A stretch of 63,431 nt of DNA, taken from Lachnospiraceae bacterium (lineage in GTDB: Bacteria; Bacillota; Clostridia; Lachnospirales; Lachnospiraceae). Location of the stretch: contig JAFUXG010000008.1 of the NCBI GenBank assembly GCA_017470935.1, positions 1 to 63,431 on the forward strand, read 5' to 3'. Below, one piece after another: positions 1 to 63,431 of this stretch (within the stretch, counting starts at the first letter, position 1; each line of letters starts with the position of its first letter). The notes under the pieces were generated by a model. The model was not told the origin of the DNA, made no database searches, and saw only the letters and a program-made list of their open reading frames with translations. A program made the position numbers and the translations under genes.

Positions 1-89
1 GAAACTATAACACAATATACTTTATAAATTCTAATCATACAAATGATTGTTTGATACTTACGTTTGATCAGCATCTTTTGCCAACGAAC

Positions 90-330
90 AGCGTAAATGC
101 CAGTCGAATATGCCCGGATATGTATGGCATATTGGAAAGGGATTAGAACTTCTTAATGTCCCGTAAGTATTCAAGCGATGCGAGCCATGGATGGCGAGCA
201 AGGCGAGAAGCGGCATGGAGGCCGCTTGGAAGCCGGTCGCGTATTGTTATATGACCTTGGCGGGACATTTAGAAGTTCAAGCCCGTCCAAACAGCCATAC
301 ATATCTGGGCATATCGATGGCACTTACGCG
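90..330. repeat. Large imperfect palindromic element
   Basis: The two arms (about 90-163 and 261-330) are near-complete inverted repeats over roughly 70 bp. Examples are 146-163 against 261-278 (one mismatch in 18) and 108-128 against 294-314 (one mismatch in 21). The loop is locally GC-rich and contains further hairpins, including GCGGC-type stems near 218-235. No convincing gene lies inside; a 67-codon open frame across it looks incidental. It sits just downstream of the minus-strand desulfurase gene, so it could act as a 3' end structure, a MITE-like palindrome or a structured RNA. I do not recognise the family. Positions 1-89 are AT-rich with nothing identifiable. Confidence 0.7.
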
Positions 331-364
331 TACGGTTTCAAAACTGACCTAAACAGTAATATAT

Positions 365-2464
365 CTACGCAAATGTCTTAAGCACCTTAACAAGCGCATC
401 AATATCATCAGGCGAATTGTATAGCGCAAGTGTAGGACGAACCGAGCCCTCATATCCGAAATGACGCAGTACCGGCTGTGCACAGTGGTGTCCTGTACGA
501 ACCGCTATGCCATAGCTGTTAAGCCTTTCTCCAACCTCTTCATCAGAATATCCGTCCAACTTAAATGACAGCACAGATGCCTTGTTAGCAGCCGTTCCGA
601 TAAGATGAAGACCTTTGACCTTCTTCATCTCACAGATCGCATACTGCAAAAGCTCATGCTCCCATTTATTAACAGAAGACATCCCGATTGCTTCAAGATA
701 TTCCAAGGCTGCACCAAGGCCTACCGCATCTGCAATACTTCCTGTCCCTGCCTCGAACTTGTTCGGAGCCGGATTGTAAATGGTCCTCTCAAAGGTAACA
801 TCAGCAATCATGTTGCCGCCACCGTGATATGGTTTTGCAGCCTCCAAAAGCTCTTTCTTTCCGTATACTGCACCGATTCCTGTTGGTGCAAATATCTTAT
901 GGCCTGAGAATACAAAGAAATCTGCATCCAGTGCTGAGACATTAACCGGAATATGGGCAACTGACTGGGCACCGTCTATAAGTATTCTCACACCGTGTCT
1001 ATGGGCAATTGCCACAAGCTCCTCAACAGGAGTCACGGTACCAAGTACATTTGAAACATGGGTAACTGAAACAAACTTGGTTCTCTTTGTAAACAGCCTC
1101 TCATATTCATGAAGTTCAAGCTGTCCATCCTTGTCACACGGAATAACCTTGATGACCGCTCCTGTCTCTGCGGCTATAAGCTGCCACGGAACTATGTTGG
1201 CATGATGCTCCAATATGGAAACTATTATCTCATCACCGGGCTTAAGCGTAGGCTTCACATAGGCATTTGCCACCAGGTTAATAGCCTCTGTTGTACCTCT
1301 CACAAATACTATCTCATTGGCAGAGGGTGCTCCGATAAATCTTCTTACTGTCTCTCTTGCATTCTCATAGGCATCCGTTGACCTTGCAGCAAGGGTATGG
1401 GCTCCTCTGTGAACATTGGAATTCTCATGCTCGTAATAATACGTGAGTCTGTCAATAACTGCTCTTGGTCTCTGGGTAGTAGCACCGTTATCAAGCCATA
1501 CAAGCTGATTGCCGTTAATCTGTTCAGATAGGATCGGAAAATCATCCCTGATCTGTGCAAGAGTCTTGCTCCCAACAATTATTGAATCATTTCTTGTTGT
1601 TCCTGCAGGCTTTGATGAAGCACCATTCCATGTCTTATCCCCGCCAAGGGAGGTTGGCGCATTAATAGCCCTTTCATTTTTCTTTGCCTGTTCCTGTGAT
1701 ACTACAGAAGGCGAATAGGACTGCGCCTTCGGTTCTATTATCGTCTCCGGCTTTGCCGCATCCAAAAGATAATCCTTTAACGGATCGTTAACCGCATCTA
1801 CTGTCTTAAGCCATTCATCTGTGGATGCACCGCCGTAAGAGAAAGGATGCTCCCAGTCAAATTCTTCACCGTTGCCAAAAGAATTTTCCGCATGATTCAA
1901 ATACTCACCATAGAAGCCACCTTCTTCATTAAAAAGATGTCCATATGCAGTAACAGCTTTGTTTTCAGCAATTGATATAACCTTTGGATCACCCTTTTCT
2001 ATAAGATTATCGATACCCTCAGCACAAACCTCAGGCTCATAGTTGATACCCAAATTTCCTAATTCCCCCGTAAGATCCGGAAACAAAGAATTGGCAAGAG
2101 CACTAAGCTCTGCTGCTGTGGGTACTCCCGCAAGCTGCTCTAATGAGCCAGTCTCCGGTATCCCATTATATTGGGTTGCTGCTTCCAAACCCTCTGTGGT
2201 ACCCGGAATTACTGTAATGGATGATGCATCGGTGGGAATATCAGCTAATCCTGCACCCGGAGCTGCCCCCTGGGGTAAGCCTGAAAACTCTCGTGTAACA
2301 CTTGTTCCTTTCGATACTCCCTGTATCTGAGATGCATACGACAGTGCATCAAATGTTCCCGGAACCTGTACGCCGTAACTAGAGCCCTGTGCATTTTCCG
2401 TAATACCTGCTACTGATGTAGCAGTCTCAGGCAATGAGTAAACCTGTGGATTAATCGTATTCAT
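365..2464 (-). CDS. Cysteine desulfurase with encapsulin cargo-loading extension
   Basis: A 699-residue fusion-like protein. The C-terminal ~400 residues are a complete SufS-type, PLP-dependent class V cysteine desulfurase, which releases sulfur from cysteine as an enzyme persulfide. Visible marks are the PLP lysine in FSGHKIF, the LEHHANIVPW segment and the catalytic cysteine in RTGHHCAQP. The first ~290 residues are low-complexity, rich in Gly, Pro, Ala, Ser and Thr, with spaced short hydrophobic motifs such as GLPQG, VPGT, GIPET and AGVPTAAELS. This matches the disordered targeting domain known for desulfurase cargo of family 2A encapsulins. The gene overlaps the shell gene by 14 bp, implying translational coupling. 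ATG at 2464 is chosen over an upstream GTG because AGGTGAG precedes it. Packaging is inferred from family knowledge and linkage. Confidence 0.9.
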   Translation of the reverse strand: MNTINPQVYSLPETATSVAGITENAQGSSYGVQVPGTFDALSYASQIQGVSKGTSVTREFSGLPQGAAPGAGLADIPTDASSITVIPGTTEGLEAATQYNGIPETGSLEQLAGVPTAAELSALANSLFPDLTGELGNLGINYEPEVCAEGIDNLIEKGDPKVISIAENKAVTAYGHLFNEEGGFYGEYLNHAENSFGNGEEFDWEHPFSYGGASTDEWLKTVDAVNDPLKDYLLDAAKPETIIEPKAQSYSPSVVSQEQAKKNERAINAPTSLGGDKTWNGASSKPAGTTRNDSIIVGSKTLAQIRDDFPILSEQINGNQLVWLDNGATTQRPRAVIDRLTYYYEHENSNVHRGAHTLAARSTDAYENARETVRRFIGAPSANEIVFVRGTTEAINLVANAYVKPTLKPGDEIIVSILEHHANIVPWQLIAAETGAVIKVIPCDKDGQLELHEYERLFTKRTKFVSVTHVSNVLGTVTPVEELVAIAHRHGVRILIDGAQSVAHIPVNVSALDADFFVFSGHKIFAPTGIGAVYGKKELLEAAKPYHGGGNMIADVTFERTIYNPAPNKFEAGTGSIADAVGLGAALEYLEAIGMSSVNKWEHELLQYAICEMKKVKGLHLIGTAANKASVLSFKLDGYSDEEVGERLNSYGIAVRTGHHCAQPVLRHFGYEGSVRPTLALYNSPDDIDALVKVLKTFA

Positions 2465-3404
2465 AATACTCACCTACCTCTACATCCTCTAATACTGCAA
2501 TCGCATCATCTGCCAATATAGCTGCTGAGCAGTACAAAGATAAGAGATAAGACGCAACACCCTTGTCATCTATTCCACGGAAACGTACTGATAAACCTCT
2601 TGAATGCTCATTCTTAAGTCCTGCCTGGAAAAGACCGATTACTCCTCTCTTTGCCTCTCCTGTACGGATAAGAAGAATGTTTGTCTTACCGCTTTGTGAC
2701 TTAGGATTCTTAAGTCCGTCTACCAAAAGCTTGTCCGTTGGGATAATAGGAATTCCTCTCCATGTTAAGAATGTACCGCCTGCAATATTAGCAGTTACAG
2801 GTGGAACACCTCTTCTTGTACATTCTCTCTCAAATGCAGCAATAGCTCTTGGATGAGCTAAGAAGAATGAAGGCTCCTTCCAAACCTTTGTGATGAGCTC
2901 ATCAAGATCATCCGGTGTAGGTGCACCATTTCTTGGCTGGATTCTCTGTGAATCAGGTACATTCTTGAGAAGGCCGTAATCATCATTATTGATAAGCTGG
3001 CTCTCCTGCCTCTCCCTAAGTGATTCAATGGCAAGACCCAGCTGTTCCTGCACCTGGTCATAAGGTGAGCTGTACACATCCTCAATAGCTGTGTTTACAT
3101 TGATGATGGTTGAGATGGAATTCAGCCGATACTCTCTAGGCTCTGTCTCATACTCTACATATCCGTCAGGAATAATATCTGACTTCTTTGTCTGGCTGCA
3201 GAGCACATCAAGAGGTGTCTCGCCCTCAACTACCTTGTTCACACGGAATATTCCGGTTTCCAAGCCTTTGAACTCCAATACTCTTGTTAACCACTTTGGT
3301 GTCAGTGCACCATACTGCGGCTTTGTCTTGGTAACGTTGGCAAGATTATACGCCGCCTTCGCCCCCAATGCGTTGATCTGATCGTTTTCTGTTTCCTTTG
3401 ACAT
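2451..3404 (-). CDS. srpI: Family 2A encapsulin shell protein (SrpI-like)
   Basis: A 317-residue HK97-fold shell protein of the SrpI group. Recognisable features are the N-terminal arm with TKPQYGALTPKWL, the SSPYDQVQEQLGLAIESLRERQE helix, the LAHPRAIAAFERECTRRGVPP region and the RGIPIIPTDKLLV loop, all family 2A signatures. Members self-assemble into about 25-nm icosahedral compartments that load a cysteine desulfurase through its N-terminal extension. Start ATG at 3404 is placed by GGAGG eight bases upstream; a longer frame to 3470 lacks such a site. The cargo gene follows with overlap. The upstream genes are sulfur-transfer genes, so the compartment belongs physically to this operon. What the shell stores or shields here cannot be read from sequence; sulfur storage or protection of the desulfurase are the known possibilities. 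Confidence 0.9.
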   Translation of the reverse strand: MSKETENDQINALGAKAAYNLANVTKTKPQYGALTPKWLTRVLEFKGLETGIFRVNKVVEGETPLDVLCSQTKKSDIIPDGYVEYETEPREYRLNSISTIINVNTAIEDVYSSPYDQVQEQLGLAIESLRERQESQLINNDDYGLLKNVPDSQRIQPRNGAPTPDDLDELITKVWKEPSFFLAHPRAIAAFERECTRRGVPPVTANIAGGTFLTWRGIPIIPTDKLLVDGLKNPKSQSGKTNILLIRTGEAKRGVIGLFQAGLKNEHSRGLSVRFRGIDDKGVASYLLSLYCSAAILADDAIAVLEDVEVGEYYEYD

Positions 3405-3531
3405 GTTATATTCCTCCAATCTTGATTTTTTCGGGCATTTTTCTGCCCTCTGCTTACCGCTGTCATTCAACTCAATCTTTTTTAAGCGGAAGCATTATAC
3501 ATAAAAGTAGCATCTACCCTTGTATATTTAA

Positions 3532-4989
3532 TTACAGCCATGCACCCTCATGGGAGAAAATGATATCCTTTGCCGCATCAATTCCGCCCTTTAGATTATA
3601 CATGGGACCTTTGTACCCCGCTTCTCTAAGCGTTCTGATTGCAAGTATGCTTCTCTTGCCCTCCTTGCAGATAAATATGGTATCAATATCCGGATCCAGC
3701 TCCTTCTGCCTTCTAGCCAGCTGTCCTATCGGTATAACCACCACATCCGGGAATCTATGGATTGCTCTCTCATGCGGTTCCCTTATATCCACAATGGTCA
3801 TCTTATCTCCACGCTCTATTCGCTCCGCCAGTTCATCCGGTTCTATTCCTTCAATCGGAAGCTCTTCCTCTTCATCCTTAAGACCGCAGAAATCATCATA
3901 GTCATAGTCCTGCACTTCAAAGATAGACGGGTTCTTACCGCATATGGGACATTTATCACTCTTATCAACCCTAAGAATTCTTGAATGAAGATACAGACTG
4001 TCCACCGTAAGAAGCTTTCCGTCTAAATGTTCCCCTATCCCGATAATAAGCTTTAATGCCTCATTAGCCTGGATACTTCCTATAATTCCGGGAAGAGGAC
4101 TGATAGCCCCTCCCTCTGCACAGGTAGGCACAAGTCCCGTGGGCGGCGGTGCTGGGAACTGGCACCTGAAGCACGGTCCCTGATTCAGATTGAAAATACC
4201 AACCTGTCCCTCATATTGATAGATGGCACCAAACACCAGCGGTATACCTGAAAATGCACAGGCATCATTTATCACATATCTCGCCTTATAATTATCGGTA
4301 CAGTCTACCACAACATCATAGCCATCTATTATCTCATTTATATTATCAGCTTCCACTTTAACATTCTCTGTCACAATAGTTATCTTAGGATTAATTCCCT
4401 TAATCGTATCCTTTGCTGATGCCACCTTAGGTCTGTTCACATCCCGCTTTCCATGAATCACCTGGCTCTGCAGATTAGAAAGAGATACCTCATCAAAATC
4501 CACCACCTTGATTTCTCCCACGCCCGCCGCCGCAAGATACTGTATTACAGGTGAACCCAGCGCTCCGGCACCGATGATGACCACCTTGGCAGCTTTAATC
4601 CGCTTCTGCCCCTTCACACCAATCTCACGAAGCATCAGATGCTTATTGAAACGGTCAATCTCAGCATCATCAAAGGATACTGCTTTTCTTCTCTCATCTG
4701 AGATCAGGCTCTCCACTGGAGCACCTCCTGCAATTGCAGGCAGCAATAATATCTCCACATTATTGTCTAATACATTATCCCACTTATCTTCAGATGTAAC
4801 ATTCTCATCACCCGCATATATCTGTACAAATTCCCTAAGCCTTCCCTCCTCATTATATAGAGCTTCCTTCGCATCCGGATATTCATCAGTCAGTCCGCCC
4901 AGAAGAGCACGTATTGAGTCTCCTTCTATTTCAATTATTTCATGTCTTCCAAAAAATCCGCGTAACGTCGCAGAAATATATATCTTCAT
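3532..4989 (-). CDS. MoaD/ThiS-like - E1 (ThiF/MoeB) - rhodanese triple fusion
   Basis: A 485-residue protein with three sulfur-transfer modules. Residues 1-89 are a ubiquitin-like MoaD/ThiS domain ending in an internal GG (PAIAGG). Residues ~105-360 are an E1-like adenylating domain with nucleotide loop GAGALGSP, zinc-type CFRC and CPIC pairs and the catalytic-cysteine region VPTCAEGG. Residues ~375-485 are a rhodanese domain with active loop CKEGKRS. E1 enzymes adenylate a carrier C-terminus and rhodanese supplies persulfide sulfur, so all parts for making a thiocarboxylate are in one chain. The internal GG would have to be exposed by proteolysis, and two JAMM protease genes lie next door. 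ATG at 4989 is preferred over an upstream GTG that overlaps the GGAGG site. Confidence 0.88.
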   Translation of the reverse strand: MKIYISATLRGFFGRHEIIEIEGDSIRALLGGLTDEYPDAKEALYNEEGRLREFVQIYAGDENVTSEDKWDNVLDNNVEILLLPAIAGGAPVESLISDERRKAVSFDDAEIDRFNKHLMLREIGVKGQKRIKAAKVVIIGAGALGSPVIQYLAAAGVGEIKVVDFDEVSLSNLQSQVIHGKRDVNRPKVASAKDTIKGINPKITIVTENVKVEADNINEIIDGYDVVVDCTDNYKARYVINDACAFSGIPLVFGAIYQYEGQVGIFNLNQGPCFRCQFPAPPPTGLVPTCAEGGAISPLPGIIGSIQANEALKLIIGIGEHLDGKLLTVDSLYLHSRILRVDKSDKCPICGKNPSIFEVQDYDYDDFCGLKDEEEELPIEGIEPDELAERIERGDKMTIVDIREPHERAIHRFPDVVVIPIGQLARRQKELDPDIDTIFICKEGKRSILAIRTLREAGYKGPMYNLKGGIDAAKDIIFSHEGAWL

Positions 4990-5180
4990 CTCTTCCCTTA
5001 CCTCCACTTTCTCTGTTATGTAGTCAGTATTTATTCATAAGCATCTCTGATGCTTATGTTTTTACTTGCAAAATGTCAGAACATGCCGGCATGACCGCCT
5101 CATTCACGTTGCCTGCGTCTCCGTGTATTTTTCGCAATATAGCGATTTGTGCAAGCCAGGTCGACGCAATACTCATTTTC

Positions 5181-5573
5181 TCACAACCCAGAATAGATAT
5201 ATATGTCCTGATCACATTCTTTTGAATATACTCTCACGTCAGCACAGTGTCCCTGCTCCACTGAAACAATCATATACAGTAAGCCGGGAATCATATATCT
5301 TTCATCCTCACCGGATGGAATTGCCGGATGATCTACGTGGGAATGATAGAAACCTATTATTTCAAGACCTCTCTCTAATGCCATTCTTTCCACCTTATAT
5401 ATTTTAAGAGGATCCATTGCAAAATGAATATTCCTTATATCGTATCCATCTGTATTATCAGCCGGAACAATCTCACAAATCTCAGATGTATCTTTATTGC
5501 CCAGAAGAACTCCACAGCATTCATTGGGATATTCCAACTCAGCATGCTCATACATTAACGTTTGCCACATCAT
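5181..5573 (-). CDS. JAMM/MPN-family (M67) metalloprotease
   Basis: A 130-residue protein of the Mec/JAB1 family. The zinc site is intact: Glu in YPNECCGVLLG, His-x-His in GFYHSHVDHPAIPSGED, and the following Ser and Asp. Bacterial members (Mec+, QbsD, HcyD) either trim extra residues from the C-terminus of sulfur-carrier proteins or cleave the amino-acid adduct from the carrier. Here the carriers at 7.5 kb and in the 3.5-5.0 kb fusion both have residues beyond their GG. The first ~10 residues of the usual family start are short; an in-frame open stretch continues upstream without a clear ATG, so the true start may be a non-ATG codon. It lies between yezD and the triple fusion in the operon. 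Confidence 0.85.
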   Translation of the reverse strand: MMWQTLMYEHAELEYPNECCGVLLGNKDTSEICEIVPADNTDGYDIRNIHFAMDPLKIYKVERMALERGLEIIGFYHSHVDHPAIPSGEDERYMIPGLLYMIVSVEQGHCADVRVYSKECDQDIYIYSGL

Positions 5574-5633
5574 TAAATTCCACCACTTCCGCTCTGCGAT
5601 TACATAGATAAATGCTTTCGGTTTTCCGATCAG

Positions 5634-5771
5634 CTATTTCAATCGTATTTTCTCTGTTTTATCAATCTGTATTACCTTTCCATCCTGTATGACGATTGTG
5701 ATCGTGCCGTACTTCACTTCCTTAACAAGCCGATCAACATGCTCCAGATAATCCTTACCCTGATCCGCCAT
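5634..5771 (-). CDS. yezD: YezD family small protein (DUF2292)
   Basis: A 45-residue gene. The product runs from MADQGKDYLEHVDRLVKEV through YGTITIVIQDGKVIQIDKTEK, the compact beta-rich pattern of the YezD/DUF2292 family. These proteins are repeatedly found with sulfur-assimilation genes, but their molecular role is not established. A GAGGAG site lies about 12 bases upstream of the ATG. The gene sits between the two JAMM protease genes. Recognition rests on the GTITIVIQDGKVIQI core, which fits well. Confidence 0.75.
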   Translation of the reverse strand: MADQGKDYLEHVDRLVKEVKYGTITIVIQDGKVIQIDKTEKIRLK

Positions 5772-5928
5772 TATTAGACACCACTCCTCTTATTCCTACT
5801 TAATCAGTATGATTACTAGGTATTAGAAAGATAATATCATCTATATTACTCAATGTCAACATGTCAGACTGATTATTTTTGAAAACGTTATCATACATTT
5901 TTCTCATTTTTAGCACATTGAAATTAAT

Positions 5929-5978
5929 AAAAAACAACTCCCGGCACAAAGCATATTTCATACCTTGTACCGGGAGTT
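5929..5978 (-). terminator. Rho-independent terminator inside the sulfur operon
   Basis: On the minus strand a 9-bp stem (CCGGGAGTT pairing with AACTCCCGG, extended imperfectly inward) is followed by GTTTTTT. It lies after the JAMM gene at 6158 and before yezD. It may separate the operon into upstream (metY to JAMM) and downstream (yezD to encapsulin) transcription units or cause partial read-through. Confidence 0.7.
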
Positions 5979-6053
5979 ATTACTTTACCTGTTCAATATA
6001 TAAATTATTTAATGCACTTTTATTGCTCCGTAAAACTACCAATGTATTATACA

Positions 6054-6165
6054 GTACCTTTGCTCATTGTTATACATGTCGCCTGCCGGCTCCATGAGGA
6101 CATTCGCAAAAGTACTAATCCTCTGTGCAAGCACAGGATTAGTACCTTTGCTCATTGTTATACAT
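6054..6165. repeat. Short tandem duplication with hairpin at end of JAMM gene
   Basis: The 24-bp string beginning GTACCTTTGCTCATTG and ending ATACAT occurs at 6054-6077 and again at 6141-6165, where it overlaps the 3' end of the JAMM gene. Between them is a hairpin with arms GTACTAATCC and GGATTAGTAC plus an inner TGTGC/GCACA stem. It looks like a small duplication of the gene terminus around an inserted palindrome. Confidence 0.65.
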
Positions 6166-6583
6166 ACTCAATTTCATGCACAAATACATTCTTCTCTTTA
6201 TCCACCTCAAAGGCTTTAAGCACAGGATTATCCGGTTCCTGTAAAGACAGGATCAGATACTCAAATGTCGGATCAAAGGCAAGTCGTTTATCCTCCTCTG
6301 AAGGTCTTGAAGGACTTTCCGGATGGGAATGGAAATTACCAATAAGCCCCACACCAGCTGCCCTTGCATCCTTGAGTGCCGCAAACTGTTCCTTGGGATC
6401 CATGGAAAAATGCTCATTGCTCTCATCTATATTGCGAAGAAGATAAACCTTGGTCACTGTCTTCACATTGCCCTCAACCGTACCTGCAAGAAGTCCGCAG
6501 GCTTCGTTGGGAAGTCCCTTGCGGCAATGCTCTAAGATCGTCTCGTAATCCTCCTTCTTCATGATCAATCTAATCTCACTCAT
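6158..6583 (-). CDS. Second JAMM/MPN-family (M67) metalloprotease
   Basis: A 141-residue JAMM protein. The conserved Glu is in LPNEACGLLAG, the metal-binding His-x-His is in GNFHSHPESPSRPSEEDKRLA, and the Ser/Asp pair follows. It is divergent from the neighbour at 5181, so this is not a recent duplication. It lies directly downstream of the E1/ThiS pair, as in the hcy-type methionine cluster of Wolinella where the JAMM enzyme HcyD trims the carrier. The likely role is C-terminal processing of the 7.5-kb sulfur carrier or release of the formed amino acid. Which of the two proteases serves which carrier is unknown. Confidence 0.88.
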   Translation of the reverse strand: MSEIRLIMKKEDYETILEHCRKGLPNEACGLLAGTVEGNVKTVTKVYLLRNIDESNEHFSMDPKEQFAALKDARAAGVGLIGNFHSHPESPSRPSEEDKRLAFDPTFEYLILSLQEPDNPVLKAFEVDKEKNVFVHEIEYV

Positions 6584-6685
6584 TCTATATCCTCACTTTC
6601 GGCGATTTTTTATAATCCCTTTGGCAGATTATCAAAACCGCCATACTGTTTACACTACGATGGTCAATTTTAACTTCAGTTAATT

Positions 6686-7498
6686 TCACTCTCCCGGCTT
6701 CCACTCACAAGCCGCCTGCTCATAGTCAATAAGCTTTGTAATAGTCGGATTTTTGCCACAGACTGCACAATTACAGTCTCTAGGAAGCTTGATAGAATGG
6801 AAATCCATCTTAAGTGCATCATATGTGAGCAGCTTACCTGTAAGGAGCTCGCCCTGCCCTATAATATACTTAACTGCCTCCATAGCCTGAAGACTTCCGA
6901 TAACACCGCCCATTGCACCAATCACACCTGCCTGCTTACAGGTAGGAACCGCATCTGCCGGTGGCGGATTTTTAAATACACAGCGATAACATGGTCCCTC
7001 TCCGGGCACATAAGTCATAAGCTGTCCCTTGAAACGGATAATACCTGCATGTGAAAATGGCTTGCCAGCCATTACACAGGCATCGTTTATAAGAAACTTT
7101 GCCGGAAAATTATCTGTTCCGTCAAGAATGAAATCATAATCCTTAATAAGATCCATTATGTTTGAAGAATCCACAAAAGTACGATAAGTATTGACTGTTA
7201 CATCAGGATTGATAGCCTGCATAGTCTCTGCCGCAGACTTTACCTTTTCTTTTCCGATATCCTGGGTAGTATGTATTACCTGTCTTTGCAGATTGGAAAG
7301 ATCCACTACGTCCGCATCAACAATACCTATGGTTCCCACTCCCGCTGCCGCAAGATAAAGTGCTGCCGGCGCCCCAAGACCTCCGGCACCTATGATAAGC
7401 ACCTTGGCATTTAATAATTTCTTCTGTCCCTTAACACCTACCTCTTTAAGTATGATGTGACGTGAATATCTCTCCAGCTGCTCATTTGAAAAAGCCAT
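6686..7498 (-). CDS. E1-like sulfur-carrier adenylyltransferase (HesA/MoeB/ThiF family)
   Basis: A 270-residue stand-alone E1-like enzyme. It has the ATP loop GAGGLGAPAALYLAAAGVG, the DxVDLSNLQRQ motif, the zinc pairs CYRC and CAVC, and the candidate thioester cysteine in VPTCKQAGVIG. It should adenylate the C-terminal glycine of the sulfur carrier encoded immediately upstream. The ATG overlaps the carrier TAA by one base (TAATG), so translation is coupled and pairing is strongly implied. There is no rhodanese domain, so sulfur must come from another donor, for example TusA, the rhodanese of the fusion protein, or the desulfurase. Confidence 0.9.
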   Translation of the reverse strand: MAFSNEQLERYSRHIILKEVGVKGQKKLLNAKVLIIGAGGLGAPAALYLAAAGVGTIGIVDADVVDLSNLQRQVIHTTQDIGKEKVKSAAETMQAINPDVTVNTYRTFVDSSNIMDLIKDYDFILDGTDNFPAKFLINDACVMAGKPFSHAGIIRFKGQLMTYVPGEGPCYRCVFKNPPPADAVPTCKQAGVIGAMGGVIGSLQAMEAVKYIIGQGELLTGKLLTYDALKMDFHSIKLPRDCNCAVCGKNPTITKLIDYEQAACEWKPGE

Positions 7499-7707
7499 TA
7501 ATTTGCGCCTCCTCCCATGAAATACAGAAATTCCACAGCATCTCCCTCTTTAATCCTGGTATCTGCGAAGGTCTCCTTGTCGATAAACTCATCATTGATG
7601 GTAACTGTCACATAATCCGGATTATCAATCTGCTCCTTCTCTATTAATTCCTTAAGTGTAATTCCCTCTTCGTATTCCTTCTTCTCACCTGCAATTGTAA
7701 ATGTCAT
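7498..7707 (-). CDS. ThiS-like sulfur carrier protein with C-terminal extension
   Basis: A 69-residue ubiquitin-fold carrier. The C-terminus reads YFMGGGAN rather than ending in GG. In known carriers such as HcyS and QbsE, residues beyond GG are removed by a JAMM protease before adenylation and thiocarboxylate formation; the two JAMM genes in this operon fit that scheme. Location next to MetY and sulfite reductase points to homocysteine rather than thiamine synthesis: no other thiamine gene is present in the window. Which glycine becomes terminal (after GG or GGG) is not determinable. Confidence 0.85.
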   Translation of the reverse strand: MTFTIAGEKKEYEEGITLKELIEKEQIDNPDYVTVTINDEFIDKETFADTRIKEGDAVEFLYFMGGGAN

Positions 7708-7796
7708 TTTCTATTACCTGCCCTTTCAATTCTTATTCTTTGTTACTGTTTACCTATGTATACATATATTTTATCTTTTGTATTTTGCTGTTAGTA

Positions 7797-8048
7797 TCAA
7801 TCTCCAACCTTTTTGACGATCAGAGTATATGTACCGTCATCATTGGTATAAAGCTTTAGCACCTGATGTCCCTCTTCCTTAATACTTCTTGGAACATTCT
7901 GGACAGGCTCACCATCATTCAATCTTATGGATAATATGTCGCCATCATCCAGCTCCTCTAAAGCCACCTTAGCCTTCACAAATGTTACCGGACATACCAC
8001 ATCCGTAATATCCACCGAATCTGTAATATCAAATTCCGTCTCTGCCAT
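7797..8048 (-). CDS. TusA/SirA-like sulfurtransferase
   Basis: An 83-residue TusA-fold protein with the signature VVCPVTFVKAK. The cysteine of CPxxxxK is the persulfide carrier in this family. It likely relays sulfur between a desulfurase or sulfite reductase product and the carrier/E1 system encoded downstream. Start ATG at 8048 follows GGAGG by eight bases; a second ATG two codons earlier is too close to the site. The role in this operon is inferred from position. Confidence 0.85.
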   Translation of the reverse strand: MAETEFDITDSVDITDVVCPVTFVKAKVALEELDDGDILSIRLNDGEPVQNVPRSIKEEGHQVLKLYTNDDGTYTLIVKKVGD

Positions 8049-8120
8049 TTTCATATCCTCCTGATTCTTATTATTTGTAATTCAACTAATGTTTTTTTAC
8101 CTCTCATTTGGTCCGGCGTT

Positions 8121-8984
8121 TTACCCATCATAGGCTGCCTGAAGCACCTCTTTAAGCTTCTCTGCACCAACCCGGTCTATGGTGAACTTAAAACGTTCAC
8201 CTGCATTTGCGTTATCATCAAAGAACTGTATCGCTGCGTCTGTTACTCTGAAAAGCTGTTCTTCATCGGTAATAAGCGGCAACAGCTCTGTGCCTTTACT
8301 AATTGAATTGCCAAATGTTCCACCAAAGGATAACCAGTATGCCGGCTGCGCATCCCATGCATCTGTGGGACATGATTTCACGCATCTTCCACAATAATTA
8401 CATTTATCAAAATCCACATTAACCTTGCCATCATCTATGGTTATTGCATTGGATCTGCACACCTTTGCACACAGACCGCAATTGATACACGCCTCTTCCT
8501 TCCACTTCATCTCTAACGCGCCCTTAATACCTACATCATTTTCCTCTGCCTTTAGACAGTTATTCTGACATCCGGTCACACCAAACTTGAACTTGTGTGG
8601 AAGCTCTCTTCCGAAATAGCGTTCATTTAATTTTAATGCGATATCATATGTATCGATATTACCGCTTGGGCATATCTCACTTCCCTGGCAGGCTGTCACT
8701 GTCCGTACACGGGGTCCGCAGACGCCGGGCTTACAGCCGCCTTCTGCAAGGGAATCCTTAACATCATCAATATCCTTAAGCTTAATAAATGGTATCTCCA
8801 CTCCCTGCCTTGAAGTCAGGTGAACGTGGCCATCGCCATACTTCTCAGCCACCTCGGCAATCTTCTTAAGATTTTCAGCCGTTAATGTACCTCCCACAAC
8901 GGCCAGACGAAGTGAAAAATTGTCTTTTTGTTTTTGTCTCATGAACCCACCCTTTTTAAGGGTTCCATAATCTACCTCTGCCAT
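8121..8984 (-). CDS. Siroheme-type sulfite reductase with ferredoxin domain
   Basis: A 287-residue monomeric nitrite/sulfite-reductase-family protein. The siroheme-[4Fe-4S] ligands appear as TACQGSEICPSG and TGCQNNCLKAEEND (C-x5-C and C-x3-C). An inserted bacterial ferredoxin domain follows with two clusters, CINCGLCAKVCRS and CNYCGRCVKSCPTD. The layout resembles small AsrC-like anaerobic sulfite reductases. It should reduce sulfite to sulfide with electrons from ferredoxin, feeding the MetY/carrier pathway. Start ATG at 8984 has AAGGAG seven bases upstream. Nitrite as alternative substrate cannot be excluded, but all neighbours are sulfur genes. Confidence 0.85.
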   Translation of the reverse strand: MAEVDYGTLKKGGFMRQKQKDNFSLRLAVVGGTLTAENLKKIAEVAEKYGDGHVHLTSRQGVEIPFIKLKDIDDVKDSLAEGGCKPGVCGPRVRTVTACQGSEICPSGNIDTYDIALKLNERYFGRELPHKFKFGVTGCQNNCLKAEENDVGIKGALEMKWKEEACINCGLCAKVCRSNAITIDDGKVNVDFDKCNYCGRCVKSCPTDAWDAQPAYWLSFGGTFGNSISKGTELLPLITDEEQLFRVTDAAIQFFDDNANAGERFKFTIDRVGAEKLKEVLQAAYDG

Positions 8985-9022
8985 GTAATCTCTCCTTATT
9001 ATTTTGTGCACTACTCATACAG

Positions 9023-10279
9023 CTACGCAGTTTTTGTTATATCCTCTGTTTTTATTGCCTGAAGAAAATCCTTTTTCAGATCTTCTACATCCTCAATTCC
9101 AACGCTTATCCGGATCATATCCTCATATACTCCAGACTGCAGCTGCTCCTCCTTTGACAAATGAGCCGCAATTGTGGATGCAGGGTGAAGTACCAAGGTT
9201 TTTGTATCTCCTATATTTGACAAAATAAATGGTATCTTAAGCTTATTCATTATGGAGAAGGCTCTCTCCTTGCTTCCTACCCTTACGGTTACTATTGCAC
9301 CATACCGGTTGCCAAACTGTTCACTTGCTAATCTGTGGTCAGGATGATCGAAAAATCCCGGATAATTAACGATAAAATCAGAATCCAATCCTCTTAGGTA
9401 CTGAGCCAGCTCCCATGCATTTTCACATTGCCTTTCCATACGAAGCCCTAAGGTCTCCAGCCCCAAAATGTTAAGAAATGCATTCTGTGGTGACAGGCAG
9501 CCTCCGGTACTCCTGAACAATCCGTTTCTAAGCTTTGCTATATAGGCAAAGGGTCCAAATTTCCTATAGGGAAGCAATCCGGGATAACGCTCATCCCATT
9601 TAAACTTGCCTCCATACACCAGCACACCGCTTATAGCATCACTGTTTCCATTTATGTATTTTGATGAAGAATGTACCACCACATCAGCCCCTAAGGATAA
9701 GGGTTTTACAAGCATAGGCGTTGTAGTGGTGTTGTCAATGATAAGTGGCAGGTTATGTGCATGAGCCATATCTGCTATACTCTTAATATCTGTAACATCA
9801 AGCTTTGGATTGCCTATGGTCTCCGCAAATATCACTCTGGTCTTATCAGTAATCAGCTTTTCGTATGCCGCAGGTACATTCTCGCTTACAAACCTTGTTG
9901 TAATTCCAAATGCCTTAAGATCATCGAACAGTTCAACCGTTCCGCCGTAGAGTCCGGCAGATGCCACCACCTCATCACCACTCTGAAGTATATTCATCAA
10001 TGCATTAAAGAGTGCCGACATTCCTGAAGCACACGCCACACTGCCTATTCCGCCTTCTAATAAGGTAATACGTTTTTCAAAATCTTCAATGGTGGGATTA
10101 TTGATCCTTGTATATGAAAATCCCATTGCTTTATTATTAAATATCCCTTCTAATTCTTCTGCATTCTCATGTCTGAATGCACTGCTTTGATAAATCGGAA
10201 CATGGGTTGCACCATTTGGATAATAAGTATCCACACCATGGAGCAGCACAGTGTTAAAGCTAAACTCTGTACCTTGCAT
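9023..10279 (-). CDS. metY: O-acetylhomoserine sulfhydrylase
   Basis: A 418-residue PLP enzyme of the Cys/Met metabolism family. It joins O-acetylhomoserine with sulfide, or with carrier-protein thiocarboxylate in some bacteria, to give homocysteine. Visible motifs are YTRINNPT, the ASAGLYGGT segment and the PLP lysine in VVHSSSKYINGNSDAISG. Length and the KFGPFAYIAKLRNGLFRSTGGCLSP block fit MetY rather than cystathionine enzymes. It is the first gene of the operon, behind a strong promoter and an AAGGAG site. In the Wolinella hcy system MetY works with the HcyS thiocarboxylate; the downstream carrier, E1 and JAMM genes imply the same here. Confidence 0.9.
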   Translation of the reverse strand: MQGTEFSFNTVLLHGVDTYYPNGATHVPIYQSSAFRHENAEELEGIFNNKAMGFSYTRINNPTIEDFEKRITLLEGGIGSVACASGMSALFNALMNILQSGDEVVASAGLYGGTVELFDDLKAFGITTRFVSENVPAAYEKLITDKTRVIFAETIGNPKLDVTDIKSIADMAHAHNLPLIIDNTTTTPMLVKPLSLGADVVVHSSSKYINGNSDAISGVLVYGGKFKWDERYPGLLPYRKFGPFAYIAKLRNGLFRSTGGCLSPQNAFLNILGLETLGLRMERQCENAWELAQYLRGLDSDFIVNYPGFFDHPDHRLASEQFGNRYGAIVTVRVGSKERAFSIMNKLKIPFILSNIGDTKTLVLHPASTIAAHLSKEEQLQSGVYEDMIRISVGIEDVEDLKKDFLQAIKTEDITKTA

Positions 10280-10353
10280 TTAATATCTCCTTTTCCTATC
10301 CTTTCAGTATGTTTTTGCTATAAAACAACCTTAAAGATATTAACAATATCGTT

Positions 10354-10382
10354 ATATTATTCTTTATTTCCTACTTTGTCAA
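10354..10382 (-). promoter_or_regulatory. Sigma-A promoter of the sulfur operon
   Basis: TTGACA (10377-10382) and TAATAT (10354-10359) are separated by exactly 17 bases on the minus strand, about 75 bases before metY. CCTATT occurs twice directly upstream and overlapping the -35 region, and an imperfect TAGGAAATA follows; these may be a regulator site, possibly of an Rrf2-type cysteine regulator, but that is a guess. No S-box or T-box structure is seen in the 170-bp gap. Confidence 0.8.
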
Positions 10383-10453
10383 TAGGATTTAATAGGTTAT
10401 ATTATAGTTTTTTTATAACACCTGCAATAGCCTTTACCTATAAGATATTTCTT

Positions 10454-11077
10454 TTATACAAATTCCTTAATCTTTTCATACACTGCCTCTGCCAAAGCTG
10501 CGTGCCCCTCTTCATTCATATGCTCCTGATCCTCCTCACTTGGTGATGCCACAGAGGATGCATCAAGATAAAATATATCCTCCTTGTCAGCAATCCCTCT
10601 ATACACTACCGCCAGTCCTTCATTAACTTCTATAGAGTTTTTTGAAAATTCCGGATCATATTCCCGCTGCCATACCTTGTCTCCAAAGTGTATGGGGGAT
10701 ATGAGAAGAATCTTACTCCTTGAAGAATATAATTTAATAAGTCTTATAAGCCGTTCTATGCCAAGTCCGATAACCTCCGATGTTGCTCCGTATACTGTCT
10801 TACAATCATTAGTACCAAGCATAAGCACGATAACATCCGGGTTCTCATTGGTTTCAAGAACTGCCGGAAGAAGCTTAAAGCCATTGCGGTAATCCCTTAA
10901 TGGATCGTCAAATATTGTGGTTCTCCCGCAAAGCCCCTCCTCTATAACATGATAATCATCTACTCCAAGCTTCTCGTTTAATATTCCGGTCCATCTCACC
11001 GTCCATTCATATCTTCCACCTTTTCTTGGAATCAGGCCATATGTATTGGAATCTCCAAAGCATAGAATCTGTTTCAT
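10454..11077 (-). CDS. SGNH/GDSL-family hydrolase
   Basis: A 207-residue esterase-like protein. The four SGNH blocks are visible: GDSNTYG (nucleophile Ser), the Gly of block II near LCGRTT, GTNDCK, and the terminal Asp/His region EEDQEHMNEEGH. Family members deacylate carbohydrates or lipids. No signal peptide is present, so it is cytoplasmic. The substrate is unknown. It lies upstream of the sulfur operon on the same strand but has its own spacing of 175 bp, so co-transcription is unlikely. Confidence 0.85.
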   Translation of the reverse strand: MKQILCFGDSNTYGLIPRKGGRYEWTVRWTGILNEKLGVDDYHVIEEGLCGRTTIFDDPLRDYRNGFKLLPAVLETNENPDVIVLMLGTNDCKTVYGATSEVIGLGIERLIRLIKLYSSRSKILLISPIHFGDKVWQREYDPEFSKNSIEVNEGLAVVYRGIADKEDIFYLDASSVASPSEEDQEHMNEEGHAALAEAVYEKIKEFV

Positions 11078-11191
11078 CCCTGTTCACCTCACCTCATTAA
11101 ACATATTGTTTTCACGAAAAAATAATAACACCATAATGGAAAATAGGAAAATACTTAAAGCTTATATTCGGCAAAAGGAAATGTCTATAGC

Positions 11192-11239
11192 AAAAAATCC
11201 ATGAAAATGTCATGTCATAAAACATTCCCATGGATTTTT
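11192..11239. terminator. Bidirectional terminator after the gamma-glutamyl operon
   Basis: An 11-bp stem AAAAATCCATG/CATGGATTTTT with an inner AATGT/ACATT helix is flanked by A and T runs. It lies just downstream of the minus-strand gshA stop. Confidence 0.75.
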
Positions 11240-11259
11240 AGAAATATTATAATTATATA

Positions 11260-12684
11260 TTATGATACCTTTATCTCTCGTGATCCACTATCTCTTTTGC
11301 GTATTTTCATACACTCATCATCTGTCTTATCTTTATATAACTCAATCCCCTTTTCATCAGCTCTTTCCTTACACAGCTTAAGTCCCTTTTCCACAAAGCC
11401 ATCGGCAAACTGCTTGCGAATCTTCCACGCATAGCGGTTATCAGCATCTTCAAATTTGGCTGTCTGATAATCTAACACATCCTCTATAAGTGAAAGTTCA
11501 TTGCTTACATCAGTACCTGATGTCTTATATACCTTCCGATAGAAGCTCTTCATATCCTTAAGCACCTCTACTGCTGCATCCGCCACCCATAATGTCCTAT
11601 GGTCCGGGGTTACAACATTTACGGTCTTAAGATCATAATGTGCTGCATTCTTAGTATTCTGTATTGCGAACACCTGCTCTCCTGCATCCACGTTGATTTC
11701 CGGCGTTGCTGCCAGATATGAAAGAAGAAGCTTGATAAAATAAACATCCTTCTCTTCTATCCCCCAAGGTGTCAAAGGGTTCAGATCTATCATTCTAAGC
11801 TCAATATGGCTTACTCCTTTGTTCTTAAGGTCTTCCAGATTATATACCCCTGCCGGTTTCAATCGCACAGGATAGTACAGCTCGGCTGACGAATGAATAA
11901 GTCCCTGCTCTACATACTTAAGTATGCTGTCCACATAATGTTCTATATCAGAATAGTCCAATATTGGAGTGAACATATTCCAATAACCAAGCTCAGAGCA
12001 TCTGGTGCTTCCCATACCGTTAAATATATCCTTGCCTGTCACACCCTTTTCCACATAAGAGCTGTCAAGCAGGGGGCTTGCTGCAGTTGCAGCCACAATA
12101 AGCCAGTTATATACCTGCACCTTTGCTGCAAGGGACATATAGAAGCTGTCCTTATACCTGCGATACTCTTCCTTAAGCTTTGTCGCATCATAGCCAGACG
12201 CAGCCTTATACTTTGTGATAAAATCCTCATATAACAGGTCATCGGAGAAGGAATAGTTGAAATGAATTCCCGAAAATGTCATCTTATACCTGCCATATCT
12301 GTCAGACAAATAATAGCGGTAATTCTTCTTATGAATCTCTTCGTCCTTATATTCAGCTATAGGAATCTCATTCTCTTTGCGTATATATGGCGGATTAGAA
12401 AATGGCCACAGATACTCAGGCTCCTCTAATCCTGCAAGGGTCTTCTGTATTCTCAAGGTATGGAACTTAAGCTGCTCCATAGCCTCACATACATTTTCGG
12501 CAACAGCAGTATTGATCTCTGTCTGATTCTCACAGAAATCTCTTACAATGAAGGGATCATTCGGGAAGGGATGGGGTGTAAGAGCAAAATATCCATCCTT
12601 ATCAATTCTAAGGCTCTCCTTTTCAAGACCTATATTGCCTTCCAAAAGTAAATCTCTAACCTTACTGTTCTTAATATCTAACAT
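11260..12684 (-). CDS. gshA: Glutamate-cysteine ligase, GshA type
   Basis: A 474-residue enzyme joining glutamate and cysteine through the gamma-carboxyl. Diagnostic parts are the N-terminal GNIGLEKESLRID (metal/ATP glutamates), the FSGIHFNYSFSD block, GSTRCSELGYW and the YYPVRLKP segment. This matches the ligase half of the bifunctional GshAB of Firmicutes, but the ATP-grasp glutathione synthetase half is missing and no synthetase gene is in the window. The product may therefore stop at gamma-glutamylcysteine. Start ATG at 12684 has GAGGA seven bases upstream. It is the last gene of an operon with a second, unrelated ligase. Confidence 0.88.
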   Translation of the reverse strand: MLDIKNSKVRDLLLEGNIGLEKESLRIDKDGYFALTPHPFPNDPFIVRDFCENQTEINTAVAENVCEAMEQLKFHTLRIQKTLAGLEEPEYLWPFSNPPYIRKENEIPIAEYKDEEIHKKNYRYYLSDRYGRYKMTFSGIHFNYSFSDDLLYEDFITKYKAASGYDATKLKEEYRRYKDSFYMSLAAKVQVYNWLIVAATAASPLLDSSYVEKGVTGKDIFNGMGSTRCSELGYWNMFTPILDYSDIEHYVDSILKYVEQGLIHSSAELYYPVRLKPAGVYNLEDLKNKGVSHIELRMIDLNPLTPWGIEEKDVYFIKLLLSYLAATPEINVDAGEQVFAIQNTKNAAHYDLKTVNVVTPDHRTLWVADAAVEVLKDMKSFYRKVYKTSGTDVSNELSLIEDVLDYQTAKFEDADNRYAWKIRKQFADGFVEKGLKLCKERADEKGIELYKDKTDDECMKIRKRDSGSREIKVS

Positions 12685-12750
12685 ATTGAAGTCCTCACAA
12701 ATCTTATTAAAAGCAATTTTGAGCTTAGTCAAATTACATCAATGTCATCC

Positions 12751-14166
12751 CTAACAAGCCTTATTCTTTTTGTATTCGTTTTCTCTTTTCACTGAAGCAT
12801 ATTCCATAATATAATCTTCCATGGTCTTGCCATCTTCAATCCCCTGAAGCATTCTAAGCGCAGGTGATTCAAGTCTTGCTGCCCTATCAAATAAAGGCTC
12901 AAGATATATCTCCTCACCAAATCCCCGCTTCTTAAGTCCTGCCTTTGCAAGCTCTAATATCTTACGGCAAAGATGCTTAAGTCTGGTCTGGTCAACAAAG
13001 TCCGGAAGCTTAACTCCATTCATAAGCTTTCTCAATTCTCCGGCAGTATAGCCATGATGATAGATAACTGTATCCTTTTCCATCAGCTCTATGACCTTAT
13101 CTACCTCACTTGATAATCCAATATGAAATGCAGCCACAGACATGGCATCTGAAAAAGGCTGGCAGCAGCCGCTTCTGTATTCTATAGTTCCTCTAAATGT
13201 AAGATCCTCAAATTTATATGTCCTTAATAATCTAAGATCATCATCCTCCGGTGTAAATGTATAAGAGTGATACTCTCCATTCTCAAAGTACTCGGCCTCA
13301 ATACTCTCACGCTCAAAATATTCTATGATAGGAATAGGCTTAAAATGCAGATAATGACCTTCTCTTTCTGCACAGAATATGCTTGTTCTGCTAATGTATT
13401 CCAAAAGCTCATCAACATTTTCCGGAATATGTTCAAACATTCCGATATTATGAGGATTAATGCCATGGGTACTATTCTCCCAGAACATATCTCTCACACA
13501 GAGATTGTCAGGCTCCTCCTCCATCCATGCATTTGCAAACAAGAGACTCTTAATAGGCTCAAGCATAGAAAATGCCCTGATGGTCTCAATGAGCTTATCC
13601 TTCTTAACATCAAGCTGCACCTGGGAAGCACAGGCGTATGTTGCAAAGTCAGGATATGGATGAAAATACATAGGGAACCTCCAATCCTGTGCTCTCTTAA
13701 GATAGCCCTCCAGCATCTGATATCTGGGAACAGGAAGAAATTCCTTTCGATTAACCTTGTGTCCCGGATTGATACCCATACCTGTAAGAATATGTCCATT
13801 GGACATGAGCTTATCATTTAACTCCGTAATATAATCTGAAAACCTTTCCCATATTGCCTTTAAGGATCTTTCCTTTCCAAAGGAGAACTCCATATTATTA
13901 TAGGAACAGTCAAAGGAAAGATTATCCCCGGTCACCGGGTCTGTATAGGAATAGCAGCTGCCCTCACTGTCTATACCCACAGGCTCAAAGCCCCGTACCC
14001 TGCAGAAGCCTTCAGTCACAGCCTTGGTAACGGCAAAATCAGTAGCTTTCCCACTAAGATTAACCACCGGCATCTCAATCTCTATACCGATGTAATCCTT
14101 CTTATTCTTTTCCGTAGGTGCAATGTATCTCTCATACAAAGACGCCTTGATCTGCTCTCTATCCAT
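12751..14166 (-). CDS. Glutamate-cysteine ligase family 2 (GCS2) protein
   Basis: A 471-residue GCS2/EgtA-like ligase. Features include YIGIEIEMPVV near the N-terminus, FDCSYNNMEFSFGKE, MGINPGHKV and TIEYRSGCCQPFSDAM. This family makes gamma-glutamyl bonds, usually to cysteine. It is not homologous at sequence level to the GshA-type gene directly downstream, so two different gamma-glutamyl ligases sit in one operon. They may use different amine acceptors. Start ATG at 14166 has GGAGG eight bases upstream. Substrate specificity cannot be read from sequence. Confidence 0.82.
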   Translation of the reverse strand: MDREQIKASLYERYIAPTEKNKKDYIGIEIEMPVVNLSGKATDFAVTKAVTEGFCRVRGFEPVGIDSEGSCYSYTDPVTGDNLSFDCSYNNMEFSFGKERSLKAIWERFSDYITELNDKLMSNGHILTGMGINPGHKVNRKEFLPVPRYQMLEGYLKRAQDWRFPMYFHPYPDFATYACASQVQLDVKKDKLIETIRAFSMLEPIKSLLFANAWMEEEPDNLCVRDMFWENSTHGINPHNIGMFEHIPENVDELLEYISRTSIFCAEREGHYLHFKPIPIIEYFERESIEAEYFENGEYHSYTFTPEDDDLRLLRTYKFEDLTFRGTIEYRSGCCQPFSDAMSVAAFHIGLSSEVDKVIELMEKDTVIYHHGYTAGELRKLMNGVKLPDFVDQTRLKHLCRKILELAKAGLKKRGFGEEIYLEPLFDRAARLESPALRMLQGIEDGKTMEDYIMEYASVKRENEYKKNKAC

Positions 14167-14260
14167 TCCAGCTTCCTCCAATCTTCTGCCTAGGGCTATT
14201 TTTATAATTCTTTTCTTTGTCTGAATGCTTTGTTCTTATAATCTGTATGAAATCTTCAGA

Positions 14261-15085
14261 TTACAGATTCGAAAATGCCAGGTATAGCTGGCTTACTGCC
14301 TCAGGATCCTCATGATACTCATTGCCATGGGACTTACCCTCAAAGACAAGGTCTGCTCCCTTATAGGCCACCAGGGTTGTCATAGGCATCTCTTTCCAGT
14401 CGTCTTTCATAAATCTCTTCTCTCCCGGATGTCCATCACCATAGAAAATGCTGCTATTTATGAGAGGCTCTGTAGATATGAGTACTCCACAGCTTCCCTT
14501 GTGGTAATGTAAGGAGCCCGCAAAGTTGGTATGTCCATATAACAGTTCTCCATCATATATAAGCAGATTGAGCTTGTTGCCCTTTGCCATAGGACCTATT
14601 GCTGCGTCTATAACAGCAAATCTCTCATCTGCATCAAGGGCCTCTCCCTTATCCTTTGTGCTTTCATTAATCTTATCTATGAGATACAGCAGTATTCTTT
14701 CACTGTCTGTATCGCCCTTCTGCCTTCTTACATATTCATCCATAGGCTCATATTCAAAAATGGTCCCATTGTGTATGAGTGTCCACCGTCTTCCACTATC
14801 GTCAAAGCCGGTAAATGGATGGCAGTTCTTAAGCTCCACATTACCAATGGTTGCATAGCGTATATGGGCAAGCAGCGCAGGAGATGTAATCTTCTCTGAC
14901 AGCCTGCTTTTCAGATATTCACTTTTGTTGGCAGAAAGCACCTCTTTCTCAATATTGGCCTGCTCACCGTTAAGTAATGCCAGTCCCCAGCCATTAGGAT
15001 GTAAGTCACTGTGGGAGTAGAATTCCTTAAGTACATCATTAAGCTCTATATATTCATTTCCACTATATCCAAAAATCTGGCACAT
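14261..15085 (-). CDS. Class II glutamine amidotransferase-like hydrolase (EgtC/YafJ-like)
   Basis: A 274-residue Ntn-type protein. The start ATG at 15085 gives MCQIFGYSG, so Cys2 becomes the N-terminal nucleophile after Met removal; AAGGAGG upstream supports this start over a longer frame. Family landmarks are HPNGWGLA, LLAHIRYATIG, HPFTG, LIHNGTI and GDTDSERI. There is no attached synthetase domain. Stand-alone members such as EgtC hydrolyse gamma-glutamyl amides in thiol biosynthesis. Being first in an operon with two gamma-glutamyl ligases, it may remove a gamma-glutamyl group from an intermediate. Confidence 0.85.
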   Translation of the reverse strand: MCQIFGYSGNEYIELNDVLKEFYSHSDLHPNGWGLALLNGEQANIEKEVLSANKSEYLKSRLSEKITSPALLAHIRYATIGNVELKNCHPFTGFDDSGRRWTLIHNGTIFEYEPMDEYVRRQKGDTDSERILLYLIDKINESTKDKGEALDADERFAVIDAAIGPMAKGNKLNLLIYDGELLYGHTNFAGSLHYHKGSCGVLISTEPLINSSIFYGDGHPGEKRFMKDDWKEMPMTTLVAYKGADLVFEGKSHGNEYHEDPEAVSQLYLAFSNL

Positions 15086-15237
15086 AGGCTCCCCCTCCTT
15101 GTTATATCTATCAGCTGCCAAGCCTTTGCGGGATGATTGAATATCAATTACAAGGGAATATAGCTTATACCCTCAGATTAGTAATTATCAGATTACGAAT
15201 TCCATATATTTCCTATTATTATAATATGTTTGTGGGT

Positions 15238-15266
15238 ATTATATTCCCATCATACTGATATGTCAA
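15238..15266 (-). promoter_or_regulatory. Sigma-A promoter of the gamma-glutamyl operon
   Basis: A perfect TTGACA (15261-15266), 17-base spacer and TATAAT (15238-15243) on the minus strand, about 150 bp before the amidotransferase ATG. Confidence 0.85.
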
Positions 15267-15283
15267 TCATATTATTGTCCCAG

Positions 15284-15325
15284 CAAGAAAAGTACCTGTT
15301 ACTGTTCGTAAGCAGGTACTTTCTT
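15284..15325. terminator. Terminator after metQ
   Basis: Stem AAGAAAAGTACCTG / CAGGTACTTTCTT, flanked by T-rich sequence, lies 100 bp downstream of the metQ stop. Confidence 0.75.
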
Positions 15326-15423
15326 ATTGTTAGGCTACGTTTGTTTATCACACATTTATTATCTTAATTCAAACACACATTTTAATCACTAATATTTCAC
15401 ACCTTTTTTAAGGAGTTACTTAA

Positions 15424-16338
15424 TTATTCAAATGGTACAACTGCTCCATCATATGTACTGTTGATATAATTTTTGATATCATCAGACTTAAGAACCTCTA
15501 CCAAAGCCTTGATTGCATCGCTATTTTCATTTCCTTCCTTAACAGCGATTACATTAACATATGTCTTAGCTGCCTCTGAATCATTCTGCTCATAAGCAAG
15601 TGCATCCTTGCCAACAGAGAAGCCTGCCTCTAACGCATAGTTACCATTTAATACTACATAAGCATTCTCAGATACAACTCTTGCAACCTGTGCTGCCTCT
15701 AGCTCAACAATATTGATATTATGAGGATTCTCCTCGATATCAGTAACAGTTGCTGTAAGACCTGCACCATCCTTTAACTTGATGATTCCGTTATCCTGTA
15801 ACAAAAGAAGTGCTCTTGCCTCGTTGGTTGTGTCATTAGGTACTGCAATTGAATCACCGTCAGCTATGTCATCAAGAGATGTCTTAGTTCCCGGGTAGAT
15901 TCCGAATGGCTCATAGTGGATTCCGCCTGCATTTACAAGGTGTGTACCCTTCTCCTCATTAAAGCTCTCAAGGTATGGAATGTGCTGGAAGTAGTTAGCG
16001 TCATACTCTCCTGCTTCTACAACCTCATTAGGCTGAACATAATCTTCAAACTCTGTGATCTCAAGGTCATATCCCTTGTCTGCAAGTAATGCCTTTGCCT
16101 GATTAAGAATCTCTGCATGTGGTGTAGGTGAAGCTGCGATCTTGATGGTCACTGCCTCACCACTACTTGCTGTGTCATCTGAAGCTGCATCTACATCCTC
16201 CGCTTCCTCTGTATCCTCTACCGCTTCTGTTTCTGCTTCAGTATCTGCAGGTGCTGTTGTATCAGCTCCTCCACATCCTGTGATCACTCCTGCTACCAAA
16301 ACTCCTGCTGTCAATAATGATAAAAATTTCTTCTTCAT
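15424..16338 (-). CDS. metQ: Methionine ABC transporter substrate-binding lipoprotein
   Basis: A 304-residue NlpA/MetQ-type lipoprotein that captures methionine outside the membrane. The signal peptide MKKKFLSLLTAGVLVAG ends at a lipobox before Cys (VITGC). An acidic Thr/Glu/Asp linker follows, then the NlpA domain beginning IKIAASPTPHAEIL. YFQHIPYL and PNDTTNEARAL are ligand-lobe landmarks. Start ATG at 16338 follows a GAGGAAAAAG site; the longer frame to 16389 would bury the signal peptide. It is the last gene of metNIQ. Confidence 0.92.
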   Translation of the reverse strand: MKKKFLSLLTAGVLVAGVITGCGGADTTAPADTEAETEAVEDTEEAEDVDAASDDTASSGEAVTIKIAASPTPHAEILNQAKALLADKGYDLEITEFEDYVQPNEVVEAGEYDANYFQHIPYLESFNEEKGTHLVNAGGIHYEPFGIYPGTKTSLDDIADGDSIAVPNDTTNEARALLLLQDNGIIKLKDGAGLTATVTDIEENPHNINIVELEAAQVARVVSENAYVVLNGNYALEAGFSVGKDALAYEQNDSEAAKTYVNVIAVKEGNENSDAIKALVEVLKSDDIKNYINSTYDGAVVPFE

Positions 16339-16444
16339 AACTTTTTCCTCACTTTCTTCCTTATACTTATAAATATCCCCTTTATACATTTAACCCATAA
16401 TGATGGAACTGCTTACCCTATATATAGGCTTACATGACTTACCA

Positions 16445-17104
16445 TCACTTTCTCTTGTCAAGTCTTGATGCAAAGAACATCCCGACTGTCTGGAACAGCT
16501 GTACCAGCAGCACCAGCAGCACCACCGTAGCAATCATGATATCTGACTGGTATCTGTAATATCCATAGCGGATCGCGATATCTCCAAGACCGCCTCCGCC
16601 TACTGTTCCTGCCATTGCGGAATAACCAAGTATGGTTCCGATGGCAATGGTCACTCCGGTAATAAGCGATGTCCTCGCCTCCACCAGCATAACCTTTATA
16701 ATGATTCGGAGATTTCCTGCTCCCATTGATCTGGCAGCTTCGATAACTCCGTAATCAACCTCTTTCAAGGACGACTCCACCATTCGTGCGATAAATGGTA
16801 CTGCCGCCACCACTAACGGAACAACTGTTGCAGTTGAACCTGTACTCTTGCCTACCAGTAATCTGGTAAGGGGTATGATAAGTATCAATAATATTAGAAA
16901 CGGTATGCTTCGCACAATGTTTGCGATAACATCCAGTATCTTGTATAAAACTGCATTGGGCGAAAGGCCATCCTTGTCTGATACTGCTAAGAGCACTCCC
17001 ATGGGAAGCCCGAACAGATAGCCAAGTGCTGTGGAGAACAGGGTCATATATAAGGTCTCGCCTATTCCCTTGATTATCATCTGTGTTATCTCAGGCGTCC
17101 ACAT
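16445..17104 (-). CDS. metI: Methionine ABC transporter permease
   Basis: A 219-residue membrane permease with about five hydrophobic helices. The EAA loop is seen as EAARSMGAGNLRIIIKVMLVEARTSLI, the contact site for MetN. GYSAMAGTVGGGGLGDIAIRYGYYRYQ is typical of MetI. It lies between metN and metQ on the same strand. Confidence 0.92.
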   Translation of the reverse strand: MWTPEITQMIIKGIGETLYMTLFSTALGYLFGLPMGVLLAVSDKDGLSPNAVLYKILDVIANIVRSIPFLILLILIIPLTRLLVGKSTGSTATVVPLVVAAVPFIARMVESSLKEVDYGVIEAARSMGAGNLRIIIKVMLVEARTSLITGVTIAIGTILGYSAMAGTVGGGGLGDIAIRYGYYRYQSDIMIATVVLLVLLVQLFQTVGMFFASRLDKRK

Positions 17105-17198
17105 GACCTGTCACCTCCCTGTAAGAAGCTTTTTTGCTGCAACATCGGTGTACCACCGATCTTAATATTGTTCTATTATCAAACATTAACGTATTCTC

Positions 17199-18233
17199 CT
17201 ATATCTCTGATGAATCAACATTTTCTTCAATCTCTATATCATGTTCCTTAAGATATTTTTTCATCTCTTCTTTATTAGTACTGTCCTTTGCAAACTCCAG
17301 TATCATATCTCCCTTGGCGATTCCACCTACATTTTTGGTGGATGCCCTCAGAATATTAACCGGCTCCTTGAAGGTTAGCACCAGATTAGCAATCACAGGC
17401 TCAAATGCGGAATTATCAGAAAATGTTATTCTTATGATCTCACCGTTTTTAATCTGCTCTGTGGCAAGTATGCTCTCCTCAGTCTCTGTATCAATGTCCT
17501 GACGGATAAGCCTCTTAGCCACCTTTGTCTTTGGATGAGAAAATACCTCACTTACCACTCCTGTCTCTGCAAGTGTTCCCTCCTCCATAATAGCCACCCT
17601 GTCACATATCTTCCTCACAACTGACATCTGGTGGGTGATTATCACTATGGTAATCCCGAACTTATCATTTATATCCTTAAGAAGATCAAGGATTGATGAT
17701 GTGGTCTGGGGATCAAGTGCGCTTGTGGCCTCGTCACATAGAAGAATCTTTGGGTCTGATGCCAATGCTCTTGCAATTGCCACCCTCTGCTTCTGCCCTC
17801 CGGAAAGCTGTGCCGGATAAGCATTTTTCCTTTCAACCAGACCTACCAGCTCAAGAAGCTCAAGAGCCTTCTTTCTTGCTTCTTTCTTGGGAACCTTCTG
17901 TATGTATAACGGAAAGCATACATTTTCAAGTACAGTCTTTTGCATCAGCAGGTTGAAATGCTGGAATATCATTCCAATGCTCTCCCGCTGCTTTTGAAGC
18001 TCCTTCTTAGAAAAATCATCTAAGGACTTGCCCTCAATAAGAACCTTCCCCTCATCCGGTTTCTCTAAGAAGTTGATACATCGTACCAACGTACTCTTGC
18101 CTGCCCCTGACATTCCGATGACTCCATATATCTCACCCTTGTCAATGGTAAGGCTTACATTCTTCAGAGCTTCAACTGTACCGTCCTTGGTCTCAAAGGT
18201 CTTTGAAATGTTTTCTAGTACAATCTCTGACAT
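17199..18233 (-). CDS. metN: Methionine ABC transporter ATP-binding protein
   Basis: A 344-residue ATPase: Walker A GMSGAGKSTLV, Q-loop MIFQHFNLL, signature LSGGQKQRVA, Walker B ILLCDEATSALDP, then a C-terminal NIL regulatory domain (~265-344) that binds methionine in trans-inhibited importers. Start ATG at 18233 has GGAG about eight bases upstream; the frame to 18302 runs into a terminator hairpin and is not used. Confidence 0.92.
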   Translation of the reverse strand: MSEIVLENISKTFETKDGTVEALKNVSLTIDKGEIYGVIGMSGAGKSTLVRCINFLEKPDEGKVLIEGKSLDDFSKKELQKQRESIGMIFQHFNLLMQKTVLENVCFPLYIQKVPKKEARKKALELLELVGLVERKNAYPAQLSGGQKQRVAIARALASDPKILLCDEATSALDPQTTSSILDLLKDINDKFGITIVIITHQMSVVRKICDRVAIMEEGTLAETGVVSEVFSHPKTKVAKRLIRQDIDTETEESILATEQIKNGEIIRITFSDNSAFEPVIANLVLTFKEPVNILRASTKNVGGIAKGDMILEFAKDSTNKEEMKKYLKEHDIEIEENVDSSEI

Positions 18234-18251
18234 ATTAGTTTCTCCATCCTC

Positions 18252-18295
18252 AAAAAATAGCACGTCTTCAGGAACCCTTCTCCCTTTGACGTGCT
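18252..18295 (-). terminator. Terminator hairpin before metN
   Basis: Minus-strand stem AGCACGTC/GACGTGCT with a 21-base loop is followed by ATTTTTT. It ends the ECF S-component transcript or acts as a leader attenuator of metNIQ. I looked for an S-box SAM riboswitch here and did not find one. Confidence 0.75.
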
Positions 18296-18386
18296 TTATC
18301 ATACCTCGTTACTATGAAATTGTAAAATACTGTGTCTTTATGACTGGTTATAGGCTGTGGCTATATCAAACATTTTCATATCTATC

Positions 18387-18947
18387 TCACCTCTCAATAG
18401 CTTTCAATCCTTTTTCAAGTGGATTAATAACGATCAAAACTATCACCCCTGCCATTCCAACCTGAATAATGTTACCAGGGATAGATTTGATTGCTGCCAC
18501 TATTCCACTTCCAAGAACAAAGCTTTCAAATACAAAATAACCTGTTATCTTAATGATCAAGGCTATAAGCATTGCGACTACCTTGATCACAATCCCCTTT
18601 CTGTTCCTGCATAACACTCCTACAACAAAGCCCATAAGTCCGCATGTTATCACGGTACATGGAGCCCATGCTACCCATCCGCTCATAACATCAAAGAGTC
18701 CCATTCCGATTGCTCCTGCCAATGTGCCGGTTCTCCTGCCATAGAGAATAGCAGCTATAAAAAGTGGGACATTTCCAAGATGAATAAGTCCTCCGGCTCC
18801 ACCAAAGCTTGGTATCTTAATATTAACAAATGCAGTAAAAATAAGCGTAAGCGCTACAAACATGGCATCAAGTGTTATCTGCTTTGCAGTGGTGTGTGTT
18901 CCTACCCCATGTCTTGAACCTGTAATATTTCTCTGTGTATTATCCAT
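18387..18947 (-). CDS. ECF transporter S component, substrate unknown
   Basis: A 186-residue membrane protein with about six helices. LTLIFTAFVNIKIP, the GGLIHLGNVPLFIAAILYG segment and AGAIGMGLFDVMSGW are typical of energy-coupling-factor substrate-binding subunits. It would borrow a shared EcfA/A'/T module. It sits directly upstream of metNIQ, so a methionine- or cofactor-related ligand is possible but unproven. ATG at 18947 is preferred because GAGG lies 11 bases upstream; GTG/ATG codons just before are too close to it. Confidence 0.75.
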   Translation of the reverse strand: MDNTQRNITGSRHGVGTHTTAKQITLDAMFVALTLIFTAFVNIKIPSFGGAGGLIHLGNVPLFIAAILYGRRTGTLAGAIGMGLFDVMSGWVAWAPCTVITCGLMGFVVGVLCRNRKGIVIKVVAMLIALIIKITGYFVFESFVLGSGIVAAIKSIPGNIIQVGMAGVIVLIVINPLEKGLKAIER

Positions 18948-19026
18948 TTTATTCATCACCTCATTACTAGTTTTAATATGCCATTACATAACAAAAAGCG
19001 TTAATCTTTTTGAATCGCATAATTTT

Positions 19027-19056
19027 ATCTTATCCATGAGGTGATGCTTCTGTCAA
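19027..19056 (-). promoter_or_regulatory. Promoter of ECF S-component gene
   Basis: TTGACA (19051-19056), 18-base spacer and TAAGAT (19027-19032) on the minus strand. A diverged copy of this whole stretch occurs at 28486-28578. Confidence 0.65.
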
Positions 19057-19112
19057 TTCGATTATTACTATAGCTTGCTATAGCTTATTCCGAATACAGG
19101 TGGTCTGTGATA

Positions 19113-20045
19113 CTATTTCTTGCTTTTCAACACAAATGCCCTGAATATGTCTGCACCCATAATGTTGACATTCGCCGTATCCGCAGCCTCCTCAAGTCTT
19201 CGTATCTCCCCCGGCGTGAGCCTTACCTTCACCGCCTCCGCCAGATCCGTTACCTGTTCCGGCTTTCTGCACCCACACATAGGAACGATTCCCTTTGTGG
19301 AACAGAATGCAATGGCAACCTGAGGTACCTTGATATCATGCCTTTCGGCAACCTTTATCATGACCTTATAAAGCCCCTTCAGCTTCTTGATCTTCCTGTT
19401 AAATGTGAACTTCATAGGGGATCTCTTTTTGATCCTCGGATCAACTAACATTCCTTCCTCCAAGACAGCCCATGCCCAGAAAAGAATGCTGTTCTCCTTA
19501 CACCATTCAAGCAGCCCGTTATCCTCCCAGTCTCTGCATATAATGCTGTAATGATTCTGGACTCCGTAAAGCGGAATGCCTGCCGTATCTAATATTTTCT
19601 TTGACTTCTTACATTCATCTAATGTGAAGTTGGACACACCAATATGCCTGATCTTGCCCTCATGGTACAGATCTATTATTTCATTAAGATGATCTTCTAC
19701 ATCTGTTGGTAAATGCAGCCAGTATATATCCACATAATCCCTCTTGAAATCCTTAAGATCCTTTTCCAGCGATTTTCTTACACAGCCCGGCTTGTAATGT
19801 GTAAATGGTGTATATTTCGCAGATATGAATATATCCTTTGTTCCAAATTCTCCTATCATCCTCTGGGCTTTGCCAAGTCCGTAATCCCTTGCAAGATCAT
19901 ACAAAGGTATATCCTCTTCCTTTGCTGCCCTCATGGCATCAATAATAATATCGTCCTCAACATAGCTTCCTCTTACTGCTTTGCCATATAGTGAACCTCC
20001 CCATGCATTCGTTCCTATGACTGCTGTTGGTTTTAAAATATCCAT
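19113..20045 (-). CDS. Aldo/keto reductase
   Basis: A 310-residue NAD(P)H-dependent TIM-barrel oxidoreductase. The catalytic tetrad is visible as Asp and Tyr in YDLARDYGLG, Lys in FISAKYTP and His in IYWLHLP. GVSNFTLDECK and the C-terminal GCRKPEQV are family motifs. The substrate is unknown. Its promoter carries a GTTAG-N6-CTAAC dyad shared with the two transporter operons nearby. A decayed, deleted copy lies at 29.4-29.7 kb. Confidence 0.88.
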   Translation of the reverse strand: MDILKPTAVIGTNAWGGSLYGKAVRGSYVEDDIIIDAMRAAKEEDIPLYDLARDYGLGKAQRMIGEFGTKDIFISAKYTPFTHYKPGCVRKSLEKDLKDFKRDYVDIYWLHLPTDVEDHLNEIIDLYHEGKIRHIGVSNFTLDECKKSKKILDTAGIPLYGVQNHYSIICRDWEDNGLLEWCKENSILFWAWAVLEEGMLVDPRIKKRSPMKFTFNRKIKKLKGLYKVMIKVAERHDIKVPQVAIAFCSTKGIVPMCGCRKPEQVTDLAEAVKVRLTPGEIRRLEEAADTANVNIMGADIFRAFVLKSKK

Positions 20046-20155
20046 GATTTCCCTCCATTAAACTATTACTATCAAAGCAATACTATCAAACCATGATCGT
20101 CAAACTATTATCCGGTTTATAATTTTACTTTCTAAAAAACTACTGCTCAGCATAT

Positions 20156-20212
20156 AGTTAGAAGCATCTAACTGTATAAAGAAATCATACTACTCTGTTA
20201 AAACAAAGTCAA
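20156..20212 (-). promoter_or_regulatory. Aldo/keto reductase promoter with GTTAG-N6-CTAAC operator
   Basis: Minus-strand TTGACT (20207-20212), 17-base spacer, TATGAT (20184-20189), then a perfect 18-bp interrupted dyad AGTTAG-N6-CTAACT at 20156-20173, ten bases past the -10. The -35 overlaps the stop codon of the upstream ABC gene. Confidence 0.75.
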
Positions 20213-21954
20213 CCAAAAGAACCTATTCTCCATGACACGGCCTGTTTCCTCTCGCTGACAAAGTTCTTGTAAATTCCCTCCTGCTTAATCAGCTCCTCGT
20301 GAGTGCCCTGCTGCACAATATGTCCCTTCTCCACCACATATATGCAGTCTGCATTCCTTACAGTCTTAAGACGGTGGGCTATCATCAGAACTGTTTTTTC
20401 CTTAGTAAGTGCATCTATCGCCTCCATAAGATCCTTCTCATTTTCCGGATCCACATTGGCAGTTGCCTCATCAAGCACTATAATAGGAGAATCCTTCATA
20501 ATGGCTCTGGCAATGGAGATACGCTGCTTCTCTCCCCCTGAAAGGGAAGCTCCCCCCTCACCGATAACAGTATCATATCCGTCAGGAAGTGCCTTGATAA
20601 ATTCATCACAGCAGGCCTTCTTTGCAGCCTCCATCACCTGCTCCATGGATGCGGAAGGATTACCGAACCGAATGTTATTGGCTATTGTGTCATGGAACAG
20701 GTACACATTCTGAAACACAAAGCTGAAGTTCTCCATAAGGGAATCCATGCTGTATTCCTTGACATTTCTACCATCCAGCTTTACCTCTCCTGACTCCACA
20801 TCCCAGAATCTTGCTATAAGATGGCATAGTGTAGTCTTACCGCCTCCTGACGGTCCCACAAATGCCGCAGAGCTTTTTTCCGGAATCGAGAGGCTGACAT
20901 TATCCACAACCTTCCTCTTATCATATGCAAAATCCACGTTCTCCATGGCAATGTTCCTTGTAGCCGGAGATACATTGTCTCCTTCAATATTCATCTCGGG
21001 AACAGAAAGAATTTCGTTAGCCTTATCCACCGATATATCCACTATTCTTAAAAGTGAAGAATAGCTTCCCGCAGACTCTAATGCCGCAAATACCATAAAT
21101 GATGCAATAAGCATAACAATACATGTGGCAAGATCCATATTACCGTCAAAGTAAAGCTTAACAGACATCATGCACATAAAAACCCCGGTCATCTTCATAA
21201 GCCATGTCTGGATTCCAAGAAGGGGTACAAATGCAAGCTCCATGTCGGTACATATCTTAGAAGCATCATCTATAGATGTATCCAGCTTCTCATTGCTTTC
21301 AACAGTCATATTGTAATTCTTTGCCTCAGATATTCCCTGGACAAATTCAAGCACCTGCTCAACTAACGCCGTATCCGCTTCCGTTTTCTTAGGAGCCATT
21401 GCATTTGACCGCTTCTGGACAATACGGTTGACAAGGAAGAATATCACAATTCCTGCAGTTGCTATCAGCCCTATCCGAACATCAAACACGTAAAGGAATA
21501 TGTTAATAAGTGCCGCTTCCAGCAGCCCCTGTAAAGTCATCATTACAACTCTTGTTGCCACATCCGCAAGGCTTTCCATCGTATTGGTGGTAACACTGGT
21601 TATATACCCCAGTGAATTGTTGTTGAAATATCCCATAGGAAGATACCGAAGATGACTTGCTATCTCCATTCTCTTATCAGCGCACGCTGTATAACCTGCT
21701 TCTGTCTGCAGCATACTGCTCTTAGACGTTACAAGAATCTGAACTATGATTCCACCCACAACTATACCGAATGCTGTCCATATAGTTTCTTTCGTAAAAT
21801 CACCATCCACCATACCCTTAACAACCACATAGATTGCAGGAAGGCGGACAGCCTGAAAGAGAGCCTTCACTATACCAAGTATAATCGAGGCAATAAATTT
21901 TTTCTTATTTTCTTTTCCTGAAAATTCAAAGAACTTCTGTAATATTTTAAGCAT
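20209..21954 (-). CDS. ABC transporter, fused membrane and ATPase domains (subunit 2)
   Basis: A 581-residue half-transporter of exporter fold: six helices in residues ~20-310, then an ATPase with GPSGGGKTT, LSGGEKQRIS and IVLDEATANVDPEN. It overlaps the partner gene by eight bases, so they form a heterodimer. The ATAxxDPEN form of the D-loop is common in the YbtPQ/IrtAB-like subfamily that imports metal-siderophores despite its exporter fold. Linkage to an ECF importer and AraC regulator supports a metal or metallophore role, but the substrate is inferred only. Confidence 0.85.
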   Translation of the reverse strand: MLKILQKFFEFSGKENKKKFIASIILGIVKALFQAVRLPAIYVVVKGMVDGDFTKETIWTAFGIVVGGIIVQILVTSKSSMLQTEAGYTACADKRMEIASHLRYLPMGYFNNNSLGYITSVTTNTMESLADVATRVVMMTLQGLLEAALINIFLYVFDVRIGLIATAGIVIFFLVNRIVQKRSNAMAPKKTEADTALVEQVLEFVQGISEAKNYNMTVESNEKLDTSIDDASKICTDMELAFVPLLGIQTWLMKMTGVFMCMMSVKLYFDGNMDLATCIVMLIASFMVFAALESAGSYSSLLRIVDISVDKANEILSVPEMNIEGDNVSPATRNIAMENVDFAYDKRKVVDNVSLSIPEKSSAAFVGPSGGGKTTLCHLIARFWDVESGEVKLDGRNVKEYSMDSLMENFSFVFQNVYLFHDTIANNIRFGNPSASMEQVMEAAKKACCDEFIKALPDGYDTVIGEGGASLSGGEKQRISIARAIMKDSPIIVLDEATANVDPENEKDLMEAIDALTKEKTVLMIAHRLKTVRNADCIYVVEKGHIVQQGTHEELIKQEGIYKNFVSERKQAVSWRIGSFG

Positions 21955-23764
21955 ATACCTCGCCTCCCTTCATAGTGGCATTTTCTATAGCAGCATTATC
22001 CCTCGCCACTATATGTGCCTCCCACATATTCTTATAAAGCCCATCCATAGCAAGTAATTCCTCATGTGTGCCCTCTGAATCAACCACACCATTCCTGATA
22101 ACAAATATCTTATCCGCATCCATGATAGTGGATAACCTGTGGGCTATGACGATAAGGGTCTTGCCCTGTACCATTTTTGCTAATGATCTCTGGATTAACG
22201 CCTCATTCTCCGGATCGGTATAGGCAGTTGCTTCATCAAGTATCACTATGGGAGCATCCTTAAGCACTGCCCTGGCGATTGATATTCTCTGCCGTTCTCC
22301 TCCCGACAGATGTCCTCCTGCATCTCCCACAACCGTGTCGTAGCCGTTTTCTAAGCTCATTATAAAGTCGTGGCAGCCACATTTCTTAGCTGCTTCAACA
22401 ACCTCATCATCTGTGGCACCCTTCTTACCCATACGGATATTCTCACGCACACTTCTGTTAAACAGGTAATTATCCTGGGATACATATGCTATCCGGTCAT
22501 TGTAATCATCAAGTGCAATATCCCTTATATCCACTCCGCCTACCTTCACCGAACCGCTGTCCACATCCCAAAGGGATGCCACAAGCCTTGCGACAGTTGA
22601 TTTACCGGAACCTGAGGGACCAACCAGTGCATTTACCGTACCTTCCTTCATGAACAGGCTTACACCGTGCAGTATTTCCTTATCCTTGCCATACCCGAAA
22701 TGCACATCCGAAAGCTCGATTGAATAATCCTTCGGCTCCTTAGAAGTCTTATCAGGTCTTGTCATCTCCTTCATATCCATCAGTGCACCCACCTCGTCAA
22801 ATATGGTGTGTGCCTTGGTGATATCATCATTGTAGGATATGAGCGTTATAAATGGAGCAATAAGCCCTGAAGCAAGGATAATTACCATTACAAATGCAGA
22901 TATATCTATTGTTCCATGAAGATACATGATGCCGCCTATGGGCAGTACCGACAGCATTGTGGCTGGAGTTATTGCCATTGCAGCAGTAAAGTAAAATGTA
23001 TTATTTCTCATCCAGTCTATGTAACAGTCAGCTCCCTCCCTGGCAGCAACCTGAAATCTTTCATATGAGCTGTCAGCCTTGCCGAATGCCTTGATAACTT
23101 CAATTCCGTTAATGTACTCCACTGCGGTATCATTTAATATCTTGGTCTTCTCCACACAGTTTGCCCACTGGGTCTCCTGGTCCTTCATCATTCCCATCAT
23201 GCACACCATTCCGATGGGAAATGTTATAAGGGATGCAAATGCCATCTTCCAGTTGATTGTTAACAGAAAGATGAAAATGAGTATGGGTGCCGCAATGTTT
23301 GCCGTGAACTCAGGAACCACATGGGCAAGGGTGGTCTCCATGGAATCCACTCTCTCCACTATTGTATTCTTCAATGTTCCCGAGGGTATGTTCTTGACAT
23401 CCCCAAGGGGCACTCTCAGAAGCTTTGCGCAGATTGCTTTTCTGATATTGCCAAGCACTGCAAATGTGGCCACATGGGATCTTGCCGTTGACATGGAGTG
23501 GAACACTATTCTTAGTGTCCAGAACACTGCAAGCATTACAAAGTCAAAATAGTATGCTGAAAACATCGTCTCTCCCGCCAGCAGCTTATCAACTATCCTT
23601 GCAATGAAAAAGTATGGCAGCATGCTGCATATAACACCAAGCACCGCAAAGAAAATACTCTGTGTATAGAGGCTTTTCTTGGTGCTTGCATACTCTAATA
23701 TTCTGTTGAAGAGTGATTTCTTCTTCTCTGTTTTTTCTGATGCACTCTTATTGTTCTCATTCAT
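21947..23764 (-). CDS. ABC transporter, fused membrane and ATPase domains (subunit 1)
   Basis: A 605-residue half-transporter. Helices occupy ~40-330; the ATPase has GPSGSGKST, LSGGERQRIS and IVILDEATAYTDPENE. ATG at 23764 follows AGGAGG by seven bases, removing 11 residues from the longest frame. It pairs with the gene at 20209. The AraC gene lies 106 bp upstream. The residue pattern resembles YbtP/IrtA-type subunits, hence a possible metallophore transporter; drug or peptide export is the alternative. Confidence 0.85.
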   Translation of the reverse strand: MNENNKSASEKTEKKKSLFNRILEYASTKKSLYTQSIFFAVLGVICSMLPYFFIARIVDKLLAGETMFSAYYFDFVMLAVFWTLRIVFHSMSTARSHVATFAVLGNIRKAICAKLLRVPLGDVKNIPSGTLKNTIVERVDSMETTLAHVVPEFTANIAAPILIFIFLLTINWKMAFASLITFPIGMVCMMGMMKDQETQWANCVEKTKILNDTAVEYINGIEVIKAFGKADSSYERFQVAAREGADCYIDWMRNNTFYFTAAMAITPATMLSVLPIGGIMYLHGTIDISAFVMVIILASGLIAPFITLISYNDDITKAHTIFDEVGALMDMKEMTRPDKTSKEPKDYSIELSDVHFGYGKDKEILHGVSLFMKEGTVNALVGPSGSGKSTVARLVASLWDVDSGSVKVGGVDIRDIALDDYNDRIAYVSQDNYLFNRSVRENIRMGKKGATDDEVVEAAKKCGCHDFIMSLENGYDTVVGDAGGHLSGGERQRISIARAVLKDAPIVILDEATAYTDPENEALIQRSLAKMVQGKTLIVIAHRLSTIMDADKIFVIRNGVVDSEGTHEELLAMDGLYKNMWEAHIVARDNAAIENATMKGGEVYA

Positions 23765-23869
23765 CCTTTTTCCTCCTTTTATCCATAGCTCTGTCACAGC
23801 TTGATATTATATTGCCATCCCCTTGGGGTGCAGAGCCATATCTATTATTGATTTGCTGTTTTCTCCCCT

Positions 23870-24850
23870 TCAATAAGGCTGTCTCCTGTATTCCTTAGGT
23901 GTAAGTCCTGTCTGCTTTTTAAAGGCAGCTGAGAACTTTCCACCGCTCTCATAACCAACCATAAATGCAATATCTCCGATTGAAAGCTCCGGACTGCTCA
24001 CCAAAAGCTCTGCTGCCTTCTCAATCCTATACTGTCTCAGATATGTTGATATGGGCTTTCCATATATGCTTCTGAAGCATTCCTTAAGTGCTGTCTGGGA
24101 TATATCATACTGCCCGGCAAGCTCATTAATCGTATATGTCTTTTGCAGATTGGATGTGATCTGCTTTTCTATGGCATTGATCTTTTCAACCTGATCCTTG
24201 TAGAAATACGTCTTCTCGCTTTCTCCATCCTCAATTTCAACTGCGGTCAAATATATAAGAAGCTCCAGTATCTTAGTCCGGTAATACTCCATACGGATCT
24301 TTTCCGGCACCTGATACAGATCGGTGAACAATCGCTTGAGATATTCGTCATCCCTTATCATGAATGGTTTGTCATCCCTACAGAACTTTTCTCTTATAAG
24401 ACCGATATCCACAGGAATACCCTTCATATCCTCAGCCAGACTTTTCACCGCAAGCTCACTTTCAAATCCGATGGTAATACCGTGAAAATGATTCCCCGGA
24501 AATCTGTTAATTCCCTTGTGATGGACTCTCGTATCAATGCATACGTCCCCTGTCTGCTTCATGAGATAACATCCGTCTGCCCTTTCCATTACAAGACATC
24601 CCTCTCTGCAGTAATCAACAGCCAGCATACTCTCCGCTGCCTGAAATTCAGAGGCACACCATGCCATATGAAAATCATTGTACATAAGATATATTCCATC
24701 AAAGACACGATACAGGATCATATCACCCTCGCCGGTATCATTTTCAAGACGGATCACAACGCAATCCTCTGTATTGGCAATGATCCTATGCGTTCCTATG
24801 TCTGCCATATTCTGAAATGCTTCCCATACTCTTACTTTCTTTTCTCTCAA
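23870..24850 (-). CDS. AraC-family transcriptional regulator
   Basis: A 326-residue regulator. The C-terminal ~100 residues form two helix-turn-helix motifs (INELAGQYDISQTALKECFRSIYG and SIGDIAFMVGYESGGKFSAAFKKQTG) followed by TPKEYRRQPY. The N-terminal ~200 residues are a ligand-sensing region without a recognised cofactor site. Such regulators often control siderophore uptake loci. The start is uncertain: TTG at 24850 gives the full length, while ATG at 24808 is a shorter alternative. It lies inside the transporter operon, 113 bp after the ECF ATPase. Confidence 0.85.
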   Translation of the reverse strand: MREKKVRVWEAFQNMADIGTHRIIANTEDCVVIRLENDTGEGDMILYRVFDGIYLMYNDFHMAWCASEFQAAESMLAVDYCREGCLVMERADGCYLMKQTGDVCIDTRVHHKGINRFPGNHFHGITIGFESELAVKSLAEDMKGIPVDIGLIREKFCRDDKPFMIRDDEYLKRLFTDLYQVPEKIRMEYYRTKILELLIYLTAVEIEDGESEKTYFYKDQVEKINAIEKQITSNLQKTYTINELAGQYDISQTALKECFRSIYGKPISTYLRQYRIEKAAELLVSSPELSIGDIAFMVGYESGGKFSAAFKKQTGLTPKEYRRQPY

Positions 24851-24963
24851 CTTATCATCTCACTTCCGGATATATTTTCTTCTACCTTCATATACATTTA
24901 TATTGTTCATATACAATAGTGCTTTTATACATAAGGTTTGCAGTCATAGCATCTTTATCAAAG

Positions 24964-26445
24964 TCATCCTGCAAGATTGTCAAGACTTCGTATCTCATCA
25001 CAGCACTGTTCTATGAACTCCGTATCATGGGTTACTGTTATAATAGTTTTACCTGATGCTTTAAGCCTTGTGAGAATATCTGAAACCTCTAACATATGTC
25101 TGTAATCAAGACCGCTTGTGGGCTCATCCAGAAGAAGTATCGGGCATTCTGATGCAATGGCACAGGCAATGGCAACCCTCTGCTTCTGACCACCTGACAA
25201 TGACATGGGATGCCTGTCTGCAAACTCCAATAGATCCATTTCCGCAAGAATATCCTTTGCCCGCTCCTCATCTTCATCCTTCATGCTTATTAGCACCTCA
25301 TCAAGCACAGACTCGGCAAATAACTGATGGTTCGGATCCTGCATAACCATGAAAACCTGTTTTATTCTCTGTTTACCCTTATAGCCTTTTCCATGCCATT
25401 TCATGGTGCCTCTGCACCTTCTTATTCCGCATAGGCACTCCAAAAAGGTTGTCTTGCCGGCTCCATTGGTTCCGATAATTGCTGTGACCTTGTTTTCGGA
25501 AATATCCATGCTGCTTATATGGAAAAGCTCCTTTTCTCCCTTGTATGCGTATGAAAAATCGCAAAGTAATATAATATTATCATTACTTTTTTGGTCCGTT
25601 ACATTCTCTTTACCTAATGCCGCATTCGTATCTGCATTTTCCTCATTTCCTGTTTTATAAATCAGTATATTATTATTTCCAAGTTCCACCTCTTCCGGCT
25701 TTATCTGCCTGAGCCCTCTAAGGGAATACTTCCTGCAGTCTGCCTCAGTAAAGTTATCCATCTGCTCCCTGTTAAGCTCTTCCTTTATCCTTCCTTGTTC
25801 TAACAGTATCACCCTGTCTGCAATATCCCAAACAAAGTTCATTCTGTGCTCTGCGATCAGCACGGTTTTCCCATGCTTCTTCCACACCTTTATAACCTGT
25901 CTGAGATTTATCATACCATCGTAATCCATATTGGCCGACGGCTCGTCAAGGAGTATTACATCAGGCTCAAGTACATCCACCGAAGCACAGGCGATCTTCT
26001 GCTTTTCACCCCCGGAAAGCTCAAATATACTTCTTCCCATTAGCTTTTCAATATCGAAGCTCTTAACAGTACTGTCTATTCTTTCAAGTATCTGTTTCTC
26101 CGGCAGTGCAAGATTTTCACATCCAAATGCAAGCTCACTGGTGGTATCAACATTGAAGAACTGGGAACGAGGATTCTGAAACACTGTTCCAATCTTCCCC
26201 ACCATGTCATATATACCTCTTCCTTCTACTGCCCTTCCCTCTATAAATATCCGGCCTGTCCTTTTCCCTTCATAGAACTCCGGTATAAGTCCATTTAGCA
26301 GCCGAAGGAGCGTTGACTTTCCACAGCCCGAGGCTCCTGCAAGCAGAACACACTCACCCTTTTCAATGTGGAGAGTTATATTATTAAGACTGTTTGCTTT
26401 GCTATTAGCTGAATAAGCAAAGCTGACATTATCAAACCGGATCAT
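24964..26445 (-). CDS. ECF transporter fused ATPase (EcfA1-EcfA2 type)
   Basis: A 493-residue protein with two full ABC ATPase domains. The first (~1-230) has GASGCGKSTLLR, LSGGEKQKIA and VILLDEPSANMD. The second (~280-490) has GTNGAGKTTFLE, LSGGQKQRVA and ILLLDEPTSGLD. It powers the T and S subunits encoded just upstream. The ATG at 26445 overlaps the T-component stop as ATGA. A dedicated, non-shared ECF module is implied by the three-gene cluster. Confidence 0.9.
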   Translation of the reverse strand: MIRFDNVSFAYSANSKANSLNNITLHIEKGECVLLAGASGCGKSTLLRLLNGLIPEFYEGKRTGRIFIEGRAVEGRGIYDMVGKIGTVFQNPRSQFFNVDTTSELAFGCENLALPEKQILERIDSTVKSFDIEKLMGRSIFELSGGEKQKIACASVDVLEPDVILLDEPSANMDYDGMINLRQVIKVWKKHGKTVLIAEHRMNFVWDIADRVILLEQGRIKEELNREQMDNFTEADCRKYSLRGLRQIKPEEVELGNNNILIYKTGNEENADTNAALGKENVTDQKSNDNIILLCDFSYAYKGEKELFHISSMDISENKVTAIIGTNGAGKTTFLECLCGIRRCRGTMKWHGKGYKGKQRIKQVFMVMQDPNHQLFAESVLDEVLISMKDEDEERAKDILAEMDLLEFADRHPMSLSGGQKQRVAIACAIASECPILLLDEPTSGLDYRHMLEVSDILTRLKASGKTIITVTHDTEFIEQCCDEIRSLDNLAG

Positions 26446-27146
26446 ATCATCACCCCGCTTATCCAGAATATTATTGTACCTGCACAAAATAATAGAATAA
26501 TATAGTCGAATACCCCAAAACCTATCCTGCAGATATTGGTTCTTTTTCTTGAAATACCAAACCCTCTTGTAAGAGCCGCTGCCGACAGCTCTTCACCTAT
26601 CTTTGCCGAGCATGACATCATGGGCACAAGCCTGTACTCTAACATCTCAGATACCTTACCGCCTCCAAAACTTATGCCTCTCATCCTCATGGCCGCCCTG
26701 ATGGAATCCATCTCCTCTTTAACAGTGGGAAAGAACCGGAACATAACACAAAGAGGAATCGTCAGTTCATCCGGCACATGCATTTTCTCCATAGCCGACT
26801 TGAATTCACTGACTTTGGTGGTTCGAATCACATAGGTTCCCATCAAAACTGCAGGCAGAAACCTTGTGACAATAGTAATTACCGTAAGCAGCATATAGGA
26901 CAGCATTCCCGTAAGCATTGGAAATACGAACCGTTCTAATAAAGTCACCCCGATAAGCACAATAATCCCCGTAATACAGGTCTTATAATTCCTGGATGTG
27001 ATCAATAATACAAATGGAAGTATGGTGAATATAACCCTCAGAACATAGAGGCGTTCGCCTCCTGCCGTTGCAAGAACAAAGACCGCCTCCATGAATACAA
27101 GCAATAATTTGGTTCTGGGATCAAGAATACTGTTTCTGCGCCCCAT
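26442..27146 (-). CDS. ECF transporter T component (CbiQ/EcfT family)
   Basis: A 234-residue membrane scaffold protein. DPRTKLLLVF at the N-terminus is a family hallmark, and the two coupling-helix motifs are present as AMRMRG and AALTRGFG. It links the S component to the fused ATPase. Its ATG overlaps the S-component stop by one base and its own stop overlaps the ATPase start. Confidence 0.9.
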   Translation of the reverse strand: MGRRNSILDPRTKLLLVFMEAVFVLATAGGERLYVLRVIFTILPFVLLITSRNYKTCITGIIVLIGVTLLERFVFPMLTGMLSYMLLTVITIVTRFLPAVLMGTYVIRTTKVSEFKSAMEKMHVPDELTIPLCVMFRFFPTVKEEMDSIRAAMRMRGISFGGGKVSEMLEYRLVPMMSCSAKIGEELSAAALTRGFGISRKRTNICRIGFGVFDYIILLFCAGTIIFWISGVMI

Positions 27147-27739
27147 TAAGCAATACCTGCCTTTTTGAAGTGCTTCTTAAGCATAGCCTTTCCAATAAAT
27201 CCCCCAATAATACCACATATAAATGTTCCCGCCACAAGCACAATTATCATCCAGTCCGGTGTCATTCTCATCACTGCATCCGCATACTCCTCGCCGTAAT
27301 CCTGCCTTGTTGCAAAATACGCATCTCTTTGCAGGAACAATGGCAGATAATTGCCCACAGCCCAAAGAGGAAAAACTCCACAGGTAATGACAGCCTTGGA
27401 AAGGCTCTGATAGTTGCCGCTCTTATATACAAGCTCCGCAATTATACCGGTAACTATAGCTACAGGAATCGGCATCCATGTCATGCCCGTAAGGAACATA
27501 AGTATTCCCATAATAGTACTCATGATCAATATCATTCCCGGCTTTTTAACCTTGGTTAAAAATAAAATAAATGGGATTGCTCCGAAAAGAGCCACCATAG
27601 AAGATAACAGCATAAGAAATATAGGAATAAGTCCCGTCATTGCAAATGCCATTACCACAACGAAGTAGATAGCAGAATATATACCGATATTTATCAGATC
27701 CCGCCCGGTCAGTGTCTTCTTAGCCTCTGTGTCGTTCAT
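27146..27739 (-). CDS. ECF transporter S component, Trep_Strep/MptD type
   Basis: A 197-residue protein with about six helices, recognised by GRDLINIGIYSAIYFVVVM and the FLTGMTWMPIPVAIVTGIIAELVYKSGNY block typical of Trep_Strep (TIGR02185/MptD) subunits. It is the substrate-binding subunit and first gene of the operon, with AAGGAG upstream. Family members cluster with ABC pairs and AraC regulators, as here. The ligand is unknown. Confidence 0.82.
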   Translation of the reverse strand: MNDTEAKKTLTGRDLINIGIYSAIYFVVVMAFAMTGLIPIFLMLLSSMVALFGAIPFILFLTKVKKPGMILIMSTIMGILMFLTGMTWMPIPVAIVTGIIAELVYKSGNYQSLSKAVITCGVFPLWAVGNYLPLFLQRDAYFATRQDYGEEYADAVMRMTPDWMIIVLVAGTFICGIIGGFIGKAMLKKHFKKAGIA

Positions 27740-27845
27740 TGTCTCACATCTCCTTATATGTATAATGTCATGTCAGAATATTGCAAAATACACATCTATT
27801 TTGTAGGAATATGTATATTGTATTGTTATACCCTGACAGCGTGAT

Positions 27846-27877
27846 GTTAGTTACAACTAACACCGAGGCATACTATA
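27846..27877 (-). promoter_or_regulatory. ECF operon operator and -10 box
   Basis: Dyad GTTAGTTACAACTAAC (27846-27861, one central mismatch) lies ten bases downstream of TATAGT (27872-27877) on the minus strand. It is the same GTTAG-N6-CTAAC operator found before the aldo/keto reductase and the second ABC pair. A -35 box is weak (TACAAA). Confidence 0.7.
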
Positions 27878-27965
27878 ACATGTAATTATATTTTTTTGTA
27901 GTCCATTTGGACATTTTTATTCCATTTGGATGATGAATTTATCTGTTAACACCAAACCGTTTGGA

Positions 27966-28001
27966 GCAGTTCTGTAGATCTTTGCAAGACTTCAGAACTG
28001 C
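27966..28001. repeat. Structured intergenic repeat, module I
   Basis: Inverted arms GCAGTTCTG and CAGAACTGC, preceded by CCGTTTGGA and followed by CCATA. The same module occurs at 62949-62983, and its right arm occurs at 61647-61657. The flanking 27880-27960 is AT-rich with a GTCCATTTGGAC palindrome at 27901. Confidence 0.6.
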
Positions 28002-28075
28002 CCATACAATTATATCCTTTATGAAACCGGTCACTTTGATGTTGATGGACACACGATATTATTTTGCACCAGCAT

Positions 28076-28286
28076 TCAATCGTCGTCATCATCATCGTCA
28101 CCATCTTCATCATCGTCATCATCGTCTCTATCCTTCTTGGACTTTGAACTTTTTTTATTCTTCTTTTCTGCAGATCCTGAACTCATCACCATCATACACA
28201 CTATCCACCAAAAAGCCCTCATCATTAAGCTTAGCTTTCAAGATATGGTTGAGATCCTTTTCATCCTCTGCTATTAAAATTCTCAT
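28076..28286 (-). pseudogene. Truncated response regulator joined to an acidic tail
   Basis: ATG at 28286 (AAAGGAG upstream) begins MRILIAEDEKDLNHILKAKL, a response-regulator receiver start with the acidic pocket. After ~40 codons the frame ends at 28155. In a shifted frame the sequence continues as a Lys/Ser-rich stretch and then sixteen codons of almost only Asp, ending at 28076. No phosphoacceptor Asp, no output domain and no sensor kinase are present. A deletion that fused the 5' end of a regulator with the 3' end of another gene explains it best. Confidence 0.65.
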
Positions 28287-28485
28287 AAAAACTCCTTTTA
28301 CATACAATGATCTGTCATAAATCATATTACATAGCAGGCACACTCTGTCTATGTTTATGCCTATGGTTCTCTTTCACCTATAATTAAGTCCATATGTTAA
28401 ACAGTATACTATAAAAATTAAAAACAGATTAGAAAAATATAATTTTTACACATTTTTTTACATTCATATGACTCTGCCTATAATT

Positions 28486-28578
28486 AGCGTTAATCTTTTT
28501 TGGATCACATAGTTTTATCTTATCTATGAGACGGTGCTTTTGTTAATTCAATTATTACTATAGCTTATTCCGAATGCA
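28486..28578 (-). repeat. Diverged copy of the ECF S-component promoter region
   Basis: This stretch aligns along its length with 18997-19095, with TTAACA and TAAGAT in place of TTGACA and TAAGAT. No S-component gene follows. It accompanies the aldo/keto reductase remnant at 29.4 kb in the same order as the intact pair, so the two are parts of one old duplication. Confidence 0.65.
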
Positions 28579-28583
28579 CAGCT

Positions 28584-28632
28584 GCTGCTCGAAGGTTCTA
28601 GTCCGCAGGACGCAGAAGCTTCGACTTGCAGC
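28584..28632. repeat. Structured intergenic repeat, module II
   Basis: Arms GCTGCTCGAAG and CTTCGACTTGCAGC with an apical GTCC-GCA-GGAC hairpin. A near-identical copy is at 62994-63042. Sequence like CCATTTGGAGCAATTCTTGTC follows in both, corresponding to the left half of module I. The rest of 28344-28740 shows no gene. Confidence 0.65.
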
Positions 28633-28742
28633 GGACCATTTGGAGCAATTCTTGTCAATGTTTGAAATAAATACAAAGCAGGCATTACAGATATCACTAT
28701 CCATAATGCCTTATTAAATGAGCTTTATAAAAAACAAATGAA

Positions 28743-29300
28743 TTATTCGAATTTCTTACCCGCTTTCCATGCACCACCAACATTTGCACCAATCTCTCTG
28801 TAACAAAGAGCAACTGTATCAAACATAATAGGGTGTAGCTTCTCCAGATCAACCTTGCCGTCTGTTAATACGCTATCATCAGCCTTCAAGCCAACAATCT
28901 CTGCTACTACTCTGGTTTCGTTAAACTCTTCCTGAAGTTCAATTACCCTGCATTCAATAGCAACCGGTAACTGATCGATAACAGGTGCATTGACCTTATC
29001 GGATTTGGTTACTGTAAAGCCGCATTTTTCAAGCTTATCAGGTACCTTATCTCCTGATACTATACCTACATAATCGCAAGCATCAACCTGCTCCTTTGTA
29101 GCAAAGCTAACTGTAAATTCCTTGTTAGCCTTGATATTAATTGTTGTTCTGTGGGGAGAAAGGCTCAGGGAAATCTGATTACTGCCTATCTGTCCAACCC
29201 ATGCAGCATTCATCGCATCTGCCTTTCCGTTCTCATCATATGTTGCTATGATGAATACCGGATGTGGTGTTATAAACCCTTTGTCAAAACTCTGTTTCAT
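28743..29300 (-). CDS. Flavin reductase family protein (flavoredoxin-like)
   Basis: A 185-residue FMN-binding split-barrel protein. TPHPVFIIATYDENGKADAMNAAWVG and the LSLSPHRTT segment are typical FMN-contact regions. It may reduce free flavin or pass electrons. GGAGG lies seven bases upstream of the ATG. It sits between the duplicated promoter fragment and the aldo/keto reductase remnant and is the only intact gene in this decayed stretch. Confidence 0.82.
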   Translation of the reverse strand: MKQSFDKGFITPHPVFIIATYDENGKADAMNAAWVGQIGSNQISLSLSPHRTTINIKANKEFTVSFATKEQVDACDYVGIVSGDKVPDKLEKCGFTVTKSDKVNAPVIDQLPVAIECRVIELQEEFNETRVVAEIVGLKADDSVLTDGKVDLEKLHPIMFDTVALCYREIGANVGGAWKAGKKFE

Positions 29301-29374
29301 TGTGATACCTCCATTTTCCTAATTACTATATTATATACCTTTTACCTATTTTATTACAAGCATAAAATATCAAA

Positions 29375-29663
29375 CAACCTGAGACACCTTTATACCATGT
29401 CTTTCAGCAAACTTTATCATGACCCTATACCGATTTTTCAGCTTCTTGATCTTTTTGTTAAATGTTAACTTCATGGGAGATTTCCTTTGACTTCTTACAT
29501 TCCTCTAATGTGTAAATGGCGTATACTTAGCTGATAAGAATATATCCTTTGTTCCAAACTCTCCAATCATCTTCCAGGCTTTGCCAAGTCCTTAATCCCT
29601 TGCAAGATCATACAAAGGAATATCCTCTTCCTTCGCCGCCTTCATGGCATCAATAATATCATC
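29375..29663 (-). pseudogene. Decayed aldo/keto reductase remnant
   Basis: Segments match the intact gene at 19113-20045 in order: DDIIDAMKAAKEEDIPLYDLARD, GLGKAxxMIGEFGTKDIF, SAKYTPFTH, LDECKKSK, RSPMKxTFNxKIKKLK and VMIKxAERHxIKVxQV. An in-frame stop follows LARD, and large middle parts are missing. One junction falls at a shared TTTACA, consistent with deletion at short direct repeats. It cannot make an enzyme. Confidence 0.85.
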
Positions 29664-30343
29664 CTTAACACACTCAGCATATACCATCGGTATTGTTGAT
29701 GCAAGCTGTTTTGAATTTTTAACACTGAAGCCATTATTTTCAAGAAACGATATATATCCCTCTCCATTCCATTTTGCCTCAAAGACTACACCGGCTACAG
29801 ACAATGCTTTGCTGAAAGCTCCACTTACTTTGTTTCTATTGTCATGTATAAAGTTCGGTGCAATCAGTGTTCCGTCCTTCTTCAGTACACGCATTATCTC
29901 CGATAGAGCTTTCTCCGGTTCAGGAATAACATGAAGTGCATTTGCAATGATGACCATATCAAAGCTCTCATCATCATAAGCCTTTTTGTTACCTGGTGTT
30001 CCTGTCACAAATCCACTGTACACAGTCGCAAATTTATCCCATATAGAAGCATTTTTTCCATTTAATATCCGATAATCATTGAGTACAGCTTCGCTTCTCC
30101 ATTCCTTGGGAATGCTTTCCGGCTCATATACCATTCCATAAAGCTCGACACCGTCTGCAAGGTGTTTGGCAGTTGCACATTTCATACCAAGATGTTCATA
30201 CTTTGCCTTCTTAAGCTCCGCATCCGTATCAAGAACTACAGGCAGCCCATGCCCCATTCCGAATCTGCATATTCAAAATCTCCGAAAGCATCTCCTATGG
30301 AACGGATCTCTGTATCATTTAATGTATTGACCTTAACCGACAT
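29592..30343 (-). pseudogene. GNAT-methyltransferase gene with internal deletions, fused to AKR fragment
   Basis: An ATG at 30343 with GGAGG starts MSVKVNTLNDTEIRSIGDAF but stops after ~35 codons. A second frame resumes with LPVVLDTDAELKKAKYEHLGM, the end of an acetyltransferase domain (compare LPVILSTDAELKKDKYVHLGM in the GNAT at 34.2 kb). Next come methyltransferase pieces (FVTGTPGNKKAY, then DESFDMVIIANALHVI and LIAPNFIHDNRNKVSG), with the SAM-binding glycine loop missing. The end runs into the aldo/keto reductase remnant. Two deletions plus one fusion have therefore destroyed it. Confidence 0.75.
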
Positions 30344-30497
30344 TTTACCCTCCTTTAACTGATTTTCACAGGTTATTTGCAGTATCTATCCGGCAGGCTG
30401 TTATTTCATTTATAAAAGTATAGTTCCGACAAAATAAGCATATATATTACAGCCATCGGTAATTATATACAAAACATCCGGATTCTTTATCACCATT

Positions 30498-32237
30498 TTA
30501 CATCCTCCAGCTCTGCGACAGCCTCTGCTGCTCCACCATACTCTTGTATATTCCGTCAGCCTTAAGAAGCTCCTCCGGTGTTCCATCCTCTGCCACAACG
30601 CCATCCTTAAGCACTATGATATGATCCGCACCGCTTATGGTACGCATGCGGTGGGCTATGATAAGCACCGTTTTGTCTTTTATAAGTGTTGACAGCGCCT
30701 GTTGAATCTCCGTCTCATTTTCCACATCCAGTGAGGCTGTAGCTTCGTCTAATAATATTACCGGTGCATCCTTAAGAAATGCTCTTGCTATTGATATGCG
30801 CTGTCTCTCTCCCCCGGAAAGCTCACTTCCATTCTCACCTATCATCGTATTATAACCGTCAGGAAGCTTTCTTACAAAGCTGTCACAGTTTGCAAGCCTG
30901 GCAGCTTCCACAACCTCCTCATCCGTCGCATCCTTCCTGCCGATACGGATATTATCCATCACTGACTGGTTGAACAGTGTCACATCCTGAAATACGATTG
31001 AATATGCCGAGAAGAGCTTTTCCGGATCTGTACCATTTATATCCATTCCCCCAAGATATATCTTTCCCTCCGTCACATCCCAGAATCTGGCCGCAAGCCT
31101 TGAAACTGTTGTCTTGCCGCCTCCTGACGGACCGATAAGTGCCGTCACCTCACCCTGCTTTGCAGTAAATGATACATCCCTTAACACGTCCGTGTCATCA
31201 TCATAGGAAAATTTCACATGGTCAAAGACTATATCGTAGCCATTATTGCTCATATCCCCACTTCCCTCCTGTACCGGATGGGAGAGCACCTCGTCAAGCC
31301 TTTCACACTGTACACCCGTTGCAATGATGGCTGCAAAGTTCTGTAATGTAATCTGCATAGGGTCATAAAGCCTTGACACAAGCATAAGGAACATAAAGAA
31401 TGTGAGCAGGTCAATATCCCCATCTGCAAAGAGACTGCCACCCACAAGAGCTGTGGTTCCTATTCCCATTTTGAGAATGATAGAAGCAGAATTAACGAAC
31501 ACCGCAAGCTTAAGCTCGGTGAACAATGCCTGCTTTTCCACATTACGGATTTTGATGTCAAGTCCGTCCATATAAGCATCCTGGGCATTGTTGGCTCTTA
31601 GATCTCTCACTCCCTCAAGACACTCCTGAATGCCGTCAGCAAGCTCCATCTTCACATTGTTAAGCTTCTTGACCGTCCTTTTTTCCGCACCCGCAGACAT
31701 AATGATTATTATAAATGCAACAGGTATCACCCAGAAGCTTGCCAGCACCATTCTCCAGTCAAAGAAGACGAAAAGACTTATTCCCACAAGAGTTGTGGAT
31801 ATTACTGCTCCTATAAGCTCCGGAATCCAGTGGCTGGATGCAGTCTCTATCTGGGCACAGTCAGACATGATCGTGGTCGTCAGGTCTGCAAGATCCTTCT
31901 TTCCAAAGTAAGATAAAGGAAGCTGCCTCAGTCTTTCCGCAAGAGCTGTACGGCGCACGCCACTTTCCTTATATGTGGATAGAAATGTTGCATTATACTG
32001 TATACGGTTGGTAACAGCAATCAGAAAAAGTATGACCGCACTGCCTATTGCATATGTTCCTGTTCTTCCGCTGTTAAGATTGTCCTTTAGAAGATCATTT
32101 ATCAAAAGATACAATATTCCCGCCGGCATCATCAGTACTATATTAGTAACCGTTACACTTATGCATGCCTTGATCATATCTACGGCACCCTCTCTTGAGA
32201 GCGCATATTTGTGCTGTAATCTCTCTACCATATTCAT
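30498..32237 (-). CDS. ABC transporter half (second pair, subunit 2)
   Basis: A 579-residue exporter-fold half-transporter: six helices, then GPSGGGKTTVS, LSGGERQRIS and VILLDEATASLDVENE. ATG at 32237 overlaps the partner stop as ATGA, so the pair is coupled. Same class as the pair at 20.2-23.8 kb. No ECF genes are attached, but the promoter shares the same operator. Downstream (30258-30498) is only the ruined GNAT start. Confidence 0.85.
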   Translation of the reverse strand: MNMVERLQHKYALSREGAVDMIKACISVTVTNIVLMMPAGILYLLINDLLKDNLNSGRTGTYAIGSAVILFLIAVTNRIQYNATFLSTYKESGVRRTALAERLRQLPLSYFGKKDLADLTTTIMSDCAQIETASSHWIPELIGAVISTTLVGISLFVFFDWRMVLASFWVIPVAFIIIIMSAGAEKRTVKKLNNVKMELADGIQECLEGVRDLRANNAQDAYMDGLDIKIRNVEKQALFTELKLAVFVNSASIILKMGIGTTALVGGSLFADGDIDLLTFFMFLMLVSRLYDPMQITLQNFAAIIATGVQCERLDEVLSHPVQEGSGDMSNNGYDIVFDHVKFSYDDDTDVLRDVSFTAKQGEVTALIGPSGGGKTTVSRLAARFWDVTEGKIYLGGMDINGTDPEKLFSAYSIVFQDVTLFNQSVMDNIRIGRKDATDEEVVEAARLANCDSFVRKLPDGYNTMIGENGSELSGGERQRISIARAFLKDAPVILLDEATASLDVENETEIQQALSTLIKDKTVLIIAHRMRTISGADHIIVLKDGVVAEDGTPEELLKADGIYKSMVEQQRLSQSWRM

Positions 32238-33997
32238 GCACCCACCTTCCACTGCGCCGACCGCGTATATTCTTCAAACATTTTCCGATATAATCCATTG
32301 GAATCCATAAGCTCATCATGGCTTCCGCTCTCACACACACTGCCGTCCTTAAGCACGAAAATCCTGTCTGCGTCAACAACAGTGCTTAATCTGTGGGCTA
32401 TCATTATCATTGTCTTATTCTTTCCAAGCTCCTCAAAGGCAGCCTGCATCTTTGTCTCATTATCCGGATCTGCAAAAGCAGTGGCTTCATCTAAGATAAG
32501 TATCGGTGCATCCTTAAGTATTGCCCTTGCAATGGATATCCTCTGCTGCTCTCCTCCCGACAGATATGTTCCCTCGCTGCCAAGAACTGTATGTATTCCA
32601 AGAGGAAGCTTATCAATTATATCCATGCACTGAGCCTTCTTAAGGGCCTCCATGACCTCATCCTCTGTGGCAGAGGGTCTTGCCATGCGCACATTTTCAA
32701 GGATCGATGTCTTGAAGAGCCTGCTATCCTGAAACACAAAGGACACAAGCTTCATCAGCTCACTTTCCCTGATCTCCCTAATATTGATTCCGCCTATTAA
32801 GATCTCTCCTTCATCCACATCAAAGAAGCGTGCTATAAGTGCTGCCGTTGTGGTCTTCCCACCACCGGAAGGACCCACAAATGCAACATGCTCGCCTGCA
32901 TTTATTCTAAGGGAAAGATCAGACACCGCATCACCTGCCGAATCCTTGTAACGATAGCTTACATGTGAAAGTGTGATGGCGTGGTTCTCCGGTATCCTGC
33001 CGTCCTTAGCCTCCTCAAGTGGCTGCATATCAAGTATGGATTCGATTCTTGAAAGGGCGTCTACCACGACCATCTCCTGCTCTCCTGAATATGCCACCTT
33101 AGTCAATGTCACCGTAAGCAGCGGTGTCACAATTATGTAGTACATGATATTCAGAATTGTCTCAGGCGCAGTGCCGCCCCTTGTGAACATATATGCCGCC
33201 ACCACAAGAAATACAAATATGGCGTTGATGCAGGTCATAAACCCTATCATGCGCCCTCTTAACATGACCGTATAATCAGTTGCCCATACTCCGAAGTTGT
33301 CTATGGCTTCCTTAAAGCGCCTGAAGGAGTGTACCGTCTGCCCGAAGGTCTTTACCACCGGTATTCCTCTAACATATTCTGTTGCTTCGCTGCTCATTGT
33401 ATCCAATGCATTCTGATACTCAGACATTTTCTCCTGCATATTCCTGCCCATCATGGTCATCATAAATGCAAAACCCATAACCACAGGTATAAGACAGATA
33501 AGTCCAATTCTCCAATCAAATGCAAAGAGCAGCACCACAAGTCCTATAGGAGTTGCCGCCGCAACTGCCTTGTCAGGAAGATTGTGGGCTATGTATGTCT
33601 CCGTTGCAGCCGTAGATTCATTAACAGTTCTTCGTATCTTTCCTGTTCCCTCGCTGTCAAACACTCCAAGGGGAAGAGTTAATATCCTTCTCATCAGTGT
33701 GCTCCGCATATTTGCCTGAACCCGGAATGCCGCAATATGTGTACACATAAGCGCAGCCACATACATAAGAAGCGATATGACTGTTCCCATCACTGCATTC
33801 CACGCTGCCGGTCTGATGCCTGCAAGCTCCTCTCCTTTCACGGCAATCCTTATTATCTTCCATATATCATAATATGGAATAAGCGCCACCAGCGCACTTA
33901 ACGCTGCCAGAATTCTGCCAAATGAGATAAGTTTACCGTATGATCCGGCATAACCGTTAATTATCTTCATAAGCTCCGGCTTCTTTTCTGTCTTCAC
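32234..33997 (-). CDS. ABC transporter half (second pair, subunit 1)
   Basis: A 587-residue exporter-fold half-transporter with GPSGGGKTTTA, LSGGEQQRIS and ILILDEATAFADPDNE. The ATAFADPDN wording again fits the metallophore-type subfamily. The likely start is GTG at 33997 with GGAGG eleven bases upstream. It is the first gene of a two-gene operon. Confidence 0.85.
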   Translation of the reverse strand: MKTEKKPELMKIINGYAGSYGKLISFGRILAALSALVALIPYYDIWKIIRIAVKGEELAGIRPAAWNAVMGTVISLLMYVAALMCTHIAAFRVQANMRSTLMRRILTLPLGVFDSEGTGKIRRTVNESTAATETYIAHNLPDKAVAAATPIGLVVLLFAFDWRIGLICLIPVVMGFAFMMTMMGRNMQEKMSEYQNALDTMSSEATEYVRGIPVVKTFGQTVHSFRRFKEAIDNFGVWATDYTVMLRGRMIGFMTCINAIFVFLVVAAYMFTRGGTAPETILNIMYYIIVTPLLTVTLTKVAYSGEQEMVVVDALSRIESILDMQPLEEAKDGRIPENHAITLSHVSYRYKDSAGDAVSDLSLRINAGEHVAFVGPSGGGKTTTAALIARFFDVDEGEILIGGINIREIRESELMKLVSFVFQDSRLFKTSILENVRMARPSATEDEVMEALKKAQCMDIIDKLPLGIHTVLGSEGTYLSGGEQQRISIARAILKDAPILILDEATAFADPDNETKMQAAFEELGKNKTMIMIAHRLSTVVDADRIFVLKDGSVCESGSHDELMDSNGLYRKMFEEYTRSAQWKVGA

Positions 33998-34142
33998 TTT
34001 CTATGTTCCCTCCTATGCAAATCCCATATCCTTGTAGCCAGCTCCGTCACATCGAAGACCGTTCTTCCGTTTCACTACGGAATGTACTCTTTGGTCGTTG
34101 ATTACAGAAATACTGCTATAAGTACAATTATTGCCTTCGCAA

Positions 34143-34198
34143 GTTAGTTATAACTAACCCAACATTGAAAGTGTACTACCTCACCGTGATAAAGTCAA
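34143..34198 (-). promoter_or_regulatory. Promoter and operator of the second ABC pair
   Basis: Minus-strand TTGACT (34193-34198), 17-base spacer, TACACT (34170-34175), then the perfect 16-bp palindrome GTTAGTTATAACTAAC at 34143-34158, eleven bases past the -10. A repressor bound there would cover the transcription start. Confidence 0.8.
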
Positions 34199-34211
34199 CA
34201 AAAACCTTAAT

Positions 34212-34817
34212 CTATTTTCTAACCAGATCATACATATAGCTCTTATCTCCCAAAGTTCTTGTATTGATATGCTCCATCCCCAGATGAACATATTTATCCT
34301 TCTTAAGCTCTGCGTCAGTGGAGAGAATTACAGGAAGATCACTGCGATCTGCCACCTCAAACGCCTTCTCCACCAGCGGTCTCATAAATCCCTTTCCCTG
34401 ATATTCTTTTCTGATTGCAAGAAGCTCAATCTGAACAAACTGCTTCTTACTGTCCCTATACTTCTTCTCAAGACTGGCTCCACCCTCCTGAAATTTTTTA
34501 ATTATATTTCCAAAATCCTTAAGCCCCAGCGCTTTCACCATCCTGTACATCATTTTTATTGATGCCAGTGCCGGATACGGATGTGTTGTATCCGTTAAGA
34601 TAATAATCCCTTCCTTATTATCTGATGTTGAATAGACAGCATTATACTCATTGGCAACACTAATCATGGCCACCAGATAATTGATAAGCTTTGTTCTGTC
34701 GGGGTATCCCGGATAATATGGCACCATCCCTGTCTCCTTATCACCATAATCATAATACGCAAACACCTCTGCAAACTTTCTCATCTCATCATTTGTTAAT
34801 TTTACTTTTTTAACCAT
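34212..34817 (-). CDS. GNAT-family acetyltransferase
   Basis: A 201-residue acetyltransferase. The acetyl-CoA motif is seen in LLAIRKEYQGKGFMRPLVEKAFEVA, and LPVILSTDAELKKDKYVHLGM is the usual last strand region. GGAGG precedes the ATG. It is divergent from a TetR regulator, with an operator-like dyad between them. The substrate is unknown. A ruined relative is at 29.6-30.3 kb. Confidence 0.82.
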   Translation of the reverse strand: MVKKVKLTNDEMRKFAEVFAYYDYGDKETGMVPYYPGYPDRTKLINYLVAMISVANEYNAVYSTSDNKEGIIILTDTTHPYPALASIKMMYRMVKALGLKDFGNIIKKFQEGGASLEKKYRDSKKQFVQIELLAIRKEYQGKGFMRPLVEKAFEVADRSDLPVILSTDAELKKDKYVHLGMEHINTRTLGDKSYMYDLVRK

Positions 34818-34865
34818 GACATCCTCCTTGAAATTGATTTATTAAATGTAGTATAATCCCATCAA

Positions 34866-34893
34866 AATGACTTTCAATATTTTCAAAGTCATT
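34866..34893. promoter_or_regulatory. TetR-type operator dyad
   Basis: AATGACTTT and AAAGTCATT, 9-bp perfect half-sites with a 10-bp AT spacer, lie in the divergent GNAT/TetR gap. Autoregulation plus GNAT control is the natural reading. Confidence 0.65.
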
Positions 34894-34912
34894 ATTTGCC
34901 GGAGGACCCAAA

Positions 34913-35497
34913 ATGCCAAAGATTTTTACTGATGAAAACAAAGAATCGTTAAAAACAGAGCTTCTTGATATTGGATTTGAAATGTTAAAGAACGGAGGGT
35001 TAAATGCTGTAAACATTGACCTCTTAACTAAGAAAGCCTTCATTGCAAAGGGTACATTCTATAATCTGTTTGAAAGCAAATCCGAATATATGTATCATAT
35101 GATGATACATGAGAGAAACCGTTCGAAGAGCCAGCTAAACGCTCACTTAGATGATAACGGAAATTTAACTAATGAAGCACTTAGAAATTATCTGATATGG
35201 CTGTCCCACGAAAATCCCAATGTTTTTTCATACCTGAAAGAACCGGAAAGAAAAAGACTGCTGAACGCATGGGATGAAAGATATATAGAAAATGAAGAAA
35301 ATGACAGCGAAACCATGCGTATGCTGATTTCGCTGCTCTCTACTCCCAAAGATGATCCTGACTGGAGGCTTGCATGTAATTACATGAAACTCATCGCAGT
35401 CACTTTATCTATGAAAAATATTTTTATTACAGACAATTACGAAGACATGATCCTCAGCCTGATAGACAAAATAATCGAATGTCTCTGTAAACATTAA
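34913..35497 (+). CDS. TetR-family transcriptional regulator
   Basis: A 194-residue regulator. The N-terminal helix-turn-helix is LLDIGFEMLKNGGLNAVNIDLLTKKAFIAKGTFYNLFESKSEYMYHM, followed by an all-helical ligand domain. GGAGG lies seven bases before the ATG. It is divergent from the GNAT gene, its probable target, and 700 bp from the second ABC operon promoter. Confidence 0.85.
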   Translation: MPKIFTDENKESLKTELLDIGFEMLKNGGLNAVNIDLLTKKAFIAKGTFYNLFESKSEYMYHMMIHERNRSKSQLNAHLDDNGNLTNEALRNYLIWLSHENPNVFSYLKEPERKRLLNAWDERYIENEENDSETMRMLISLLSTPKDDPDWRLACNYMKLIAVTLSMKNIFITDNYEDMILSLIDKIIECLCKH

Positions 35498-35526
35498 AGT
35501 TTATCATCCTGTTTATACACAGTCTT

Positions 35527-35694
35527 TCAATTTTTATGCAATTTAAGCATTAGAAAACCATTTGTAGCAATTTTTGTTGCAAGTATAGACCAGTCACCCA
35601 TAATACCGTCTTGTATAGCACCTACGATTGCCATTGCTCCTATACATACCGTAAGAGATGCGGTGACAAAGGCATTAACAAATTCCTTATTCAT
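35527..35694 (-). pseudogene. DUF554 membrane protein fragment
   Basis: A 55-codon frame reads FVNAFVTASLTVCIGAMAIVG-AIQDG-MGDWSILATKIATNG, the central signature of DUF554 (YdfK-like) membrane proteins, then ends in unrelated residues. The full family is over 200 residues, so both ends are lost. Confidence 0.6.
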
Positions 35695-35737
35695 GTGTTT
35701 TGTAATATCTTAACATCATAATGGGGTAAATTGTGAG

Positions 35738-36202
35738 TTAAATCAATTCATACGCAGCTTTCTTAAATATATATTTACCTAATTCAAATTTTTTAGGGTT
35801 TACCCTGTTAGCAATTTCACTTGTTATTATAAAATCATCCGATACCTTCACAAGCAGCTGCTTATCTCCAGTCTCAACAAGATAATATGCTGACATGTCA
35901 TTAAGATAATCTGCTCCCTGTATGATTCCGGGCTGCACAAGAAAATCTGTGATCCACTCAGCCTTGTTCATCTTTTTGCTTCGCAAAAGCGGATAGATTG
36001 CATCCGCATCCTTATATTTTGCATAACATGCGGCATCCCTTTTATCCCTGCATTTACCGTTTTTTTCATAGTCATCAATATTAATCGGTTCCTTGGTTTC
36101 ATTAAATGATAGTTTCTCATCTTCATCTAAAAGATAATCCACACTCACATCAAGCAACTGAGCCATCACCTTAAGGTTGTTAACATCAGGCATCCCCTTA
36201 TC
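35738..36202 (-). pseudogene. XRE regulator, 3' half (split by element insertion)
   Basis: Codons from DKGMPDVNNLKVMAQLLDVSVDYLLDEDE to the stop encode the end of a Cro/CI-type helix-turn-helix and a C-terminal domain of about 130 residues. The first 37 codons are at 52157-52267. Joining the halves at the GA dinucleotide restores KWETDKGMP and an uninterrupted 191-residue protein. The gene is therefore inactivated by the 36,203-52,156 insertion. Confidence 0.9.
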
Positions 36203-36244
36203 TGTTTCACTTAGTTATAGATATGGGATTCATTTTTATAGAAA

Positions 36245-37861
36245 TTAATCAATCTTTCCGATAAAACGATAATAGATTTCCACTTCCTGCTCCGTTGTTC
36301 CGTCATCTTTCTTAACCGCCTGATGAACTGCTATCTTCTCGATCAGGGCATTCAGAAGTGGTGCTGTAAGTTCGGATATATCATCATACTGCTTGATAAG
36401 GGTGAGCCACTTTTCCGCATTTGTTTCGTTTGATTTGATTAAAGCTAACTCTTTCTTCAATCCGTCAATCGTCTGCTCAAGCTCCGCCTGCTCCGTCTGA
36501 TATTTACCCGACAGCATATTGAAATTGTATTCCGTGATACGCTCTGCAACAAAATCCTCATATAGCCTTACAAACAGTCCATCGATTTCCTTCTTGCGCT
36601 TTTCGGCTGCTTTAAGGGCATTGTCCTGCTTCTTATGTGTGTTCACACTTTCCTTTTCAGTGACCGCAAGCATCTTTTTTAACAGCTTTTCTTCATCCGT
36701 TTTTGCCTGACCTACCCAGAACTGCAATCTTGAAAGCACATAGGCATACAAAGTATCATATCGGATATGATGATTAGTACAGTGTTTCTTGCCATACAGA
36801 CTGTATCTGCTGCACTTGTAGTAGTAATACGGTACTTTTACAGAAGTATTATGGGAATAACTCATTGACCATCTGCAGTCAGCACATTTTACAAGTCCTG
36901 CAAATATTTGGTTTGTACCATCAAAACTGTTAGTCCGTCTCCTTGTTGCGATCATCTGCTGTACTGTAGAAAAATCATCATAAGAAATGATACCCTCATG
37001 CGTTCCCTTGACTATCAGCCATTCACTCTTGTCCTTGCGTACACGGTGCTTGTTTTTATAAGAAACATTCGTCTCTCTGTAATGTACGGTATTGCCGATA
37101 TAAGTCTCGTCCTTTAAGATACTTTTGACCTGCGCTATTGTCCATGCGTAAGACTTTTCCGGCGGTGCATCTGCATAGATATTGGCAAATGTGCCGTTCC
37201 TCTTAAAGTTAATATACCCCGGTGTCGGTATCTTTTCAGCTATCAGCATCTTGGTAATTCTGTTTGCACCATTGCCGAGCAGTGCATAGGAATATATCTT
37301 TTCGATGATCCATTTCGTTTCATCATCAATTGCCAGCTTATTCTTCGTATGTTCGTCTCTCTTATATCCCAAAGGCGCATAGGCAAATGTGCGCTCTCCG
37401 GCGAGAAACTTCGCATTCATACAAGTCTTGATCTTCCTGCTGGTATCCTTTGCAAACCACTCATTGAACAGATTCTTAAATGGTACAAAATCACTCAGAC
37501 CTTTCTCCGTGTCCTCTCCCTCGGAAACTGCGATATAACGGACATTCTTATCCACAAAGTAAAACTCCAGATAATAGCCCATCATGATATGTTCCCTGCC
37601 GAATCGTGACAAGTCCTTTGTGATTATACAGTTCACTCTGCCGGCTTCCACATCTTCGATCATGCGCTTAAATGCAGGTCTTTCAAAGTTAGTCCCTGAA
37701 TAACCGTCATCCACATATTCATCGACCACATGAAGTCCGTTCTCTTTCACAAACTGATTTAAGATAGTCCTCTGCGTTTCAATGCTGACACTGTCTCCAA
37801 AATTTTCATCATCACGGCTCAACCGCATATATAAAGCTGTATTGTTATTAAGCTGTTTCAT
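36245..37861 (-). CDS. tnpX: Large serine recombinase (TnpX-like)
   Basis: A 538-residue site-specific recombinase. The resolvase domain has the catalytic serine in LYMRLSRDDE and the block VNCIITKDLSRFGREH. A recombinase domain follows (GYKRDEHTKN...WTIAQVKSILKDETYIGNTVHYRE), then a zinc ribbon (CADCRW...CSRYSLYGKKHCTNH) and a coiled-coil C-terminus (~400-500). It should excise and insert the element at GA dinucleotides. It sits 42 bp from the left end, oriented outward. AAAGGAG precedes the ATG. Confidence 0.93.
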   Translation of the reverse strand: MKQLNNNTALYMRLSRDDENFGDSVSIETQRTILNQFVKENGLHVVDEYVDDGYSGTNFERPAFKRMIEDVEAGRVNCIITKDLSRFGREHIMMGYYLEFYFVDKNVRYIAVSEGEDTEKGLSDFVPFKNLFNEWFAKDTSRKIKTCMNAKFLAGERTFAYAPLGYKRDEHTKNKLAIDDETKWIIEKIYSYALLGNGANRITKMLIAEKIPTPGYINFKRNGTFANIYADAPPEKSYAWTIAQVKSILKDETYIGNTVHYRETNVSYKNKHRVRKDKSEWLIVKGTHEGIISYDDFSTVQQMIATRRRTNSFDGTNQIFAGLVKCADCRWSMSYSHNTSVKVPYYYYKCSRYSLYGKKHCTNHHIRYDTLYAYVLSRLQFWVGQAKTDEEKLLKKMLAVTEKESVNTHKKQDNALKAAEKRKKEIDGLFVRLYEDFVAERITEYNFNMLSGKYQTEQAELEQTIDGLKKELALIKSNETNAEKWLTLIKQYDDISELTAPLLNALIEKIAVHQAVKKDDGTTEQEVEIYYRFIGKID

Positions 37862-37888
37862 AAAGTCATTCTCCTTTCAGATATGAAA

Positions 37889-37905
37889 CAACCCACGCTT
37901 ACAAT
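37889..37905. repeat. 17-bp motif repeated inverted near the right end
   Basis: CAACCCACGCTTACAAT lies just upstream of the recombinase gene. Its exact reverse complement is at 52109-52125, 31 bp from the right end. It may be a recombinase or regulator binding site. Confidence 0.7.
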
Positions 37906-37987
37906 ACACGCTCAATGAAAGTATATCATAAGTGCGGGTGTTCGACAATTGATAGTTAAAATTATTGTTCCAAAATATACCGTTTCA

Positions 37988-38224
37988 TCATTCACTTTCA
38001 TCTATGGTATTACTAATGCCCGTATAGTCCGGCAGATCGCAATTCAACCCATAACGGGCATGCCTGACTATTGATTCCTCAATGATATTCTCCAACGGTT
38101 TCCCATCATCAGCGAAATGCTCATTGATGATGATCCTAACATTGCCATGAACAAAATAATTATTGCCCGTTTCCTTAATAAGCTGCCCGTTTAATTCTTC
38201 CGGTTTTACTGTCCCATTCCCCAT
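37988..38224 (-). CDS. Small element-encoded protein (possibly TnpW-like)
   Basis: A 78-residue protein with LIKETGNNYFVHGNVRIIINEHFADDGKPLENIIEESIVRHARYG. The pattern of a short beta segment, then HF-DDGK and an amphipathic helix is common in small proteins of such transposons (TnpW-like), but similarity is weak. GGAGG lies ten bases upstream of ATG 38224. Its place just upstream of tnpX suggests a regulatory or accessory role. Confidence 0.6.
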   Translation of the reverse strand: MGNGTVKPEELNGQLIKETGNNYFVHGNVRIIINEHFADDGKPLENIIEESIVRHARYGLNCDLPDYTGISNTIDESE

Positions 38225-38386
38225 CGCACATTCACCTCCGTTTTTCTTCATTTTCCTGCCTGCATGTGCTATAATCTCTATAACTGATGCAGTCCCTGTA
38301 TGCTCATTCTAAAGAAATGAATGAATAAACTCATTGAGAGCAGATTGAGTGCAAATTGCGTAATTTTTTGAAAGGAGAAAGTGCCA

Positions 38387-40714
38387 ATGGAACGACTTGA
38401 TTTTTACAGTGTTACAACAATTATCAAAGAATATTGCAATGAAGAAAATCAGGGGAATCAAGTTGATTTTATTACCAAGATTTTTAATAACTGCATCAAT
38501 TCTGATGAAATAATAGTAATCCTTGATAATACACAAGTATGTCGTTGGTTAAATGGAATAAATTGTGTCAACAGGACAATAACATCATATTATCTGAAAT
38601 CAGAAGAACACAAAGAACATCTTGCAAATGATATTGAAGAAAATATAATCTCTATCATGTACGACAAAGAAATGGCACTGATAAAGCTGCGTGAACTGCT
38701 GTTAAACGATACTTCCATATCCGAATCAAAAAAACAGGAACTGGATTCTTATTACAGCACTGATTCCGATAATGGCATGGCTGTATTTATATCCATTCTT
38801 CTTCTGTTTGCAATGGAACGGAAATTCATAAAACGAGATACGGAGAAAAAACTGATTACATCCGGCGAACTGTCTCCGGTCATATATGATTACATATTTG
38901 AAAATGATCCGCCAAGTCCATGCAGATATTTTTGCGGACGGGACAATGAGATTGAAGAACTACACGAATTACTTACGGATAAAAAGAAAATTTTTCTGTC
39001 AGGAATTGCGGGTATTGGAAAAAGCGAGCTGGCAAAAGCATACGCAAAAAAATATAAAAAGGAATACACCAACATTTTGTATATTACATACAGCGGAAAT
39101 CTGACAGAGGATATAGCAGGACTTGATTTTGCAGACGACCTTCCGGACGATGCTGACAGCGAACGCCTCAGAAAACATAACCGTTTCCTGCGTTCACTAA
39201 GAGATGACACACTTATCATCATAGATAACTTTGACACTGCCTCATACAGCGACAGTTATCTTTCTGTCATCATGAAATACAGATGCCGTATTCTTTTCAC
39301 AACAAGAAGCCGTTTCGAGCATTACGATACCTATGAGCTTAACGAGATTCGTGATACAAATGAACTGCTTTCTCTTGCAGACAAATTTTACAATAATTTC
39401 TCTGCCGACAGGGATACCGCACTTGATATAATAGAAACGGTACACCACCATACCTTTGCAGTGGAGCTTGCCGCAAGGCTTCTTCAAAAAGGGATATTAT
39501 CGCAGAAAGAACTTTTGAATAAACTCAAAGAGGAAAATGTCAGACTGTCCTCCGCTGATATGGTAGGTATGAAAAAGGACGGTATCTTGCGAAAGGATTC
39601 CTACTACGGACATATAAGCACTCTTTTTTCTTTATCCGTTCTTGATACGCAGGAGAAATATATCATGTGCTGTATGTGCCTTATCCCACAAACCGGAATA
39701 CATGAACTGCTTTTTGCCAAATGGACAAATCAGAGTGATATGAATACCATAAATACACTGATAGAGCTTGGACTTATCAAAGAACAATCATGCCGGAATA
39801 TCCGCCTGCACCCACTGATCCATGAGATAACAGTTGCCGATCTTAAACCTTCAGTTACTAATTGTAATGAAATGCTTGAATATATCCATGATAAGATATT
39901 CATAATGCTCGGAATGGATATTCCATTTGCAACTACACTTTTTGAAACAGTTACCACTATTATAGACCTAATATACAAAGACGATATTGACGGTTATATC
40001 AGTTTCATCCAAGATGCCTTTCCTTATATGGAATCATATAAGTATAAAAGCGGAATGTATAAGATTATCAATGAACTGGATTTCCTTTCTAATGATAATG
40101 AAAACAATTACTTAATAGCACCTTCTCTTTTATATGGATACAAGGCAGCAGTAAAACAGTATTTTGAAAATGACACAGATGGAGCGTATAACTATTCAAA
40201 AAAAGCGATACAATCATTGCCCGACTTAAACAAAGACACCGCCCTGCTATATTCAAATACTTATTGTAATCATGGAGAGTTGGAACATTTAAAAGGGAAC
40301 TATGATACAGCCATGCAGTATCTTGAAAACGCTCTTTTGATTCTTGATGATTACAACCTTGATTATACAAATGCAATCATAGTTCAGGCAGTCACCTATG
40401 CAGTTTTATTATCCGACAGTGGAGAGAAAACCAAAGCACTTAACATACTTAAAAAATGCAAAAAAATAGTTAAAACGCATAACAGCGAAATATGTCACGA
40501 CTTTGCCGAAATAGAAGAAACAGCCGCTTACATATATCTGTCAATGGGTGATACTAAAAATGCAAGAGAACATTATAAAAAGGCAATAAGCATTTATAAT
40601 ATTATCTGGGAGGAACATCCCGAACTTATAGAAGATAAAATAAATATGCTAAAACAGGCAATTATTTCTCAGGTTCCTAACCCTTCATATTTTATCGACG
40701 CAATATTCAAGTAA
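38387..40714 (+). CDS. STAND-class NTPase with TPR-like C-terminus
   Basis: A 775-residue protein. Residues 1-190 have no recognised fold. An NB-ARC/STAND ATPase follows: FCGRDNEIEELHELL, Walker A SGIAGIGKSELAKAY (~205-215), Walker B TLIIIDNFD (~275-282), a sensor-like RILFTTRSRFEH and HHHTFAVELAARLL. From ~600 on, helical repeats of TPR type occur (NHGELEHLKGNYDTAMQYLENAL; AAYIYLSMGDTKNAREHYKKAISIY). STAND proteins are ligand-triggered switches used in regulation and in antiphage immunity. Being cargo on a mobile element makes a defence role plausible; the unknown N-terminus would be the effector or adaptor. ATG 38387 has AAAGGAG nine bases upstream; a GTG two codons earlier is too close. 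Confidence 0.85.
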   Translation: MERLDFYSVTTIIKEYCNEENQGNQVDFITKIFNNCINSDEIIVILDNTQVCRWLNGINCVNRTITSYYLKSEEHKEHLANDIEENIISIMYDKEMALIKLRELLLNDTSISESKKQELDSYYSTDSDNGMAVFISILLLFAMERKFIKRDTEKKLITSGELSPVIYDYIFENDPPSPCRYFCGRDNEIEELHELLTDKKKIFLSGIAGIGKSELAKAYAKKYKKEYTNILYITYSGNLTEDIAGLDFADDLPDDADSERLRKHNRFLRSLRDDTLIIIDNFDTASYSDSYLSVIMKYRCRILFTTRSRFEHYDTYELNEIRDTNELLSLADKFYNNFSADRDTALDIIETVHHHTFAVELAARLLQKGILSQKELLNKLKEENVRLSSADMVGMKKDGILRKDSYYGHISTLFSLSVLDTQEKYIMCCMCLIPQTGIHELLFAKWTNQSDMNTINTLIELGLIKEQSCRNIRLHPLIHEITVADLKPSVTNCNEMLEYIHDKIFIMLGMDIPFATTLFETVTTIIDLIYKDDIDGYISFIQDAFPYMESYKYKSGMYKIINELDFLSNDNENNYLIAPSLLYGYKAAVKQYFENDTDGAYNYSKKAIQSLPDLNKDTALLYSNTYCNHGELEHLKGNYDTAMQYLENALLILDDYNLDYTNAIIVQAVTYAVLLSDSGEKTKALNILKKCKKIVKTHNSEICHDFAEIEETAAYIYLSMGDTKNAREHYKKAISIYNIIWEEHPELIEDKINMLKQAIISQVPNPSYFIDAIFK

Positions 40715-40720
40715 TTCAAA

Positions 40721-40759
40721 AATAACCCAAGTCCTATCCTGTGATTTGGGTTATTTTTT
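40721..40759 (+). terminator. Terminator after the STAND gene
   Basis: Stem AATAACCCAA/TTGGGTTATT followed by TTTT, eight bases after the stop codon. Confidence 0.85.
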
Positions 40760-40966
40760 ATTGTCTTTTTCTTTTTATCCGTTTTTCTAATTTCAAATCT
40801 TATTTCTTATCAAAATACATTTCAAAAATCTGCAATTTACTCTCAAATCATGCTCAATGTCATTTATTCCCCTGTTTGCTAAATTGAAAATGTGATTTGT
40901 ACCTGTTCTGTTATTTCAAAATACAAAGCAGGGACATCACAAATTTTAGTATAGGAGATGATGATA

Positions 40967-41341
40967 ATGCCAAGAAGTAAAAAATCAATCGAGGAGCGGA
41001 TCAACATCAAAGATGATGAAATCCAGAAGCTGTTGGATAGAGCCAACCAGTTAAAAGCTCAGAAAAGACAGCTTGAACAGAGAAAGAAAGCCGAAGACCG
41101 CAAAGCAAGAACGCACAGTCTTATTGTCATGGGCGGTGTTGTCAGTTCAGTTCTTAACAGAGATTTTGTTGAGGGCGATGATATGCGTCTTATGAACTTT
41201 CTGAAACAGCAGGAACGGAACGGCAATTATTTCAGCAAGGCTATGAACAAGGGTGTGCCGGATACGGCGAAAAAAGAAACTGCAAGTGATACTGAAAGCC
41301 ATGACGAGCAAAACGGACAGACCGATGATGACGACGAGTGA
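40967..41341 (+). CDS. DUF3847-like mobilization-region protein
   Basis: A 124-residue basic coiled-coil protein ending in an Asp-rich tail. SIEERINIKDDEIQKLLDRANQLKAQKRQLEQRKKAEDRKARTHSLIVMGGVV is the DUF3847 pattern regularly found before MobL relaxases. It probably helps the relaxase at oriT. Of three clustered ATGs, 40967 has the best spacing from AGGAG. A shorter relative is at 54.8-55.1 kb. Confidence 0.75.
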   Translation: MPRSKKSIEERINIKDDEIQKLLDRANQLKAQKRQLEQRKKAEDRKARTHSLIVMGGVVSSVLNRDFVEGDDMRLMNFLKQQERNGNYFSKAMNKGVPDTAKKETASDTESHDEQNGQTDDDDE

Positions 41342-41344
41342 TTT

Positions 41345-41840
41345 TATTATTCCCTTTACATCGTAAAGGGCGCACTTATATATGGGCGGAGCCCATATAT
41401 ACCACTCCGCTTCGCTCCGTTAGTGCGGCGCTAAGCATCCGGTGGATGCTTGTTCAGCGCGGACCGAAACGGAGTGGAGACCTCCGAGGGGCGTGGCTTG
41501 TCTCCGTTCCACTCCGGTCGTCGCAAAACAGATGTCCACCGGACATCTTGCGACCCTGCACCCCAGTCCTATGCGGACAGCACTCTTACGCAGAGGGCGG
41601 TCTTGTGCAGACGGCACAAAAGGGCTTTGCCCCTTTGAACCCCACCCGAAGTAAATCAGCGTAAGTGAAATATACCAAAGACTACATCGGCTTTGGATAT
41701 ATTTCATTCCACTCATTTACTTCTATGCTCAACGGACTTTGTCCACGCCGCAGGTGGCTTCCTACCAAGTTTCACTTGGAGGGAGTTAAGACTGCTGCCT
41801 TAACAATTCGCAGGATACCCATTCACTATATCGGAGAAAG
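41345..41840. other. GC-rich non-coding region, candidate oriT
   Basis: The 500 bp before the relaxase is markedly GC-richer than its surroundings and has several short inverted repeats (for example GCATCCG-GTG-GATGC near 41435 and GATGTCC-ACC-GGACATC near 41530). Open frames on both strands here resemble no protein family. In related elements the transfer origin lies directly before the MobL gene, so oriT is expected here; the nick site cannot be named. Confidence 0.5.
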
Positions 41841-41851
41841 GAATGATGTTC

Positions 41852-43468
41852 ATGGCTATCTACCACTGTTCCATAAAGCTCATAGGTCGTTCAGGCGGGA
41901 GGTCGGCAGTTGCGTCTGCTGCTTACCGTTCGGGCGAGAAGTTGCTGAACGAAGAAACAGGGATCACACATGACTTCACTAAAAAAGGCGGAGTTGTGAT
42001 GTCCGAGATTCTTCTTCCGGCTAATGCACCCGACCGCTACCTTGACCGCCAGACTTTATGGAACGAAGTACAGAAAGTTGAAAAAAGATCAGACGCACAG
42101 CTTGCAAGGGAGATTGAGGTTGCACTTCCAAGCGAGCTAACAAGGGCACAGCAGATCGAATGTATACGCAGTTATATCAATGACAATTTCACATCAAAGG
42201 GAATGATTGCAGACTGGGCTTTGCATGACAAAGGTGACGGAAACCCTCATGCACATATCATGTTATCCGTAAGGGCGATTGATGAAAATAAGAAATGGAC
42301 TTCCAAGCAGAAATCCGTTTTTGCAAATGCAAGGGACGATAAGGGCAGACCAATATATGATCCGGCACTCCCATCGTACAACCCAAAGGATAAAGAGAAC
42401 ACAGCCATGTACCGCATACCCGTTCTTGATGAAAACGGGAATCAGAAAACAAGAGAACGCAAGGGCAAGGGCACGGAATACTTATGGGAACGGATAGCTA
42501 TACCCGCTAATGACTGGAACGAGCATTCCAAAGCTGAGGAATGGAGAAAGTCATGGGCAGAACATTGTAATCAATATCTTACACCTGACAAGCAGATAGA
42601 CCACCGTTCTTACAAAAGGCAGGGACTTGACATTGAGCCGACTATCCATGAGGGAGTGACGGCAAGGCAGATCGAACAGCGGGGAGATGTTTCCGACAGA
42701 TGTGAGATCAACAGGAGTATTAAGGAACGCAACCTTATCCGACAGAAGTTAAGACAGACTTTTTCGGATATCACAGCATTTATTATCAGGAAAGCGAGGG
42801 AGATTTATGGAAGATATACGGAACTTAGAAGACATACTGCTGATACTCAAAAAGCAGGACGAGATGATAAAGATGTTAGAAGAACAGCAGGACGAGATAG
42901 ACAGACTGGAACAGCAGATTTCAGAACTGACGCAGGAGCTTTCACAGACAAGGGAACAACTGGACGAATCCATGAGCTTAAACGAGGACTTGGCGAACGA
43001 AAACAAGCGATTGACCGAGCTGATTACATCATTAAGAGAACAGAATCGGAAATTGCAGATACAGATAGACATCTTGAAGAGTTATCAAAGCAAATAAAAG
43101 ATAAGGAGAATGACCATGATGAACGGATACGCAAACTCAAAGAACGACGAAGAGCTTATCAAAATGCTGGAGGAAATGCAGAACGAACTGGACAGCAAGG
43201 ACAGGACGATAGCGGACTTAGAGAAACAGCTTCAGACATCAGTGCCTTTCTCAGAAGTATCGAGCTTAAAGAACAAGATTCAGAAGCAAAGCGAAATGAT
43301 AGTCTCGCTAAACGGTCAGATAGAGATGATGAGCGAGAGCGACAACGCATACAAGCTGAACAGATTATTAGAGAAGAAGCTGAACGAGCAAGAATTGAGG
43401 CTGAAGCAAAAGAGCGAGAACTTGCAAAGAAAAGAAGCCGAACTCGAAGTAAGGGCTGGGAACGTTAG
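41852..43468 (+). CDS. mobL: MobA/MobL-family relaxase
   Basis: A 538-residue relaxase that nicks oriT and pilots the strand into a recipient. The N-terminal motif MAIYHCSIKLIGRSGGRSAVASAAYRSG and the histidine motif GDGNPHAHIMLSVRAID (metal-binding HxH) are intact. The C-terminal ~220 residues are charged and low in complexity and are encoded by DNA that also encodes two coiled-coil genes in another frame. ATG 41852 gives the canonical start with AAAGGA nine bases upstream. Confidence 0.9.
   Translation: MAIYHCSIKLIGRSGGRSAVASAAYRSGEKLLNEETGITHDFTKKGGVVMSEILLPANAPDRYLDRQTLWNEVQKVEKRSDAQLAREIEVALPSELTRAQQIECIRSYINDNFTSKGMIADWALHDKGDGNPHAHIMLSVRAIDENKKWTSKQKSVFANARDDKGRPIYDPALPSYNPKDKENTAMYRIPVLDENGNQKTRERKGKGTEYLWERIAIPANDWNEHSKAEEWRKSWAEHCNQYLTPDKQIDHRSYKRQGLDIEPTIHEGVTARQIEQRGDVSDRCEINRSIKERNLIRQKLRQTFSDITAFIIRKAREIYGRYTELRRHTADTQKAGRDDKDVRRTAGRDRQTGTADFRTDAGAFTDKGTTGRIHELKRGLGERKQAIDRADYIIKRTESEIADTDRHLEELSKQIKDKENDHDERIRKLKERRRAYQNAGGNAERTGQQGQDDSGLRETASDISAFLRSIELKEQDSEAKRNDSLAKRSDRDDERERQRIQAEQIIREEAERARIEAEAKERELAKKRSRTRSKGWER
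42807..43097 (+). CDS. Coiled-coil protein overlapping the relaxase gene
   Basis: A 96-residue, almost wholly coiled-coil protein (EEQQDEIDRLEQQISELTQ...REQLDESMSLNEDLANENKRL) in a different frame inside the relaxase 3' part. A strong GAGGGAG site precedes its ATG. Heptad hydrophobic spacing is regular, which argues for real coding. Function unknown; similar small genes follow MobL in related elements. Confidence 0.6.
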   Translation: MEDIRNLEDILLILKKQDEMIKMLEEQQDEIDRLEQQISELTQELSQTREQLDESMSLNEDLANENKRLTELITSLREQNRKLQIQIDILKSYQSK

Positions 43469-44189
43469 TGCAAAGGAATACAAAGCAGAACAGATGTATT
43501 CTTATGTACAGGATCTGCAAGACAACCGGGAAGCTTATATTAATGAGATGGCTTCTAATATGATTTCTGATGAGAAAGCTGTTCTCCAGGCATCCTATGA
43601 ACAGAAAAATAAAGCCTTAATCAATTCCATCAAATCTGAGAAACAGAAGTTAGAAAAACAATATCAAAAGCTGTCAACCGACCTTCACACCAAATACAAA
43701 AAGTTGTCTTTAACAAATGAGGGTATCATGATAAATATTTGCATTTGTATGGCTATATTATGCATTATTTCTTTATCCATCAATACACATTTTATCGAAG
43801 CCTACAAAGATATATTCAACGGATTTCAAGATATGGGTGATGACTACGAAAACCTGACAGGCTCAATAATGTTTGTGATATGGCTGCTTTTTCTGATTTT
43901 CTGGAGCATACGCAAATTTGGAGACAGATATACTATATACGTTATTACAACCTTACTGTCTGTGATGATATTCACATCCGGATTCTGTTATGAACATAAC
44001 ATTAATTTCATAGGTATAGGCAATCTACTGTACTTTATATATGGAGTAGCAAGGTCAATACACGCTATTGAAGATTACGAACAACAAAAGCAGGCTACCA
44101 CATTTGCCATACTAATGGTTGTAGCAATAGCAACAGTAATTTTCCTCTTTAAAGCCTTGGCTGCATCTTTTGCAGACCTTACAGGCTAA
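43116..44189 (+). CDS. Coiled-coil membrane protein (DUF6040-like)
   Basis: A 357-residue protein: a coiled-coil N-terminus (~10-190), then about five membrane helices (for example IMINICICMAILCIISLSI, SIMFVIWLLFLIFWSI, TTFAILMVVAIATVIFLF). Its first ~350 bases overlap the relaxase in another frame; the rest is free-standing, so it is clearly a gene. ATG 43116 has AAGGAG seven bases upstream. It may anchor the transfer complex to the membrane, but this is inference. Confidence 0.75.
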   Translation: MMNGYANSKNDEELIKMLEEMQNELDSKDRTIADLEKQLQTSVPFSEVSSLKNKIQKQSEMIVSLNGQIEMMSESDNAYKLNRLLEKKLNEQELRLKQKSENLQRKEAELEVRAGNVSAKEYKAEQMYSYVQDLQDNREAYINEMASNMISDEKAVLQASYEQKNKALINSIKSEKQKLEKQYQKLSTDLHTKYKKLSLTNEGIMINICICMAILCIISLSINTHFIEAYKDIFNGFQDMGDDYENLTGSIMFVIWLLFLIFWSIRKFGDRYTIYVITTLLSVMIFTSGFCYEHNINFIGIGNLLYFIYGVARSIHAIEDYEQQKQATTFAILMVVAIATVIFLFKALAASFADLTG

Positions 44190-44324
44190 AACCTGTTTTC
44201 AGAATTGTTGGATATTATTACCTCTGATAATAATATTGAAACCATATACGAACTATTGTCAGATTATCAATTCAGTTATCTTCATGAAGATGATTGATAT
44301 AATCAGTTAAACCATCATTACATA

Positions 44325-44358
44325 AATACTCCGGTATCACAACAGATACCGGAGTATT
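44325..44358. terminator. Bidirectional terminator
   Basis: A perfect 14-bp stem AATACTCCGGTATC/GATACCGGAGTATT between the convergent membrane-protein and surface-protein genes. Confidence 0.85.
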
Positions 44359-44388
44359 GTATTTCTATATTACATATTCAGCTTGTTA

Positions 44389-47300
44389 TCACTTAACCGT
44401 AACACTTACCGTCTTCGCATATCCATTCCTTGCATATACGTAAATGATACAGTTTCCTTTGGCAACACCCTTGACCTTTCCATTCTTGTCAACGGTAGCG
44501 ATATTCTTGTTAGAAGTTGCATAACGGAATTCCTTTGCGTGTCCGTCGGAAAGCTGTTTCTTGCTCTTATCCACAAGAACGGTCTTTGCCTTGACCTTAA
44601 CAGTTTTGCCAACCTTAACGGAATATTTGCTCTTAGAAAGAGTTATCTTCTTGGCATTGGAATACTTGATATTCAGTCTTCCTACCACATGCCCCATGAT
44701 GGACTTGGCAAGCACTTCTTTCTTACCGTCAGTCAACTTATAGGCTGCCACATAAACCTTGAAATTCTTCTTAAGGTTTATCTTCTTGCCGTTTATCTTC
44801 TTAACAGTTACAGAAGTTGTACTGTTCTTATTGATTGTCTTGACCGCTTTTCCAAACTTCTTGCCGCAGTACGCCACATAGACATCATAGCCGTCAGCTT
44901 CCCCTACCTTGCCCCACTTGATGTTTATCTTGGAACCGGTCTGACTTATTTTAAGTCCGGCATTCATGCTGATAACAGCCTTTTCTTCCTTAGTCGGTTG
45001 TTGCACCGGTTCTTCGGTTCCCTGCTGCTTCACCTCCGGTATAGACACCGTTACCTTGACTGTTGCTGCCTTAGCTCCGTCCTCAGTAGTTACGGTTATG
45101 GTAGCCGTACCGTTAGCAACAGCGGTTATCTTGCCGTTAGCATCTACCGTTGCAACCTTTGTATCGCTTGATTTGTATGTTACCTTAGTATTTGCAGCAT
45201 CCGCTGGTGTCACTGTAACCTTGATTTGTGATGTCTCGCCTGCCTTTGTGAACTTTACCTCAGACGGAGATACACTTACACCGCTTACAGATTTATTCCA
45301 CTTCGCATAGAGAGTGATGTCTGAATTTACCGTGTCATTGTCATTCCATGCCGTAGTATATGCTTCATCCTTATACCAACCGTCAAATGCATAGCCATCA
45401 TTCTTAGGAACTGTCGGAAGTGTTACCTTGCCACCTTCCGCTACGACTAATGGCGAAAGATTTTCGTTTGTTCCACTGACAAAGCCTACATTGTAAGTCG
45501 TCTCTGTTGCATATACGATTGCAAAATCAGAGAAGTATTGTGAATAGATATACAACATTGCGTTTTCCAGATCAATGTAGAACATTGCGTCTTTGTAATC
45601 CTTCTTCTCAGGTCTTGATCTTAACTTGCCAAATGCTTTTGCAATACCTCCATGAGTTCTTATTACAACCGGATTACCCTTTGTAATGTTATATGTAAAT
45701 GGAATCTCTATTGGCTTATTCGTATCACTGATGGTATCATTTTCTCTTTCATTATTTACATACTTGGCAACATCAATTTCAAGATACTCGGTCACAACCT
45801 TTTCTTTGTCGATTCCTTTGAATACATCATCAACAACCTTTTTTGTCTCTGTTACAGATTCAGCAGTAACCTTATCTTCTTTCACAGGGGTTATCTCTAC
45901 TTCAACCTTGACATCCTTACCCTCTTCTTTCTGTGTCTCAGCAAATTCATCTAAACTTTCATTCGGAGAAGTATCCACTCCTGTAATAGCTTTCTCTTCT
46001 ATGTTTGTATCATCAGCCTCCGGCTTGAATTTTACTTCACTCTCTGTTCTGGAAGCCACTCCAACAACAACCGTTGCTGCCGGGCTTGCATTCTTATCAT
46101 CTGTTTCTGCATATCTTACAAGCACTTCGCCTGCTGCAAGACCGTCTATCTTATCTGCATTAGTCGGTACAGCAGTCCATGTCTTTCCATCGTCCGTTGA
46201 ATACTCCATGGCATCTGTAACGCCCGTAACCACACCGTCTGTCGCATTCTCTGCGCTGACATTCTCAGTTTCAAGTCCTTCCGGCTTGCTTTGGTCTGCT
46301 TTCTTTCCAACCGTCACTGACACGGAAGCTCCTGCCTCATGATTCTTATCTCCGACATACCTTATCTGATAATCGCCTGCCTTGACATCAAGTGATGTGC
46401 TCGAAGCCTTAACATCTGTCCATGTTGCACCGTTATCTGATGATATCTGATAAGCCTTTGCAGCTGCAAATCCGCTTATCGTACCGTCAGAGGTATCACT
46501 TCCGGTTGCCTTTGATGTAGTAAATGATTCCACAGGTGCAGCCTGTGCCGCCTTAGCAATCACATAATCTGCTCCGACAAATGTAATGCCGTAGTCTGTC
46601 GATGTAAGACTGCCCTGCGTGATCTTATATGTTCCTGCATCTGTTCCGGCTTCTCTGGTAAGTGCTCCTGTCAGTACCTTATCAGCGGTATCACCCTCTG
46701 CAAGTCCACTCACTTTATAAGTAAGCGGTACATCTTCATCACCGTAGGTTATATTCTTGGCTTCTGCTGTTACCGTAAGTGCTGCTTTCTTGATGGCAAA
46801 TTCCACCGGATCACTTTCACCAGCCTCATAATTATCTGTTCCCGCAACAGCAGCTTTCACATAATAAGTTCCAACCTTAGCCGGCACTGTAGATGTGTAT
46901 GTGCCATCTTCTGTATCACTATATGTAAATGTTGCCGTATCCGCACCAAAATCTGCTGTAGCAGCAGGAATGCTCGCAGTATCTCCGTATGTCCAATCAT
47001 CAATGGATACGGAAACGGTATTAGCTGCTTTTCCTATGGTTACCTCTACACTGCTTTCATCACTGTCATCATAGGTATCATCTTTCTTAACTGCCTTGTA
47101 ATATACCGTATATGTACCTACATTCGTAGCAGTCGGTATCTTGTCACTGTATGTTCCATCTTCACCAAGCTTATACTGCATAGTACCGTTTTGAGCCACA
47201 CCTGCCGTTACAAGTGCCTGTGCTTTTCCTGTATAAGTCAACTCATTTGCTTTCGGTGCAGTAGTGACCTCTGCCTTTTCCTTGATGACAAGGGTAATGG

Positions 47301-48159
47301 TCATGCTGTGCGTCTTGGTAGATGTACCGATGAAGTAAGAAACTTCCGCTGTTGCCTTATTATCGCCTGTACCTACCGTCAGCTTTGCCGTATAATTACC
47401 CTCTGTTGTCGGGGCAGCGGCAAGTTTTGTTGTACCCTCATAATATTCTATATCACTTTCCTTTACAGAAAGCCCCGTAGCTTTGTTAAACGCTGCGAGT
47501 TCTTCTGCATCAAGTGTTGCGGATGCACTTAGGGAATCTGTATCTTTCTTCTTCTCCGGTGCATTAAGGGTAAGAGAAACCTTTTTATCTGTCAGATCAC
47601 AGGTTCCTACTGTACTTCCACATGTAGCAGTAATGGTTGCACCCTCTGCGCCATATGTAAATTCATGACCATGAATCACCAGTGTAATAGTCATTGTTTT
47701 CTGCATAGGTAATATCGTAAATGTCCAGTCGTCATCGGTAATACCTGTAGCAGCCTTATAATCATCACCTTCTGCAACATTTACTTTTACTGTATAAGTA
47801 CCCTCTGCCGTTGGTGCACCACTAAGCTTTGTATCACCGTTATAATACTCCACTGTAACTTCACCCATGCCTTCAGTCTCTGTTGAAACGGTTGCCGCTT
47901 TGACCTGACCGTCATATATGAGTGAAGTCGGGGATGTAAATGTGAAATCACCCGCACCAGGTGTTTTCTTTATTGTAAGCGAGATTTCCATAGTACCCGT
48001 TCCGGTTTTCGCATCATCCGTTCCGGGCGTAATTGTCTTAGTCGCCGTTTCCGCATGTACTGTACTCACAAATGGCATTCCCGGCAGGAATCCATTTATT
48101 ATAAGTATCAGCGAAAGGAAAACCGAAAGTATGGATCTCACTATCCTCCTTTTCGTCAT
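44389..48159 (-). CDS. Large secreted Ig-like-repeat surface protein
   Basis: A 1256-residue exported protein. A signal peptide (MTKRRIVRSILSVFLSLILI..., cleavage near VHAET) is followed by several MBG-type repeats of ~80 residues (for example NITYGDEDVPLTYKVSGLAEGD and LTYTGKAQALVTAGV). Further on are an InlB-type Listeria-Bacteroides repeat (DGYAFDGWYKDEAYTTAW...ITLYAKW), a Big_2 Ig-like domain (KVTYKSSDTKVATVDANGKI) and a final Big_2 copy (ATSNKNIATVDKNGKVKGVAKG). No LPxTG motif is seen, so attachment is non-covalent or through partners. It is the last gene of a three-gene cargo operon and a probable adhesin or coat component. Confidence 0.85.
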   Translation of the reverse strand: MTKRRIVRSILSVFLSLILIINGFLPGMPFVSTVHAETATKTITPGTDDAKTGTGTMEISLTIKKTPGAGDFTFTSPTSLIYDGQVKAATVSTETEGMGEVTVEYYNGDTKLSGAPTAEGTYTVKVNVAEGDDYKAATGITDDDWTFTILPMQKTMTITLVIHGHEFTYGAEGATITATCGSTVGTCDLTDKKVSLTLNAPEKKKDTDSLSASATLDAEELAAFNKATGLSVKESDIEYYEGTTKLAAAPTTEGNYTAKLTVGTGDNKATAEVSYFIGTSTKTHSMTITLVIKEKAEVTTAPKANELTYTGKAQALVTAGVAQNGTMQYKLGEDGTYSDKIPTATNVGTYTVYYKAVKKDDTYDDSDESSVEVTIGKAANTVSVSIDDWTYGDTASIPAATADFGADTATFTYSDTEDGTYTSTVPAKVGTYYVKAAVAGTDNYEAGESDPVEFAIKKAALTVTAEAKNITYGDEDVPLTYKVSGLAEGDTADKVLTGALTREAGTDAGTYKITQGSLTSTDYGITFVGADYVIAKAAQAAPVESFTTSKATGSDTSDGTISGFAAAKAYQISSDNGATWTDVKASSTSLDVKAGDYQIRYVGDKNHEAGASVSVTVGKKADQSKPEGLETENVSAENATDGVVTGVTDAMEYSTDDGKTWTAVPTNADKIDGLAAGEVLVRYAETDDKNASPAATVVVGVASRTESEVKFKPEADDTNIEEKAITGVDTSPNESLDEFAETQKEEGKDVKVEVEITPVKEDKVTAESVTETKKVVDDVFKGIDKEKVVTEYLEIDVAKYVNNERENDTISDTNKPIEIPFTYNITKGNPVVIRTHGGIAKAFGKLRSRPEKKDYKDAMFYIDLENAMLYIYSQYFSDFAIVYATETTYNVGFVSGTNENLSPLVVAEGGKVTLPTVPKNDGYAFDGWYKDEAYTTAWNDNDTVNSDITLYAKWNKSVSGVSVSPSEVKFTKAGETSQIKVTVTPADAANTKVTYKSSDTKVATVDANGKITAVANGTATITVTTEDGAKAATVKVTVSIPEVKQQGTEEPVQQPTKEEKAVISMNAGLKISQTGSKINIKWGKVGEADGYDVYVAYCGKKFGKAVKTINKNSTTSVTVKKINGKKINLKKNFKVYVAAYKLTDGKKEVLAKSIMGHVVGRLNIKYSNAKKITLSKSKYSVKVGKTVKVKAKTVLVDKSKKQLSDGHAKEFRYATSNKNIATVDKNGKVKGVAKGNCIIYVYARNGYAKTVSVTVK

Positions 48160-48226
48160 GAAATTACCTCCTGTCTATCGTATTACCGCCTAACTATATT
48201 ATTACATGTGTCTTCTACTGATTGTT

Positions 48227-48709
48227 TCAATTCACATTCAGAGTAAGTTCCACATTCGATCCGTTAAGCGGCGTCTTATCTTGTAATCTAAAGCACCCAT
48301 ATTTGAGTGTTGCGGTGTATTCACCGCTTTCTAATTCTTTGCTTAATTTAATGCTCTTTACATGCTCTCCCGGTTCAATAAAATCCGAAGTCCAGAGAAC
48401 TGTCTCTTCTCCGGCATTTCCTTCTTCACCATTTGCCGTATCCGTTTCATCCTTTACCACAAGGCTGATACGAAAAAAACAGGTATTTTCATCGGGATTA
48501 TAAAAATCCACGCTCTGTTTTTCCTTCCCTGCCTTAAAATCAAGGCTTTCATATCCGGGAATGGAAATGTTAGGATTCATCTCTATGTTGCTGTAATCCT
48601 TCTTTGGCTTTCCGCTGAAAGTTCCTGCATCCCCGGAGCATCCGGCTAGAGTTCCAAGAAAAAGCAAGGCGATCAGAAAGGCCGCAAGGATATTCGGTTT
48701 TCGGTTCAT
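48227..48709 (-). CDS. Small lipoprotein of the surface operon
   Basis: A 160-residue lipoprotein: signal MNRKPNILAAFLIALLFLG, lipobox LAGC. The mature part is one beta-rich domain (SIPGYESLDFKAGKEKQSVDFYNP, ending NGSNVELTLNVN). Similar small lipoproteins accompany Ig-like or camelysin-like surface proteins in Lachnospiraceae. It may anchor the partners to the membrane. It lies between the two secreted proteins on the same strand. Confidence 0.75.
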   Translation of the reverse strand: MNRKPNILAAFLIALLFLGTLAGCSGDAGTFSGKPKKDYSNIEMNPNISIPGYESLDFKAGKEKQSVDFYNPDENTCFFRISLVVKDETDTANGEEGNAGEETVLWTSDFIEPGEHVKSIKLSKELESGEYTATLKYGCFRLQDKTPLNGSNVELTLNVN

Positions 48710-48736
48710 AGGCTCACGACCTTTCGCAATAGGTTG

Positions 48737-49549
48737 TTATTCCTCAATCGTAAATACAATCGTCACAGATCCACTGTTTCCCATAATAACCCCAAAAGGC
48801 ACGGTTGAGGATTTTCCAGTCCATGTTGCTGTCCCTCTAGTAGTTGACCAGCCTTCTATAGTGTTATTATTCTCTTGATCCATTCCAATCATACTTACAT
48901 CATCAGCAGTGACTTCGATCTTTGTAAATTGTCCGGAAGAAACGGAAAATCCCGAACTGTTACCAAAAAGATTGTTGTATGTATCAAAGCCTCTGGAGCA
49001 TGTAACTCCGTCTTTATTGATTGTCTTTCCATCAGTATCTGTGTTAAATGTGACGGTTTTAGTCGTGACAGCGTTTTTCACCTTTGCCGTAAAGGTCACG
49101 GTGTCCTGATAGGTGCCTGCGGGCATACTACTATAATCTTCTACTATGATGCCCATAGCTTTATTTGTGCCGCTTGTTTCATTCAGTTCAACAGCGGAGA
49201 ATGCCCATGATGCAGGTTCTGCCGTACTGCTGTATGTACCTGTAGCTGTTGCCAGATTGTAACCAACGGAATTATCACCTGACTTTAAAGCCCAGTTATT
49301 TTTTGATTCTGCTGTCACTGTCAGTTTCTTACTTGAGTCAAAGGTATCACCGCTTTTTACCTGTGCTTTAATGCCATCTGTTGCATTCCATCCTGCATTT
49401 GCCACATTAAGTGTTGCCGGAATGGTGATCACATAATCTGTCGTTGTCGTTACCAGTGGTTCAGTTGCATTTGCCGGAACACTAAATCCAAATGTTCCTA
49501 TCGCAAGTGCTGCTGCAAGTGCGATTGATGTTAATTTCTTCATTTTCAT
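48737..49549 (-). CDS. Secreted beta-rich protein, first gene of surface operon
   Basis: A 270-residue exported protein with signal MKKLTSIALAAALAIGTFG and cleavage near ANATEP. The mature chain begins TDYVITIPATLNVANAGWNAT, a pattern seen in Gram-positive surface proteins of WxL-like or pilin-like fold, and is rich in Thr, Ser and Val. No sortase motif. It might be a polymerising or matrix subunit that works with the lipoprotein and the large repeat protein downstream. GGAGG precedes the ATG. Confidence 0.75.
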   Translation of the reverse strand: MKMKKLTSIALAAALAIGTFGFSVPANATEPLVTTTTDYVITIPATLNVANAGWNATDGIKAQVKSGDTFDSSKKLTVTAESKNNWALKSGDNSVGYNLATATGTYSSTAEPASWAFSAVELNETSGTNKAMGIIVEDYSSMPAGTYQDTVTFTAKVKNAVTTKTVTFNTDTDGKTINKDGVTCSRGFDTYNNLFGNSSGFSVSSGQFTKIEVTADDVSMIGMDQENNNTIEGWSTTRGTATWTGKSSTVPFGVIMGNSGSVTIVFTIEE

Positions 49550-49610
49550 AAGATTACCTCCGTTTGATAAAATTTTTGTTTTATATATCTATTTTTGATG
49601 TTTTCATATC

Positions 49611-49639
49611 GTGTAATCACAATGTATTACACCTGTCAA
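49611..49639 (-). promoter_or_regulatory. Surface-operon promoter element with dyad operator
   Basis: TTGACA (49634-49639) is followed one base later by a perfect dyad GTGTAAT-N8-ATTACAC at 49611-49632, covering the expected spacer and -10 zone. A regulator site over the operon promoter is likely. Confidence 0.6.
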
Positions 49640-49702
49640 ACATCTTATTAACTCTTTGATGGATTACCCGCTGTCATATCGGATAGCAGAATCCTTTGCA
49701 AA

Positions 49703-49757
49703 TAAAAAACATCTGAAAAGGAACATGGCATTTCCTACCACATTTCCTATCAGATGT
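49703..49757 (-). terminator. Terminator in the leader upstream of the surface operon
   Basis: Minus-strand stem ACATCTGA/TCAGATGT with an inner AGGAA/TTCCT-type helix is followed by TTTTTT. It lies between the upstream promoter at 49825-49852 and the operon, so it ends a short ~110-base RNA or acts as an attenuator. Confidence 0.75.
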
Positions 49758-49796
49758 CTTTGTGCATTAAGTATGACAGAAATAGACAGAGTTATT

Positions 49797-49852
49797 CTTT
49801 CTTTCTTTCTTTCTTTCTTTAAAGATTTTATCCCATAAACCATGAAAGTCAA
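49797..49852 (-). promoter_or_regulatory. Promoter with AAAG microsatellite at the transcription start
   Basis: TTGACT (49847-49852), 16-base spacer and TAAAAT (49825-49830) on the minus strand are followed by six AAAG units (49797-49820) at and after the expected start site. Such repeats are prone to length change. The stretch 49860-50105 holds no gene. Confidence 0.6.
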
Positions 49853-50108
49853 TCCTTTCCAAATATAATAAAGCCCTAAGGCTTATCTGTTATCAGTGAT
49901 ATATTTCATAAAGTGAACACTTTGTTTTTCTAAAGCCCATGTTTTGGACACCTGCATCTCCTGTTACCATGTTTCGTGAACACAAAACCATGTCTGCCCA
50001 AAACAATATATCATTTATATCGGCAGTTAAATCAAGCCGTATAACCCTTGTTTAATACACAGATTATACCCGATTTTGACTTTTATTTCAATGAAATAAA
50101 ACATAAAT

Positions 50109-50384
50109 TTACATTTTTATCAGCCTGCTCTTTTTATATTTTTGTGTCAAATAATCATTATTAATATCTTGAAATTCCTTTACCGACAACTCATCAATCG
50201 CATCAATAGCCTCATTCATTACATGCGCTATACTTCCTTTTCTGCATCCGGCACTCAGCATAGCCTCCACAATAATACCCAGCACCATTCTTTCGCAGCC
50301 GATACCATATACATCTCTTAAGCTTCCGCCGGATATTACTTTCATTTCCCTATTTATCTCGGCTTCAGTTATTTTATCAAGCAT
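50109..50384 (-). CDS. Conserved small protein divergent from XRE gene (element copy)
   Basis: A 91-residue protein I do not recognise. MLDKITEAEINREMKVISGG, SLRDVYGIGCERMVLGIIVEAMLSAGCRKG and AIDELSVKEFQDINNDYLTQKYKKS are shared almost exactly with the gene at 56916-57191. ATG 50384 has GGAGG nine bases upstream. No signal peptide. Its divergent partner is a small XRE protein in both places, so they may act together as a regulatory or toxin-antitoxin-like pair. Confidence 0.7.
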   Translation of the reverse strand: MLDKITEAEINREMKVISGGSLRDVYGIGCERMVLGIIVEAMLSAGCRKGSIAHVMNEAIDAIDELSVKEFQDINNDYLTQKYKKSRLIKM

Positions 50385-50522
50385 AACTGATACCTCCGTC
50401 AAGTCAGTTCTAAAATTGATTATAATTTCATATTCTTTTATCGTCAATGATAAAATTCCCATTCTCTTGGGAATATACACTTATTATTTATTCAATTAGA
50501 ATGAGTTGTGAGGTGGATAGGT

Positions 50523-50726
50523 ATGATTACTTTTGATCCTTTATGGAAAACACTAAAAGAAAAGAACATTTCCCAATACAAGCTATTGAACGATTATAAT
50601 ATGAGCAGGGGAATGTTAGATAATATAAAGCATAACCGCAGTATTACATTAACCACATTAAATCAGTTCTGTGAAATGTTTGACTGTGATATTGCTGATA
50701 TTATTGAATATACGAAAGACAAATAG
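50523..50726 (+). CDS. Small XRE-family regulator (element copy)
   Basis: A 67-residue Cro/CI-type DNA-binding protein: MITFDPLWKTLKEKNISQYKLLNDYNMSRGMLDNIKHNRSITLTTLNQFCEMFDCDIADIIEY. It consists of little more than the helix-turn-helix. ATG 50523 has GAGGTGG upstream. It is divergent from the 50109 gene and very similar to the protein at 57329. Confidence 0.85.
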   Translation: MITFDPLWKTLKEKNISQYKLLNDYNMSRGMLDNIKHNRSITLTTLNQFCEMFDCDIADIIEYTKDK

Positions 50727-50764
50727 GCTTCATTCATTATCCTTAATGAACGAAGCCTATTTTA
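50722..50764 (+). terminator. Terminator after element XRE gene
   Basis: Stem AATAGGCTTC/GAAGCCTATT with an inner ATTCATT/AATGAA helix, followed by TTT. The paralogous gene at 57.5 kb ends in a matching structure. Confidence 0.85.
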
Positions 50765-50805
50765 ATGATAATCTTATCTTTTATTCGTATTCAAATCTCT
50801 TATTG

Positions 50806-51912
50806 TTACATAGTCTTTTTCAATCCGTACTGGACATACAAGCTATCTCTGAATACCGGATCAGTTGTCACCTTAGAAATGTCTTCATTTCTACCGAGAG
50901 AAATCAGCTTGTTTATCAGGGTTGCAAGAAGATTTTCCCCTTCCTGTCTCCCACGCTGTTCACCAATCTTGATTCCTCGTTGCTCTCCACGCTGCTCCCC
51001 AATCTTGATTCCCTCTTCCTTGAACATCTGCATTGTTTCTTCTTCATTATACTCATTAATCCACATACCAATCACCTCCGCTCTGTGTGCCAACAATTGT
51101 TCTTTCAGTTCATAATCGTCCGGCATATCATCAAGTGCTTTATTAACGGCTTCTTCAAGCTCCATTCCGGTATCTACATTTATTCTTATCTGATCCACAA
51201 GCCATGAATACTCATTCAATGATTCACACGCCTTAAGTATCTCCTTGCTGTGCCCGTAATTGATATTGACCATTCTTACAGTTACTTCAATATCCGGTGA
51301 AGCCTTTTTCAAAATGGTTTCTACTTCTTCCTCATTTATCTCGGCAACAGCTCCCTCACTATTAGTATCGTCACTTTGCTGCCTCATTATAAGATTCTGC
51401 CTTATCTCTTCTCTAAAAGCATCGGATAATCTCATTATTGATTCGTCCGGCACATCTGTCTTACCATTATATAATACCACTAATTTAGGTATCGGCAAAG
51501 GTATTATCGTTGAACCGTATGGATTTTTCTTCTTCATTTTCAAATACTTATCATACAGCTTTGCCGCATACATGAATTCACGCAAAGGCATGTTTGGGTT
51601 GCCGGTTGATTGATGTTCGTTTATGTTAATAGCTGAATAAAGCGAAGCCCTGTCAGATACTATGTACGAAAGATCGTTCTTCATACCCATATAAATAACA
51701 TCTTCAATCGTAGTGATCGTTATATCGTCAGAGTTTGTATAATTCGTACCGTTTAGACTGTTATACAGAGAAAGAGTTCTGTCTTTCGTTTCTTCTCTTC
51801 CGAATATATAACTGAATAATCGTGATTTATATTCACGGTTAGTCTGTTTGGTTTTATTAGTATTCGCAGTGTCGTTGCCTGCATTATTTTCATTATTTAT
51901 CTGTTGTTCCAT
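50806..51912 (-). CDS. Rpn/PD-(D/E)XK-nuclease-family protein
   Basis: A 368-residue protein of the Rpn-like family (recombination-promoting nuclease, related to transposase_31). NREYKSRLFSYIFG, LSYIVSDRASLYSAININEHQST with the ExQ-like motif and PIPKLVVLYNGKTD are family-like. Near the C-terminus is an internal repeat IKIGEQRGEQRGIKIGEQRG, a common length-variable feature of this family. Rpn proteins degrade DNA and promote RecA-independent horizontal transfer. It lies 240 bp from the right end of the element. Confidence 0.75.
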   Translation of the reverse strand: MEQQINNENNAGNDTANTNKTKQTNREYKSRLFSYIFGREETKDRTLSLYNSLNGTNYTNSDDITITTIEDVIYMGMKNDLSYIVSDRASLYSAININEHQSTGNPNMPLREFMYAAKLYDKYLKMKKKNPYGSTIIPLPIPKLVVLYNGKTDVPDESIMRLSDAFREEIRQNLIMRQQSDDTNSEGAVAEINEEEVETILKKASPDIEVTVRMVNINYGHSKEILKACESLNEYSWLVDQIRINVDTGMELEEAVNKALDDMPDDYELKEQLLAHRAEVIGMWINEYNEEETMQMFKEEGIKIGEQRGEQRGIKIGEQRGRQEGENLLATLINKLISLGRNEDISKVTTDPVFRDSLYVQYGLKKTM

Positions 51913-52108
51913 GCTTTATATCTATCTCCTTATGGTGTGTCAATATATTAGAGAATCAACCAACAATTAGTCTTTTTCTTGATTATAGCATGATGATTTT
52001 TAAGGTGCAATACTGCAATCAATGAGATTTTGAACTGTTATGCTATGATATTACAAGTATTGATGATTGATTCGTGCGTGGTATTCTATTATTGCAACAA
52101 GCATATAC

Positions 52109-52156
52109 ATTGTAAGCGTGGGTTGCGGTGTTATATCTTTAACTATGTGAAACTTC
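52109..52156. repeat. Right end of the mobilizable element
   Basis: It contains the 17-bp inverted copy of the recombinase-upstream motif (52109-52125) and the right terminal inverted repeat ending at the GA/TC junction 52155-52156. Confidence 0.85.
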
Positions 52157-52267
52157 AGTTTCCCATTTTGCAATAGCAGATCTTGATACACTCATTTTCT
52201 CAGCAAACTGTTCCTGTGATAATCCTGCTTCTTTTCTTGCTTTCTTTAATTTTTCTCCAAATGTCAT
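52157..52267 (-). pseudogene. XRE regulator, 5' half (split by element insertion)
   Basis: ATG 52267, with GGAGGT upstream, starts MTFGEKLKKARKEAGLSQEQ and runs through the helix-turn-helix to AKWET, where the element begins. In the disrupted state the frame adds a few foreign residues and stops. The remaining 154 residues are at 35738-36202. Confidence 0.9.
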
Positions 52268-52361
52268 TATAGTGACCTCCTTCTTACGCCATGCGTTTTT
52301 ATTTGCAGCCTCACTATATATCCGATACACGGCAACACGCAAGAAACGAACTGTAACATAC

Positions 52362-52378
52362 CTGTTACTCTCCGTAAC
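52362..52378. promoter_or_regulatory. Inverted repeat upstream of split XRE gene
   Basis: TGTTAC-N5-GTAACA, a perfect 6-bp dyad about 95 bp before the XRE start; probably the operator of this autoregulated gene. The rest of 52268-52536 is AT-rich and empty. Confidence 0.5.
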
Positions 52379-52536
52379 ATCCGCTATTTTACTGCATTAT
52401 CTACTTCTGCACTTTTAAACTCATAAAACCGATACGTCTTTTTGGATATGTCTCCGGCATAGTCATTTTGTTCTCTCAAAATAATTTATTCTTTAAAATT
52501 AAAATGTCATCCATTATCAATACAAATATAATTTTA

Positions 52537-52959
52537 TTAAATTTGATATATCATATCGCCCATATTCCATATTCTCATGATTCCAAAAAACGGAGCATTT
52601 TCACCTTGCCAAATCCACCCCTGAAATGTTGTGTCATATCCACAATATCCCTCAGTAACGACCTCAAACTCCGCATTAGGGTATTGCTCCTTAAATTCCT
52701 CAAAAGACAACACTCTTCCTGAAAAAGACTTTTCTCCTTCATATCCATACGGAGTGTTGAACACCATGATATCGCACTCCTCTATATCAATTTTTGTGAA
52801 TTCGATTATTCCATTATACCATTTTTCTTCATCATCAACATATTTAAATATTCGATCCATCTTCAAAGACAATGTGTTTTTATAAACTCCAATCTGCATT
52901 ATCCTACTATCGTGTAAACTAAACGGAAGATTACTTTTTCTGTTTCTAATATAATTCAT
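52537..52959 (-). CDS. Conserved hypothetical protein (immunity-like small domain)
   Basis: A 140-residue cytoplasmic protein. LPFSLHDSRIMQIGVYKNTLSLKMDRIF and FTKIDIEECDIMVFNTPYG give a beta-rich pattern rich in acidic and aromatic residues, of the kind often annotated as a small conserved domain near polymorphic toxins. I do not recognise the family with certainty. AAGGAG lies upstream of ATG 52959. No toxin gene is adjacent. Confidence 0.55.
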   Translation of the reverse strand: MNYIRNRKSNLPFSLHDSRIMQIGVYKNTLSLKMDRIFKYVDDEEKWYNGIIEFTKIDIEECDIMVFNTPYGYEGEKSFSGRVLSFEEFKEQYPNAEFEVVTEGYCGYDTTFQGWIWQGENAPFFGIMRIWNMGDMIYQI

Positions 52960-53033
52960 ATCCCTATTCTCCTTAAATGACGATTTATAATATAGATATA
53001 TCACATTTACCTCTAACTGTCATCACCGAGCCA

Positions 53034-53416
53034 TTAGGGTCTGTTTGTCAAGAGCAGAGGTTTGAAAAATTGAAATAATTTTTTCAGTGATTTTCCCTCT
53101 TTGCGTCCTCTAAAACCATACGTTTTATCTTGTCTTGCAAGGTTTCCTTGCTTGTTTTACTGAAATGAAGTCCTACCACATAGGTTGTACTGCCTATCTT
53201 GGTTGTGATTGTTGGTGTTTCATGCTCTTTATTTTCATTGATATTTGCTTTATTATCGTCTTTCATTGTCATTATTTCCTTTCCTGCCAATAGGCATAAA
53301 ATAGGCGTTACAAGTATTTTTCTACTCATAACGCCATATAAAATAAACTTAAAATATTTTGTAAAATATATTGAATTAAAGCACTAATAATGTTATACTC
53401 ATAAAAGGAAAGCACC
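53034..53416. repeat. 383-bp direct repeat, left copy
   Basis: Near-identical to 63049-63431 over at least 383 bp, from TTAGGGTCTGTTTGTCAAGA through the TnpW-like gene and the antisense-RNA promoter. The right copy is cut by the window end, so the repeat may be longer. A fragment of its left edge also occurs at 61769-61793. Confidence 0.92.
53084..53272 (-). CDS. TnpW-like transposon protein (left copy)
   Basis: A 62-residue protein with TTKIGSTTYVVGLHFSKTSKETLQDKIKRMVLEDAK, which matches TnpW-like small proteins of Tn4451/Tn1549-type elements. Function unknown. Start ATG 53272 follows AAAGGAAATA; a longer frame to 53329 is unlikely. Almost identical to the gene at 63102. Confidence 0.75.
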   Translation of the reverse strand: MTMKDDNKANINENKEHETPTITTKIGSTTYVVGLHFSKTSKETLQDKIKRMVLEDAKRENH

Positions 53417-53505
53417 CCACTCCAAAGTGGATGCTCCCGAGCGAGGTTATAATGCTCTCATAGAGAGCCGCCTCTCCCGTTGGCAGACAGGAGAGGCATT
53501 TTTAT
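53406..53505 (+). ncRNA. Candidate antisense RNA of a type I toxin
   Basis: A plus-strand promoter TTGAAT (53371-53376), 17-base spacer, TATACT (53394-53399) is followed ~100 bases later by terminator stem GCCTCTCC/GGAGAGGC plus ATTTTT (53471-53505). The RNA lies opposite the 3' end of the holin-like toxin mRNA, as in txpA/ratA-type systems. Confidence 0.7.
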
Positions 53506-53618
53506 TTGTGCTTTTTTCTCTCGTCGAGAAAGTTCAGCAACGCAATTAACAGCATACCAAGCGATATCAGCAAGCCGATCACTCCCAGTACAACCATAAT
53601 AGTTTCATAGACTGTCAT
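53502..53618 (-). CDS. Putative holin-like type I toxin
   Basis: A 38-residue peptide: short polar start, one membrane helix (VVLGVIGLLISLGMLLIALL) and a charged tail DERKKHK. This is the pattern of TxpA/BsrG-like hydrophobic toxins. A strong AAGGGAGGTGA site precedes its ATG, and the leader has a GTGCGA/TCGCAC hairpin, typical for such mRNAs. Its mRNA probably ends in stem AGCATCCACT/AGTGGGGTGCT at 53409-53435. The opposing RNA should block it. Confidence 0.75.
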   Translation of the reverse strand: MTVYETIMVVLGVIGLLISLGMLLIALLNFLDERKKHK

Positions 53619-53726
53619 ACACGTCACCTCCCTTCCTATGTATTCCAGCTTTCACTGGTCAATCGGCTCGGGAGGCTACCACCCCGTCATGGGATACTTT
53701 CCTTGTGCGATCTCTCGCACGCATAT

Positions 53727-53755
53727 AGACTAACATTATTTACTCTGTTTTTCAA
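53727..53755 (-). promoter_or_regulatory. Promoter of the holin-like toxin
   Basis: TTGAAA (53750-53755), 17-base spacer and TAGTCT (53727-53732) on the minus strand, about 100 bp upstream of the toxin ATG. Confidence 0.6.
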
Positions 53756-53803
53756 TACACAATTCGACTTATTTTTTACAAAATAATTATTTATTATTAT
53801 CCA

Positions 53804-54646
53804 TCAATCTATCCCCCGATTGACTTTTTTTACACTTTCTTTCTGTCTGTTCTTCTCCCTCTCCTCATTCTCTCTTAACCTCTCCAGTTCCTTTCTGTTG
53901 TGGAATAATACTTCTGCTGTGGCAAGTATAAATGCCCTGCCCGAAGCATGATGTTTGTATTCATCAATGGAATGTTCAATCTGTTCTATCTCGCTCTGCC
54001 ATTCGTTAGGTCTGAATCTCTTGTTTTCTCCAACAAGCTCCTCATATTTCTCTCTTAATTCAGGGTACTGTTCAAGCTCATAGGAATATTCCTTTTTGTA
54101 TTTTATTTTAGCTAATCCATTCAGCTTGTCATACTCGGAATGTACTTCCATAACGGGCTTAAAATCCTTGTATGCCTGCATGAGTTTATTAAGATGTTGA
54201 AGTCTGACAAACTGCTTGTTTATATCCACCTCTTTCCTGTCAAAATCTGCTCCGTCTCTTGCGTAATCGTCTTTAACCTGCTCAAAGGTTTTCCACTTTT
54301 TAGCTTCAGCTATCCGCTTTACATTATCGGGATTTTGAAGCTCATTTCTGTGTCCTATCTTTGCTATATATTTTGCATTGACTACGGGAACGGAAAGTAC
54401 ACCCTTCCGCTTAACAACATTGTCGATCACATCAATTATTTCATTAGCCTTTTCTTTCAATGTTGCTTTCCATTTATCCGTTTCAGACTTAACCACATCA
54501 AGAGCATTTTCAAGAGTGGTAAGTGCGTTGGTTATTATAGCGTTCTGCCATTTAACCCATCTGTTATACTCACCCTTTTCAGTTCTGATCCCCTGATGTT
54601 CAAGTGACATTGCCCTTACTCCCATGTGATGTGTCGGAAGGCACAT
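53804..54646 (-). pseudogene. MobA/MobL relaxase, C-terminal fragment
   Basis: The 280-codon frame begins PTHHMGVRAMSLEHQGIRTEKGEYNRWVKWQN, the end of a MobA/MobL relaxase domain, then continues as the usual charged coiled-coil tail. The catalytic N-terminal part (MAIYH start and HxH motif) is absent, and only ~130 bp of non-coding DNA separate it from the DUF3847-type gene that normally precedes a whole relaxase. A deletion removed about the first third. Not closely related to the relaxase at 41.9 kb. Confidence 0.8.
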
Positions 54647-54704
54647 AAATTTGGAAAAATGAATGTAAATATAACAGCTTTTTCAGACATAAAATCCTGC
54701 TAAC

Positions 54705-54775
54705 TTAATCACCGAGATTTTCTCGGTGCGCACAGATACACCACCAGAGGTGGTGCGTGCGCCCTTCGGGGACAG
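54705..54775. other. Hairpin-rich remnant of an oriT-like region
   Basis: Stem CACCGAGA/TCTCGGTG and, next to it, CACCACC/GGTGGTG nested in GCGCAC/GTGCGC, lie between the truncated relaxase and its accessory gene, where a transfer origin is expected. Confidence 0.5.
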
Positions 54776-54780
54776 TATTA

Positions 54781-55074
54781 TTACACTTTTTTACTTTCGG
54801 AACACTCGTTTTTTATTTTGACAATTTCCGCTTTGCACTGTTCTGAATTAAGTGCTGACTTCAATATCCGTTCAAGCTCATGTTGTTCAAAATAAATGCA
54901 CTCAGGAAAATACTTCTTAACAATGCCACCCATGATGATCTTGTTATGGTTGTCCTGCTTTCTTTTCTGCTCACTTGCTTTTTTCCTTTCCTTACGCAGA
55001 CGATTATTTGCTTTTTCTAGAAGCTCCTCTGCCTTAATCAAGCCTGCTGGCTTTCCCTCTGAAATATCAATCAT
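54781..55074 (-). CDS. DUF3847-like mobilization-region protein
   Basis: A 97-residue basic coiled-coil protein: AEELLEKANNRLRKERKKASEQKRKQDNHNKIIMGGIVKKYFPE. The IIMGGIV motif matches the LIVMGGVV of the gene at 40967. It belonged to the degraded mobilizable element. The region 55075-55330 upstream is AT-rich and non-coding. Confidence 0.7.
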   Translation of the reverse strand: MIDISEGKPAGLIKAEELLEKANNRLRKERKKASEQKRKQDNHNKIIMGGIVKKYFPECIYFEQHELERILKSALNSEQCKAEIVKIKNECSESKKV

Positions 55075-55328
55075 TGTAATGACCTCCTTATGATTTTAAT
55101 AATAAAAAACGGATAGCTCTGATATTTCTATCATTACTATCCATCTTGAATTCAATTCTTATATAAATGTGTAAGTACGCTCAACATTCTATTTATCAAC
55201 TTGTATGGTAGAATTAAAATAATACATCTCTAATAATATTAACAATAAATTTGAGAGTGGAAGAATAGGAAAACACGATATATCGTATGCCTACTGAAGT
55301 TGGTGAATTAAAAAATTTTTTTCATTGA

Positions 55329-55363
55329 AATAAGCACCATACCCTCAAAGTATGATGCTTATT
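55329..55363 (-). terminator. Terminator after the 55.4-kb gene
   Basis: Stem AATAAGCA-CCATAC / GTATGA-TGCTTATT, with T-rich flank on the minus-strand side. Confidence 0.75.
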
Positions 55364-55381
55364 CTTTAACTTCTTCTTATA

Positions 55382-55624
55382 TCAATTTAATGCCCCCATA
55401 TTCGGAGCTGAAAAGGTAGTACGAACACAATCGAAGTTTATATCAGAATTTTTGTATTCATGCACAACTTTTTCTTTATTCTCATATGTTGTTATCTCTA
55501 ACAGTTTACAACTCTGTATCAAACCACCTTTTTCTTTAACATCTGTAATAATTGCATACATATTAGGGTATGTTGCACTAATCAAAGACCATTTATATAC
55601 CTTTCCCATTTCTAACTGCCCCAT
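55382..55624 (-). CDS. Hypothetical small protein
   Basis: An 80-residue soluble protein (MGQLEMGKVYKWSLISATYPNMYAIITDVKEKGGLIQSCKLLEIT...). It is predicted beta-rich with no motif I know. It has its own terminator and a plausible start but no recognisable partners; it may be leftover cargo. Confidence 0.5.
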   Translation of the reverse strand: MGQLEMGKVYKWSLISATYPNMYAIITDVKEKGGLIQSCKLLEITTYENKEKVVHEYKNSDINFDCVRTTFSAPNMGALN

Positions 55625-55715
55625 AATACAACCTCCAATCCAAATATTTAACTATCAAAATATGTATTTATGTTAAGCACCTTTGAAGATGATAAGGGTA
55701 TTTGTACTGCATACA

Positions 55716-56726
55716 CTATTTTAATTTTAATAATTTATTTATAATATTTTTATGACAGAAATATGGTTCATGCCAATATATTTCTATTTTATTCCATGTA
55801 TCTGCCTTTACATAATCTGGAAATGGTTCTTCATCATTATCTTTATCACTAATATATGCACCTGTACTTGTTTTTTTATTCATATCATCATATAACCCAT
55901 AATCAAATAGATAATATCTATATTTTCCTGTGTCTGGACTTTGAATATATATCTTAGACCATGAATGATTATTAGCCCCACAATCTTCTGAACATATACC
56001 TAAATTCATAAACATACTTATTTCTGTTTTTGCAAAACCTTGACACATACCATTATAATTACCTTCTAAAAATGAGCCACCACTAAATTCTTTTGAATAG
56101 TACATACCTACATGATTTTTAGATTTATATGTGCATGAGAATACCCCATGTTCATCTATGAATTTTACCTTTTCATAATCTGTAAGTTGTGCAAATGTTT
56201 TTTGTCCTGTACCTATTGCATATTTTATAGGCTTTGATGTTTCATTATTTGTTGCTTGATTGATAATTGATAATACAGCATTTGCACTTTCATTAGTTGC
56301 ACCTGTGTCTTGTTCAGTATTTGATGTCTGTACCCAATCTACTGCCTCTTGTTCCATCTTATCTACTACCTTATTCCAATAGATGTAACATTTACCACAG
56401 TCTTTTGTAACTTTATAGGTTGTATAACCTTTTGATGTCTTTGGTTTCTTTGTTGCATCTATCAACAATATTACACCATTCCCATTATACTGTTGTATCT
56501 GACTTTCCATCTCTTTGATAATCTTTCTTGATTTATTAAGATTACCCTTAACCTTGATATTTGTTGCTTTCTTCTTCATTGCATTGTTATGCAACTTCTT
56601 TACTGCATTTGGTATATCACTATTCTTCTTAATTGTTACTGTCTTTGTCTTTGCCTCTGTTGGCATTGTTGGTATTAGTACCCCTAACATAAGCACCAAC
56701 AACATTATCTTTATTATCTTCCTCAT
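55716..56726 (-). CDS. Secreted transglutaminase-like protein
   Basis: A 336-residue exported protein. The signal peptide MRKIIKIMLLVLMLGVLIP ends near PTEAK. A transglutaminase-like Cys-His-Asp triad is visible: Cys in NGMCQGFAKTE, His in GANNHSWSKIYI, Asp in YYLFDYGLYDD. The N-terminal half is Lys/Thr-rich and unassigned. The enzyme may crosslink or cleave proteins at the cell surface. Codon use is noticeably more AT-rich than the metabolic genes, suggesting acquired DNA. Confidence 0.75.
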   Translation of the reverse strand: MRKIIKIMLLVLMLGVLIPTMPTEAKTKTVTIKKNSDIPNAVKKLHNNAMKKKATNIKVKGNLNKSRKIIKEMESQIQQYNGNGVILLIDATKKPKTSKGYTTYKVTKDCGKCYIYWNKVVDKMEQEAVDWVQTSNTEQDTGATNESANAVLSIINQATNNETSKPIKYAIGTGQKTFAQLTDYEKVKFIDEHGVFSCTYKSKNHVGMYYSKEFSGGSFLEGNYNGMCQGFAKTEISMFMNLGICSEDCGANNHSWSKIYIQSPDTGKYRYYLFDYGLYDDMNKKTSTGAYISDKDNDEEPFPDYVKADTWNKIEIYWHEPYFCHKNIINKLLKLK

Positions 56727-56915
56727 TCACATTCCCTCTTTCTTCTCTTATTATCAGTAGTTTTCATCATTATAGCAAAACAGATTTTTGATGACAATAA
56801 AAAATTGACGCCATTCCTATTTTTCAATTTAGATATCATGAATAGTATCAAGGTGCTACCATAAGCCCATTTATAAATCACAATCAGTAGCAAATCTGCT
56901 ACCACCTTAAAAATA

Positions 56916-57191
56916 CTATTTATTATCACGTTTGCTTTTCTTATATTTTCTTGTTAAATAATCGTTATTTATCTCTTGAAACTCTTTTACAGACAATTCA
57001 TCTATCGCGTCTACCGCTTCACTCATTACATGAACGATATTTCCTTTTCTGTATCCTGCGCTCAGCATAGCTTCCACAATTATACCCATTACCATTCTTT
57101 CGCAACCGACACCATATACATCTTTAAGGCTACAACCCGACCATATCTTCCTATCTCTTTCTATTTCAGCTTCAGTTATTTTATCAAGCAT
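56916..57191 (-). CDS. Conserved small protein divergent from XRE gene (second copy)
   Basis: A 91-residue paralogue of the 50109-50384 product: MLDKITEAEIERDRKIWSGCSLKDVYGVGCERMVMGIIVEAMLSAG. GGAGG precedes ATG 57191. Unrecognised family. The same divergent arrangement with a small XRE gene is kept outside the 16-kb element, which shows the pair moves or duplicates as a unit. Confidence 0.7.
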   Translation of the reverse strand: MLDKITEAEIERDRKIWSGCSLKDVYGVGCERMVMGIIVEAMLSAGYRKGNIVHVMSEAVDAIDELSVKEFQEINNDYLTRKYKKSKRDNK

Positions 57192-57328
57192 AACTGATTC
57201 CTCCAACATTTAGTCATATATCAAATTATAAAATCATAATCTTATAACGTCAACAAAATTATTTCCGTATCTTTGGAAATATACACTTTGACGGGCTTAC
57301 ATTAAAATGTTCATGTGAGGTGAAACAC

Positions 57329-57532
57329 ATGATAACGTATGATCCATTATGGAAAACTCTTAAAGAAAAAGGAATTACATCGTATAAACTTATTAACGAC
57401 TATCATGTAAGTCATGGTATGTATGATAATTTGAAACACAACAGAAGTATTACAATGACTACATTAAATCAATTATGCGAAATGTTTGATTGTGATATAA
57501 CTGATATAATCGAATACAGAAAAGATTCATAG
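57329..57532 (+). CDS. Small XRE-family regulator (second copy)
   Basis: A 67-residue Cro/CI-type protein, MITYDPLWKTLKEKGITSYKLINDYHVSHGMYDNLKHNRSITMTTLNQLCEMFDCDITDIIEY, clearly paralogous to the 50523 gene. ATG 57329 follows GAGGTG. It probably controls the divergent promoter region 57192-57328. Confidence 0.85.
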   Translation: MITYDPLWKTLKEKGITSYKLINDYHVSHGMYDNLKHNRSITMTTLNQLCEMFDCDITDIIEYRKDS

Positions 57533-57570
57533 GCTTTATTTCATTCATAAGAAATGAAGCCTATTTCATT
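57528..57570 (+). terminator. Terminator after second XRE gene
   Basis: Stem ATAGGCTT/AAGCCTAT with inner ATTTCAT/ATGAAA pairing and a T-rich tail, parallel to the one at 50.7 kb. Confidence 0.85.
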
Positions 57571-57572
57571 TA

Positions 57573-57704
57573 TTATCTATAATTCCAACTTTCAAATGAC
57601 AACTTATCCGACCTCTCTAATGTCTTAACTCCCTCATTAAGCTCAAATTTACCATTAAGGGTAGAAATACTTGCCCTATACCTTAATAACGCCTTAATTG
57701 CCAC
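57573..57704 (-). other. Possible C-terminal gene fragment
   Basis: A 43-codon open frame (AIKALLRYRASISTLNGKFELNEGVKTLERSDKLS) resembles a protein end rather than random sequence, but it has no start and I do not recognise it. Probably a remnant. The rest of 57705-57818 shows nothing. Confidence 0.25.
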
Positions 57705-57818
57705 TCAAACAAGCTTGAACGATATTTTATCCTTAACCGTCAATGCAATAAAAAAGCCTTACTGTTCCTCAAGGTATCAACCCTTGTCTGAAATAGTAAA
57801 GCTCTTTATAATTATATT

Positions 57819-58508
57819 TTATTTGTTTATCTGTTCGGCAAGCTTTTTGCGCTGTCTTCTCTCGTGTTCAAGCCGCTCCTGGATTTCATTCATTCGTCTG
57901 AATATATCAGCAATAGCCTCTGTCTCATCCTGCGGTCTCTCCGGTTCTTTCTGCTCATTTCGTGCTGCGATGTCTTTAGCAAAAAGCTTCCCAAATATAA
58001 ATCTTACAATCGGCTGGATGAAAAACACTTGTGAGAAAAATGCAAACGGAAAGTTATGACAGATCAGTTCAAACCAGTTTGCTATCAATGTTAAAATGTT
58101 AAACCCATTGTAATACGGATAATACAGAAATGCTGCTATAAAGCTCATGGCCGGACACATAATAAGTACTGTGCATGAAATGATCGCTGTTTCAAATATC
58201 ATTGGGTGATTATTCCTTGGATCAAACATTCTGCAGGCCATCTTAAATGACAAGGGACTTCCCACAAGACACTCTAATGCATATGCAAAAATGAATTCAA
58301 CAATTACCACTGCCCAGATTGGAAGCATTCTGCCAAACATATAGACACCCCCTTGGGCATTAATGGCATCAATTACACTGTTTGCTGCATTTAACTCCAT
58401 GAGAAGCTTGCCATTTACTACGTACAGGCTGTAAAAAACATACCCGTGTACGGTGATAATGACGGTCAATAGTGCAAAGATCATTCTTTGAAATTGGTTT
58501 CTTGGCAT
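57819..58508 (-). CDS. DUF2798-like membrane protein
   Basis: A 229-residue protein starting MPRNQFQRMIFALLTVIITVHGYVFYSLYVV, with about four membrane helices, the DUF2798-type pair of PRNxxQ modules (second near MACRMFDPRNNHPMIFE) and a charged coiled-coil tail. Function unknown. ATG 58508 has AAGGAG ten bases upstream. It has its own promoter and a structured leader. Confidence 0.7.
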   Translation of the reverse strand: MPRNQFQRMIFALLTVIITVHGYVFYSLYVVNGKLLMELNAANSVIDAINAQGGVYMFGRMLPIWAVVIVEFIFAYALECLVGSPLSFKMACRMFDPRNNHPMIFETAIISCTVLIMCPAMSFIAAFLYYPYYNGFNILTLIANWFELICHNFPFAFFSQVFFIQPIVRFIFGKLFAKDIAARNEQKEPERPQDETEAIADIFRRMNEIQERLEHERRQRKKLAEQINK

Positions 58509-58539
58509 AATATAAAATCTCCTTTTCTCAAAACAAAAA

Positions 58540-58694
58540 GACACATGTAATCCGGCTTATGACCCGATATATACTTCATCATCAATGATTACATACGTAC
58601 CGTGATCAGATTTACGTGCCGAGCACTACATGTGTCGTTTATGTTTTTATTTAATTTACTCGAAAAGATTATCACAAATTTAAAAAATTTTCAA
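58540..58694 (-). promoter_or_regulatory. Promoter and structured leader of the DUF2798-like gene
   Basis: TTGAAA (58689-58694), 17-base spacer, TAATCT (58666-58671). The ~150-base leader contains a perfect 10-bp closing stem, GACACATGTA (58540-58549) with TACATGTGTC (58627-58636), around ~77 bases that hold further dyads (for example ACGTA/TACGT). The 3' arm is followed by TTTTTGTTTT and then the ribosome site. This has the shape of a cis-regulatory RNA; I cannot match it to a known riboswitch. Confidence 0.55.
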
Positions 58695-58756
58695 ATAATT
58701 TTTTATCAATATCCTCACTTATCATCTATCTCACTTCATTTTTTCCTTGATATAGT

Positions 58757-59587
58757 CTATGACCTGTTCTTCTCCTGTTCTTCTCCCTTTCTTCCCTCCG
58801 GAGTAAAAGTAAAGACCGGATATGCATGAAAGATATCAGGCTCAATATGTATCCTGTAATCATCCACACCACAACGTCTAAACGCTGCCTCAAAATCGGG
58901 CGCATCACCTGACATCATTTCGTCTCCTCCAAAGCCAAGCAATATAGGTGGAAATTTGGAATAATCGTCATTTGCAGCACAGCCTGCTATATGCTTAGGG
59001 ATAGTTCCGTCAGGATCATAGAACTCCTTAAACTGTTTTTGAAGCTCACCGCCCATAACAACATCCTTTTCCTTGAGTGCGCTCATTCTCTCAAAACTTT
59101 CGGGCGAGGTGTACAGATTGAATACCGAAAAAGCCACGATAACACTCGGCATCGGAAGCTCATTATTTTCGTGTATGATATGTCTGCCAAGCCCCATCAC
59201 CAGAACCGCTCCCGCCGAGTAGCCCAGCCATACGATTTTTTCGGGAGCATAGATTTCAATCATTTTTCTATGCAGTTCATATCCGAATTTGACCCCGTCA
59301 TACATATCTTTTTCGGGATAAAGCGGATATAAGGGAATCCAGAGATCACAGCCGGTCTGGTCTATATAGTGACGTATGCTTTTTTTATTCGGCAGCTGAT
59401 ACCTTATGTATCCTCCTCCTGCATAATAAACGATTGCTTTACTGTGGTCACTGCCTGTCTTTGAATAGACTATACAGCGGCAACCGGCTATCATATGATC
59501 CTGTTTTTCGTAACCGGTTATCTCAGGAAATGTGTGACTACGCATTTGAATTTTTTCTGCCTGTCCGATAAAATCCTCTTTTGTCAT
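58757..59587 (-). CDS. Alpha/beta hydrolase (HSL-like esterase)
   Basis: A 276-residue esterase-like protein. Nucleophile Ser in WLGYSAGA (GxSxG), Asp in GFGGDEMMSGDAPD and His in DIFHAYPVF complete the triad. The oxyanion segment is YYAGGGYIRY rather than the usual HGGG, an odd but workable change. Cytoplasmic. Substrate unknown. The next genes upstream, on the same strand, are a flavodoxin-type reductase and a nitroreductase. Confidence 0.82.
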   Translation of the reverse strand: MTKEDFIGQAEKIQMRSHTFPEITGYEKQDHMIAGCRCIVYSKTGSDHSKAIVYYAGGGYIRYQLPNKKSIRHYIDQTGCDLWIPLYPLYPEKDMYDGVKFGYELHRKMIEIYAPEKIVWLGYSAGAVLVMGLGRHIIHENNELPMPSVIVAFSVFNLYTSPESFERMSALKEKDVVMGGELQKQFKEFYDPDGTIPKHIAGCAANDDYSKFPPILLGFGGDEMMSGDAPDFEAAFRRCGVDDYRIHIEPDIFHAYPVFTFTPEGRKGEEQEKNRS

Positions 59588-59605
59588 AGCCGACTTTTTA
59601 ATTGT

Positions 59606-60154
59606 CTATTTTATCGATTTTCCAAGTTCATATGCCTGCTTAAGTTCATCTTTTCCCTGGATATCTCCGGGCTGGGTTACATGTCCGCACAGAATCTTTC
59701 CAATGCTCTTCCATCCCATATGCTTTTCAAGATGGTCATACCAGTGTTCACTTTCTTCAAATCCTGCCCCCTCTGCTGCCATTATAAGAACAGATTCCTT
59801 TTTCGGATTCCTATAGTTCGGATCACCCTCCGCAACTGCAAACAGACGGTCAAATGCATTTTTCAAAAATCCCGAAATGAACCAGTAATAAAGCGGTGAT
59901 GCCAGAACAACCACATCCGCTTCCCGATACACCGGATATATCTGCTCCATATCATCTCTCTGGACACAGGGATGCTCCAAGTCTTTTCCGCCATGCCAGC
60001 AGCCAAGACAACCATTGATCTTCATGCGTGACAACTGAAATTCTGTCACCTTATTTCCAGATTCCTCTGCGCCCCTTTTAAACTCTGCGGTCAGTGCCGA
60101 AGTATTTCCCTTTGGACGGGGGCTTCCGTTCAAAATCACTATATTCTTTGACAT
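59606..60154 (-). CDS. NADPH-dependent FMN reductase / flavodoxin-fold protein
   Basis: A 182-residue flavoprotein: phosphate loop LNGSPRPKGNTSAL, cysteine pair in GCLGCWHGG, and ASPLYYWFISGFLKNAFDR as the FMN-binding segment. It is typical of iron-sulfur-flavoprotein-like or quinone reductases. ATG 60154 is used. It lies in a redox cluster behind an HxlR regulator. Confidence 0.85.
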   Translation of the reverse strand: MSKNIVILNGSPRPKGNTSALTAEFKRGAEESGNKVTEFQLSRMKINGCLGCWHGGKDLEHPCVQRDDMEQIYPVYREADVVVLASPLYYWFISGFLKNAFDRLFAVAEGDPNYRNPKKESVLIMAAEGAGFEESEHWYDHLEKHMGWKSIGKILCGHVTQPGDIQGKDELKQAYELGKSIK

Positions 60155-60197
60155 AAGTTGACCTCCCATGTTATTTCTTTGTTACTTCCTTTCACAA

Positions 60198-60716
60198 TTA
60201 TAAGTCTTCCACAAAATCCTCAATTGGTCTATATACATCATGCCATGGAGCATAGGGCACACAGTCCTCCGTGGCATAACCCACAGGCAGAAGACACACC
60301 GGCTTGATATTCTCAGGCAGGTCAAATGCCTTAGCAACAGCCCTGACATCAAACAGCCTTACCCATACAGATCCTACGCCCTGCTCCCATGCTTCCAACA
60401 TCATGTGGGTACATACAATACTGCAGTCCATCTCGCCGCTGCTGTACCCACGCTCCGTCTGGCTTTTCCATGTCCTGCTTTCATCACTGCAGATCAGGAA
60501 AACCATCGGTGCCCCATAGATACAACGACACAATCGGTTAATCTTAGCCATAGCCTCTTCACTTTTTAATATATATATCATCTGCGGCTGAAAATTAACT
60601 GCCGTTGGTGCAAGCTGTGCAGCCTTCAGTATTTTATCTATCTTCTCCTGCTCTACAGGTCTGTCTGTAAATGAACGTACAGAGAACCTGTCGGCAGCAA
60701 GCTCCATAAAATCCAT
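60198..60716 (-). CDS. Nitroreductase family protein
   Basis: A 172-residue FMN-dependent oxidoreductase. DRFSVRSFTDRPV with the first FMN-contact Arg/Ser, LAPTAVNFQPQ and CLLPVGYAT are family motifs. It reduces nitro compounds, quinones or flavins with NAD(P)H. It is in line with the flavodoxin-fold gene downstream and the NTF2-like gene upstream. Confidence 0.85.
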   Translation of the reverse strand: MDFMELAADRFSVRSFTDRPVEQEKIDKILKAAQLAPTAVNFQPQMIYILKSEEAMAKINRLCRCIYGAPMVFLICSDESRTWKSQTERGYSSGEMDCSIVCTHMMLEAWEQGVGSVWVRLFDVRAVAKAFDLPENIKPVCLLPVGYATEDCVPYAPWHDVYRPIEDFVEDL

Positions 60717-60737
60717 CTTATTTCCTCCGGATCACTC

Positions 60738-61106
60738 TTATTGATATTGATGGAATACCTTTGCAAGAATCTTCCACTGTCCATCTTCTTTAATAAGACT
60801 ATGGAAATCGGTGAATGCTAATCCATGCCAATCCTCCAAAGTAACCCTGACTACCGCTGCTGTTCCCTCAATGCTAAGTACATCGACTCTTGCCTTTGTA
60901 TCAGGTGCCGGACCAAATGAATCAACAGCGCCATACAATGCTTCGATGGATCCGTTATAGTATTCTCCATTCAGATAACCATACATTAACGCATTGTCTG
61001 TGAAAGCAGGCTTCATGATATCACTCTTACCTTCCTTACAGCCTTCCGTGTACTTTGCAACTGCTTCCAATACCTCTTCATAATCAGATACTTTAATCTT
61101 TTCCAT
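60738..61106 (-). CDS. NTF2-like (SnoaL/lumazine-binding-like) protein
   Basis: A 122-residue NTF2-fold protein: VLEAVAKYTEGCKEGKSDIMKPAFTDNALMYGYLNGEYYNGSIEALYGAV, ending FTDFHSLIKEDGQWKILAKVFHQY. Such domains bind small ligands or act as isomerase-like enzymes. ATG 61106 has AAGGAG upstream. First gene of the redox cluster, divergent from the HxlR gene. Confidence 0.82.
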   Translation of the reverse strand: MEKIKVSDYEEVLEAVAKYTEGCKEGKSDIMKPAFTDNALMYGYLNGEYYNGSIEALYGAVDSFGPAPDTKARVDVLSIEGTAAVVRVTLEDWHGLAFTDFHSLIKEDGQWKILAKVFHQYQ

Positions 61107-61249
61107 AATAATATCTCCTTCACTGCTATATTTTATCAATGATTGACATTTCTGTCTCTTATGGATATAATTATAGCTATAATAACCATATTTACAAGTA
61201 CGCACTTTTTTGTAATATACTATCAAAAAGTATAGTTAGGAGATTTTCA

Positions 61250-61600
61250 ATGAACATAGAAAAGATAAAAGGATATAACTGTCCTGTGGAAGCAGCTATG
61301 GATGTGATTGGTGGAAAATATAAGGCATTGATCGTTTACGAATTGATTAACGGAACCCGCAGATACAATGAAATTCAGAAAGCAGTACCCCAGGCTACCC
61401 CACGGATGCTCAGCAAACAACTGAAAGAATTGGAAGAAGACGAGATAATTGACCGGGTACTTTATCCTGTCGTTCCTCCCAAAACAGAATACTCACTGAC
61501 AGAATTCGGACAGTCTCTCGTTCCGATTGTGGAAGCACTGTGTAATTGGGGAGAACATTATTTTGAAGTCGCAGGAGTACCTGTTCCCTGCGAAAAATAA
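61250..61600 (+). CDS. HxlR-family transcriptional regulator
   Basis: A 116-residue winged-helix regulator: CPVEAAMDVIGGKYKALIVYELINGTRRYNEIQKAVPQATPRMLSKQLKELEEDEIIDR, then the wing VVPPKTEYSLTEFG. The N-terminal Cys is the redox- or electrophile-sensing residue in this family. ATG 61250 has AGGAG upstream. It likely controls itself and the divergent redox genes through the 61107-61249 gap, which has TAC-type direct and inverted repeats near 61185-61235. Confidence 0.88.
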   Translation: MNIEKIKGYNCPVEAAMDVIGGKYKALIVYELINGTRRYNEIQKAVPQATPRMLSKQLKELEEDEIIDRVLYPVVPPKTEYSLTEFGQSLVPIVEALCNWGEHYFEVAGVPVPCEK

Positions 61601-61646
61601 TGCAAATCCCACAAGTTGTAATTGTAAATATGCCAAAAATTTACCA

Positions 61647-61800
61647 AACTGCCCATATGCATAAGTGAGACAGAAAATCTATGATTTTCGTAGTCGAACT
61701 TATACACCGTAGGTGTCAGAAGGTACAAGCCTAAAAGGCGCAGTAGCTTCTGTCAACACCGAGACATTAGGGTCTGTTTGTCAAGAGCAGAGGTTTCTTA
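61647..61800. repeat. Structured intergenic repeat, branched form
   Basis: AACTGCCCATA (module I right arm) is followed by closing stem GACAGAA/TTCTGTC (61669-61675 and 61748-61754) enclosing three hairpins: AAATC-TAT-GATTT, ACACC-GTA-GGTGT and GCC-TAAAA-GGC. The TTAGGGTCTGTTTGTCAAGA string then follows. Related to 28.6 kb and 62.95-63.07 kb. The rest of 61601-61914 holds nothing coding. Confidence 0.65.
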
Positions 61801-61914
61801 AGCAATAAAAGGACACATAATGTGCCCTTTATCGTTCAAAAAAAGTCTTTAAAATATTTTATCATATGGTGTGATTATACCATTAGATCTCTCATCATTT
61901 ACTAATAATCAACA

Positions 61915-62304
61915 CTAATAAAGATCATCAATAAGTGTAACTAACTCATGCACAGGATAATCCTTATAATTACGAGTTATTAATTTAACATTGAGACATT
62001 TCGCAACATCAAAAAACACCCTATCATCTTCATCTTTCATGGCTACCATATCAGGATTAGTAGGCAAAGGCTCAATCCATACACTTGTGGCTTTAATTAC
62101 AGAAAGAAATTTCTCCACAAGAATATAATTTAACTTAAGATGTGGACGATGAAGCACATCTTCATATTCAGAAATAATTGCGGATGAAACACACATTGTA
62201 TGATTGCCACGCATAACATCCCGCATTAGTCTTACAGCTTTTGAATTATCATCACCCGATTTAATAGCATTAACAATAATATTGGTATCAACCACTAACA
62301 GCAT
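61915..62304 (-). CDS. PIN-domain toxin
   Basis: A 129-residue PIN-family ribonuclease toxin. Acidic active-site residues are in VVDTNIIVNAI, SEYEDVLHRP and MKDEDDRVFFDVAKCLN. It overlaps its antitoxin gene by 17 bases, the normal toxin-antitoxin layout. Confidence 0.85.
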   Translation of the reverse strand: MLLVVDTNIIVNAIKSGDDNSKAVRLMRDVMRGNHTMCVSSAIISEYEDVLHRPHLKLNYILVEKFLSVIKATSVWIEPLPTNPDMVAMKDEDDRVFFDVAKCLNVKLITRNYKDYPVHELVTLIDDLY

Positions 62305-62503
62305 TTCTTTCCTTTCTCACATCAGATACAAAGTTATCTACATCATCTTCATTCATGGGATTTTTCTTTCCATCTTCACGAAGTGCTTCAAATATATCTA
62401 CAGGATTCATAGCTGCAAGCTGATCTACCAAATTAATAACTAATGACATCTTATCAGACGGTAATGATTGCATTTTTACAAGAGTTTCTTCCGGAACTGA
62501 CAT
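62288..62503 (-). CDS. Antitoxin partner of the PIN toxin
   Basis: A 71-residue protein (MSVPEETLVKMQSLPSDKMSLVINLVDQLAAMNPVDIFEALREDGKKN). The ATG at 62503 follows GGAGG by eight bases. Helical N-terminus and an acidic, flexible tail are usual for antitoxins of COG1569-type PIN toxins. The start and partner position support the call more than its sequence. Confidence 0.75.
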   Translation of the reverse strand: MSVPEETLVKMQSLPSDKMSLVINLVDQLAAMNPVDIFEALREDGKKNPMNEDDVDNFVSDVRKERNAVSG

Positions 62504-62592
62504 ATCAAAAACCTCCTTCATCATATTTTTTTACTTAATTATAATATACATAATCCAATTATTAAATTCAATAGAAATATGTGAATCTTAAT

Positions 62593-62925
62593 TTATTTGT
62601 GTAAAAATCCCAGCACTCGATTAAACTCCTTCGAACATTTATTCGCTATAAAATGATTTCCCTTAATGAATACAAGTTCAGCAGATTGAATGTTATTCGC
62701 AATCTGCCTTGTATGCTCTTCTTTAATCATATTATTAGTTCCAGCAATAACCAGCGTCTTCGCCTGTATTCCAGTAAGTTCACCTGGTTTCACATTCGGT
62801 TCATTAACCATCAGTCCAAGCATCTCTGCATTTAATCTGGCAGAATCACTTTTGTCTGCAAAGTTTCTTGCAATTTTATATCCAACAATTATTAAACATA
62901 TTAAATATACCACACTTATACCCAA
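62593..62925 (-). pseudogene. Alpha/beta hydrolase, C-terminal remnant
   Basis: The frame ends AKTLVIAGTNNMIKEEHTRQIANNIQSAELVFIKGNHFIANKCSKEFNRVLGFLHK, a hydrolase C-terminal half with the acid (TNNM, Asp lost or shifted) and the His (GNHF). The nucleophile half is missing, and the upstream 30 residues look like unrelated translated intergenic DNA. Confidence 0.65.
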
Positions 62926-62948
62926 CTGTCATCATTTAGCCCTTAGGA

Positions 62949-63042
62949 GCAGTTCTTGTCGAGGTACGAGACATTAGAACTGCCCATACGATAGCTGCTC
63001 GAAGGTTCAAGTCCGTAGGACGTAGAAGCTTCGACTTGCAGC
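62949..63042. repeat. Structured intergenic repeat, modules I and II
   Basis: Module I: GCAGTTCT/AGAACTGC with inner TGTC/GACA (62949-62983). Module II: GCTGCTCGAAG/CTTCGACTTGCAGC with apical GTCC-GTA-GGAC (62994-63042). It leads straight into the 383-bp repeat at 63049. Confidence 0.7.
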
Positions 63043-63048
63043 GAACCG

Positions 63049-63431
63049 TTAGGGTCTGTTTGTCAAGAGCAGAGATTTGAAAAATTGAAATAATTTTTTT
63101 ACTAATTTTCCCTCTTTGCATCTTCTAAAACCATACGTTTTATCTTGTCTTGCAGTGTTTCCTTGCTTGTTTTACTGAAATGAAGTCCTACCACATAGGT
63201 TGTACTGCCTATCTTTGTTGTGATCGTCGGTGTTTCCTGCTCTTTATTTTCATTGATATTTGCATTATTATTGTCTTTCATTGTCATTATCCCTTTCCTG
63301 CCAATAGGCATAAAAATAGGCGTTACAAGTATTTTTCTACTCATAACGCCATATAAAATAAACTTAAAATATTTTGTAAAATATATTGAATTAAAGCACT
63401 AATAATGTTATACTCATAAAAGGAAAGCACC
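63049..63431. repeat. 383-bp direct repeat, right copy (cut by window end)
   Basis: Matches 53034-53416 with few differences. It includes the TnpW-like gene and the promoter TTGAAT-17-TATACT of the antisense RNA, and stops at the window edge inside the RNA. A second holin-like toxin is predicted just outside. Confidence 0.92.
63102..63287 (-). CDS. TnpW-like transposon protein (right copy)
   Basis: A 61-residue protein, nearly the same as the 53084 product (IGSTTYVVGLHFSKTSKETLQDKIKRMVLEDAK). ATG 63287 follows GGAAAGGGATA. It lies within the direct repeat. Confidence 0.75.
   Translation of the reverse strand: MTMKDNNNANINENKEQETPTITTKIGSTTYVVGLHFSKTSKETLQDKIKRMVLEDAKREN

Follow-up and report, generated by a model that had tools for sequence, protein, structure and literature searches.

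Family 2A encapsulins with a cysteine desulfurase (CyD) cargo and operons built around a thiocarboxylate carrier are both previously known. In S. elongatus PCC 7942, CyD has a long disordered N-terminus with a LAN motif, the SrpI/CyD pair lies near genes for serine acetyltransferase, cysteine synthase, a rhodanese and an Rrf2 regulator, and knock-outs of the shell and cargo genes are reported to cause no growth defect (PMC8049743). This cargo class has been named as involved in sulfur storage (PMC12407261). A 2021 survey reported serine acetyltransferase and rhodanese as enriched neighbours of family 2A systems, and proposed that the privileged acceptor might be a rhodanese that shares the regulation of the shell and can contact its outer surface (PMC8346489); the view of a sequence-only reading of the DNA studied here, that known desulfurase encapsulins adjoin few genes, was therefore fair only in part.

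Several arrangements of the carrier operon are also relevant. The HcyS/HcyF/HcyD proteins of Wolinella succinogenes reportedly make up a thiocarboxylate pathway to homocysteine, and CysO-MoeZ-Mec+-CysM of Mycobacterium is a worked example of the neighbourhood called class 4c. In the accessible text of Iyer et al. 2006, class 4e, which corresponds to the HcyS/HcyF/HcyD pathway, holds a ThiS-like carrier, an E1 without rhodanese, JAMM, SirA/TusA, sulfite reductase and O-acetylhomoserine sulfhydrylase, and is described without a compartment or a second carrier set; class 4c comprises carrier, E1-rhodanese, JAB and cysteine synthase (PMC1779556). E1 and rhodanese also share one chain in the Uba4/MoeZ-type sulfurtransferases. 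In one further published arrangement, a ThiF-type E1 carries a Ub-like domain at its N-terminus and adjoins the same PLP enzymes, and the accessible part of its description mentions neither encapsulin nor rhodanese.

The locus described here suggests that a shell hands sulfur to a carrier for building cysteine and methionine; if so, it would be, to our knowledge, the first encapsulin handing its product to a ubiquitin-like carrier. No description of the encapsulin/carrier-operon pairing and no paper joining encapsulin with thiocarboxylate was found in the literature searched, outside of which lie the supplementary tables of PMC8049743, where ThiF or JAB may be listed. A search on encapsulin and rumen found nothing related, and the main text of PMC8346489 has no word beginning with ThiF, JAB, MoaD, ubiquitin, homocysteine or methionine.

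Gene content and transcription of the locus

The window is the whole stretch of DNA analysed, 63,431 nucleotides of a contig from a Lachnospiraceae bacterium. Its relevant features are the following:

365..2464, minus strand: CyD cargo, SufS-type cysteine desulfurase, read from ATG; a 301-residue N-terminal region of low conservation contains the motif ELSALANSLFPDL
2451..3404, minus strand: family 2A encapsulin shell protein, SrpI-like (NCBIfam and Pfam)
3532..4989, minus strand: fusion of a ubiquitin-like carrier (residues ~1-90, AGG at 87-89), an E1 adenylyltransferase (~105-352) and a rhodanese (~383-485, active-site Cys441)
5181..5573, minus strand: JAMM2 (Pfam), a JAB/JAMM metalloprotease that belongs to the second carrier set
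5634..5771, minus strand: small protein with DUF2292 (PF10055), encoded first in unit 2
5795..5811, no strand: operator-like dyad CATACTGATTAAGTAGG before unit 2, 11/12 positions
5831..5859, minus strand: promoter-like TTGACA-17-TATTAT, TG before the second hexamer, 11/12
5934..5980, minus strand: intrinsic-terminator-like stem between the units, 20 pairs counted, with a T run
6158..6583, minus strand: JAMM1 (Pfam), by position presumably HcyD-like
6686..7498, minus strand: E1 without rhodanese (Pfam), which we take by position to be HcyF-like
7498..7707, minus strand: ThiS-like carrier (Pfam), tail GGG-AN, that is, masked glycines; presumably HcyS-like
7797..8054, minus strand: TusA/SirA-like sulfurtransferase (Pfam)
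8121..9011, minus strand: sulfite-reductase-like siroheme/4Fe-4S protein (Pfam)
9023..10279, minus strand: MetY-like O-acetylhomoserine/O-acetylserine sulfhydrylase (TIGR01326, 424 bits, below the cut-off of 495)
10370..10386, no strand: operator-like dyad CCTATTGACAAAGTAGG, 12/12, overlying the MetY promoter-like site (10382-10354) at its -35 hexamer

Every member of the run named in the sequence-only reading (TusA, ThiS, E1, JAMM, rhodanese, sulfite reductase and MetY) has its Pfam match between 3532 and 10279, with two JAMMs. The E1 and rhodanese counted there as genes are both present as domains, but they belong to one protein (3532-4989) that also has an N-terminal ubiquitin-like carrier domain. 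Likewise, the one carrier/JAMM/E1 set supposed there proved to be two, the second of which begins with the DUF2292 gene (5634-5771). Unit 1 has the content of class 4e in one run: carrier, JAMM, E1 without rhodanese, SirA/TusA, sulfite reductase and MetY. The content of class 4c (carrier, E1-rhodanese, JAMM, cysteine synthase) is incomplete in the window, cysteine synthase being absent among the ten proteins between 365 and 10279, and unit 2 has neither cysteine synthase nor a second MetY as far as the contig reaches. The contig ends 364 bp past the cargo gene, inside a dispersed repeat, so that the gene after CyD is out of sight.

To judge from the terminator-like stem (5980-5934) and the promoter-like site (5859-5831), the two modules of the window are probably separate transcripts, and these sites at ~5.9 kb led us to reject a single operon over the whole run for the window. 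Of the separate, unco-regulated units that had been named beforehand as speaking against the linkage, only the first half applies, since the same operator-like dyad lies before both units, which are thus probably co-regulated. In relatives ordered MetY2-JAMM2-fusion-shell-CyD-serine acetyltransferase-ThiS-E1-JAMM1-TusA, neighbouring genes lie close together (median distances from -14 to 67.5 bp), and one operon is therefore likely there. Among the best 80 of 165 comparison loci, 37 of 73 upstream regions contain the dyad with 11-12 of its 12 positions matched, against 0.5 expected from shuffles; some of these regions served to derive the pattern. A genome-wide regulon under this operator is unsupported (22 sites at one mismatch or fewer vs 57 per strand in the reversed control). 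Riboswitch control was also discarded: Rfam returned only TwoAYGGAY in the window, and just group II intron, tRNA and TwoAYGGAY in eight relative loci, a set to which L021-L024 do not belong.

Linkage of the shell to the carrier-E1-rhodanese fusion

The shell scores 487.6 bits against the NCBIfam model encap_f2a (cut-off 380) and 378.9 against the 2B model, below its cut-off of 400; its sole Pfam match is SrpI-like (317 bits), the cNMP-binding domain of 2B is absent, and it is 52.8% identical to the S. elongatus PCC 7942 shell. The cargo belongs to the SufS family (543.6 bits, cut-off 475) and falls narrowly under the cut-off of the family 2A cargo model NF041166 (785.8 bits, cut-off 800). As had been claimed, both genes overlap by 14 bp (2451-2464). 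The 301-residue N-terminal region of CyD, presumed to be a targeting domain, contains the LAN pattern, which occurs in 42 of 77 cargo N-termini (shuffles expect 0.06) and is missing from the other 35. An adjacent desulfurase with such a domain is what family 2A leads one to expect, and CyD would be encapsulated in this locus too.

The comparison loci are the best 80 of 165 obtained with shell peptides as the criterion of choice, which inflates shell identity. In all 76 of these with at least 1.4 kb upstream (four were too short), drawn from Bacillota, Spirochaetota and Fibrobacterota, the fusion lies directly upstream of the shell. Shell and fusion also occur in the same 10 of 397 genomes sampled from the family, in 10 genera, with the fusion gene again immediately ahead of the shell, and neither occurs alone in any genome (Fisher 4e-20, uncorrected for relatedness). 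At the level of sequence, the linkage of shell and fusion is solid. The tie of the compartment to carrier-protein machinery, as the sequence-only reading had put it, is thus conserved, and its own fear of a linkage confined to one genome is excluded by these counts; however, the constant partner within the JAMM/ThiS/MetY run is the fusion, which it had not singled out. Recent transfer behind the 92% shell identity is unlikely: fourfold sites of the window agree with those of L053, L054, L060, L073, L079 and L108 at only 0.20-0.48, vs 0.90-0.97 for residues, and with its nearest relative, L048, at 0.60.

This co-occurrence bears on a more conservative explanation, which we regard as rather unlikely: an ordinary sulfur-storing encapsulin, having a cysteine-limitation regulon and neighbourhood in common with an independent thiocarboxylate pathway, would supply the cell at large with sulfide or low-molecular persulfide, and the fusion would use any sulfur source. 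The compartment can indeed exist without the fusion, since other family 2A-type shells (44-71% identity) have neither fusion nor JAMM adjoining where their surroundings are visible, and shell-CyD pairs of other lineages likewise stand without them nearby. A part in storage is assigned to the cargo class (PMC12407261), serine acetyltransferase is a general neighbour (PMC8346489), and the genome encodes further PF00266 proteins (e.g., C67:226279-227391, 477 bits), so that persulfide may have other sources. A shared regulon alone, however, does not predict that the fusion is present in all 10 genomes with the shell and in none of the 387 others, and the HcyF-type E1, equally sulfur-related, follows the shell less closely (58 genomes vs 10), the E1 of the ThiS/JAMM/TusA module being without shell in 48 of the 58.

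The fusion matches Pfam ThiF and Rhodanese, and its residues 6-90 are SAMP1-like by NCBIfam (40.9 bits, under the model cut-off of 60). Its best Foldseek match is Uba4 (6yub), with MoeB-MoaD and ThiF-ThiS also among the best structural matches. It has the E1 fold and the C-terminal rhodanese with active-site cysteine of Uba4/MoeZ-type sulfurtransferases, from which it differs by its own N-terminal carrier with an internal Gly-Gly. In S. elongatus, by contrast, the rhodanese stands alone, with no carrier, E1 or JAMM within 8 kb; Variovorax, like Synechococcus, has a standalone rhodanese annotated in the vicinity of shell-CyD. Cys441 is invariant in 75 aligned sequences, and conservation is highest in the rhodanese (0.78) vs E1 (0.71) and carrier (0.50). 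The carrier Gly-Gly is nevertheless kept in 77 of 77 proteins, despite a mean carrier-domain identity of 50% and a linker of variable length behind it; residues 87-92 are modelled at pLDDT <50. Among the best 80 of 165 loci, a JAMM lies upstream of the fusion in 67 of 70 and is absent in three; JAMM2, not seen in L022 and L167, has the lowest conservation of the proteins measured (0.36). Cleavage of a carrier-enzyme fusion behind Gly by a JAMM has a precedent in DRJAMM, which acts on MoaD-MoaE (PMC8832034), and JAMM2 could cut the fusion likewise. In Aliarcobacter cibarius, the same carrier, ending in AGG-I, has a gene of its own; the genes there run cysteine synthase, M67/JAMM, carrier, E1, rhodanese, shell, CyD, CysE, CysK, with IS elements interspersed.

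These same structural matches, together with that of the carrier region to SAMP1, would also suit another role for the fused carrier: fed by CyD, it could modify proteins in the manner of Urm1/SAMP or act as donor in tRNA thiolation, JAMM2 would be its deconjugase, and amino acid synthesis would merely be neighbouring. Uba4-Urm1 serves both tRNA thiolation and ubiquitin-like conjugation (PMC7527816). The labelled neighbours, MetY, cysteine synthase and serine acetyltransferase, argue against this idea, which we consider improbable.

A possible sulfur relay

Gene identities and order, the co-occurrence of shell and fusion, the conserved catalytic residues and Gly-Gly and the shared operator-like dyad, all read from sequence, are consistent with a conserved relay locus in two probably co-regulated units, a reading to which we give about even chances: the compartment would make sulfane sulfur from cysteine, and a dedicated rhodanese-E1-carrier would spend it as thiocarboxylate on cysteine or homocysteine synthesis. 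Unit 1 (MetY, sulfite reductase, TusA, ThiS-like carrier, E1, JAMM1) would be an HcyS-type pathway from protein thiocarboxylate sulfur to homocysteine, to which unit 2 (DUF2292, JAMM2, fusion, shell, CyD, and serine acetyltransferase in relatives) may add an encapsulated cysteine desulfurase. Within the shell, CyD would act on cysteine to yield alanine and sulfane sulfur. The fusion is presumably located outside, so the sulfur would have to exit through pores; as a dedicated exit enzyme, the fusion would take it up on its rhodanese cysteine. JAMM2 may cut the carrier free from the fusion, or trim it, after which the E1 domain would adenylate its Gly-Gly end, leading to the thiocarboxylate. The thiocarboxylate could then be spent on O-acetylhomoserine or O-acetylserine by a PLP sulfhydrylase encoded alongside, either of MetY type or, in some species, a cysteine synthase, and a JAMM would free the amino acid product.

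A stricter form of the relay, in which the encapsulated desulfurase loads sulfane sulfur, only the partner carrier-E1-rhodanese draws on the store and JAMM frees carriers from a carrier-E1 polyprotein, seems somewhat less likely. If true, a sulfur store becomes an addressed supply line with a dedicated ubiquitin-like export route, and cysteine sulfur would have a cystathionine-free path to homocysteine. The rhodanese that the 2021 survey proposed as acceptor for family 2A desulfurase compartments is here fused to E1 and carrier and lies beside the shell in every one of the 76 close relatives that allowed a judgement, so that definite, testable candidates are available for the sulfur acceptor, its chemistry and the products, and the cross-phylum locus set can be used for co-evolution and co-purification work.

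With regard to the product, homocysteine synthesis alone, as first proposed, was overreaching. Among the best 80 of 165 loci, the gene before JAMM2 is a second MetY (MetY2) in 43 of 67, the gene after CyD is serine acetyltransferase in 60 of 77, and ThiS and E1 of the HcyS-type module, whose E1 occurs mostly without a shell, were not found within the flanks of 10 of 37 well-covered loci. In L021 and L151, the gene before JAMM2 is cysteine synthase. Serine acetyltransferase and the occasional cysteine synthase make cysteine an equally likely product. JAMM, carrier, E1-rhodanese and, in those two loci, cysteine synthase recall class 4c; here, however, the carrier is fused ahead of E1, shell and CyD stand in the same run, and the MetY type is commoner than cysteine synthase. 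A second strong PF01053 protein is encoded in the genome at C63:71350, so MetY may not be the sole homocysteine synthase.

Serine acetyltransferase with CyD would also make a sulfide-to-sulfane-sulfur trap, and an organ is named in 24 of 80 record titles (best 80 of 165 loci), the rumen in 18 of these. CyD in its shell might thus act as an overflow valve removing excess cysteine or sulfide in the rumen, with the carrier recovering part of it and storage or detoxification as the selected function. We give this little credence: Rrf2-type genes (at least 50% identity) occur in 10 of 37 well-covered loci among the best 80 of 165, and if they are CymR-like, expression would track sulfur limitation, not excess. 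A published CymR motif for comparison with the dyad was not found in the accessible text of PMC2869319. The one Rrf2-type gene scanned gave a match to CymR, below the cut-off.

The locus and its genes

On the minus strand, from 10279 to 365, the genes run in the order MetY, sulfite-reductase-like protein, TusA, ThiS-like carrier, E1 and JAMM1 (the first module) and, after a gap of 584 bp, JAMM2, a fusion protein, an encapsulin shell and its desulfurase cargo, CyD (the second module). The features discussed below are:

5634-5771: DUF2292 protein of 45 residues, within the JAMM1-JAMM2 gap
3532-4989 (-): fusion of carrier (~1-90), E1 (~105-352) and rhodanese (~383-485) domains
2451-3404 (-): family 2A encapsulin shell
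365-2464 (-): CyD
132-291 (+): TwoAYGGAY RNA (Rfam, 81 bits), right after CyD

The shell scores 487.6 bits with the family 2A model (cut-off 380), while CyD passes the SufS model and falls narrowly below the cut-off of the encapsulin-cargo model (785.8 against 800 bits). Given the ATG at 2464 as the CyD start, shell and CyD overlap by 14 bp. The family models, this overlap and the gene order bear out the sequence-only reading, which had placed a shell and a desulfurase beside carrier-protein sulfur genes. That reading missed that E1 and rhodanese at 3532-4989 form a single chain headed by a carrier domain of its own, and that this second carrier set has a JAMM of its own; the DUF2292 protein was also absent from its account. 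The genome (G000; 3.06 Mb, 75 contigs) is 77.75% complete. By eye, two adjacent glutamate-cysteine ligase-like proteins lie beside the sulfur genes (11260-14181), and a serine-recombinase-like and a relaxase-like ORF at 36245-43468 suggest an integrated mobile element.

Linkage of the fusion to the compartment

Searching 84,980 species genomes by means of a ten-shell alignment gave 165 relatives, and the counts in this paragraph refer to the best 80 of the 165. They comprise genomes of Lachnospiraceae and further Bacillota, plus three of Treponema and two of Fibrobacter succinogenes; an organ is named in 24 of the 80 titles, the rumen in 18 of the 24. The fusion lies immediately upstream of the shell in all 76 loci whose upstream sequence reaches 1.4 kb or more, and a JAMM is found upstream in 67 of the 70 with 3 kb. 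CyD follows the shell within 300 bp in 75/76, the exception (L102) having a longer gap, and serine acetyltransferase (SAT) lies further downstream in 55/64. Among the 37 loci with 7 kb on both sides, 27 contain ThiS and the first-module E1, and 27 a MetY-type gene. The closest relative (L048, shell 97%) reads MetY-TusA-ThiS-E1-JAMM1-JAMM2-fusion-shell-CyD-SAT. Passage of the fusion between phyla would fit a quick, midpoint-rooted tree of 77 fusions only, because Treponema and Fibrobacter form one group each, nested in the Bacillota set.

Within the family, the shell is above cut-off in 10 of 397 genomes and the fusion (E ≤ 1e-100; at most four candidates scored per genome) in the same ten, neither occurring alone. 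These genomes (G000, G074, G135, G147, G153, G233, G332, G357, G365 and G380) each represent another genus, and the fusion adjoins the shell in every one; a further genome, G015, shows no more than a faint match to the shell (19 bits), interrupted by stops. The first-module E1 (E ≤ 1e-90) occurs in 58 of the 397, all ten shell genomes among them (Fisher, 2e-9); 46 of the 58 reach at least 74% identity and the remainder may be other E1s. Since the fusion is in the same ten genomes and E1 in 58, the fusion looks like the constant partner, and the first module like the background in which the compartment occurs. One genome has a second shell-CyD pair (L022, 8284-12621, G135:C26) with a more diverged fusion (53%); no JAMM adjoining this pair was found.

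Outside this clade, among the class- and phylum-level shells whose neighbourhoods were retrieved, the linkage varies. G1103 (L167, shell 85%) reads ThiS-E1-JAMM1-Sir-TusA-MetY-SAT-fusion-shell-CyD-SAT, Sir being sulfite reductase, and the search of this locus gave no second JAMM; its two SAT genes (7216-8169 and 12553-13485; 52% and 54% to that of L020) flank the fusion-shell-CyD block. Shell and CyD occur with neither fusion nor JAMM in the surroundings in L166 (shell 71%, and 5 kb upstream of it a rhodanese-like domain), L168-L171 (44-49%) and L032-L035 (50-64%), and the sole carrier-type trace in L036 is a distant E1-like protein 5 kb away. The shell frames of L035 and L036 are long (485 and 475 aa), and these two may be of family 2B. 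Plasmid records with a match number 32, family 2B included. Among the seven opened, one has a carrier set: Aliarcobacter cibarius pACIB (72%), with cysteine synthase, JAMM, a free-standing carrier whose end is AGG-I, E1, rhodanese, shell, CyD, CysE and CysK, a run interrupted by IS110 and IS5 elements. Upstream of its shell, an IS5-family element separates the E1 part from the rhodanese part (L151, 9266-11985). The remaining six (Azospirillum, S. elongatus, Variovorax, Methylosinus, A. baumannii and B. stagnalis) gave no tblastn match to a carrier, an E1 or a JAMM within 8 kb; SAT is present in five, and lone rhodaneses are annotated in S. elongatus and Variovorax. From these comparisons, a broader shell-CyD-SAT(-rhodanese) theme seems to have been elaborated by the addition of the carrier route.

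Iyer et al. (2006) described the two carrier neighbourhoods as classes 4c and 4e, and the compartment is known from 2021 papers, in which SAT and rhodanese are given as enriched near it. A search of the main text of openly accessible papers gave no description of compartment and carrier set together. Among family 2A desulfurase encapsulins the locus is a variant whose pairing with a carrier set is new as far as this search goes.

Probable transcription units, a recurrent dyad and a repeat

A long terminator-like stem (5980-5934) lies between JAMM1 and DUF2292, and a promoter-like site at 5859-5831 (TTGACA-17-TATTAT, TG before the second hexamer) is the top score of the stretch, in a scan whose total of 19 promoter-like sites does not exceed the 27.1 expected from shuffles. 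Terminator-like sites somewhat exceed their shuffles (12 against 6.0, sd 2.6), although three of the 12 are one and the same stem. Ahead of MetY a dyad, CCTAyT-N5-ArTAGG, covers the -35 of the promoter-like site at 12/12 positions, and it recurs ahead of DUF2292 at 11/12. It matches at 11 or 12 positions in 37 of 73 upstream regions (71 related loci and the two of the window; shuffles 0.5), the pattern having been derived from some of these regions, which come from related species and are not independent. Genome-wide it is not enriched (22 sites with at most one mismatch, against 57 per strand in the reversed control). A gene with at least 50% identity to an Rrf2 protein of L016 occurs in 10 of 37 well-covered loci; the L016 protein scores above the cut-off of the Rrf2 superfamily model but below that of CymR. 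Separate, unco-regulated units would have spoken against the first proposal of a tie between compartment and carrier pathway; terminator- and promoter-like sites do split the run in two, but the units are probably co-regulated, because the same dyad precedes both and recurs in related loci, some with Rrf2-type genes, so that this counter-test is answered in part. A one-mismatch site (15212-15228) lies near a metQ-metI-metN-like cluster (15424-18302; MetQ by NCBIfam, metI and metN by eye), and L024 has a similar set ahead of JAMM2.

Twelve TwoAYGGAY copies were found in G000, ten within ~500 bp of a contig end and ten with the common end sequence ACTGTTTAG. Judged from sequence, this 'cis-regulatory RNA' behaves as a dispersed repeat element in this genome. 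The SAT ortholog of G000 (L038, G000:C44:69878-70834; 70% to that of L020) sits behind another copy, 250 bp from a contig end, in an orientation that would fit CyD and SAT as putative neighbours split by the repeat.

Proposed sulfur route and conserved residues

The most likely mechanism is a thiocarboxylate route, inferred in all its steps from the families named, with HcyS/HcyD/HcyF and CysO/Mec+/CysM chemistry as background. SAT with cysteine synthase or MetY would yield cysteine, whose sulfur CyD would set aside inside the shell in sulfane form; the fusion would accept this sulfur through its rhodanese, E1 and carrier would convert it to thiocarboxylate, and MetY-type enzymes or cysteine synthase would spend it on O-acetylhomoserine or O-acetylserine.

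The Gly-Gly of the fused carrier is kept in 77/77 fusions and followed by a linker of variable length, and in 54 of 57 ThiS-like carriers one or two residues follow a terminal GGG; both carriers would therefore have to be trimmed or cut. At a 95% threshold, JAMM2 (71 proteins) and JAMM1 (47) keep the E, HxH, S and D positions, and a JAMM freeing a carrier from a fused enzyme has a precedent in MoaD-MoaE (PMC8832034). The AlphaFold2 model of the fusion (mean pLDDT 80.9, pTM 0.67) falls below pLDDT 50 at residues 87-92, the Gly-Gly stretch, with well-predicted domains on either side; Foldseek matches it to Uba4, MoeB-MoaD and ThiF-ThiS. The rhodanese Cys and one E1 Cys are invariant in 75 aligned fusions.

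The CyD N-terminal region has 301 residues in the window (median 164, range 77-301 among 77) and contains AAELSALANSLFPDL, a pattern matched by 42 of 77 N-termini and lacking in 35 (shuffles 0.06); for comparison, PMC8049743 gives the motif LARLANEFFS. Shells have a mean pairwise identity of 0.925, inflated by the selection of loci on shell similarity; the means are 0.87 for the CyD enzyme domain, 0.45 for its N-terminus and 0.36 for JAMM2. On this evidence the high shell identity reflects constraint more than recency, because fourfold sites of the window shell agree with six other loci at only 0.20-0.48 (0.60 with L048). Within the fusion the means are 0.78 for rhodanese, 0.71 for E1 and 0.50 for carrier; that the rhodanese is the best-kept part would fit its facing the shell or CyD, a suggestive match.
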